From: a virus
Virus record (IMG/VR): IMGVR_UViG_3300027870_000339
Location: 1 to 31,266 of that record
DNA: 31,266 nt
Strand: one strand, 5' to 3'
Each line of letters begins with the position of its first letter. Positions within the stretch are counted from its first letter, which is position 1. The notes below the pieces were generated by a model that did not search any database, was not told the origin of the DNA, and saw only the letters and a program-made list of their open reading frames with translations. Positions 1-31,266 of the stretch are shown piece by piece. The position numbers and the translations under genes are program-made.

Positions 1-912
1 ATGATCCTCTCAAGCTTGCTTCCGACCTCGGTTACGGTACCTCTGCCGTTCAGCTTTAACGCCAAAAACATTCACGTTCTGCTCGAAGGAACCTTGGATA
101 GCGACCTGAATCCATGCGCTGACAAAGTCATTTTTGACTTCTCGAAATTGAATTTTGCTGACCCAACCGCGATCACGGTCCTGTCTAACGTTGTTGAGTT
201 CCTTAAGCAGAAGCATGGAACAAGGGTGTACTTCCGTAACTACACTTACCCGACGGAGGGGAACAAGTTCCTCGACGATTCTGGTTTCTTCCTTCGGTAT
301 GTTGGGCAACCAGCATTTAAAGGATCTAAGCTCCGCTCTACGACCCTGCCGCTTGAGATGGTTACGTACGATCGAAGCTACCCTTGGATTCACAATACTT
401 TTGCCGAGTGGATTGCCGAGAGGGTGGGGCTTTCTCCGGCCTCGTTCGCTTCAATCAATGTGTGCCTGCAAGAGATCTTTAACAACATTAGTGACCACTC
501 TGGCGAGAAGATCGGCTGCGTCTTCACTCAGCACTATCCCCAGAAGGGCGAAGTGATGCTGACTATCTCGGATTTCGGTGTCGGGATTCCTTTCAATGTC
601 CGCAAGGTCGAGCCTGGCGTGAGTGATGCAGAAGCGCTCGAGAAGGCTGTCGTAGAAGGTTTTACAACGAAAAGCACGAAGCGAAATCAAGGGGCAGGTC
701 TAAATATTTTAACGAGATACGTCGTAGCAAATAATCGTGGTAGAGTCTTCGTACAGTCGTTGAAAGGAAGTTTCAACTGCATACATGCAGCTTCCGGAGT
801 CAGGATGTCGTCTCGCAATGAGCGGGTCACGTATCCTGGAACTTTGATCCAGATCACCTTCAAGACTGGATCGCTGGAACCAATAGGTGAAAAGGAGGAG
901 TTCGAATGGTAA
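1..912 (+). CDS. STAS-like / histidine-kinase-type ATP-binding protein
   Basis: The 303-aa protein has two parts. Residues about 40-105 look like a STAS-type fold, with the strand KVIFDF followed by a helix. Residues about 125-290 form a GHKL ATPase domain. Its N-box has E158 and N161/N162 in EIFNNISDHS, its G1 box is DFGVGIP (D191, G193, G195), and its G2 box is NQGAGL (229-234). No histidine phosphoacceptor domain or membrane segment is visible, so it resembles anti-sigma-type or switch kinases more than sensor kinases. The reading frame overlaps the next gene by 7 nt, so the two are translationally coupled. The first ATG is the first base of the window, so a longer upstream start cannot be excluded. 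Base composition is visibly more AT-rich than the prophage genes. The domain call is firm, but the biological role is unknown. Confidence 0.85.
   Translation: MILSSLLPTSVTVPLPFSFNAKNIHVLLEGTLDSDLNPCADKVIFDFSKLNFADPTAITVLSNVVEFLKQKHGTRVYFRNYTYPTEGNKFLDDSGFFLRYVGQPAFKGSKLRSTTLPLEMVTYDRSYPWIHNTFAEWIAERVGLSPASFASINVCLQEIFNNISDHSGEKIGCVFTQHYPQKGEVMLTISDFGVGIPFNVRKVEPGVSDAEALEKAVVEGFTTKSTKRNQGAGLNILTRYVVANNRGRVFVQSLKGSFNCIHAASGVRMSSRNERVTYPGTLIQITFKTGSLEPIGEKEEFEW
891..900 (+). promoter_or_regulatory. Strong ribosome binding site inside the preceding gene
   Basis: The run AAAGGAGGAG lies 5 nt before the ATG at 906, within the last codons of the ATPase gene. It fixes the start of the DUF4325 gene and supports co-translation of the pair. 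Confidence 0.8.
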
Positions 913-1208
913 TCCGTGCACTTGACCTAGTTCGTCAGTGCTATTCGCAGGACGACGGGCAGAAGGTCTTTAATGTGTTGTTGCCTAAGCTTCAGCGAGG
1001 AGAGCGGATCGAACTCTCGTTTGATGGTGTCCCGACGGTTCCATCGTCGTTCATCAATACTGCGCTGATCCATCTGCTTGATGTCTTGCCATTCGAGACT
1101 ATCAAGTCAAATTTGCGCTTTGTCGACACTACCCGCCAGATCAACGAGATGATCAAATCCCGTTTTGACTTCGAGGTCAATCGTCGCCACCTCCAGCCTG
1201 TTCGATAG
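906..1208 (+). CDS. STAS-like domain protein (DUF4325)
   Basis: This 100-aa protein fits the DUF4325 STAS-like family. The segment FDGVPTVPSSFINTALIHLL, about residues 39-58, matches the family pattern of a strand, a short loop with Ser-Ser-Phe, and a helix. In anti-sigma-antagonist-like systems a small STAS protein is the partner of a GHKL ATPase. The direct overlap with the ATPase gene and the strong ribosome binding site suggest that the two products work as a pair. Partner-switch signalling is an inference from domain types. The conserved phosphorylatable serine of classical antagonists cannot be assigned with confidence here. Confidence 0.75.
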   Translation: MVIRALDLVRQCYSQDDGQKVFNVLLPKLQRGERIELSFDGVPTVPSSFINTALIHLLDVLPFETIKSNLRFVDTTRQINEMIKSRFDFEVNRRHLQPVR

Positions 1209-1247
1209 AGCAACGTGTTGGTGCAAGCAACCTTGCAAAGGGAAATT

Positions 1248-1559
1248 ATGAAGTCTTCTTTCGATGGATTAAAAAAATTTCAACAGAATTTGAAAGATTT
1301 AGGTGACCAAGGGAAGCAAGGTGTTCCGTTGACAGAGCTTATGTCACCTGCGTTTGTTGCAAGCTGTTCGAAGTTTGGAAGCTTGCAAGAACTGTTCGAT
1401 TCGAGTGGATTCAAGGTCGAAAGTCCTGAAGATTTCGCAGCGATACCGGATCAAGAGTGGGACAGTTACATCCAGGCGAACACAACATACTCATCGTGGC
1501 TTGAAATGCAACAAGCTGCAGTAGGGGACTGGACGAAGCGAAAGTTAGGCTTGGCATAG
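1248..1559 (+). CDS. Conserved hypothetical protein, third gene of the cassette
   Basis: The ATG at 1248 is chosen because AAAGGGA ends about 5 nt upstream. An in-frame start at 1215 has no such signal and would add 11 residues of low quality. The 103-aa product is soluble and acidic in its second half. It resembles a widespread small conserved family with an N-terminal FDxLKK-like helix, a central VPLxELMSPAFV segment, and a C-terminal SSWxEMQ...W.KRKLG ending. No catalytic motif is recognised. It lies 39 nt after the DUF4325 gene, in the same direction and with the same low GC, so it probably belongs to the same transcript. Function is unknown. Confidence 0.7.
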   Translation: MKSSFDGLKKFQQNLKDLGDQGKQGVPLTELMSPAFVASCSKFGSLQELFDSSGFKVESPEDFAAIPDQEWDSYIQANTTYSSWLEMQQAAVGDWTKRKLGLA

Positions 1560-1598
1560 CGTTGCCGAAATCTAACTTTTCCTAATCGCCCATTGCCT

Positions 1599-2636
1599 TT
1601 ACTTCGTCGGCGTCACTATCTTCCCGCGCCGCAGGTAGTGACGCTGAGTCGTTTTAACGCTCTCGTGTCCAAGCAGATCGCGAGCAGCTTCCTCACCGCG
1701 GCCGTCAGCCGTGTCATCAGCCGCCTTGGCGCGCAAGTCGTAGAACCTGAAGTCCTTGATACTCTTGGCCAGCGCCGGCGCAGCCTCGGCCGCAGCCAAG
1801 CGGGCCTTGTCGAACTGCGATCGTAGTGCGGGAGCCGTCAAGCGCTTCCCGTGGTGGTTCACTAGAAGTGCCGCCGTCTTCATCTTGTGGCCGGCCTTGC
1901 GCGCGTCGATGCGCTCGAGTAGCTCCGCCAGCTGGCCGACGACCTTGATCCGCAGCGGCTGTTTGGTCTTCTCCTGGGTGACGATGAGATGGCCGTCGAC
2001 GATGTCGTGGGCAGTCATCTTGAGGGCATCAGCGGGCCGCTGGCCGGTTAGGTACGCAAGGTCCATCGCATCCTGTAGTGGCGCGCTTGCACATGCCCAC
2101 ACGGCCTTGTAGACGGCATCGCTGATGTACACCGTTCGCTTCTTGAGTGAGTGGCCCTGGATACCTTCACATGGGTTTGGCAGGTCAGTGTAGCCCCACC
2201 CCCTGGCATGGTTCCACATCGTCGAGAACACGCGCTTGCACCGGTTCGCAGTTGTCGGCTTATCGTCGTGGTCCTCGAGGAAGTTCCTGATGTGCATCGG
2301 CTTGATTTGGCTGAGAGGCGCGTCTGCAAACGACTTGAGGAGATGCTTGATGTCCGACTTGTACATACGCGCCGAGCTGGTGGCCAGCTTCGGCACCACG
2401 TCCACCAGGTAGCGCTTTTCGAGATCGGCGAAGGTTGCGCCGGCGCTTGGCGTGACGATGACATTCAGCTCCGCATACTTCTTCAGGGCGAGGAAGTAGT
2501 CGTCGCCGAGTGCAATCTCTTTCCGCTTCCCGTCTGGCCCCTTCTGATACATGTAGTAGTAGACCTTGCCGCTGCGCTGTTTCCGAGGATGCATGTGCGG
2601 CGGCATGTTCAAGTTACGCGTGTTTCTTCTTCCCAT
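1599..2636 (-). CDS. int: Phage tyrosine integrase
   Basis: The 345-aa protein is a tyrosine recombinase that would catalyse prophage integration and excision. Residues about 1-60 form an arm-type N-terminal domain that begins MGRRNTRNLN. Residues about 66-150 are the core-binding domain, and 165-345 the catalytic domain. Catalytic positions visible are R200 (TGQRPADAL), K223 or K225, R302 (YDLRAKA), H324 (LLGHES) and Y334 (QRHYLRRG). The usual first histidine of the HxxR box is a tyrosine (Y299). The start at 2636 is preceded by GGCGGAG. A start at 2708 is possible, but it would overlap the upstream DUF4224 gene by 95 nt instead of 23 nt. It is the last gene of the leftward operon, and the attachment site probably lies just beyond its stop. 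Confidence 0.93.
   Translation of the reverse strand: MGRRNTRNLNMPPHMHPRKQRSGKVYYYMYQKGPDGKRKEIALGDDYFLALKKYAELNVIVTPSAGATFADLEKRYLVDVVPKLATSSARMYKSDIKHLLKSFADAPLSQIKPMHIRNFLEDHDDKPTTANRCKRVFSTMWNHARGWGYTDLPNPCEGIQGHSLKKRTVYISDAVYKAVWACASAPLQDAMDLAYLTGQRPADALKMTAHDIVDGHLIVTQEKTKQPLRIKVVGQLAELLERIDARKAGHKMKTAALLVNHHGKRLTAPALRSQFDKARLAAAEAAPALAKSIKDFRFYDLRAKAADDTADGRGEEAARDLLGHESVKTTQRHYLRRGKIVTPTK
1610..1644. repeat. 9-bp perfect inverted repeat in the integrase 3' end
   Basis: GCGTCACTA (1610-1618) and TAGTGACGC (1636-1644) are exact inverted arms around a 17-nt spacer. The element overlaps the codons just after the catalytic tyrosine and ends close to the integrase stop. It could be a core-type recombinase binding site or an mRNA hairpin at the end of the leftward operon. 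No T-run follows the hairpin in the direction of transcription, so it is not a standard intrinsic terminator. Confidence 0.5.
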
Positions 2637-2835
2637 CGCTCCGCCTCGGCATGACCCATACTTTTTCTTCTGGCGCGACCTTGCGCCCTTCCACTGCAGC
2701 GAGTGCAATCACCGGCTCGCCAATGGCATTGACCCAGAAGGGCAGGCCCATTGTGCGCAGCGCCTCGATCTGCTTGGACTTTCGGCGCCGGCCGGTCAAC
2801 CTCACCACGGCGTCAGCTGTCAAAAATGTTTCCAT
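2614..2835 (-). CDS. DUF4224 family small protein (excisionase-position gene)
   Basis: This is a 73-aa protein starting METFLTADAV. The FLTxxxxxxLTGRRRKSKQIEALRxMGLPF pattern is that of DUF4224, a family found next to phage integrases. The start is set by an AAGGA site, and its ATG shares a base with the stop of the upstream gene (TAATG). Its 3' end overlaps the integrase start by 23 nt. The position suggests a role as a recombination directionality factor or integrase regulator, but this is inferred from location and not from a recognised winged-helix Xis domain. Confidence 0.8.
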   Translation of the reverse strand: METFLTADAVVRLTGRRRKSKQIEALRTMGLPFWVNAIGEPVIALAAVEGRKVAPEEKVWVMPRRSDGKKKHA

Positions 2836-2996
2836 TATCCTTCTCTCTGCATTGCAGCCTTCCCTGCACGCCGCTCCGCCATGTCGGTACTGGCGGTAAG
2901 CCGCTTGAACGGGCAGGCCGGGAGGTGTTCGGCGCCCTGCGGCTGCTTGCAGCGCACGCATACTGCCTGCGAGCGGGTGATATACAACAGGCGCAT
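2835..2996 (-). CDS. 53-aa cysteine-containing microprotein
   Basis: This small frame begins MRLLYITRSQ and contains CVRCKQPQGAEHLPACPF, a CxxC followed by a third cysteine and a histidine, which suggests a small metal-binding fold. Its stop and the DUF4224 start share one base (TAATG). Its own start shares one base with the stop of the upstream 83-aa gene (again TAATG). Being tiled exactly between two coupled genes is the main evidence that it is real. No family is recognised. Confidence 0.7.
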   Translation of the reverse strand: MRLLYITRSQAVCVRCKQPQGAEHLPACPFKRLTASTDMAERRAGKAAMQREG

Positions 2997-3247
2997 TAGG
3001 CGTCTCCAGGCTTAGCGAGCGACGCCACCTGGGCGGCGTCCTGCTGGTTGGCGTCGAGGGTGACCATCGCGGCTTGCGGCTGGAAGGCCGGGCTGTGGTT
3101 CGGCAGGTCGACCAGGTTGTCGAAGTGGCCGAGTAAGGCGGTGCGGTACTGGCCCATCGACTGGAATGTCATGGCGTAGCTGTCATTCGCAATCAAACTG
3201 CGCAGCGCGCGTAGCATCACGTCGCTTGTGGTCTCGGTCTTGATCAT
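2996..3247 (-). CDS. Hypothetical phage protein, 83 aa
   Basis: No family is recognised. The product is soluble, with a helical N-terminal half (MLRALRSLIANDS, AMTFQSMGQYRTALLGHFDNLV) and a Gln/Ala-rich C-terminus. It is coupled upstream by an ATGA overlap with the 84-aa gene and downstream by TAATG with the 53-aa gene. It lies in the accessory end of the early leftward operon, between the methyltransferase and the integrase. Confidence 0.65.
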   Translation of the reverse strand: MIKTETTSDVMLRALRSLIANDSYAMTFQSMGQYRTALLGHFDNLVDLPNHSPAFQPQAAMVTLDANQQDAAQVASLAKPGDA

Positions 3248-3498
3248 GCAGGTGCTCCTGAGGTAGCTGGTTTAATCTGAACTTCGCTGCTGTCGATTCC
3301 TGCTTTGGCGCCGGCCAGGTAAACCGTCATTGAGACCCGCCCTCCGTCCTGGTAAAGCGTTAGGCTGTTGATGAAGCGATTGCGGTCCTGGTACAGCACG
3401 GGGCGTGCGCAGTGCGCGGATCGGAGAAGCAGCATCTGATGGCGATATGCCGTCGCATCGAGCGGCGTGTCTTGGTTGTTCGGTACGGGGCCGGTCAT
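3244..3498 (-). CDS. Hypothetical phage protein, 84 aa
   Basis: No family is recognised. The central segment RPVLYQDRNRFINSLTLYQDGGRVSMTVYLAG looks like a small beta-rich domain. Start and stop both take part in four-base ATGA overlaps with the neighbouring genes. This coupling, rather than sequence similarity, is the reason for the call. Confidence 0.65.
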   Translation of the reverse strand: MTGPVPNNQDTPLDATAYRHQMLLLRSAHCARPVLYQDRNRFINSLTLYQDGGRVSMTVYLAGAKAGIDSSEVQIKPATSGAPA

Positions 3499-3686
3499 GC
3501 TGCTTCCTTGGCCGGCTGCTTGACGGCGCGGAAACAGGCGTCACACCCGCCTTGCTGGACCAGCTGCTTGGCCGTGACGACCTTCCCGCACGCGCAATGC
3601 TTGCGTCGCAGGCTGATCGGCGGCTTGGCAGCGGTCTGCTCGCGGTAGAGCTCCGTGCTCAGGCGGCTCGGGGTTCCCCACCTCAT
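3495..3686 (-). CDS. Small zinc-finger-like protein, 63 aa
   Basis: The 63-aa basic protein contains CACGK, then about 13 residues, then CDACF. This gives cysteine pairs able to bind one zinc ion. The first Met at 3686 overlaps the stop of the methyltransferase gene (ATGA), and its own stop overlaps the 84-aa gene. It may be a nucleic-acid binding or host-takeover protein, but nothing more specific can be said. Confidence 0.65.
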   Translation of the reverse strand: MRWGTPSRLSTELYREQTAAKPPISLRRKHCACGKVVTAKQLVQQGGCDACFRAVKQPAKEAA

Positions 3687-5443
3687 GCTGCCCTCGCCAA
3701 CAGTTGCTCGTGCTCGATGTTCACTCTGATTAGAGCAGCGGCCGGCAGCGGGGACACGCTGTTGCCGATCATGCGCACCTGGTCGCTACCGGTCAGCCGC
3801 TTCGTGACGGTCTTGCCGCGCTTGTTCGTGTAGGTGTAAAGCGGGTCGAGGATGTAGTCCCGACGAAAGCCTTGGGCGTTCGCAAGCTCGCGCGGCACCA
3901 GCATGCGCAGCCCGATGTCGACCACCTCCATCAACTCGCCGTTGATCATTACCAGTTCTGGATGCTCGGCGTCCTTCAGGCTCGGGCAATACTCGCGCAG
4001 GAAGGCGCGAACCTGCTCGCGGCGCGCGGCGGATTGTCCTGGCGGCTCCAAGGTGGTGCGCATCTCGGCATGATGCTGTCCACTGGCGGTGATCGTGCCC
4101 AGCGGGTCATTGACGGCGGCTGCGGTACTTGTGCCGCGCAGCTTGACCAGGTTGCTCGTCACCACCGCGTGACGGTTCTCGGTCACGATCGTGCCCAGAG
4201 GCTTCGCCACGTCCCATGTGTCGCGATCGCCGTTGCTCTTGTTGTCGATGCCAACCAGATGCGCGGTGATCAGCGAGCTATGGTCCGACGTCGTCACGGT
4301 CGGCAGCGGCTGCTCGACACTGGCGCCGACTACGCCCTTGTAGTGCTTCGCCAGGTAGGCGCAGGTGACACCGACGCGGTCCTTGGTGACGATAGTCGGC
4401 ATTGGCCGTTCGACCGAAACGTTTTGACCGCCGCTCTTGTAGTACTGAACCAGCGATGGCACCACCACGGCCCGATGATTCTCGGTGGTCAGCGTGCCCA
4501 GCGGCTGGTCGACCGGCACGGGCTTGCCGGCATAGCGCGGCCCGCCCTGGCCGATGATGTAGGGCTGAGGCGCTTCCTTTACGTAGCGCTCGAAGCCGCG
4601 GCCAACGCGGCGCAGCGTTGCATCCGCGAGCGGCTTCTTGCGATCGAAGATCGAGCGGCATGGGATTGACCAGTCGATGCAGTCGGCGGCCGTCACGAAC
4701 GGCAGCAGCTTGCCCGACTTGACCTCGCGCGACTTCGGATCGCCATGGGTCGGGACAGGCCAGCGAATAGCGATGCGATCGCGGCGCATCACCATGAAGA
4801 GGCGCTTGCGGATGGTGCCGGCGCCGTAGTCGCATGCACGCAGCACTCGCCACTCGACCTTGTAGCCGAGTCCAGCGAAGATGCGCTGCATCGGGAAGTC
4901 GTCTCCCAGGACTTGGCGGATCTCCGGCACGTCCGGATGATCCTGCGCCAGGCCGGTCGTCAGCGCGGCGATGAATGCTTTGAAGGTGCGGCCCTTATGG
5001 GCCTTGATCGGACGGCCGGCGTCGTCGAGCGGCCCCCAGCCCTCGAACTCCTCGACGTTCTCGAGGAACATAAGGCGCGGCGCGAGAGTCACGCCCCACT
5101 TGCACACGACCCAGGCGAGGCCGCGCGTCTTCTGGTCGAGGATATTGAAGCCCTTGGCCTTAGAAAAGTGCGTGCACGTCGGCGAGAACCAGGCCGCGCC
5201 GAGCGGGCCGTCGCCGATTGCGCGCAGGATGTCAAGCAGGAACACGTCCTCGCGGTAGTGGCGCGTCGTTGGGTGGTTCGCAGCATGCATGGCGAGCGCC
5301 GGCCCATCGTGATTGAGGGCTAAGTCGGGATCCCGCCCGAAGGCCATGCGGATCGCTTCGCTAGCACCTCCGCCGCCAGCGAAGTTGTCGGCGATGCGTT
5401 CGTGACCGAAGCCAAGTGGAAGGGTGAAGTCGTCGCGTGGCAT
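3683..5443 (-). CDS. Phage DNA (cytosine-5) methyltransferase
   Basis: This 586-aa protein transfers a methyl group from S-adenosylmethionine to cytosine C5. Motif I is DNFAGGGGAS (19-28). Motif IV is SPTCTHFS with catalytic C90, with Pro-Thr-Cys instead of the common Pro-Pro-Cys. Motif VI is ENV (128-130), motif VIII is RKRLF (212-216), and the motif X region is MIGNSVSP (558-565). The segment between motifs VIII and X is unusually long. It holds five copies of a (Q/R/K/D)P(L/M)(G/P)T(L/I/V) motif at about 313, 346, 378, 414 and 447, so this target-recognition region is built of ~33-residue repeats. No restriction enzyme gene is adjacent, which suggests an orphan enzyme that protects phage DNA from host restriction. 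Target sequence is unknown. Confidence 0.92.
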   Translation of the reverse strand: MPRDDFTLPLGFGHERIADNFAGGGGASEAIRMAFGRDPDLALNHDGPALAMHAANHPTTRHYREDVFLLDILRAIGDGPLGAAWFSPTCTHFSKAKGFNILDQKTRGLAWVVCKWGVTLAPRLMFLENVEEFEGWGPLDDAGRPIKAHKGRTFKAFIAALTTGLAQDHPDVPEIRQVLGDDFPMQRIFAGLGYKVEWRVLRACDYGAGTIRKRLFMVMRRDRIAIRWPVPTHGDPKSREVKSGKLLPFVTAADCIDWSIPCRSIFDRKKPLADATLRRVGRGFERYVKEAPQPYIIGQGGPRYAGKPVPVDQPLGTLTTENHRAVVVPSLVQYYKSGGQNVSVERPMPTIVTKDRVGVTCAYLAKHYKGVVGASVEQPLPTVTTSDHSSLITAHLVGIDNKSNGDRDTWDVAKPLGTIVTENRHAVVTSNLVKLRGTSTAAAVNDPLGTITASGQHHAEMRTTLEPPGQSAARREQVRAFLREYCPSLKDAEHPELVMINGELMEVVDIGLRMLVPRELANAQGFRRDYILDPLYTYTNKRGKTVTKRLTGSDQVRMIGNSVSPLPAAALIRVNIEHEQLLARAA

Positions 5444-5446
5444 GTT

Positions 5447-5857
5447 CTACTTTTCGTTGGTGGAAGGTTCGACCAGGGTGAAGAAAGCCTCAACCTCGGC
5501 CACAGCGCGCGCCACGCGCTGCAGCGGAACTCGATGCAGGCCGGCGTCAATGTTCGCGAGCGCCTGGCGGAGCTGCTCCGCCTCCTCGGGCTCCACGGTA
5601 ATGCTGCTCGACTGCTCATAGCGATCGCAGATCGAGTTCAAGGTGTTCGTGCACGGGTCAAGCAGGTCGTCCTGCATGCCGGCACGGTTCAAGGCCGCCA
5701 GCATCTTCGAGAGCGTGTTGTACGCGTCGATTGAAGGCCGGGCGATCAAGGACTCGCCCGCCATGCGCAGTTCGAGGGCCAGGCGATCGCGGCTCTCCGT
5801 CGCCATTGGCACGTTGGCCTTCGGCTGGAATGCGGCGCGCTGGTGGAATCGAGGCAT
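5447..5857 (-). CDS. Hypothetical phage protein, 136 aa
   Basis: This is a helical, soluble protein with no family recognised with certainty. Residues 18-60 (SRDRLALELRMAGESLIARPSIDAYNTLSKML...) and a C-terminal EEAEQLRQAL segment look like two helical bundles. Similar short proteins occur in Burkholderiales prophages next to methyltransferases. It ends 3 nt before the methyltransferase start and begins 14 nt after the DUF2303 gene, inside the leftward operon. Confidence 0.65.
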   Translation of the reverse strand: MPRFHQRAAFQPKANVPMATESRDRLALELRMAGESLIARPSIDAYNTLSKMLAALNRAGMQDDLLDPCTNTLNSICDRYEQSSSITVEPEEAEQLRQALANIDAGLHRVPLQRVARAVAEVEAFFTLVEPSTNEK

Positions 5858-5871
5858 GGCGGGCTCGCGGC

Positions 5872-6765
5872 TTACGGACGGCCGATGAGGACGGTGAAGC
5901 CGCTCGCGCGGGCCTTGTCCACGTATGCCGCGAACGCGTCTTCGATAGCGTTCTCGACACGATCCAGCTCGTACCAGAACTTCACCTTGCCTGCGCCCAG
6001 GCGGTACTTCAGGCGGGCGCGCACCTTATAGCCGTCGCCGCCCTTGAAGAGGCGCAGGCCGAGCGCGAATTCGCGCGGAATCACGACGTCACCAGCGCCG
6101 GCGCGGGCGTCGATATTCTCGGTGTACGACAGCTGCACCTGGCCGTTGTCGAGGCGACGGTGTGAGCTAAACGCCACCTCGGTCTTGGCCTGGAGGGTCA
6201 GTGCGACCTGCAGCATGGTTTCGCCAGTCGGCTCGCTGATGTCGGCGACGTTGTCTTCGAGGAAGACCGCGAACTCTTCCTGCTCCATCACCTTGCGGTC
6301 ATTCTTGTGCCAGCCGGCGAACTCGCGGCTCAGCGCCGCGGTGTAGGTGACGCGGAAGTCGCGCCAGCCCGGGATGTTAGCGTCGCCTTGGCCGTGGTCA
6401 TTCAGCACGGCCGTCAGCGTGCGGGTGTCCGGGTCGGCGTAGATGTAGCAGCTGTCGGTCTTGGCCTGATTGGCGACGAATTCCAGGAAGCTGGCGACAT
6501 CGAGCAGCACGACGGTACCGCTCTTGCGGTGCGGCTCCGGCAGCGCGCCCTCGATCGCCTTGGTGACGTCGTGATGGCGATACTCGGGCGGCAGGATGAG
6601 GAAGTGCGCATCGCCGACCGAGCGCACGTTCGCGGCGGCCACGGTCAGGGCGCCGAGCTGCTCGATGGTCGACTTGCTGAGGTCCAGGTGTTCCTGGGGC
6701 GGCGATGCGTGGGCCAGCTGGCCGGCGACGGTGCCGGGTGCTGCCGCATTCTGGGATCCGTTCAT
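5872..6765 (-). CDS. DUF2303 (YfdQ-like) protein
   Basis: The 297-aa protein matches the DUF2303/YfdQ family of lambdoid prophages. Diagnostic stretches are the central LDVASFLEFV, the acidic YADPDTRTLTAVLNDHG, and the W-centred GWRDFRVTYTAALS and WHKNDRKVMEQEEFAVFLEDN segments. A C-terminal beta-rich part follows. The family is usually encoded in early operons among recombination and methylation genes, and its function is not established. The ATG overlaps the stop of the upstream 115-aa gene (ATGA). Length is normal for the family. Confidence 0.85.
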   Translation of the reverse strand: MNGSQNAAAPGTVAGQLAHASPPQEHLDLSKSTIEQLGALTVAAANVRSVGDAHFLILPPEYRHHDVTKAIEGALPEPHRKSGTVVLLDVASFLEFVANQAKTDSCYIYADPDTRTLTAVLNDHGQGDANIPGWRDFRVTYTAALSREFAGWHKNDRKVMEQEEFAVFLEDNVADISEPTGETMLQVALTLQAKTEVAFSSHRRLDNGQVQLSYTENIDARAGAGDVVIPREFALGLRLFKGGDGYKVRARLKYRLGAGKVKFWYELDRVENAIEDAFAAYVDKARASGFTVLIGRP

Positions 6766-7109
6766 TTCGCTTCTTTCAGTTGGATGGGCTGGGCCGCAGG
6801 TGCTTCACGGAGTTCGAGAGATTGCTGGCGTGGATGCTTGCGCGAGAGCTCGTTGTCGTCGGTGACCCAGAAGAAGTCTTCGCCGCGCTCGGGCTTCGGC
6901 AGGTCGACCTTGACGACGTCAGTGATGATCACCTTGTCCACGTCCTTGCCACGGGCGCCCGGCTTGACCTTCAGCTGCAAAGTCAGCGTGCCGCCCTTGC
7001 CGGTGTCCTTGACCGCGGCCAGGAGGTCGGCAAGGCCGCCCGAGAGCTCGGAGTGGGCGCGGCCGTCCCGCAGATCCTGGAGGAAGACGGCGAATGCCTG
7101 GGCGCTCAT
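6762..7109 (-). CDS. Hypothetical phage protein, 115 aa
   Basis: The start MSAQAFAVFL at 7109 forms an ATGA overlap with the upstream 65-aa gene. A start at 7151 would run deeper into that gene and is less likely. The middle GGTLTLQLKVKPG followed by VIITDVVKVDLPKPERGEDFFWV reads as a small beta sheet. This arrangement often sits immediately upstream of DUF2303 genes, so the two may act together, which is an inference from synteny only. Confidence 0.7.
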   Translation of the reverse strand: MSAQAFAVFLQDLRDGRAHSELSGGLADLLAAVKDTGKGGTLTLQLKVKPGARGKDVDKVIITDVVKVDLPKPERGEDFFWVTDDNELSRKHPRQQSLELREAPAAQPIQLKEAK

Positions 7110-7303
7110 GCCGCCTCCGCGTGCGACAGTTCGTTGACCGGGACGCGCCATGGCGCGCCGCCGAGGGTGCCGGCCACGCGCACGAGGGCGACCTTGGCGC
7201 CGTTGGTGATGTCCGTCTTGATCTCGTGGACGGTGCCGGTTTGTGGGCCAGCATCGCTGTCGAACTTGACGGCGCTGCCGGGACCGATGGTGTTCTGCTG
7301 CAT
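7106..7303 (-). CDS. Hypothetical small beta-barrel-like protein, 65 aa
   Basis: The sequence GSAVKFDSDAGPQTGTVHEI followed by VALVRVAGT and a conserved WRVPVNEL ending looks like an SH3/KOW-type small barrel. This is a structural impression, not a family match. It is coupled by ATGA to the 115-aa gene and starts 10 nt after the ParB-like gene ends. AAAGGACC lies just before its ATG. Confidence 0.65.
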   Translation of the reverse strand: MQQNTIGPGSAVKFDSDAGPQTGTVHEIKTDITNGAKVALVRVAGTLGGAPWRVPVNELSHAEAA

Positions 7304-7313
7304 GCTGGTCCTT

Positions 7314-8177
7314 TCAGGTGGTGGTGTATGAAGCTGCGTTCGCGAGCAGCGTGTGCAAGTCGTCGCTGTGGGCGACTTCGTTCGGTACTCGGAAGGTCAC
7401 GGAGTAGACGCGGTGCGTCTCGCCAGGGAAGGGGCGGTCATTGATGCGCGCGTTTGCAATGAGCCACGCTGCCAAGAGCTTGTCGGCCGGCTTGCGTGGG
7501 TTGGAGCCGCGCGTGAGGGCCTTGGGCGTCACCTTGCTCTTGCCGGCCGCCTGGGCCGCCTCCAGTCCCTCCTGGATGACAGCGCCGGCCTTGCTGCCGT
7601 GCCTTTTCACGATGCCGAGTGCCGCGGTGCCGGAGATCAGGCCGGCGTTTACTGCCTGGTGCACGTCGCTGTTCGATTCGGCGAGCAGGATCATGTCCTT
7701 CACGTGCTGGATGGACTTGCCGCGGCGATCAGCAATCTGCTTCTCGCTCCAGCCGTAGCCAATCAGCTTCCGGTACTGGACGCCGAGCTGCAGCGGCGTG
7801 AGCGCCAGGCCGGACGCGCTATTGAGCATGTGGGCGACCCGGTCGGCGTCGTTTCCGCGGAACTGGCGGACGTCCAGCGACTTGATGTCATAGCCCTCGG
7901 CAATGTTCTTCATGGACGCCGCGTGGCGATGGTGTCCATCGACGATCAGGATCCGACCCTCATCGACACGCACGTCGAGAGGAGGGAAGGTGGCCCCGTT
8001 ACGCTGGGCCAGTGCCATCTCGTTCACATGGTCCGGGTTCAGCGGGCGGGCGTTGAAGCCTTCCTCGACTTCCAGGACGCGCGGGTCGACCGCAAACTGG
8101 GTAGTCTTGGACACTGCCGGGTTGCTCTTGTCTTCAGCCGCAGCCTTCAGAGAGGCCATGTGGTTTGCGTAGGGCAT
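7314..8177 (-). CDS. ParB-like N-terminal domain DNA-binding protein
   Basis: The 287-aa protein has a ParB/sulfiredoxin-type domain at about residues 25-110. Its nucleotide-binding box is VDGHHRHAA (79-87), in the place of the GERRYRA box of chromosomal ParB. It is followed by a helix-turn-helix region at about 143-168 (WSEKQIADRRGKSIQHVKDMILLAE). No ParA partner is found in the window. It probably acts as a sequence-specific DNA-binding factor in early phage functions rather than a partition protein, which is an inference from the context. Its start lies 2 nt beyond the stop of the 61-aa gene. Confidence 0.85.
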   Translation of the reverse strand: MPYANHMASLKAAAEDKSNPAVSKTTQFAVDPRVLEVEEGFNARPLNPDHVNEMALAQRNGATFPPLDVRVDEGRILIVDGHHRHAASMKNIAEGYDIKSLDVRQFRGNDADRVAHMLNSASGLALTPLQLGVQYRKLIGYGWSEKQIADRRGKSIQHVKDMILLAESNSDVHQAVNAGLISGTAALGIVKRHGSKAGAVIQEGLEAAQAAGKSKVTPKALTRGSNPRKPADKLLAAWLIANARINDRPFPGETHRVYSVTFRVPNEVAHSDDLHTLLANAASYTTT

Positions 8178-8179
8178 AG

Positions 8180-8365
8180 TTATTTGTCGTTGGCCTGCAG
8201 CTTCTTCACGTCGATCCGCGCTCGGCGCTGCATGTGCCGGCGTGCGACGGCCTCCAAAATCAATTTGAGGGCAGGGTGTTGGAGCATGTCGTCCAGGTGG
8301 GCAGTCGTTCGAAGCATTGTGTGAGCGACTTCGAGCGCGGCCCGATCTGGAGCGATCCGGTGCAT
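8180..8365 (-). CDS. Hypothetical phage protein, 61 aa
   Basis: This is a basic helical protein with a C-terminal ARRHMQRRARIDVKKLQ stretch. No family is recognised. It begins one base after the stop of the 32-aa gene (TGACATG) and ends just before the ParB-like gene. The packing of the operon supports the call. Confidence 0.6.
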   Translation of the reverse strand: MHRIAPDRAALEVAHTMLRTTAHLDDMLQHPALKLILEAVARRHMQRRARIDVKKLQANDK

Positions 8366-8366
8366 G

Positions 8367-8465
8367 TCAGTACCAGTACATGCTGTGCCTGTACGCCCGG
8401 CGGAGCGACTCGAGCCGGGGCAGGCCGGTGAAGCGGTAGTAGCGATAGGCGCCGAAGAAGGTCAT
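8367..8465 (-). CDS. 32-aa aromatic and arginine-rich microprotein
   Basis: The frame reads MTFFGAYRYYRFTGLPRLES and ends in ...AYRHSMYWY. Short proteins with a YRYYR...G..R.ES.R.A pattern are common in early operons of proteobacterial phages. Both junctions are identical: TGACATG links it to the upstream 74-aa gene and to the downstream 61-aa gene, a spacing of one base. AAGGTC lies only at distance, so translation probably depends on coupling. Function is unknown. Confidence 0.65.
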   Translation of the reverse strand: MTFFGAYRYYRFTGLPRLESLRRAYRHSMYWY

Positions 8466-8466
8466 G

Positions 8467-8691
8467 TCAGGCCACCTCGCGAGCTGGCGCGCCTGCTGCA
8501 GGCAGCTTGGGTTGGTCGTCGAGGAGTCCAATGAGCGTCGCGTCGAGGTCCGGCTCGCCGAACACTCCCATGGCCACTGCCAGGCGGAACACGAACGCAT
8601 AGAGGCGTTCATCGCGATTGGCGGGGGCAGACTGCGCGGCGGTCGCGCTCACCCTCAAGACGACTTCGCGGAAATCGGCGGCGGTAGCCAT
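8467..8691 (-). CDS. Hypothetical phage protein, 74 aa
   Basis: The start MATAADFREV at 8691 shares one base with the stop of the upstream gene (TAATG), which favours it over the in-frame ATG at 8727. The protein is helical with a middle RLYAFVFRLAVAMGVFGEPDL segment. No family is recognised. It is the second gene of the leftward operon. Confidence 0.65.
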   Translation of the reverse strand: MATAADFREVVLRVSATAAQSAPANRDERLYAFVFRLAVAMGVFGEPDLDATLIGLLDDQPKLPAAGAPAREVA

Positions 8692-8843
8692 TAACGCACC
8701 TCGCTGCTGGTGACGGTAATGCCGCAAGGGACGTCAGCGAAGCGCTCAGCAGCGTCTTCAGCTGCCTGGCCTGCAGATGGAGCGAGGGCGCTGTAGATGT
8801 GGGGCTTGCCGCCAGTTTGGACGGTAACTTTGAAGGTACTCAT
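8691..8843 (-). CDS. First gene of the leftward operon, 50-aa hypothetical protein
   Basis: The ATG at 8843 is preceded by GGAG with 5 nt spacing. An upstream in-frame ATG at 8879 lies inside the left promoter and has no ribosome binding site. The 50-aa product (MSTFKVTVQTGGKPHIYSAL...) looks like a small alpha/beta protein. Its mRNA would have a leader of about 20 nt. Being first after the left operators, it should be among the earliest proteins made after induction. Confidence 0.65.
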   Translation of the reverse strand: MSTFKVTVQTGGKPHIYSALAPSAGQAAEDAAERFADVPCGITVTSSEVR

Positions 8844-8870
8844 GGTCACTCCATCGGGTTGATGAGGTGA

Positions 8871-8898
8871 ACTATACACGAATGGATAGACTATGCAA
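8871..8898 (-). promoter_or_regulatory. Left early promoter (PL-like)
   Basis: Read leftward, TTGCAT (8898-8893) and TATAGT (8876-8871) are separated by 16 nt, a good sigma-70 promoter. Transcription would begin near 8864 and read the whole operon to the integrase. The two hexamers are each touched by an operator, so binding of the repressor would block the polymerase. Confidence 0.7.
8874..8887. promoter_or_regulatory. Left operator 2
   Basis: ATACACGAATGGAT matches left operator 1 at 11 of 14 positions, starts 24 bp away and overlaps the -10 hexamer of the left promoter. Confidence 0.55.
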
Positions 8899-8911
8899 TA
8901 CGCGAACGAAT
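8898..8911. promoter_or_regulatory. Left operator 1
   Basis: ATACGCGAACGAAT is the exact reverse complement of the 14-bp site at 10496-10509 beside the Cro-like gene. It touches the -35 hexamer of the left promoter. Confidence 0.7.
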
Positions 8912-8921
8912 AATTTACATG

Positions 8922-8945
8922 AAAAAAAAGCCCCTAGACAGGGGC
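8922..8945 (-). terminator. Intrinsic terminator of the zinc-ribbon gene
   Basis: On the minus strand a six-base stem (GCCCCT with AGGGGC) with a four-base loop is followed by eight T residues. It lies 22 nt beyond the stop of the membrane zinc-ribbon gene and separates that gene from the left promoter. Confidence 0.85.
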
Positions 8946-8967
8946 TCGTTTGGGGTCTGTTATGGAT

Positions 8968-9246
8968 TTAGGATTGCGGTATCAAAGCAATACCACAGTG
9001 CTTACACTTCCGAGCGTCTTTAAAAACGAACTCGCGACAGTCCGGGCAGCGCACGTGAGTGTACGGTGATGGCGCATTTGGATCCCGTGATGAATCCCGT
9101 TGCGACGGGAGCACGGCTACAACGATGAGAGCTATGAAGCCGAGGAGACACCCCAAGATAAGCCATCCGAAACTTGAGCGCCCTTTCGAGCTGGCGACAA
9201 TAGCAGTGGCAATCGCACAGATGAGCCAGAATCCAAAAATTTCCAT
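8968..9246 (-). CDS. Membrane protein with C-terminal zinc ribbon
   Basis: The 92-aa protein has two hydrophobic segments, at about residues 3-18 and 27-47, joined by a short SSKGRSS loop. A cytosolic C-terminal zinc ribbon, CPDC...CKHC, follows (residues about 67-85). The same design is widespread in proteobacteria, including chromosomes. With its own terminator, low GC and position between the immunity gene block and the left promoter, it looks like a moron, an accessory gene that may be expressed from the lysogen. The target of the ribbon is unknown. Confidence 0.75.
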   Translation of the reverse strand: MEIFGFWLICAIATAIVASSKGRSSFGWLILGCLLGFIALIVVAVLPSQRDSSRDPNAPSPYTHVRCPDCREFVFKDARKCKHCGIALIPQS

Positions 9247-9328
9247 GCAAGCGTCCCGTTATCTTGTGAATTAGTTTGCTAAGGTTGACAGTTTATTCCA
9301 TGGGTGGCGGCTAAGCACTGATTAATTT

Positions 9329-9724
9329 CTAGAAGGGAAGCTCCGCTTCCGCCTTCAGCGCGAGTCTCATGGATGCTCGATCAAATGACTGCGAAGATCG
9401 CCAAGACGTCGCATCGTGCGACCGGACAAAGGTATGGGGTGTGGGTCTAGGCCACTGGGGCCCTTGCGGTTCCGGAAGTTCGAAGCAACGTAGGTCCAAG
9501 TACTCTAGCTGGAGCAGCGCAAGCAAGACATGAGTTTGAAAAGGTGCATAGGCGCGGAAACCACTTGCCTCAATCGACACCAACATTATTGGATGTGTCG
9601 GGAAGTGGTGCTCGATCCTTTCGATTAACCTTCGTCCTTCGGTCGCTGTGGTAAAACGAGAATCTACGACTGCGACCAATACTGGCGATCCGTAGGGAGA
9701 AACCTCAGTGACCTGTATCTTCAT
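9329..9724 (-). CDS. Repressor-coupled hypothetical protein, 131 aa
   Basis: The ATG at 9724 shares its first base with the stop of the repressor gene (TAATG), so it is made from the repressor transcript in the lysogen. The N-terminal half (PVLVAVVDSRFTTATEGRRLIERIEHHFP, then IMLVSIEASGFRAYAPF) reads as an alternating strand-helix fold. The C-terminal half is Pro-, Ser- and Arg-rich. No family is recognised. Coupling to the repressor makes a role in immunity or superinfection exclusion a reasonable guess, not a demonstrated one. Confidence 0.65.
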   Translation of the reverse strand: MKIQVTEVSPYGSPVLVAVVDSRFTTATEGRRLIERIEHHFPTHPIMLVSIEASGFRAYAPFQTHVLLALLQLEYLDLRCFELPEPQGPQWPRPTPHTFVRSHDATSWRSSQSFDRASMRLALKAEAELPF

Positions 9725-10431
9725 TAGAAAAAATCTTGGATCGCCCAAGCGACGCGGCCAGCAAGGACAATCTCACCATCAAGGACTGGGCGGCTTCTGA
9801 ATTCTGGCGCGTCGTTATCGGACGCTAGGTACCAGAGTCCTCCGGACCGCTCAAGCCGCTTAACAACCGACTTTCCTTCAGCCTTCAGGTTCACAGCAAA
9901 AAGCTTCCCTTCGATTGGTGTGCGATCGGCAAGGTTTACAAAAGCTATTGCACCTGGTCTAAGCGTCGGAAACATGCTTAGGCCCTTAATTCGAAGCGCG
10001 CGGACAAACTCCGGGTTGACGCCGCGTTCCTCGAGCCACGAGCGCGGGATAGTTAGCTGCTCGTCCTCGTCTGGCTCAAAATCCCCATCAGTCCCGTCGA
10101 AGCCGGCATGAAGAAAGCTCTTCACTACCGCTATCTGTACAAATGTGTTGGCGTTGTCGTCCTTTACGTCGACTGCAACCCTACTGTCAGCATTTAGACC
10201 CTCCTCATTTGGGAGCGTCATCGGACCAGTCCCGTCGAGCAGCCATTGTGCAGATACTTTGCATGCCCTAGCTAGAGCAACGATTGTGTTTGTCTCCGGT
10301 CCTTTCTTGCCAACGCCCTTAAGTATCCGGTTGATCGTAGGTTGAGGTATCCCCGACTCGCGCGCGAGCGCGCTCTGCGATGGGATATTCGCAAACTGCA
10401 TCGCGTGGTCGAGTCGAGATGAGATAGACAT
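9724..10431 (-). CDS. Lambda-like phage repressor with S24 autocleavage domain
   Basis: The 235-aa protein has an N-terminal helix-turn-helix (about 18-40: QSALARESGIPQPTINRILKG). A C-terminal LexA/S24 peptidase domain covers about 125-235. The catalytic serine is S152 in GLSMFPTLRPG, and the general base lysine is K191 in SVVKRL. A candidate self-cleavage bond is A109-G110 in the linker, so damage-induced RecA-dependent cleavage is likely. The start at 10431 is favoured because TATAGT lies only 6 nt upstream, giving a leaderless mRNA as for lambda cI. The longer frame from 10479 would start upstream of that promoter. The repressor should bind the five 14-bp operators near 8870-8911 and 10441-10509. 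Confidence 0.92.
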   Translation of the reverse strand: MSISSRLDHAMQFANIPSQSALARESGIPQPTINRILKGVGKKGPETNTIVALARACKVSAQWLLDGTGPMTLPNEEGLNADSRVAVDVKDDNANTFVQIAVVKSFLHAGFDGTDGDFEPDEDEQLTIPRSWLEERGVNPEFVRALRIKGLSMFPTLRPGAIAFVNLADRTPIEGKLFAVNLKAEGKSVVKRLERSGGLWYLASDNDAPEFRSRPVLDGEIVLAGRVAWAIQDFF

Positions 10432-10437
10432 CTTGAC

Positions 10438-10467
10438 ACTATACGGGCGCGTATATTCCCCGCACAA
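10438..10467 (-). promoter_or_regulatory. Repressor maintenance promoter (PRM-like)
   Basis: Read leftward, TTGTGC (10467-10462) and TATAGT (10443-10438) are 18 nt apart. The expected transcription start is at or within a base or two of the repressor ATG at 10431, so the mRNA would have no leader. Right operator 3 covers the -10 region, which would allow negative autoregulation at high repressor levels. Confidence 0.55.
10441..10454. promoter_or_regulatory. Right operator 3
   Basis: ATACGGGCGCGTAT has perfect ATACG/CGTAT arms around four bases and matches the 10496 site at 11 of 14 positions. It overlaps the -10 box of the repressor promoter. Confidence 0.6.
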
Positions 10468-10473
10468 CAAGCT

Positions 10474-10487
10474 ATTCATTCGCGTTT
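10474..10487. promoter_or_regulatory. Right operator 2
   Basis: ATTCATTCGCGTTT matches the site at 10496-10509 at 12 of 14 positions and begins 22 bp before it. It overlaps the probable -35 region of the rightward promoter. Confidence 0.6.
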
Positions 10488-10512
10488 GCTTTTCTATTCG
10501 TTCGCGTATAGA
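10485..10512 (+). promoter_or_regulatory. Right early promoter (PR-like)
   Basis: A weak TTTGCT (10485-10490) and a good TATAGA (10507-10512) are 16 nt apart. The expected start falls at about 10519-10521, on or next to the ATG of the Cro-like gene, so that mRNA too would be leaderless. Confidence 0.55.
10496..10509. promoter_or_regulatory. Right operator 1
   Basis: ATTCGTTCGCGTAT is the exact reverse complement of left operator 1. It overlaps the -10 hexamer TATAGA of the rightward promoter. Confidence 0.7.
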
Positions 10513-10520
10513 CTACACGC

Positions 10521-10766
10521 ATGGACAAAGACCCTACGACCCTTCTGCGAGAACTAAAAGCTGCGACATCTTGGAGTGAAACACGACTTGCATCGGAGCT
10601 TAAGACCTCTCAGCCAACCGTAAATCGCATTCTCAACGGGCAGGCACAATGCCTCAGCAAGACTCTTGCTGCCATTGCAAGCCTGCATGCTCAGCATTGC
10701 GAGGGTCCTAAGCGGAGAGCATCTGACGTGGTTGGAGCGGTCGTGGCAGCTGGCCCTAGCTCATAA
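10521..10766 (+). CDS. Cro-like repressor
   Basis: The 81-aa protein has a helix-turn-helix at about residues 19-41 (SETRLASELKTSQPTVNRILNGQ) that resembles the one in the divergent repressor, especially the QPT.NRIL.G recognition-helix segment. This suggests that both bind the same operators. It is the first rightward gene and has no ribosome binding site before its ATG. The C-terminal 25 residues are Arg/Ala-rich and probably disordered. Cro-like function is inferred from divergent position, size and the shared recognition helix. Confidence 0.8.
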   Translation: MDKDPTTLLRELKAATSWSETRLASELKTSQPTVNRILNGQAQCLSKTLAAIASLHAQHCEGPKRRASDVVGAVVAAGPSS

Positions 10767-10909
10767 CTCCACACCACCCGGCCACCGACCTTCCTGGCCG
10801 ACAGGGTAAGTAGGCGCCCTGAACGAACGAACAAGGTCACCTGAAATACCAGAGCAATTCGTTTGCGCTCCCACCGGAGCCTCGACAGCAAGCGTGATTT
10901 TCGTGCGCG

Positions 10910-10938
10910 TTGAGAATTGCTCATAGGAAATTGATTAT
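10910..10938 (+). promoter_or_regulatory. Possible promoter of the replication operon
   Basis: TTGAGA (10910-10915) and GATTAT (10933-10938) are separated by 17 nt, in the gap between the Cro-like and CII-like genes. The rest of the 10767-10962 gap shows no gene. The hexamers are moderate matches, so this is tentative. Confidence 0.3.
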
Positions 10939-11019
10939 TGGTGGAATTAGTTTGATGCGGAAATGTATCTCGCTAACTTCGAAAGCAGTACCCAAGGAAC
11001 GGAAGGAAAGACCGTGGAA

Positions 11020-11490
11020 ATGTTGACCGCCTACCAAGACATGATCAAGGTACACGGCTGGAATGGCACTGCTGCGACGCTCGGCATGACGAAGTCGCAG
11101 TTGGAGGCTCGCGTGTACGAGGTCAAAGGGCAGGGTATGCGCGTCGACACCGCGCTGCTGATCCAAAGCTACGCCGGGACGACCCACTTCGCCCAGGCTG
11201 TCGCAGTCGCGTCCGGCGGCGTGTTCATGGAATTGCCAGACGCCGAAGGCGTGACTGGCGAGGAGCTTCACGAAAAATTCCACGAGCTGTATTCCGAGCT
11301 GGGTGATCTCTCGGCCACCTACACGAAGGCTGTCAAGGATGGTGAGATCGATGCTCGCGAGCGGAGCGACCTCGAAGGAATCGGTCAGCAGATGCACAAG
11401 ACCATGGCCGAACTGATGGCCCTGATGTTTCAAATTTACTGCCGGCCGTCTGCGGCCAGCGAACAGGGAGTAGCAGGCAATGGCCGTTGA
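11020..11490 (+). CDS. CII/YmfL-like phage regulatory protein
   Basis: The protein of 156 aa starts MLTAYQDMIK and resembles the YmfL/CII-type regulators found between cro and replication genes. A helical DNA-binding region runs over AAYATLG-like GTAATLGMTKSQLEARVYEVK (about 16-36). A C-terminal DARERSDLEGIGQQMHKTMAELM helix suggests oligomerisation. An in-frame ATG at 10963 would add 19 residues of low complexity. The 11020 start is preferred because the recognisable domain begins there and AAGGAAAG precedes it, though with long spacing. It would control the switch to lysogeny or late expression, which is inferred from location. Confidence 0.6.
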   Translation: MLTAYQDMIKVHGWNGTAATLGMTKSQLEARVYEVKGQGMRVDTALLIQSYAGTTHFAQAVAVASGGVFMELPDAEGVTGEELHEKFHELYSELGDLSATYTKAVKDGEIDARERSDLEGIGQQMHKTMAELMALMFQIYCRPSAASEQGVAGNGR

Positions 11491-11653
11491 AGTGAAGCCT
11501 CGCGCAATGGTGGCTGAACTGCAAGCCCGCCGGCGCCTACTCCGTGAGGCTCCAACGCCGGCACCAGTCGACAAGGGCCGCGTCCTCGCGCACCTTCGCG
11601 CGCAGCTGGACGAGCTCCAGGCAAGTCAGGAGGTCGCACATGGCGACGCTTGA
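11480..11653 (+). CDS. Hypothetical 57-aa protein ahead of the primase
   Basis: This small frame (MAVEVKPRAMVAELQARRRL...) is helical and charged. It overlaps the end of the CII-like gene by 11 nt and the start of the primase gene by 14 nt. GGGAG lies upstream of its ATG. An arginine-rich helix and a second AQLDELQASQ helix suggest a coiled-coil-like pair. No family is recognised, but the double overlap indicates that it is a genuine operon member. Confidence 0.6.
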   Translation: MAVEVKPRAMVAELQARRRLLREAPTPAPVDKGRVLAHLRAQLDELQASQEVAHGDA

Positions 11654-14390
11654 GCAGATTACCGACCAAATGAGCGGCGCAGGCCTTCCCCCGCTCCCTT
11701 CTGGCCATCCTGTCGTCGACGGCAAAATCCACCGATTCGGCCGCGAAAAGAAGGCGTGGTATGTGCTGCGCGAGATGGATCTGCGCAACGGCAAGCGTGT
11801 TCTGACAGGTAGCTTCGGCATCTGGCGCGGCGACGACAATAACGCGGTGCCGGTCTCGATCGACTGGGGCGGCATCACGGCGGAAGAACGCGCCGAGGCC
11901 GAGCGCAAGCAGATCGAGTACCAGCGCGCCGAGGCTGAGCAGAAGCAGCGCGACGCCGAGATGGCCGCCAACCGCGCCCGCATGGCGTGGGGCGATGCGG
12001 AGAGCGCCGCCGATGTCGATCTGCATGCTTACCTGGAGCGAAAGCGCGTTGGGTGCGAAGGCACGCGCGTTGACGCAAAAGGTCAGTTGCTGATCCCGGC
12101 GCGTAAGTACAGCGTCGAGGGCGCCGTGCTCGCCGGCCTCCAGAAGATCACAGGCGACGGTAACAAGCGCTTCAGCTCGGGCATGGACATGATCGGCGCT
12201 TGCTGCCTGCTCGGAAAGGTCAACCAGGACACGCCACTGATCGAAATCGGGGAGGGCTACGCCACCTGCGAAACGTCACGCATGGCCACCGGCTTCGATA
12301 CCCCTGTAATGGTCGCCTTCAATGCCGGCAACCTGATGGCGGTCGCCCAGCAGCTGCGTCGCGACTTCCCAAATGCGCACCTCATGTTCCTAGCCGACGA
12401 CGACGCGCGCGTTGTGGCGCGCCTGCGCGAAGCGCTTCTCAAGGACTTCGACGCCGAATGGGAGCCGGTGATCGACGGCGTCGACCACCAGGTCGAGGCC
12501 AAGACGGGTGACGTCGTGCGCGTGCGCGCCACCTGGCGCCTCGACGGCACCGGTACCGACTACATCGAGGCCGACATCCGCGCCGGCCGCCAGATCCAGA
12601 TGCGCAAGTTCGAGAACGCCGGCGTGTCGCGCTCGCGCGCCGCTGTCCGCGCGGTCGGCAATGCGTCCATCGTGGTCCCGGTCTTCGCCAACCGCGCAGC
12701 GGACAGCAAGGATTCGGATTTCAATGACCTGTACCTGGCCGAATCGCTCGATGTGGTGCGAGGCCAGGTGCTGGCCGCGCGCTCCCGCGCCCTCACGATT
12801 CAACAATCGCCAGAGCCATCGACACCTGCTGACGAGCCGCCGGCGTACCTGGATGACGTACCTATGCTGGATGCGGCAGGGGCCGAGCCGCTGGTCGACG
12901 CACCTGGCGCCATGCGCATTCCAACACTCGAGGTGCTGCTGTCGCACTTCAGCCTGATCTACCCGACTACCGACGTCTGGGACAGCCTGCGCAAGCAACG
13001 CCTGAAGCGGTCGGCGTTTGCGGCTTGGGTGGGCAAGGAATTGGCTGAGACCTGGAACAAGGACCCGAAGCGGCGCACCATCCTGCGCGACTCCCTGCCT
13101 ACCCTCATTGGCGGCAAGGCAGTCGAGGGCGGGGCCGGCGGCGGCAAGCTCGGCGAGATGCTCGACAGCCTGACGCTGCTGCGCGGTACAGAGACGGTCT
13201 GGGATGCGATCGGCCAGCAGGTTATGTCGCTCGGCGCCGTGCGCGCCGACTACACGCCCGAGCTCACGTCTAAGTGGCAAGAGCATGCACAGCGGAAGAC
13301 GATCGAGGCCCGCAACCTGGTGTTCGATCCGACCCAAACGGCGGATCCTGTCAGCCACGTGAACATCTTCCTAGGCTGGCCGCTGTCGCCGAAGAATAAC
13401 GACGACCTGATCAAGCCAATCCTCGCGCTCCTCGCATCGCTGTGCGACGCCGAAGACCGGGTTGAGGACTGCGTCGAGTGGATCCTGCGCTGGCTGGCTT
13501 ATCCCCTCCAGCACCCGGGCGCCAAGATGCAGACCGCGCTGCTGATGTTCGGTGAGAAGCAGGGCACTGGCAAGTCGCTGTTCTTCCAGGACGTGATGCT
13601 GCCGATCTACGGCGACTACGGCACGGTGGCCAGTCAACACCAGCTAGACTCGACCTTCACGGCCTGGCGCAGCCGCAAGCTGTTCGTTCTGTTCGAAGAG
13701 GTGCTATCGCGCGATGACAAGTACAGCCACAACGGCACGCTCAAGTACATGATCACCGGCAAGACGATGAGCATCAACCAGAAGAACCTGCCGGAGCGGG
13801 ACGAGCGCAACCATATGAACTCGGCCTTCTTGTCGAACGAGCCGCAGCCGATCCCGATCGAGCTGGAGGACCGGCGCTTCATGGTGATCGAAGCCAGGCG
13901 GAAGCAGGATCCACAGTTCTACGCCGAGGTGCAGCGCTCGATCGCAGCCGGCGGGATCGAGGCCTTCTACCACTTCCTGCTCAATCTGCCGCTGGACGAC
14001 TTCAATGAGCACACCAAGCCGCCGATGACGCTGGCGAAAGAGCGAGTGATCGAGTTCGGCCTGGCCGGTTGGATGAGCTTCCACCGGGCGTGGAAGGACG
14101 GCTACCTAGATGCGCCGTACTGCTCCTGCCTGTCGGAGGACCTCTACATCATCTACAAGCGGTGGTGCGATAAGAGCGGAGAGAAGCCGCTGACCTTGTG
14201 CAAGTTCTCGGGCCTGATCGCCAGTCGGGAGCACAAGGCCAAGAAGAGTGTGGCGGTCGAGAGCAAGCACAAGAAGACGCGGATGGTGTTCATGGTCGAG
14301 AACTCAGACCATCCGGAAGACCTGGAGGCGCAGATCGCCAAGTTCAGGAAGCTGAGCGACGTTCGTGCGGACCGGGCATTGCAGGGTTGA
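11640..14390 (+). CDS. Toprim primase fused to DUF5906 superfamily helicase
   Basis: The 916-aa protein would prime and unwind phage DNA. A Toprim domain covers about 198-262, with E205 in IEIGEGYAT and the acidic DDD triad at 253-255 (FLADDDA). It is preceded by an 80-residue DNA-interaction region and a Lys/Glu/Ala-rich helix (80-120). A linker rich in Pro and Ala (about 390-430) leads to a DUF5906/D5-like helicase with Walker A GEKQGTGKS (638-646) and Walker B LFVLFEEV (681-688). The C-terminal basic segment (about 830-916) is likely a winged DNA-binding domain. The start is MATLEQITDQ; an upstream ATG at 11544 lies inside the 57-aa gene and is unlikely. AGGAGG lies 8-13 nt upstream. An iteron cluster follows directly. 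Confidence 0.9.
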   Translation: MATLEQITDQMSGAGLPPLPSGHPVVDGKIHRFGREKKAWYVLREMDLRNGKRVLTGSFGIWRGDDNNAVPVSIDWGGITAEERAEAERKQIEYQRAEAEQKQRDAEMAANRARMAWGDAESAADVDLHAYLERKRVGCEGTRVDAKGQLLIPARKYSVEGAVLAGLQKITGDGNKRFSSGMDMIGACCLLGKVNQDTPLIEIGEGYATCETSRMATGFDTPVMVAFNAGNLMAVAQQLRRDFPNAHLMFLADDDARVVARLREALLKDFDAEWEPVIDGVDHQVEAKTGDVVRVRATWRLDGTGTDYIEADIRAGRQIQMRKFENAGVSRSRAAVRAVGNASIVVPVFANRAADSKDSDFNDLYLAESLDVVRGQVLAARSRALTIQQSPEPSTPADEPPAYLDDVPMLDAAGAEPLVDAPGAMRIPTLEVLLSHFSLIYPTTDVWDSLRKQRLKRSAFAAWVGKELAETWNKDPKRRTILRDSLPTLIGGKAVEGGAGGGKLGEMLDSLTLLRGTETVWDAIGQQVMSLGAVRADYTPELTSKWQEHAQRKTIEARNLVFDPTQTADPVSHVNIFLGWPLSPKNNDDLIKPILALLASLCDAEDRVEDCVEWILRWLAYPLQHPGAKMQTALLMFGEKQGTGKSLFFQDVMLPIYGDYGTVASQHQLDSTFTAWRSRKLFVLFEEVLSRDDKYSHNGTLKYMITGKTMSINQKNLPERDERNHMNSAFLSNEPQPIPIELEDRRFMVIEARRKQDPQFYAEVQRSIAAGGIEAFYHFLLNLPLDDFNEHTKPPMTLAKERVIEFGLAGWMSFHRAWKDGYLDAPYCSCLSEDLYIIYKRWCDKSGEKPLTLCKFSGLIASREHKAKKSVAVESKHKKTRMVFMVENSDHPEDLEAQIAKFRKLSDVRADRALQG

Positions 14391-14606
14391 GCAGGGTTGG
14401 ACACAAACCCTGCAAGGCTGAAACCCGCATGAACAGTGGGTTCTAGCAGCGTAGGTAGGGTATGCAGGGTTTTACGCACATAGGTGCGAATTGCTGTGGT
14501 TCTGATGCCGGTCTTTTTTTTTTGACGCCCACATCAAAAACAACCCTGCATCCCTGCATACCCTGCCAAGAGTCAGTATCCATGCGGGTTACAGACTTGC
14601 AGGGTT
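14381..14606. repeat. Iteron cluster, candidate replication origin
   Basis: The 8-mer GCAGGGTT occurs exactly six times, four in plus orientation (14381, 14391, 14464, 14599) and two inverted (14406-14413, 14542-14549). Near copies lie at 14552-14557 and 14560-14566. A ten-base T run is at 14514-14523. The cluster begins in the last codons of the helicase gene and fills most of the 257-bp gap to 14648, which holds no other gene. Short mixed-orientation iterons beside a helicase-primase, plus an AT-rich tract, fit a phage origin such as that of P4. No replication factor binding is demonstrated. Confidence 0.55.
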
Positions 14607-14647
14607 TAGAGATTGGGCTGCAAAGCCTGCGAAATGAGGAGAGCAGT

Positions 14648-15403
14648 ATGCGGATGAGTGTGAAGACGACCTTCCCGGCCATGGCAGACCGCATCGCCGA
14701 GCTGGGCAGGCAAGGGCCGTTCGTGGCCGCGGTTTCGCTGACCCGCACCGCCCAGGACGTCCAGGCTGCTATCAAGGACGAGATGCGCGCCTCCTTCGAT
14801 CGTCCGACCGCATATGCCGTGAACGGCACGTACCTGAAGCGTGCGACGAAGACCAACCTCGAGGCGCGTGTCTGGGTCAAGGATGATCCGTTCGGCAAGG
14901 GTGTGCCTGCCGACCGCTTCCTGTCGCCGCAGATCTTCGGCGGTGGCCGCCGCCATAAGGGGGCCGAGCGCCTGCTCCAGGCCAATGGCTTGATGCCTGC
15001 CGGCTGGTTCCTGGTGCCGGCGGCGGGCGCCCAGCTGGACGCCAACGGCAACATCCGTCGCAGCCAGATCACCCAGATCCTGTCGCAGCTGAAGGTGCAG
15101 CGCGGAGCAGGCCACGAATCCCGCGCCACGGGCAGCCAGCGTTCGAACCGCACCATCGCGCGCCAGGGCGTGACCTACTTCGCACTGCCGAACGGGAACC
15201 GTGGCCTGCCGCCTGGTGTGTACCTGAAGCGCCGATTCGGCCATGGCACAGCGATCCGCCCGGTGTTCGTCTTCGTGTCGCAGGTGCAGTACCAGACCCG
15301 CCTGCGCTTCCATGAGGTCGCCGAGGCCACGGTGGCTGCTCGCTTCCCGCTGCACTTCGAGGCCGAAACGGAGAAGGCGCTGAGGACAGCGCGCATCCGG
15401 TAG
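14648..15403 (+). CDS. Phage minor-tail-Z-like / structural protein, uncertain
   Basis: The 251-aa protein starts MRMSVKTTFP, after AGGAGAG with 6 nt spacing. A longer frame from 14462 would cover the iterons and has no ribosome site. The N-terminus contains AVSLTRTAQDVQAAIKDEM and YLKRATKTNLEARVWVKD, and the C-terminus PVFVFVSQVQYQTRLRFHEVAEATV. This helix-strand-helix pattern is loosely like minor tail protein Z and HK97 gp10-type tail completion proteins. Its place before the terminase genes, rather than after the capsid, is unusual for such proteins. It could therefore be an unrelated structural or DNA-related protein. Confidence 0.45.
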   Translation: MRMSVKTTFPAMADRIAELGRQGPFVAAVSLTRTAQDVQAAIKDEMRASFDRPTAYAVNGTYLKRATKTNLEARVWVKDDPFGKGVPADRFLSPQIFGGGRRHKGAERLLQANGLMPAGWFLVPAAGAQLDANGNIRRSQITQILSQLKVQRGAGHESRATGSQRSNRTIARQGVTYFALPNGNRGLPPGVYLKRRFGHGTAIRPVFVFVSQVQYQTRLRFHEVAEATVAARFPLHFEAETEKALRTARIR

Positions 15404-15414
15404 CACCCCCCCTC

Positions 15415-15438
15415 CCCCGGGTTAGGTTCTTCCCGGGG
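15415..15438. repeat. GC-rich inverted repeat before the terminase genes
   Basis: CCCCGGG (15415-15421) and CCCGGGG (15432-15438) pair around a 10-nt spacer, in the 127-bp gap between the gpZ-like gene and the small terminase gene. Each arm also nearly pairs with itself. No T run follows, so it is not a clear terminator. It may belong to a packaging site, but this is only a guess. Confidence 0.35.
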
Positions 15439-15530
15439 TATGGCTGGCAAGGGTAATTCAGGCCCCGTCAGCGAACTAGCCGGACCCAAAAACATTTCCT
15501 GACAAACATCCTGACAACGTACCGAAACAC

Positions 15531-16097
15531 ATGCCGAACCTGACAACCATTGCCGAGTGGGCCAAGACCGTAGGGATTTCCCGCCAGTCCGCATACGACG
15601 CGGTGAAGCGCTGCGAGATCCCGGTCACCGACGGCAAGGTCGACCCGGACTATGCGTCGCACCTGTACGCAAAGAACACCCGCCAGCGCGCGAACGGCCA
15701 CCGCCCTGACCAACTGGCAAACGGGGCGCAGCCCGGGGCGACGGCGGGTACGGGAGGGGCGGGAGGTCCGGAGTCTCCAGCCAAGGTGCCGGGCTACGAT
15801 ACGAGCCGTGCGCGTAGGGAGGCGGCGGAGGCGGAGGCGGCCGAGATCAAGCTTGCCGAGATGGCCGGGAGGTTCCTGGTCAAGGCCGACGTCGAGGCCG
15901 CCATGTTCGAAGTTGCGCGCGGGCTGCGCGATGGGTTGAGCAACTGCGCGCGGCGGATCGCTGCGGAGGTCGCCGCCCTGACGACGGCCGAGGCCTGCGA
16001 GGACGTGATCGAGCGCGAGCTACTGGCTCTGCTCGAGAGCATGGCCCACATGCTGAAGTCCGACCTGGATGTCGACGTCGGCGAGGCTGTCGAGTGA
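15531..16097 (+). CDS. Terminase small subunit (Nu1-like)
   Basis: The 188-aa protein binds the packaging site and directs the large subunit. A helix-turn-helix lies at residues 6-35 (TIAEWAKTVGISRQSAYDAVKRCEIPV). A disordered Gly/Ala linker covers about 55-85, followed by an Ala/Glu-rich coiled coil (95-120, REAAEAEAAEIKLAEMAG) and a helical C-terminal assembly region. The order of domains and the one-base TGATG junction with the large subunit gene support the call. No strong ribosome binding site precedes the ATG. Confidence 0.85.
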   Translation: MPNLTTIAEWAKTVGISRQSAYDAVKRCEIPVTDGKVDPDYASHLYAKNTRQRANGHRPDQLANGAQPGATAGTGGAGGPESPAKVPGYDTSRARREAAEAEAAEIKLAEMAGRFLVKADVEAAMFEVARGLRDGLSNCARRIAAEVAALTTAEACEDVIERELLALLESMAHMLKSDLDVDVGEAVE

Positions 16098-18076
16098 TGC
16101 GCCTTGCTTCAGCAGCTGGCGTGGTGCGCGCAGCAGTAGGTCGCGGCCTGCAGCCCGACCCGAACTTGCCGGTGGACGAATGGGCCGACCAGCACATGGT
16201 CATCCCGAAAAGCGGTGGTGCCAGCGAGTACGGCAAGTACCGCACCAGCCGCACTCCGCACGCACGCCAGGTGATGCGCGCGTTGTCCCCGCACCATCCC
16301 TGCAAGCGGGTGGTTGTGATGGGCGCGTCGCAGATGCTGAAGACGCAGGTCGGCCTGAATTGGTTCGGGTCGACCGTACACCAGACGCCGTCGAATTTCC
16401 TGTGGATCCTCCCGACCGGCAAGCTCGCCAAGCGTGCGAGCAAGCGCATCGACAAGACGATCGAGGCGGTGCCGGTGCTGCGCGAGCGTGTCGCGGTGCC
16501 GCGCTCGCGCGACGCGATCAACACCATGGACACCAAGGAGTACATCGGCGGCGCGCTGACCATCGTCACCTCGGGGGCGGCCGCCAACCTGTCCGAGCTG
16601 TCCTGCCGCTACGTGCTGTATGACGAGGTCGACCGCGCTGACGCCAACGTTGACGGCGAGGGCGACACGGTTGCCCTGGCCGAAGCGCGCCAGACTACCT
16701 ACGAGCGCAACCGCAAGTCCTACTACCCCAGCTCGCCGACTGAGAAGGATGCCTCGGCCATCGAGGCGCTGTACCAGAAGGGCACGCAGCAGGAGGCGCT
16801 CGCCGATTGCGTGCACTGCGCCCACCCGCAGACCCTGGTCTTCGAGCGCCTGCAGGAGGACGAGGCTGGCCGTGCCATGTACCCGTGCGTTGAATGCGGC
16901 GCGTTCATGTACGAGACCGACAAGACCAAGATGTTCGAGCGCGGTGCGTGGACCGAAGGCGCGGCCGGCGACGGCGAGACGATCAGCTTCACCATCAATG
17001 GCATGTTCCTACCCTACGGCTGGTTCTCCTGGTCCGGCCTGCTGAAGGAGTACAAGGCGGCCAAGGCCAAGCTGGATGAGGGCAGCGAAGAGAAGATGAT
17101 CACCTTCTACAACACGCGCCTCGCCCGCAGCTGGGAGCGTAAAAAGGAGCAAACCAAGGCAAGCGAGCTGAAGGCGCGCGCCGAGCCGTACAAGCTGGGC
17201 ACCGTGCCGAAGGGCGGCCTGATTCTCACTGCCACCGTCGATACGCAGCCGGACCGCTTCGAGCTGAAGGTGACCGCATGGGGCGAGGCCCTGGAATGCT
17301 GGATCGTCGACTACCAGGTGGTGTCCGGATCGCCGTCCGACCAGAGCACACAGGACCGGCTCGACCAGCTGCTGCTCGGCCAGTACAAGCATGCAAGCGG
17401 ACGCATGTTGCCGATCAAGGCGACATTCATCGACTCGGGCGGTGCCAATACCCACGACGTGTACAACTTCACCCGCACCCGCCAGCACCGCCATGTGTAC
17501 GCGATCAAGGGCGAGTCTCGCTACGGCAAGCCGATCCTGGCGACCAAGCCGTCACTGGTGGACGTGAACTGGCAGGGCAAGAGCATTCCCCACGGCGCGA
17601 AGCTGTGGCTGATCGGCACCGACACCGCCAAGGATTACCTTGCAGCGCGCTACCGCCTGGTGGACGGCCCGGGCGCAATTCACTTTTCGGCGGACCTGCC
17701 GCTCGAATACTACGAGCAGCTCACGGCTGAATACTGCGTCAGTGTGTACAAACGCGGTCGGAAGGTACGCGTCTGGGAGAAGAAGAAGAACGACCGCAAC
17801 GAAGCGGGCGACCTGATGGTCTATGGCCTGGCCTGCGCCTACTACCTTGGCCTGCACAAAAAAACGCCAGCGCAGTGGCAACAGCTTCGCGACTTCGTCG
17901 ATCCGCAAACCCGCGACCTGTTTCAAGACCCGCCCCCGCCCGAGGCGGACGATACCCCGGTCGCTCCGGTAACCCCAGCATCAATTCCAACCACGCAACC
18001 AGCAGCCGACCCATGGACACCGAAATCGTTACCGTCATCCTCCCTGCCACGTCGGGCGTCAGGGAGGCAGTGGTGA
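16097..18076 (+). CDS. Terminase large subunit (GpA family)
   Basis: The 659-aa protein is the packaging ATPase and nuclease. The N-terminal ATPase has a GpA-type Walker A, GASQMLKT (76-83), with K82, and Walker B VLYDEVD (173-179), with D176 and E177. Two CxxC pairs (CVHC near 238 and CVEC near 267) form the zinc-binding insert of this family. The C-terminal nuclease shows acidic motifs ATVDTQPDRFE, FIDSGG and the later NEAGDLMVYG. The tail of about 50 residues is Pro/Ala/Thr-rich. The ATG shares one base with the small-subunit stop; a GTG three bases earlier is also possible. Confidence 0.93.
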   Translation: MRLASAAGVVRAAVGRGLQPDPNLPVDEWADQHMVIPKSGGASEYGKYRTSRTPHARQVMRALSPHHPCKRVVVMGASQMLKTQVGLNWFGSTVHQTPSNFLWILPTGKLAKRASKRIDKTIEAVPVLRERVAVPRSRDAINTMDTKEYIGGALTIVTSGAAANLSELSCRYVLYDEVDRADANVDGEGDTVALAEARQTTYERNRKSYYPSSPTEKDASAIEALYQKGTQQEALADCVHCAHPQTLVFERLQEDEAGRAMYPCVECGAFMYETDKTKMFERGAWTEGAAGDGETISFTINGMFLPYGWFSWSGLLKEYKAAKAKLDEGSEEKMITFYNTRLARSWERKKEQTKASELKARAEPYKLGTVPKGGLILTATVDTQPDRFELKVTAWGEALECWIVDYQVVSGSPSDQSTQDRLDQLLLGQYKHASGRMLPIKATFIDSGGANTHDVYNFTRTRQHRHVYAIKGESRYGKPILATKPSLVDVNWQGKSIPHGAKLWLIGTDTAKDYLAARYRLVDGPGAIHFSADLPLEYYEQLTAEYCVSVYKRGRKVRVWEKKKNDRNEAGDLMVYGLACAYYLGLHKKTPAQWQQLRDFVDPQTRDLFQDPPPPEADDTPVAPVTPASIPTTQPAADPWTPKSLPSSSLPRRASGRQW

Positions 18077-18366
18077 CAACCGACCTCCTCGATGACCCGG
18101 ACTTGATCGATTCGATCTTTGAGTTCATCTCAATTGAGTTTCCGGAAATGAGGGAGCGTGCGGCGGAGCTCAAGCAAATGGCCCGGCGAGAGTTTGCCGG
18201 CATTGAGACCTACATTCCGCGGCGTCCGAAAGCGGAGCGCGACAGGATCGTGCAGGAAGTGATGCGCTTGTTCGACGGACGCAATGCAACGGAGGTGGCG
18301 CGCCGGCTCAACATAAGCAGGGCTTCGGTGTACCGCATCATCAAGACACCGGGCCGAAAGAAATAA
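18073..18366 (+). CDS. Mor-family transcription activator-like protein
   Basis: The 97-aa protein matches the Mor transcription activator family of Mu. It has an acidic N-terminal helix (DLIDSIFEFISIEFPEMRERA), then the hallmark AGIETYIPRRPK, and a C-terminal helix-turn-helix (ATEVARRLNISRASVYRIIKT). The GTG at 18073 overlaps the terminase stop (GTGA). It is preceded by AGGGAGG with 5 nt spacing, which is much better than the in-frame ATG at 18013. It sits inside the head operon, not at an early-middle boundary as in Mu. The first of two 26-bp repeats begins directly after its stop codon, suggesting a possible target, but this is unproven. Confidence 0.75.
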   Translation: MTTDLLDDPDLIDSIFEFISIEFPEMRERAAELKQMARREFAGIETYIPRRPKAERDRIVQEVMRLFDGRNATEVARRLNISRASVYRIIKTPGRKK

Positions 18367-18392
18367 TCTCAGTTTTCCGAGAATTGAGACAG
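18367..18392 (+). repeat. 26-nt hairpin repeat, copy 1
   Basis: This is an exact copy of 23285-23310. As RNA the 10-bp stem pairs TCTCAGTTTT with AGAATTGAGA around a CCG loop and uses two G-U pairs. It begins right after the Mor-family stop codon and ends 22 nt before the gpW-like ATG. No T run follows it. Confidence 0.75.
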
Positions 18393-18414
18393 GCGCCTCA
18401 CTACCCTTGGCGAC

Positions 18415-18627
18415 ATGGCTATCTCACAAGCAGACCTCGACGCCCTCGATGCGGCAATCGCCTCCGGTGCCACTTCCGTGGTGTTCGATGGTCGGACCCT
18501 CACTTACCAGAACACCGCCCAGTTGATCGCGGCGCGTGACCATACCGCCCGGGTTCTCAGCGGCGGCATGCAGAACCGCGGGCCACGCCTGTTCCGCTTT
18601 GCGTTCACGACCAACAGGGGCGACTGA
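18415..18627 (+). CDS. Head-tail joining protein, gpW-like
   Basis: The 70-aa protein (MAISQADLDALDAAIASGAT...) has the gpW pattern: an N-terminal helix, a short beta hairpin (SVVFDGRTLTY), a second helix and a basic tail. gpW completes the head before the tail joins. It lies between the terminase and the portal genes, as in lambda. No Shine-Dalgarno sequence precedes the ATG. A 26-nt hairpin repeat ends 22 nt upstream. The stop overlaps the portal start by one base (TGATG). Confidence 0.75.
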   Translation: MAISQADLDALDAAIASGATSVVFDGRTLTYQNTAQLIAARDHTARVLSGGMQNRGPRLFRFAFTTNRGD

Positions 18628-20105
18628 TGCCCAACCTGATCGACCGCTTCATCGGCTGGGTTAACCCGCATGCTGGCATTGCTCGCCACCTGGCGCGCCG
18701 CCAGCTCGAGCGCGCCTATGAAGCGGCCAGCCCGCGCGACACATGGCGCCCGCGCCGCGCCGGGGCCAGCGCGAACACCGACCACCGGGCGGACGCCAGG
18801 ACGCTGCGCAGCAAGGCACGTGCGCTTGTGCAGAACGTGCCGTATATCTGGGCTGGCCTCGATGGACTGGCGGTGGCCACGGTCGGCGCCGGTATCATCC
18901 CACGCGCAACCGGCCGAGAGAAGGACAAGATCAACGCGCTGCTGAGCGACTGGTGGAAGGTGTGCGACGCCGACGGCCGCTTCGATTTCTTTGGCCTGGT
19001 GAAGGCAGCCTACTTCGCGATGGAGCAAGACGGCGAAGTGCTGGTGCGGCTGCGCACCCGGCGCGCCACCGATGGTCTGCCGGTCCCGCTGCAACTGCAG
19101 CTGCTGGAAATTGACTGGATCGACGACGCCCGCACCGGCACGTTCAACGGCAACCAGATCGTCAACGGTATCGAATACGACATGCTCGGTGCCGTCGCTG
19201 CCTACTACCTGTGGGACCAGCATCCCGGCGAGATCGCCGTCGGCCGCGGTCGCGCGCAGAGCCGGCGCGTCCCGGCCAAGGACATCATCCACCTGTTCAA
19301 CCCGGGCCGCCCAGGGCAGGGCCGCGGCTTCACCCGCCTGGCGCCCGTCATCGCGCGCACGCGCGACCTGCAGCTTTACGAGGACGCAGAGCTGGCCCGT
19401 AAGAACCTCGAGTCGCGCCTGTCCGTCCTGGCCAGCGGTGACCTGACCCAAATGGAAAACCCAGCTGGAATGGGCGAGGCCGCCGGCGCGCATGGCTCTG
19501 GCGCGCGCGACATGGGCGAGCTGGGCGGCGGCAACATCTTCGGCATGCCGGCCGGGATGAACTTCACTGTCGTTGAGCCGAAAGGCATGCCAGGGTATGT
19601 CGATTACCTCAAATTCAATTTGCACCTGATCGCCGCCGGCATGGGCGTCCCATACCACTTGCTCACCGGGGACATGAACGAGGTCAACTTCAGCAGCGCG
19701 CGCGTACGCCTTCTCGACTTCCGTCGCGCGGTCACCCAGATGCAGTGGCTGACCCTGATCCCGAAGCTGCTGGTCCCAATCCACGACGCCTTCATCGACC
19801 ACGCTTGGCTGGCTGGCCTGATCAAAGTGCTCGACAAAGCGGTGGACTTCAGCCCGCCGAAGTGGGACTACGTGAACCCCGAGCAGGATGTGAAGGCCGA
19901 CCTCGCGGAGATCAGCGGCGGCCTGGCCAGCATCAGCGAAAAACTGCGTCAGCGCGGCTACGACCCGGACGTTGTATTCGAAGAATTAAAGAACGACATC
20001 GAAAAGCTGCGCGAGATGGGCATCCTCGATGTGATGCTGTTCCTCCAGAAGGGGAACCTGCCAACTCATTCAGCTGAAGATTCAGAGAAGGCGAAACCAG
20101 CCTGA
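18627..20105 (+). CDS. Portal protein (lambda gpB family)
   Basis: The 492-aa protein forms the dodecameric DNA entry ring at one capsid vertex. The N-terminus (MPNLIDRFIGWVNPHAGIAR) and the segment NVPYIWAGLDGLAVATVGAGI resemble lambda-family portals. Further family features are DWWKVCDADGRFDFFGLVK, LEIDWID and, in the C-terminal half, MNEVNFSSARVRLLDFRRAV. Length is normal for the family. The C-terminal EKLRQRGYDPDVVFEELKND region probably forms the crown helix. It lies between gpW and the accessory head genes. Confidence 0.92.
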   Translation: MPNLIDRFIGWVNPHAGIARHLARRQLERAYEAASPRDTWRPRRAGASANTDHRADARTLRSKARALVQNVPYIWAGLDGLAVATVGAGIIPRATGREKDKINALLSDWWKVCDADGRFDFFGLVKAAYFAMEQDGEVLVRLRTRRATDGLPVPLQLQLLEIDWIDDARTGTFNGNQIVNGIEYDMLGAVAAYYLWDQHPGEIAVGRGRAQSRRVPAKDIIHLFNPGRPGQGRGFTRLAPVIARTRDLQLYEDAELARKNLESRLSVLASGDLTQMENPAGMGEAAGAHGSGARDMGELGGGNIFGMPAGMNFTVVEPKGMPGYVDYLKFNLHLIAAGMGVPYHLLTGDMNEVNFSSARVRLLDFRRAVTQMQWLTLIPKLLVPIHDAFIDHAWLAGLIKVLDKAVDFSPPKWDYVNPEQDVKADLAEISGGLASISEKLRQRGYDPDVVFEELKNDIEKLREMGILDVMLFLQKGNLPTHSAEDSEKAKPA

Positions 20106-20135
20106 TCGACACTGTATTTATTCTGAAAGGTAAAA

Positions 20136-20552
20136 ATGCCAATCCTGCAAAAATTCAATGACTTCGTCGAGCAGGTGCTGCGCGCGAAGCACGACTTCGG
20201 GTCGCACGTGTTCAAAGTCGCGCTGACGAACGCGGCGCCGGCCGCGACGAACACCGTGCTGGCGGACATCACCCAAATCTCCGGCGGGTCGTATACGACC
20301 GGCGGCTACGTGCTTGACGGCGTGACGCTGACCGAGACCGGTGGTACTGCCAAGGTCGTCATCGCCGACGAAGTTATCACCGCGTCCGGTGGCTCGATCG
20401 GCCCGTTCCGCTACGCCGTCGTCTACAACGACACCACTTCCGGCAAGCCCCTGGTCGGCTACGTTGACCGTGGCGACAGCATCACGCTGCTCGACGGTGA
20501 AGCGGTGACCTTCGACGCCGACGCAGCGGCCGGCGTGCTGACCCTGGCCTGA
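20136..20552 (+). CDS. Phage structural protein, head-associated, 138 aa
   Basis: This is a beta-rich protein that starts MPILQKFNDFVEQVL, after a GAAAGG site. Its middle has FKVALTNAAPAATNTVLADITQI and SGGSIGPFRYAVVYNDTT. This recurring phage structural family has a short N-terminal helix and an Ig-like or jelly-roll-like body, and is found near portal and capsid genes. It may be a decoration or neck protein. The exact role is not known. Confidence 0.7.
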   Translation: MPILQKFNDFVEQVLRAKHDFGSHVFKVALTNAAPAATNTVLADITQISGGSYTTGGYVLDGVTLTETGGTAKVVIADEVITASGGSIGPFRYAVVYNDTTSGKPLVGYVDRGDSITLLDGEAVTFDADAAAGVLTLA

Positions 20553-20554
20553 TC

Positions 20555-20974
20555 ATGAGCATTCGCGAACGAATCCTCGCGCGCCCCGACCTGGACGCCC
20601 TGCGCGCCGCGCGCAACATCGACCAATTAGCCGCCGCGCTCAATGCTGAGGGATTGACCGCGGCGGCCGAGCGTTACATCACCCTGCGGACCATTCTGGG
20701 CGAATGCGCAAACGGCCGCGCGATCGTGCTCGCCCTGCGCACCGCCGCGCCGGCCGACGCTATCGTCGAAGAATCGCTCAATTTCCTGCGCGACGATTCA
20801 GGCTTCGACATAGGCCACCCTAAAACGCGCGAGGACATTGATCGCTTGGTCGAGGCGGGCGTGTTCTCTGCTGCGCAACGTGACGAGCTGCTCGCACTTG
20901 CCCTGCGGCCGGTCATCGTTACCCGCGACCAGGTCAACGAAGTGATGTTCAACGCTGACGGATCGGAGAAGTAA
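20555..20974 (+). CDS. Phage structural-region protein, 139 aa
   Basis: This helical protein begins 2 nt after the previous gene. Repeated Ala-rich helices (ARPDLDALRAARNIDQLAAAL, ADAIVEESLNFL) and a later HPKTREDIDRLVEAGVF...RDELLALA segment are visible. The same order, next to the 138-aa beta-rich protein, recurs in related prophages, suggesting a partner in head assembly. Function is unknown. Confidence 0.65.
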   Translation: MSIRERILARPDLDALRAARNIDQLAAALNAEGLTAAAERYITLRTILGECANGRAIVLALRTAAPADAIVEESLNFLRDDSGFDIGHPKTREDIDRLVEAGVFSAAQRDELLALALRPVIVTRDQVNEVMFNADGSEK

Positions 20975-20976
20975 GC

Positions 20977-21351
20977 ATGCCGGCAAACAAGTCATTTTCT
21001 GCGCTCTTTGCCGCCGGCACCAATGTACCCGCCGGCACCACGAGAGCCAGCCCGGTGGTGGGAAGTACCGTCAACACCACAGCGGCCTACGGCGGCGAGC
21101 TGGCCTGGCGGATCACGAACGGCGGCGCGCTAGGCGCGGCCTGCACGATCCTGTTCCAGGTGTCGCCCGACGGCACAAACTGGTTCGACTATTACCCTGT
21201 CGGCAGTTCTGACTTGGTGTCCGGCACCGTATCGCAGGGGCCGTCGATCACGCTCAGCCGCAGCGGTATGTATCTGCGTGCCATCGCCTACGGCAATACG
21301 ACCAGCGCCTGTGCCGTGGAGGCGGGTGTGATGCTGACCACGGGGCTGTAA
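20977..21351 (+). CDS. Phage beta-sandwich structural protein, 124 aa
   Basis: The beta-rich, Gly/Thr-rich sequence has no signal peptide. Stretches GELAWRITNGGALGAACTILFQVSPDGTNWFDYYPV and MYLRAIAYGNTTSACAVEAGVML look like one beta sandwich, such as those of head fibres or capsid decoration. It is packed between the 139-aa gene (2 nt) and the LamG gene (one-base overlap, TAATG). The specific role is not recognised. Confidence 0.65.
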   Translation: MPANKSFSALFAAGTNVPAGTTRASPVVGSTVNTTAAYGGELAWRITNGGALGAACTILFQVSPDGTNWFDYYPVGSSDLVSGTVSQGPSITLSRSGMYLRAIAYGNTTSACAVEAGVMLTTGL

Positions 21352-23084
21352 TGGCTCTCGCGTGCTACCAGCCGCGGGGAAATCTACAGGTCGACCAGTC
21401 GCAGCGGCTGGCGGCCGGTCTGCGCATTGCTTTGCTGCCGGGCGTCAGCCGATCATTCGACCCGGCCAGCATGCGCACGGTCGCGCCCAACGGCATGAAG
21501 CAGGTTCCGGCACCGACTGGCTATGCGGCCGGATTCGGTGCGACCCTTGGCGCGGCTACCAGCGACAAGGTGCTGACGCACATCTCAGGCGCGCTGCCGA
21601 CGGCGCGTAGCTACTTTTTCCGAGCGCGTCGCAATGGCGCCGGCGGCGGCAGCCTGGGGCGCCTGTTCGACAAGTCGAGTGGCAGTAGCGGGCAATTCCT
21701 ATACTTTCACAACGCCTCCGGGTTTCTGCGGTACGGCATCCATATCGCCAGCTCGGAGACGAATACCGACATTGTTTCCGGTGCGGACATCACGCCTGGG
21801 CAGTGGTTCGATGTGCTGGTCACCCACTTGCAAGTCGGCTCGGTCGCAACCATTAACGCCTACATCAATGGCAATCAGGTCGTTGCAAACCGCGTCATCA
21901 ACGGCACGCTGACGGATGCGGCCGCGACCGTAATCTGCGTGGGCAACCGCAATTCCGACAACGCCCGGGTGTGGGACGGCCTGATCGCTGCGGCGTACGT
22001 CTGGGACAAGGAGCTGACCCTGGCCGATGCGGCGGCGCTGTCGATGAACCCGTGGGCGCTGTTCGCGGCGCCCGAAGAGGAAGACTATGTCCTGCGGGCG
22101 GCGGTTCAGCAGTCCATTTCGGTAGTCCGCGCCTCGCTTCTGCTTTCTGGTAGTGAAGTCGCACTGCGTGTGTCGCGTCGCTCTGCGGTGCAGCCGGCGC
22201 AAATGCAAGTCACCGGCGCAGACGTCGCTCTGGAGACATCGCGCAGGATCGGGGTGCAGCCCGCGGTGCTGTCCGCCACCGGCGGCCAGGTCGACTTGTG
22301 GGCGGCGCGGCGCCTTGCGGTCGCACCGGTCGCGTCCACCCTGATGGGCGGCGCGATCGAGCTCGTATACACGCCAGCCCAGGAAGGGAACAGCTACAGC
22401 ATTGCGGTCTCGCCGGCGGTACTGGTCCTAACGGGCGGCAACGTCACGATGCGCGTCAATAGGCAAATACCGGTGGATGCTGCCCAACTGGCGATCGGTG
22501 CCGGGCCGGTGCGAATGATAGCTGCGCGTCGCCAGCTGGTGTCGCCAGCGCACTTGGTATTGGCTGGCGGCGACGTAACGCTTCGCTTCTCCGCAGAATC
22601 TCCACCGCTGGATATTGCGAAAGTCCACTCGTCGCGGGTCGTGATCTTTGAAGGAAGTGGCAGCAAGGTTGTGGTGTTCGAGGGCAGCGGTAGCAAAGTT
22701 GTCGTGTTCGAGGGTAGTGGAAAACGAATGAGGTTCAACGATATGAGTGCAAAAGTACCAATCAAGGTCGGCGAGAAATGGATTACCGATCGCGACCGCG
22801 ACGAGATCAGCTATTACGCAGCCGACATCACCGACGAGCTGGCTGATAGGAATACGACCGCCATTGCCGATGAAGTCACCGCGCCAGTGTTTGGCGTGGA
22901 ACTCCTGGAAGGGCCACAGGTCCAGGTGGCGACGGTCGACGGGATAGAGCGGACGTATGTCGTCGTCAAGCTCGGAGACGTCGATGGCGCCATCCCCGAC
23001 GACTGGCGGTGGGTGGCGCGCGTACCATGCGCGAATGGCGAGCGCTTCGATAGAACAACCTGGTTCAATGAGGTCGACCCATAA
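21351..23084 (+). CDS. LamG-domain, repeat-containing phage head protein
   Basis: The 577-aa protein has a concanavalin/LamG-like domain at about residues 60-230 (SYFFRARRNG, FDVLVTHLQVGSVATINAYING). Seven degenerate ~23-residue units follow (about 255-414), with the theme V.PA.L.LTGG.V.L...RR, a likely repetitive beta stalk. Three VV(I/V)FEGSG(S)K units come next at 430-458. A distinct C-terminal domain (about 465-577) begins MSAKVPIKVG, and an ATG at 22744 may start it as a separate 113-aa product. The gene lies between portal and capsid genes. A carbohydrate-binding or decoration role is inferred from the LamG fold, not shown. Confidence 0.7.
   Translation: MALACYQPRGNLQVDQSQRLAAGLRIALLPGVSRSFDPASMRTVAPNGMKQVPAPTGYAAGFGATLGAATSDKVLTHISGALPTARSYFFRARRNGAGGGSLGRLFDKSSGSSGQFLYFHNASGFLRYGIHIASSETNTDIVSGADITPGQWFDVLVTHLQVGSVATINAYINGNQVVANRVINGTLTDAAATVICVGNRNSDNARVWDGLIAAAYVWDKELTLADAAALSMNPWALFAAPEEEDYVLRAAVQQSISVVRASLLLSGSEVALRVSRRSAVQPAQMQVTGADVALETSRRIGVQPAVLSATGGQVDLWAARRLAVAPVASTLMGGAIELVYTPAQEGNSYSIAVSPAVLVLTGGNVTMRVNRQIPVDAAQLAIGAGPVRMIAARRQLVSPAHLVLAGGDVTLRFSAESPPLDIAKVHSSRVVIFEGSGSKVVVFEGSGSKVVVFEGSGKRMRFNDMSAKVPIKVGEKWITDRDRDEISYYAADITDELADRNTTAIADEVTAPVFGVELLEGPQVQVATVDGIERTYVVVKLGDVDGAIPDDWRWVARVPCANGERFDRTTWFNEVDP
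22113..22590 (+). repeat. Seven degenerate ~23-aa coding repeats
   Basis: Seven consecutive units of about 22-25 codons share the pattern V.PA.L.LTGG.V.L...RR in the LamG protein. The fourth unit is longer by five or six residues. DNA identity between units is low, so the repeats are old and kept at protein level. Confidence 0.65.
22638..22724 (+). repeat. 30-bp tandem repeat encoding VVxFEGSGSK
   Basis: Three head-to-tail units lie at 22638-22667, 22668-22697 and 22698-22724; the last lacks one codon. They encode a 10-residue Phe-Glu-Gly-Ser-Gly motif between the repeat stalk and the C-terminal domain. Confidence 0.8.
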
Positions 23085-23269
23085 TGATCAACATCGCAGA
23101 GCGCCTGAATGTGAAGGCCCAAGTCAAGAGCGTGGGCGGCGAAGATGCAGTGCCCAGCACGCAGCCAGCAGGAACGGGAGCGCAAGCCGATAGCCAGGTC
23201 GCGGCTTACCCAGCCAAAAATCTAGTTTTGGATGGTGGCCGCTACTTCGTTGCGAACTACGAAAAGTAG
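23084..23269 (+). CDS. Hypothetical 61-aa protein before the capsid gene
   Basis: The ATG shares a base with the stop of the LamG gene (TAATG). The sequence is Gln/Ala/Gly-rich with a C-terminal PAKNLVLDGGRYFVANYEK. No family is recognised. It is followed by the second copy of the hairpin repeat. Confidence 0.55.
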   Translation: MINIAERLNVKAQVKSVGGEDAVPSTQPAGTGAQADSQVAAYPAKNLVLDGGRYFVANYEK

Positions 23270-23281
23270 CCAGTCTGAAAT

Positions 23282-23310
23282 CTGTCTCAGTTTTCCGAGA
23301 ATTGAGACAG
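23282..23310 (+). repeat. 26-nt hairpin repeat, copy 2, with extended stem
   Basis: The bases 23285-23310 match copy 1 exactly. Here the three preceding bases CTG extend the stem to 13 bp, with two G-U pairs and a CCG loop. It ends 22 nt before the ATG at 23333. The spacer has no ribosome binding site. Confidence 0.75.
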
Positions 23311-23332
23311 TGCAATGAGCAGAATGGGCTAC

Positions 23333-25423
23333 ATGACGACGCCTACTGCTACTACGCAAACTCGCACGGCCACCGACCCGCGCAACATGCCATCGCTCTC
23401 GCGCGATGCGCAGCTGGTGCCGACCACCTATAACGAAGCCGATAACACCGTCGAGGTGGTGTGGACGACCGGAGCGCGCGTGCGGCGCTACGACTGGTGG
23501 ACCGACAGGCCGTACGAAGAAGAGCTGGTGGTGACGCCGGAAGCAGTTGACATGACGCGCTTCGAGGCGGGCACGGTTCAGGTGATCGACAACCACCGCA
23601 TGCACGGCGGCGTCCAGTCGATCATCGGAATCGCCTTGAACGGCACGATCGCCGATGGAGAGGGGCGTGCGACTCTGCGTCTCTCGACCCGCCCGGAGAT
23701 GGAGGGAATCGTCGCCGACATTAAGGCTGGCATCATCCGTTCGATTTCCTTCGGATACAACACCACTACCACCGAGATCACTCGCGCAGTCGACCGCACC
23801 GACGGCGGAACGGTGGACCTTTACCGTGCTGTCCGCTGGCAGCCGTTCGAAATCAGTTTTGTCACCGTTCCAGCTGACGCTGACGCGAGTACGCGCAGCC
23901 AGCCGGCGAACGGTGTCCCATGCGAGTTCATCACCCGGGCGCCCGCCCATCCTTCAACTTCCCAGGAAAACCAAATGCCTCAAGCTCAAGGTACCCAGTC
24001 GGGCGCACCGAATCACGCGCCCGTCGTCGAAAACCGCAGCAGCGCGCCGCCAGCTCCAGCCCCGGCTGCTACTCCTGCAGCGCCTGCACCGTCCGCGGAC
24101 GATGCTGCCGCCCGCGCCGCCACCGAAGCCGCGATCCGCTCGGCTGACATCACCGAACTGTGCGTCCGCCACGGCGTGACCAACCTGGCCGCTGGCCTGA
24201 TCCGCAGCGGCGGCACCGTCGACCAGGCGCGCGCTGCCGTGCTGGAAGAGCTGGCCCGCAACGACGCCGCCCGCGGCGGCCACAACAACGTCGGCCGTAT
24301 CGTCACCGTGAGCGACGCGCAGCAGGTGCGCATGGCCGGCATCGAAGAAGCGATGATGCACCGCATCCACGCCGGCACCAAGCTGACCGACAACGGTCGC
24401 CAGTACCGTGGCATGAGCTTGCTCGAAATCGGCCGCGACTTCCTGGAATCGCAAGGCGTCAACACCCGTGGCATGGATCGCATGCGTCTCGCCCACGAGA
24501 TCCTGCACTACCGCTCCGGCATGCACGGCACCAGCGACTTCGCCGCCCTGTTCGCCAACGTGGCCAGCAAGCGCCTGCGCGACGCATATGCCGAGAATGC
24601 CGGCACCTACACCCAGTGGGCACGTCGTGCGCCGAACGCCCCGGACTTCAAGAACATCAGCATCGTGCAGCTGTCGGGCGCCCCCGAGCTGCTGCAGACC
24701 AACGAGCACGGCGAGTTCAAGTACGGCACGATGAAGGATGCCGGCGTGAACTATGCACTGGTGACCTACGGCCGCATGGTGTCGTTGACCCGCCAGGCCA
24801 TCGTGAACGACGACCTGCGCGCCTTCGAGCGCCTGGTGTCGGCATTCGGTGCAAGCTCCAGCCGCCTCGAAAATCGCCTGGTCTACAGCCAGCTGACCGC
24901 CAACCCGACCATGGGTGACGGCACCGTTCTGTTCCACGCCGACCATAAGAACCTCGGCACTGGCGCCGGCTCGGCCCTGCAGCTGTCCGCCCTGAAGGCT
25001 GGCCGCACCGCCATGCGCGTGCAGAAGGGCCTGCAGAACGAAGAGCTGAACCTGTCGCCGAACTTCCTGATCGTCCCGGCTTCCCTGGAGCAGGACGCTT
25101 ACCAGCTGACCAGCTCGAACTATGTACCGGCCAAACAGGGCGACGTGAACGAGTTCCGCACGGGCGGCCGCACCGCGGTCGAGCCGATTGTCGAGCCGAT
25201 CCTCGACGGCGTGAGCGACGGCGTGAGCGACAAGGAATGGTACCTGGCCAGCAACAACAGCCAGGTCGACACCGTCGAGTACTGCTACCTGGACGGTGCG
25301 GAAGGCCCGGTCATCGACAGCCAGAACGGCTTCGAGATCGACGGCGTCACCTGGAAGTGCCGCCTGGACTTCGCCGCAAAGGCAGTCGACCACCGCGGTC
25401 TGTACAAGGGCGCCGGCGCGTAA
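23333..25423 (+). CDS. Prohead protease / major capsid fusion protein
   Basis: The 696-aa protein joins two functions. Residues about 65-190 are an HK97-type S78 prohead protease. Its catalytic H88 is in VIDNHRMHGG, and the nucleophile is probably S139 in SISFGY; a conserved EISFVTVPA follows. An Ala/Pro-rich linker covers about 205-265. Residues about 270-696 resemble Mu gpT-type major capsid proteins, with LFHADHKNLG and SALKAGRTAMRVQKG as landmarks. An ATG at 23975 (residue 215), with AGGAAAA before it, could yield a free capsid chain of 482 aa. Starts at 23315 and 23324 are also in frame, but none has a good ribosome site. The start at 23333 keeps the spacing to the hairpin equal to that of gpW. 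Confidence 0.88.
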   Translation: MTTPTATTQTRTATDPRNMPSLSRDAQLVPTTYNEADNTVEVVWTTGARVRRYDWWTDRPYEEELVVTPEAVDMTRFEAGTVQVIDNHRMHGGVQSIIGIALNGTIADGEGRATLRLSTRPEMEGIVADIKAGIIRSISFGYNTTTTEITRAVDRTDGGTVDLYRAVRWQPFEISFVTVPADADASTRSQPANGVPCEFITRAPAHPSTSQENQMPQAQGTQSGAPNHAPVVENRSSAPPAPAPAATPAAPAPSADDAAARAATEAAIRSADITELCVRHGVTNLAAGLIRSGGTVDQARAAVLEELARNDAARGGHNNVGRIVTVSDAQQVRMAGIEEAMMHRIHAGTKLTDNGRQYRGMSLLEIGRDFLESQGVNTRGMDRMRLAHEILHYRSGMHGTSDFAALFANVASKRLRDAYAENAGTYTQWARRAPNAPDFKNISIVQLSGAPELLQTNEHGEFKYGTMKDAGVNYALVTYGRMVSLTRQAIVNDDLRAFERLVSAFGASSSRLENRLVYSQLTANPTMGDGTVLFHADHKNLGTGAGSALQLSALKAGRTAMRVQKGLQNEELNLSPNFLIVPASLEQDAYQLTSSNYVPAKQGDVNEFRTGGRTAVEPIVEPILDGVSDGVSDKEWYLASNNSQVDTVEYCYLDGAEGPVIDSQNGFEIDGVTWKCRLDFAAKAVDHRGLYKGAGA
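23964..23977 (+). promoter_or_regulatory. Internal ribosome binding site of the capsid part
   Basis: AGGAAAA (23964-23970) stands 4 nt before an in-frame ATG at 23975, at the start of the linker. It could produce the capsid domain without the protease. Confidence 0.5.
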
Positions 25424-25465
25424 GCGCGGGCCCTCCGTCTCCACGAACGATAGGAAGCAAGCAAC

Positions 25466-25798
25466 GTGAAAAACTACATCCAGAAAGGCGGCGTACTCAG
25501 CGTGGTCGCGCCGTATGCGGTAACCAGTGGCCAAGGCGTGCTGGTCGGCGCTCTGTTCGGTATCGCGGCCAACAATGCGGCGCAGGGCGCCCCGGTCGAG
25601 ATCGTCCGCAGGGACGTGTTCGATATCAGCGCCGTCTCGGCGGACACCGCAGCCCAGGGCGCCAAGATCTACTGGGACAACACCGGCCGCAAGGTGACCA
25701 CTACCGCGACCAACAACACCCTCGTCGGCTGTGTCACCGAGGCCAAGGCCAACGGCGACACCACCGCCCGCGTCCTGCTCGACGGCGTCATCCGCTAA
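25466..25798 (+). CDS. DUF2190 capsid cement protein
   Basis: The 110-aa protein matches DUF2190, a family of capsid-stabilising (cement) proteins. Typical features are MKNYIQKGGVLSVVAPYAVTSGQGVLVGALFGIA at the start and KIYWDNTGRKVTTTATNN with a C-terminal VGCVTEAKANGD.TARVLLDG. A GGAAGCAAGC site precedes the ATG. It directly follows the capsid gene, as is usual for this family. Confidence 0.88.
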   Translation: MKNYIQKGGVLSVVAPYAVTSGQGVLVGALFGIAANNAAQGAPVEIVRRDVFDISAVSADTAAQGAKIYWDNTGRKVTTTATNNTLVGCVTEAKANGDTTARVLLDGVIR

Positions 25799-25808
25799 CC
25801 CGGCGCCC

Positions 25809-26102
25809 ATGCGGTTCGCCAACCTCGAAGCGGTCGCCAACGCTTCCGTCCTGAACCACTTGGCCAACGTCCAGGTGGCAATTGGCGGTGCGGTGGTGCC
25901 CGGCATCTTCCGGAACCCGTCGAGCGTGGCCCAGCTCGGGGTTGGCGTCGCTGACACCAGCCCGACCTTGACCGTCGCATCTACTGCGGTCATGGCCGAG
26001 CCGGTCGACAAGACCATCGAGATTGCTGGCGTTCCGTACGTGATCGGCGCCAGTTCGCCAGACGGCACCGGCCTGACCGTCCTGACCGTGGAGCGTGCGT
26101 AA
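25809..26102 (+). CDS. Head-tail connector protein (gpFII-like)
   Basis: The 97-aa protein starts MRFANLEAVANASVL at 25809. A longer frame from 25731 would run into the cement gene. The order of helix, FRNPSSVAQLGVGVADTSPTLTVA strand region, and a final PYVIGASSPDGTGLTVLTVE is that of the phage_attach/FII family. It attaches the tail interface to the portal complex. It overlaps the tail terminator gene by one base. Confidence 0.75.
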   Translation: MRFANLEAVANASVLNHLANVQVAIGGAVVPGIFRNPSSVAQLGVGVADTSPTLTVASTAVMAEPVDKTIEIAGVPYVIGASSPDGTGLTVLTVERA

Positions 26103-26533
26103 TGAGCACCGCGTTCTCGAAGGTAGTGAGCGCTGTCATGGCGGCGCTCTCGGCCCAGCCTGCCGTATGCAGGGCCATTTACCGCGCCCGCGGCGTGGCG
26201 GTCGCCGATCAGGATGACGAGGCGGTGAGCGTGCAGTGGGACCAGGGCATGCCCAGGCAGGGCGTCATCGCTGGCGCGCCGATCGACTGGCAGACCCGCA
26301 TCAGCGTCGACTGCTATGCGCGCAGCGCACGCGAGTCCGGGGACGTGGCCGTGGATCCGCTGCTCGAGAAGGTGTACGAGCGTCTGGCCGCGGACCCGTC
26401 GCTGGGCGGCATGGTCGACGACCTGGTCATCGCCGGCATCGAGGCCGAGAACACGGTGGATGGAAAGAAGACAGGCTGGGTTCGCCTGACCTATGTCGCT
26501 GAGCACCGTACCGAAAATTCACTTTTGAGCTGA
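26102..26533 (+). CDS. Tail terminator protein (gpU-like)
   Basis: The 143-aa protein begins MSTAFSKVVSAVMAALSAQPAVCR. It has the alternating structure of tail terminators: an N-terminal helix, then WQTRISVDCYARS, a helical LLEKVYERLAADPSL and a C-terminal VDGKKTGWVRLTYVAEHR strand. These proteins cap the tail tube. The position before the tail tube gene supports the role. Sequence similarity to gpU itself is only general. Confidence 0.75.
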   Translation: MSTAFSKVVSAVMAALSAQPAVCRAIYRARGVAVADQDDEAVSVQWDQGMPRQGVIAGAPIDWQTRISVDCYARSARESGDVAVDPLLEKVYERLAADPSLGGMVDDLVIAGIEAENTVDGKKTGWVRLTYVAEHRTENSLLS

Positions 26534-26534
26534 C

Positions 26535-26723
26535 ATGAATGAAACGAACACCCTGAACAATCGCGCCATTCCGCCAATGCCTGGCGGCGGCTCGTGGACT
26601 TTCGACGACCAGCAGTGGGCTTGGATCCCAAATGATCCGGCGCCTACCCAAGCCCCTGTCACGGCCGCCGAGGTCGAAGCAGGCAACGAACCGGCCGCCG
26701 CCTTGGCCACCCAACAGGAGTAA
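26535..26723 (+). CDS. Hypothetical 62-aa protein between tail genes
   Basis: The sequence is Pro/Ala-rich with GGGSWTFDDQQWAWIPNDP, a short aromatic motif. It starts 1 nt after the terminator gene and ends 3 nt before the tail tube gene. It may be a small tail accessory protein, but no family is recognised. Confidence 0.6.
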   Translation: MNETNTLNNRAIPPMPGGGSWTFDDQQWAWIPNDPAPTQAPVTAAEVEAGNEPAAALATQQE

Positions 26724-26726
26724 CTC

Positions 26727-27689
26727 ATGGCACGCAGCATCAAGAACACCATCGTCACCGCCAAGGTGGAAACGACCGTTGGCGTGGACGCGGTCCCGAC
26801 CGGCGCGGCGAACGCGGTGCTGGTTTCCGACGTGAGCATCACGCCGCTCGAAGCCCAGGCTATTGGCCGCAACTTGATCCGCGGCTACTTCGGCGGCAGC
26901 GAGCAGCTGGTCGGCCCTAGCAGCGTCAAGATCTCGTACACCGTCGAGCTGGCGGGTTCCGGCACCGCTGGCACTGCGCCGCCCTGGGGCCAGCTGCTGC
27001 AGGGCTGCGCAGTAGCCGAGGGCGTGCTGGCGACTCCGGCGCGCGTAGAGTACATGCCTGTGTCAACCAGCCTGAAGTCGCTGACCCAGTACTACTATGA
27101 TGACGGTGTCCTGCACAAGGCGCTGGCATCGATGGGCAATTGCACGCTGTCGGCCAAGGTCGGCGACCGCCCCGTCCTGCGCTTCGAATGGACCGCCCTG
27201 GACGGTGGCGTCGCCGCGGTGCCGAATGTCGCACCGACCCTGACCGCGTGGAAGAAGCCGGTGGCCATGACCAAGGCCAACGTCGTCGATGTCACCTTCG
27301 GCGCGACCTACGCTGCCGGCGTGCTGACCGGCGGCACGACTTACAACAGCACCGGCCTGGAGCTCAACTTCGGCAACACGGTCAACTTCACCCCGATGCT
27401 GGGCACCGAGACCGTGGACATCACCGACCGCGAATCGACTGCCACGCTCGAGATGGAACTCACCGCCGACCAGGAAGTCGCGCTGATGGCGGACGTCAAG
27501 GCGAACCTCACCAAGAGCGTGGCCCTGACCATCGGCACCGCGGCCGGCAACAAGATCATCGTGTTCGCCCCGGCTGCCCAGCTGACCAACCCACGCAAGT
27601 CCGAGCTCAACGGCAAGCGCCTGATCGGCTACGACCTGCGCCTGGTCCCGGTCAACGGCAACGACGAGTGGCGCATCGTCGTTCTGTAA
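26727..27689 (+). CDS. Phage tail tube protein (gpV-like)
   Basis: The 320-aa protein is the major tail subunit. It has the beta-sandwich pattern of long-tailed siphoviruses: SIKNTIVTAKVETTVG.DAVP at the start, central YYYDDGVLHKALASMGNCTLSAKVGDRPVLRFEWTALDG and C-terminal KRLIGYDLRLVPVNGNDEWRIVVL. GAGTAACTC lies close before the ATG. Length exceeds that of lambda gpV, suggesting an extra domain in the middle. Confidence 0.85.
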   Translation: MARSIKNTIVTAKVETTVGVDAVPTGAANAVLVSDVSITPLEAQAIGRNLIRGYFGGSEQLVGPSSVKISYTVELAGSGTAGTAPPWGQLLQGCAVAEGVLATPARVEYMPVSTSLKSLTQYYYDDGVLHKALASMGNCTLSAKVGDRPVLRFEWTALDGGVAAVPNVAPTLTAWKKPVAMTKANVVDVTFGATYAAGVLTGGTTYNSTGLELNFGNTVNFTPMLGTETVDITDRESTATLEMELTADQEVALMADVKANLTKSVALTIGTAAGNKIIVFAPAAQLTNPRKSELNGKRLIGYDLRLVPVNGNDEWRIVVL

Positions 27690-27725
27690 TTTCAACCACA
27701 AATTCTATTTGCAAGGAACCGCCAC

Positions 27726-28058
27726 ATGTCATTCGTACTGAAAAAACTGAACAAGCTCCCAGTCCGCGTCAAGGGCACGCTGCCGGGCGAGGACGGTAAG
27801 CCGGTCGACTTCGACTTCACCCTGCACTGCAAGCGTCTGTCGCAGGAAGAGATCGAAGCCGTACAGTCCGACAAGGACGGCTCGGTCAAGGATTTCCTGC
27901 GCACCAATACGGAAGGCTGGCAGGACGTCAAGGACGAAGGCGGCGCAGCCGTGATCTTCAGCGCCGAGGGCCTGAACGATCTGCTGAGCAACGCGGGCAT
28001 GCCGATGCTGTGCTTCTCCAGCTACATGAAGCAGATCGCGGCCACTGCAAAAAACTGA
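27726..28058 (+). CDS. Tail assembly chaperone gpG-like
   Basis: The 110-aa acidic protein starts MSFVLKKLNKLPVRVKGTLPG, after AAGGAA. It takes the position of lambda gpG, between tail tube and tape measure genes. Its final codons GCA AAA AAC are followed by the stop TGA and contain a slippery site, and the -1 frame continues into the DUF1799 region. Confidence 0.75.
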   Translation: MSFVLKKLNKLPVRVKGTLPGEDGKPVDFDFTLHCKRLSQEEIEAVQSDKDGSVKDFLRTNTEGWQDVKDEGGAAVIFSAEGLNDLLSNAGMPMLCFSSYMKQIAATAKN

Positions 28059-28420
28059 TCAAGGCCGTGCGCCTGATGGCGCGCGGCGAGCTTCGCTTCG
28101 GCGAAGAGGCGAGCAAGGCTGAGCGGCACGTCAACGAGGCGCTCGCCGCCTTCGGGCTATTTGCCGTCGATGACCAGGTGCTGGAGCAGGACGAGTACTG
28201 GCTGTGGCCCGAGAACGAAGAGGCCTTTCACCTTTGGGTGGGCCTGCAAACCCAGTGGAATGTCGGCATGGCCGGCGCCTTCGGGCTGAACTACCCTGGC
28301 GTCGAGACGTGCATGCGCCTGCGTGACTTCGGGCGGAAGCGACGAGTCGAGTTGTTCGCTGCGGTGCAGCTGATGGAACAAGCATGCCTTGAAGAGTGGG
28401 CAGAAAAACGGAAAGGCTAG
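27726..28420 (+). CDS. gpGT-like fusion made by -1 frameshifting (DUF1799 part)
   Basis: The frame from 28055 to 28420 adds 121 residues to the gpG-like protein, for a product of about 231 aa. The added part contains WLWPENEEAFHLWVGLQTQWNVGMAGAFGL, the signature of DUF1799. An independent start has no ribosome site, so the part is most likely reached only by frameshifting at 28049-28055. Such fusions bind the tape measure protein during tail assembly, which is the accepted role of lambda gpGT. The coordinates span both frames; the shift is at 28055. Confidence 0.7.
28049..28055 (+). promoter_or_regulatory. Programmed -1 frameshift slippery site
   Basis: The heptamer A AAA AAC overlaps the gpG codons GCA AAA AAC and lies directly before TGA. 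A -1 slip would read CTG ATC AAG and enter the DUF1799 frame without any intervening stop. Confidence 0.7.
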
Positions 28421-28428
28421 GTAGGGCG

Positions 28429-31266
28429 ATGGCTGGAACACGTGCAACTATCACCGTCGGTGTCGATGGCGCGCCTGAGAGCCGGCGCAGCATCGATAGC
28501 GTCGCGGATGCAATGCGACGCATGAACGCGGAGTCGCTGGAGCGTGTCTCGGGCCAGCTCGGTGGCCTGAATGATCGTTTCGGTAATTTACAATCGACGA
28601 TCGGAAACGTCGCTTCGTTCTCGATTGCTGGCGTATCTCTGGCGATGCTCACCGATAAGATTGGTGGGGTGCTCGACAAGCTCGGTGACCTCGATGACCT
28701 GGCGCAAAAAACCGGGTCCAGTGTTGAAAGCCTGTCCAAACTGCAGAAGGTTGCCGCCGCATTCGGGGTCGACTTCTTCGGCACGGTCGGCAGCGCGCTG
28801 TCGAACCTGAACAAGGGCGTGGCGGGTACCGACGACGAATCCAGTAAGACCAGGAAGGCACTTGCCTTCCTGGGTATCTCAGCACGCGATAGCGCCGGCC
28901 GCCTGCGTGAGCCGGCTGGCCTGATGATCGAGATCGCGAAGAGCTTGCAAGGTTACCAGGACGGGGCGGGCAAAGCCGCGCTCGCCAACGACCTGTTCAA
29001 AAAGTCGGGTATCGATCTACTGCCATACATGAACGATGTAGCGGAGTCGGTTGATGAGTTTTCCGCAACTTCGACCAAGGCTGCATCGGAGGCCGCAGGC
29101 CTTCAAGACCAGATGGGTTTGCTCCGTGGCCGTATGAATGACGCATTTACCGATATCGTCAGTGCTGGGGTGCCCGCAATGACGGATCTTGCGAGCGGCA
29201 TATCGGACGTGATGAAAGCGCAGGACAAGCTCGCGGGCAGCGAAGCGGCCGACTGGACTGAGGACATGGCCGTGGGAGCCGCCCGCGTCATTGACGTTCT
29301 CGTGCTCATACCTCGCATTGTATCCGCCGTAAGCAGCAGTTTTAAGGTGGTTGGTGCGGATGTCGAATACTTGGCAACCGTAGCGGGGACTCTGGCTGAG
29401 CTCAAGAACCCAATAAGCGTAGCGCTCAAGTACGCCAAAGGGGAGGATCCGCTCGCGGGTATTAAGAAAGCGCTGGCTGATCGCAACAAGGTGCTCGAAG
29501 ACGCCAACGCAAAATACGACCGGCTCTGGAACCAACCAGCAAATCAGTTTGAACAGGCAGTGCTTAAGCGGTTTTCTGACCGCAAGGGCGCTGCGGATCT
29601 GCCAAAGCCTCCTGGGGAGGACAGGCCGGATGCGAACTATTTCACGGGGAAGGATAGCGATAAAGAGGCTGCCGAGAAGGCAGCCGAGGCCTATCGCGCC
29701 CTGACCGCATCTATTCAGGCAAAGATCAAGCAGTCGCAGATCGAGGCCAACACCGGCAGGACCGCAACTGCGGCCCAGCAGGAGAGGCTCCGTGTGGACG
29801 AGCAGCTGGTCAAGATGAACTTGAGCCCCAAACAGCGCGCCTTCGTCGAAGGCTTGCTGCAGGAGCTGGCGGCTACCAATGAGGTCATCGAGTCCAACAA
29901 GCGCGCTGCCGAGGGTGCGGTCGCTATGCAGAAGATTCGTCAGGAATGGCTGGACTCGAATGCCAAGGCGCTCTCCGACGCGACCGAAGAGGCAGTGCGG
30001 AACGAAGCGCTCGCAAGCACCTTCGGCATGACCAAATCCGCCATCGAGCAGATGGAGCTCGCTCGCCTCAAGGACCAGTTCGCGCAGCGCTCGTCGCTCG
30101 GGTTGACCCTGGAGGAGATCGAACACCTTGAAAAGCTGATCGCCGCGAAAGAACGCAGTGCGACGGCCCTCGTCGCAGTCGATGCCGGCGAAGCGGCCAA
30201 GAAGGCAGGCGAGGACCTGGACAAGTTCCTGGACCCGACCAAGGCCCAGACCTTCGGCGAAGCGCTCAAGGGCGCTTTCGGTGCCGCAGGCGACTCGCTG
30301 ACCCAGCTCGTCAGCAACCTCGACGCGTACAGTATCCGCCAGGCGGAGGTCGACAAGGCCCGCAAGGATGCCGCGACTAGGTTCGCAAACGACTCGACAG
30401 GCTACGCCGCGGCGTCGGAAGCGATCTCGCGCCGCGAGCTACGCGGCCGCGTCACCGCATACGGCGACATGGCCACTGCCGCCAAGGGATTCTTCTCCGA
30501 AGGCAGCAAGGGCTACCGCACCCTGGAGACGGCCGAGAAGGCGTTCCGCGCCTACGAGCTTGTCATGGCCGCCGAGGGCCTGGCCAAGAAACTGTTCTTC
30601 AAGGAAGCGGAAGTCGCCGCCCACTCTACCCTGAACGCCACCAAGCTGGCCGGCGAGGGCGCAACCACGGCCGCTTCGACCGGCCTGGCCGCGACCGAGG
30701 CCAGCGCCTGGGGCGTCACTGCGGTCGTCAAGGCGATCGCTTCGTTGCCGTTCCCATTGAACCTGGCAGCTGGTGCGGCTACGATGGCCGCGGTGCTGGC
30801 CGTTGGCGCGAAGTTGACTGGCGGCGTCGGAGGATCGAATGTCAGCCTCTCCCAGACACGGCAGGAGAAGCAGGGCACCGGCAGCGTGTTCGGCGACGCC
30901 GGCGCGAAGTCGGAGTCAATTGCGCGCGCCTTGGAGCGCGTGGAGGACAACACCTACCAGGGGCTGGTGATCAGCACGGGGATGTTGAACGCCCTCACAG
31001 AGATCAAGAACAACATCGGATCATTTGCCGCCCTGGCCGTGCGCGACATGTCGCTGGCTGGGAAGGGTGGCGCAGGCGCGACCGGATACGACTCCATCGC
31101 CCGCCTGAGCGGCACCTTCGACGGTGCCGGCGGCCTGTTCAGCAAGTTCTCGGAGAAGATCACCAACGCCGTGCTGGGCGGCAGGAAGACGCTGGTGGAC
31201 AGCGGTTTCACGATTGACAAAACCACGCTGGCCGCGATCGCCGATGGCGGGCTGAACGCCATGCGT
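28429..31266 (+). CDS. Tape measure protein, cut by the window end
   Basis: The frame is open for 946 codons to the last base of the window, so the 3' end is missing. It starts MAGTRATITVGVDGAPESRR. It is rich in Ala, Lys and Glu helices, with long coiled-coil stretches (about 400-570). A hydrophobic segment at about 755-800 (SLPFPLNLAAGAATMAAVLAVGA) is typical of tape measure proteins, which set tail length and may form a membrane channel for DNA entry. The early segment LDDLAQKTGSSVESLSKLQKVA occurs widely in such proteins. Position directly after the gpG/gpGT pair agrees. Confidence 0.9.
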   Translation, partial: MAGTRATITVGVDGAPESRRSIDSVADAMRRMNAESLERVSGQLGGLNDRFGNLQSTIGNVASFSIAGVSLAMLTDKIGGVLDKLGDLDDLAQKTGSSVESLSKLQKVAAAFGVDFFGTVGSALSNLNKGVAGTDDESSKTRKALAFLGISARDSAGRLREPAGLMIEIAKSLQGYQDGAGKAALANDLFKKSGIDLLPYMNDVAESVDEFSATSTKAASEAAGLQDQMGLLRGRMNDAFTDIVSAGVPAMTDLASGISDVMKAQDKLAGSEAADWTEDMAVGAARVIDVLVLIPRIVSAVSSSFKVVGADVEYLATVAGTLAELKNPISVALKYAKGEDPLAGIKKALADRNKVLEDANAKYDRLWNQPANQFEQAVLKRFSDRKGAADLPKPPGEDRPDANYFTGKDSDKEAAEKAAEAYRALTASIQAKIKQSQIEANTGRTATAAQQERLRVDEQLVKMNLSPKQRAFVEGLLQELAATNEVIESNKRAAEGAVAMQKIRQEWLDSNAKALSDATEEAVRNEALASTFGMTKSAIEQMELARLKDQFAQRSSLGLTLEEIEHLEKLIAAKERSATALVAVDAGEAAKKAGEDLDKFLDPTKAQTFGEALKGAFGAAGDSLTQLVSNLDAYSIRQAEVDKARKDAATRFANDSTGYAAASEAISRRELRGRVTAYGDMATAAKGFFSEGSKGYRTLETAEKAFRAYELVMAAEGLAKKLFFKEAEVAAHSTLNATKLAGEGATTAASTGLAATEASAWGVTAVVKAIASLPFPLNLAAGAATMAAVLAVGAKLTGGVGGSNVSLSQTRQEKQGTGSVFGDAGAKSESIARALERVEDNTYQGLVISTGMLNALTEIKNNIGSFAALAVRDMSLAGKGGAGATGYDSIARLSGTFDGAGGLFSKFSEKITNAVLGGRKTLVDSGFTIDKTTLAAIADGGLNAMR

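Follow-up and report, generated by a model that had tools for sequence, protein, structure and literature searches.

Two head genes of the virus sequence IMGVR_UViG_3300027870_000339, analyzed here over a stretch of 31,266 nt (the window), are each preceded by a copy of a DNA element that is almost certainly the operator of a Mor-like protein within a promoter. According to sequence comparisons across relatives, the two copies very probably are operators of late promoters served by an activator of the Mor type, at which the head transcripts would start with the AUG. The initial annotation of this sequence had mainly suggested an RNA hairpin that controls translation or RNA processing, a reading that is not supported, and had named binding sites for the Mor-family protein as an alternative, which is strongly supported by the coevolution of the protein's recognition helix with the sites and by the co-occurrence of the element with mor.

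Genomic Context of the Repeated Element

Bases 18367–18392 and 23285–23310 are identical, an exact 26-nt match as originally claimed, and such a match never arose in dinucleotide-shuffled versions of the window. This repeat makes up the core of a longer, 27-bp DNA dyad of the form TGTCTCA-N13-TGAGACA. Copy 2 (23283–23309, plus strand; TGTCTCAGTTTTCCGAGAATTGAGACA) is a complete dyad; copy 1 (18365–18391, plus strand; AATCTCA-N13-TGAGACA) has two end mismatches and would, as an operator, lie at about -49 to -23. Copy 1 is located upstream of the gene for a gpW-like head-tail joining protein (18415–18627, plus strand; NF047331, PHROG 2545) and a lambda-type portal gene, copy 2 upstream of the gene for a prohead protease/major capsid fusion (23333–25423, plus strand; NF045541 with 716 bits, PHROG 4523). 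From TGAGA to the ATG there are 25 nt at each place, and neither start region contains a Shine-Dalgarno sequence; both the equal distance and the missing ribosome binding sites had been pointed out before. The starts at 18415 and 23333 are candidates for leaderless initiation. The latter, which the initial annotation had also chosen, is kept across relatives. The ORF lister placed the capsid ATG at 23315, upstream of the proposed -10 hexamer, and automatic annotation of such phages may put the capsid start wrongly in this manner (23315 instead of 23333). A terminator reading of the dyad was rejected, as the plus strand has no T run and a scan gave a single match, on the minus strand.

The interval between the portal and capsid genes holds five accessory ORFs (window positions 20136–23269). 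The largest of them (21351–23084) encodes a Laminin-G domain and, beyond it, three EGSGSK-type peptide repeats in tandem. Within positions 1–1600 of the window are ORFs that look like host genes (ATPase/STAS-like), followed by an integrase-like gene on the minus strand (1599–2708). Since host-like ORFs precede the integrase-like gene, an edge of the prophage probably falls within the window, as far as reading alone can tell.

A pattern scan for the element across viral contigs gave 88 stretches. Relatives were fetched by their portal, Mor, and capsid proteins so as not to select by the element itself, and include sequences from Massilia, Undibacterium, Curvibacter, Rhodoferax, Variovorax, Hydrogenophaga, Aromatoleum, and Stenotrophomonas as well as many uncultured phages. 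Among head modules with enough upstream DNA, the dyad precedes gpW in 103 of the 103 that carry mor and in none of the eight that lack it; these eight are also more distant, and the co-occurrence is an association rather than proof. In several phages mor is found approximately 0.5–2 kb further upstream with other DNA in between, and the dyad remains with gpW.

The Mor-Like Protein and Coevolution with Its Proposed Sites

The stop codon of a mor-like gene (18013–18366, plus strand) adjoins copy 1. The initial annotation had correctly assigned this gene to the Mor family but had given its product 97 aa, whereas the protein has 117 aa when read from the ATG at 18013. It belongs to the Mor/C activator family: its match to PF08765 scores 33.6 bits against a Pfam cut-off of 24.9, and PHROG 532 and 836, to which it also corresponds, are described as late transcriptional activator. 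An AF2 model of the protein is too weak (pLDDT 63) to build an argument on; its best PDB match is the Mu C complex 9l0x (E 0.066). The Mu activator complexes 9l0x and 9l0y each appear with four activator chains, a number that may be connected with the two nested dyads found here. No close relative of this Mor exists among GenBank phage records, where the sole match was a Mu-like Mor of a Shewanella phage. The helix-turn-helix (HTH) domain resembles that of resolvases (HTH_7 with 27 bits; matches to Tn552, Tn3, and gamma-delta), and family profile searches found no recombinase catalytic domain in the 117-aa protein.

The recognition helix, NISRASVYR in this virus, varies among relatives together with the half-site. 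Helices of the type [SG]RA[STW]VYR go with GTCTCA (approximately 77 loci), [RK]TTVYR with GT[CT]CCA-like sites (9/9), ST[AQ][ST]VYR with TTCTCA-like sites (10 loci), [HN]RATVYR with GTCGCA (2 loci), and SRRTVYR with GTGCCA or GTGACA (2 loci), the half-site classes having been drawn up after the data had been seen. On a tree of the portal proteins the helix state requires 10–14 changes, and in phylogenetically independent pairs on this tree the half-site changed the same way seven to eight times and the opposite way never (p 0.008–0.016). Conservative A-to-S changes in the helix (SRS[ST]) mostly have no matching change in the site. The two copies of one phage have a common half-site class and spacing, save for a few weak sites, and because copy 2, kilobases away, agrees with copy 1, a joint transfer of mor with the adjacent copy does not account for the pattern. 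This coevolution of helix and half-site is the strongest evidence for the predicted reading of the dyad by the Mor-like protein.

Proposed Promoter Architecture

A -10-like hexamer, NANNNT, is always present 10 nt downstream of the right half-site, and this distance stays constant while the gap between the half-sites varies between 13 and 16 bp among relatives. Spacings of 14, 15, or 16 bp occur for instance in loci L185, L186, L098, L105, L109, L324, L327, and L330, and the spacing in the two copies of one phage mostly shifts together. The second and sixth positions of the hexamer, the two that matter most in a -10 element, are A in 88 of 89 and T in 87 of 89 non-redundant sites (below 80% identity), respectively, and the neighboring columns are variable. 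Copy-1 hexamers have A2 in 46/46, T6 in 45/46, and T1 in 43/46 of these sites; at copy 2, A2 and T6 are each found in 42/43, and position 1 is mostly C. The corresponding hexamers in the window are TACCCT (18402–18407, plus strand) for the putative gpW promoter and CAGAAT (23320–23325, plus strand) for that of the protease-capsid gene, each 10 nt after its operator copy. In relatives whose gpW ATG is 50–74 nt downstream, the hexamer is still at its place beside the dyad. A promoter scan found no sigma-70 promoter of the TTGACA/TATAAT type in the region.

Directly upstream of both copies are A-rich stretches. The one at copy 1 (18356–18366, plus strand) overlaps the mor stop codon and is a possible proximal UP element; the one at copy 2 (23275–23282, plus strand) has its counterpart in the A/T content of relatives. 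At positions -6 to -2 from the operator, the A/T fraction is 0.70–0.97 in non-redundant relatives vs. a window mean of 0.38.

A third dyad with the same geometry precedes a holin/lysozyme cassette in longer contigs, with a leader of tens of nucleotides; these lysis genes were named by reading their sequences rather than by a family search. Examples are L024:10658–10690 and L333–L344. The window stops short of the lysis region.

According to the mechanism that we propose, the Mor-like protein from the upstream gene would, as the coevolution suggests, bind the dyad, either as one dimer or as two. Occupying positions from about -49 to -23 of a sigma-70 promoter with a -10 element but lacking a -35, it would recruit the host RNA polymerase, so that the head genes would be turned on late in infection; in relatives, the third operator would serve the lysis genes. 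Operator geometry, -10 signature, co-occurrence with mor, and coevolution were computed, and from these we infer activation by the Mor-family protein, which we regard as very likely.

Alternative Functions of the Dyad

The RNA fold that the initial annotation gave for the repeat is predicted for both copies, it is stable, and a start codon is nearby at both places. Moreover, the position pairs 11/17 and 12/16 often are G-U rather than A-C. It is nevertheless highly improbable that an RNA hairpin governs the translation or processing of both head mRNAs, because the element keeps its distance to the hexamer and not to the ATG, occurs also in front of the leadered lysis genes, and varies in arm spacing (13–16). 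The proposed check for stem covariation in relatives also spoke against it: pair 8/20 is Watson–Crick in 23 of 105 distinct sites, which is about chance (approximately 17 are expected from the column make-up, calculated by hand), and where the outer arms change in a compensatory way, they do so in step with the Mor recognition helix. Rfam yielded no family at the gathering threshold and two chance-level matches (E 3–6). The inner arms TTTTC/GAGAA (positions 11 and 17) have one orientation relative to the -10 in approximately 90% of sites, with pair 11/17 being T-G in 93 of 105 distinct sites, and this fixed asymmetry might reflect a contact of the polymerase rather than wobble pairing.

The same orientation would be unneeded by a symmetric dimer and thus counts against the Mor-activator reading as well, as do the mostly C-initial hexamers of copy 2, which make a poor -10. 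Furthermore, the Mor operator at Mu Pm comprises 16 bp (5-6-5) centered at -43.5, whereas the dyad described here has 27 bp with a gap of 13–16 bp and is centered near -36 if the hexamer is placed at -12 to -7, so that the contacts with the polymerase must differ. A protein lying across -49 to -23 could also repress, and an operator overlapping both the -35 region and the spacer occupies a place typical of repressors. That the Mor-family protein represses these promoters, or represses and activates them at different times, is improbable all the same: no -35 hexamer that it could block was found, the A-rich upstream stretch is as in Mor promoters, and known proteins of the Mor/C family act as activators (PMC4390567, PMC4287176). 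Almost no weight is given to the idea that the copies are res-like sites at which a resolvase-type HTH protein flips or deletes the intervening segment. The resemblance of the HTH domain to resolvases fits this idea, and so does the half-site TGTCT, which we take to be similar to res half-sites. The protein, however, has no recombinase catalytic domain, the -10 hexamer is at a fixed spacing, and the copies flank essential head genes while a third one precedes lysis genes.

Probable Leaderless Head Transcripts and a Second Inverted Repeat

The start codons of the two head genes are close to the -10: the ATG follows the hexamer after 6–8 nt at most sites of copy 1 and at nearly all of copy 2. 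Of these starts, 1/33 at gpW and 0/41 at capsid have a Shine-Dalgarno core, vs. 10/22 portal starts. A clean split in which leadered genes have a Shine-Dalgarno sequence did not hold, as it was found in only 4 of 10 leadered relatives. The capsid gene opens with ATGACGACGCC and continues C- and A-rich in most relatives; CA repeats downstream of the start are known to aid leaderless translation (PMC9031893). From the computed lack of Shine-Dalgarno sequences and the distance between -10 and ATG we infer the exact start site and leaderless translation: the transcripts would begin at or within 1–2 nt of the AUG, and it is likely that both the gpW and the capsid transcripts are leaderless. Transcription start sites vary by a few nucleotides, and distant relatives have 50–74 nt between dyad and gpW ATG, so the same promoters could start further downstream, or several nucleotides upstream, and produce a short leader. 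This is rather unlikely given that nearly all copy-2 sites have the ATG 6–8 nt past the hexamer and that these starts almost never have a Shine-Dalgarno sequence. A literature search for leaderless late capsid mRNAs found nothing pertinent.

A second inverted repeat surrounds the -10 hexamer. Its arms, one to the left of the -10 and one between the -10 and the ATG, are complementary, and their sequences differ freely between phages. Fixed-centre positional counting gave weak signals only, because the centre of the repeat shifts between phages, and the fold energy of each site's own arms was compared with that of chimeric arms instead. Own arms reach -9.85 vs. -8.10 for chimeras at copy 1 (z -4.4) and -8.87 vs. 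-5.74 at copy 2 (z -8), an advantage matched in 0–1 of 10,000–20,000 permutations. Neither the 12 leadered copy-1 promoters nor the 11 lysis promoters nor an upstream control show the repeat, which occurs only where the ATG is at the presumed transcript start, a restriction that fits a hiding of the AUG in read-through RNA. The fold values are similar on both strands in a strand-bias test of RNA vs. DNA, and an RNA role is therefore argued from the position of the repeat and not from wobble pairs. As in hairpins of the T4 gene e type, the 3' arm in this family covers or abuts the start codon and the 5' arm is upstream of the presumed transcript start. The 5' arm would thus be left out of the correct transcript, and the inverted repeat would mask the AUG only in read-through RNA. 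The chances are about even that the repeat functions in this way, with head protein being made only from the gene's own activated promoter. In the window, the structures between the -10 flank and the ATG are weak (-5.9 kcal/mol for 18392–18420 and -3.5 kcal/mol for 23310–23338, both plus strand), so this reading concerns the family more than this phage. An RNA role may exist for this neighboring repeat, which the initial annotation had not described, but not for the hairpin that it had.

Comparison with Known Systems and Implications

The initial annotation knew of no described element of this form. The kind is already known from the Mu promoters Pm, activated by Mor, and Plys, PI, PP, and Pmom, activated by C, which have in common with the promoters proposed here a Mor/C-family protein, a dyad replacing the -35 element, a -10 hexamer, an A/T-rich stretch just upstream, and the control of several late operons, lysis among them, by a single activator (PMC4390567, PMC4287176). 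At Pm, the alpha C-terminal domain of the polymerase binds this A/T-rich stretch (PMC4390567). Unlike Mu, the phages here have a lambda-type portal and a protease-capsid fusion, and the start codon of the head genes is at the presumed transcript start. The operator geometry, the leaderless capsid mRNA, and the hairpin logic appear to be new.

In T4, the promoters of gene e, soc, 49, and I-TevI are located in the 5' part of a helix that hides the start in read-through RNA (PMC3014915), and the same may be true here. In contrast to T4, the arms are freely variable, a Shine-Dalgarno sequence is missing, and a Mor-like activator takes the place of the T4 late sigma factor. The SAS/ESAS elements of cluster K mycobacteriophages are likewise repeated, contain inverted repeats, and keep a constant position ahead of start codons (PMC3203893). 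SAS, however, is a 13-bp element with a Shine-Dalgarno core, whereas the element described here has none and its dyad is tied to the -10. Lambda cI is an example of a phage mRNA starting at the AUG (PMC9031893); in the present case, the leaderless transcripts would be those of highly expressed structural genes.

The many independent changes of recognition-helix residue and operator base form a naturally occurring table of specificities for the Mor/C family. The proposed promoters further predict that, in prophages of Burkholderiales, the phage proteins made in the largest amounts are translated from leaderless mRNAs, and with these promoters the promoter-dependent unmasking of start codons would become cleanly testable outside T4.
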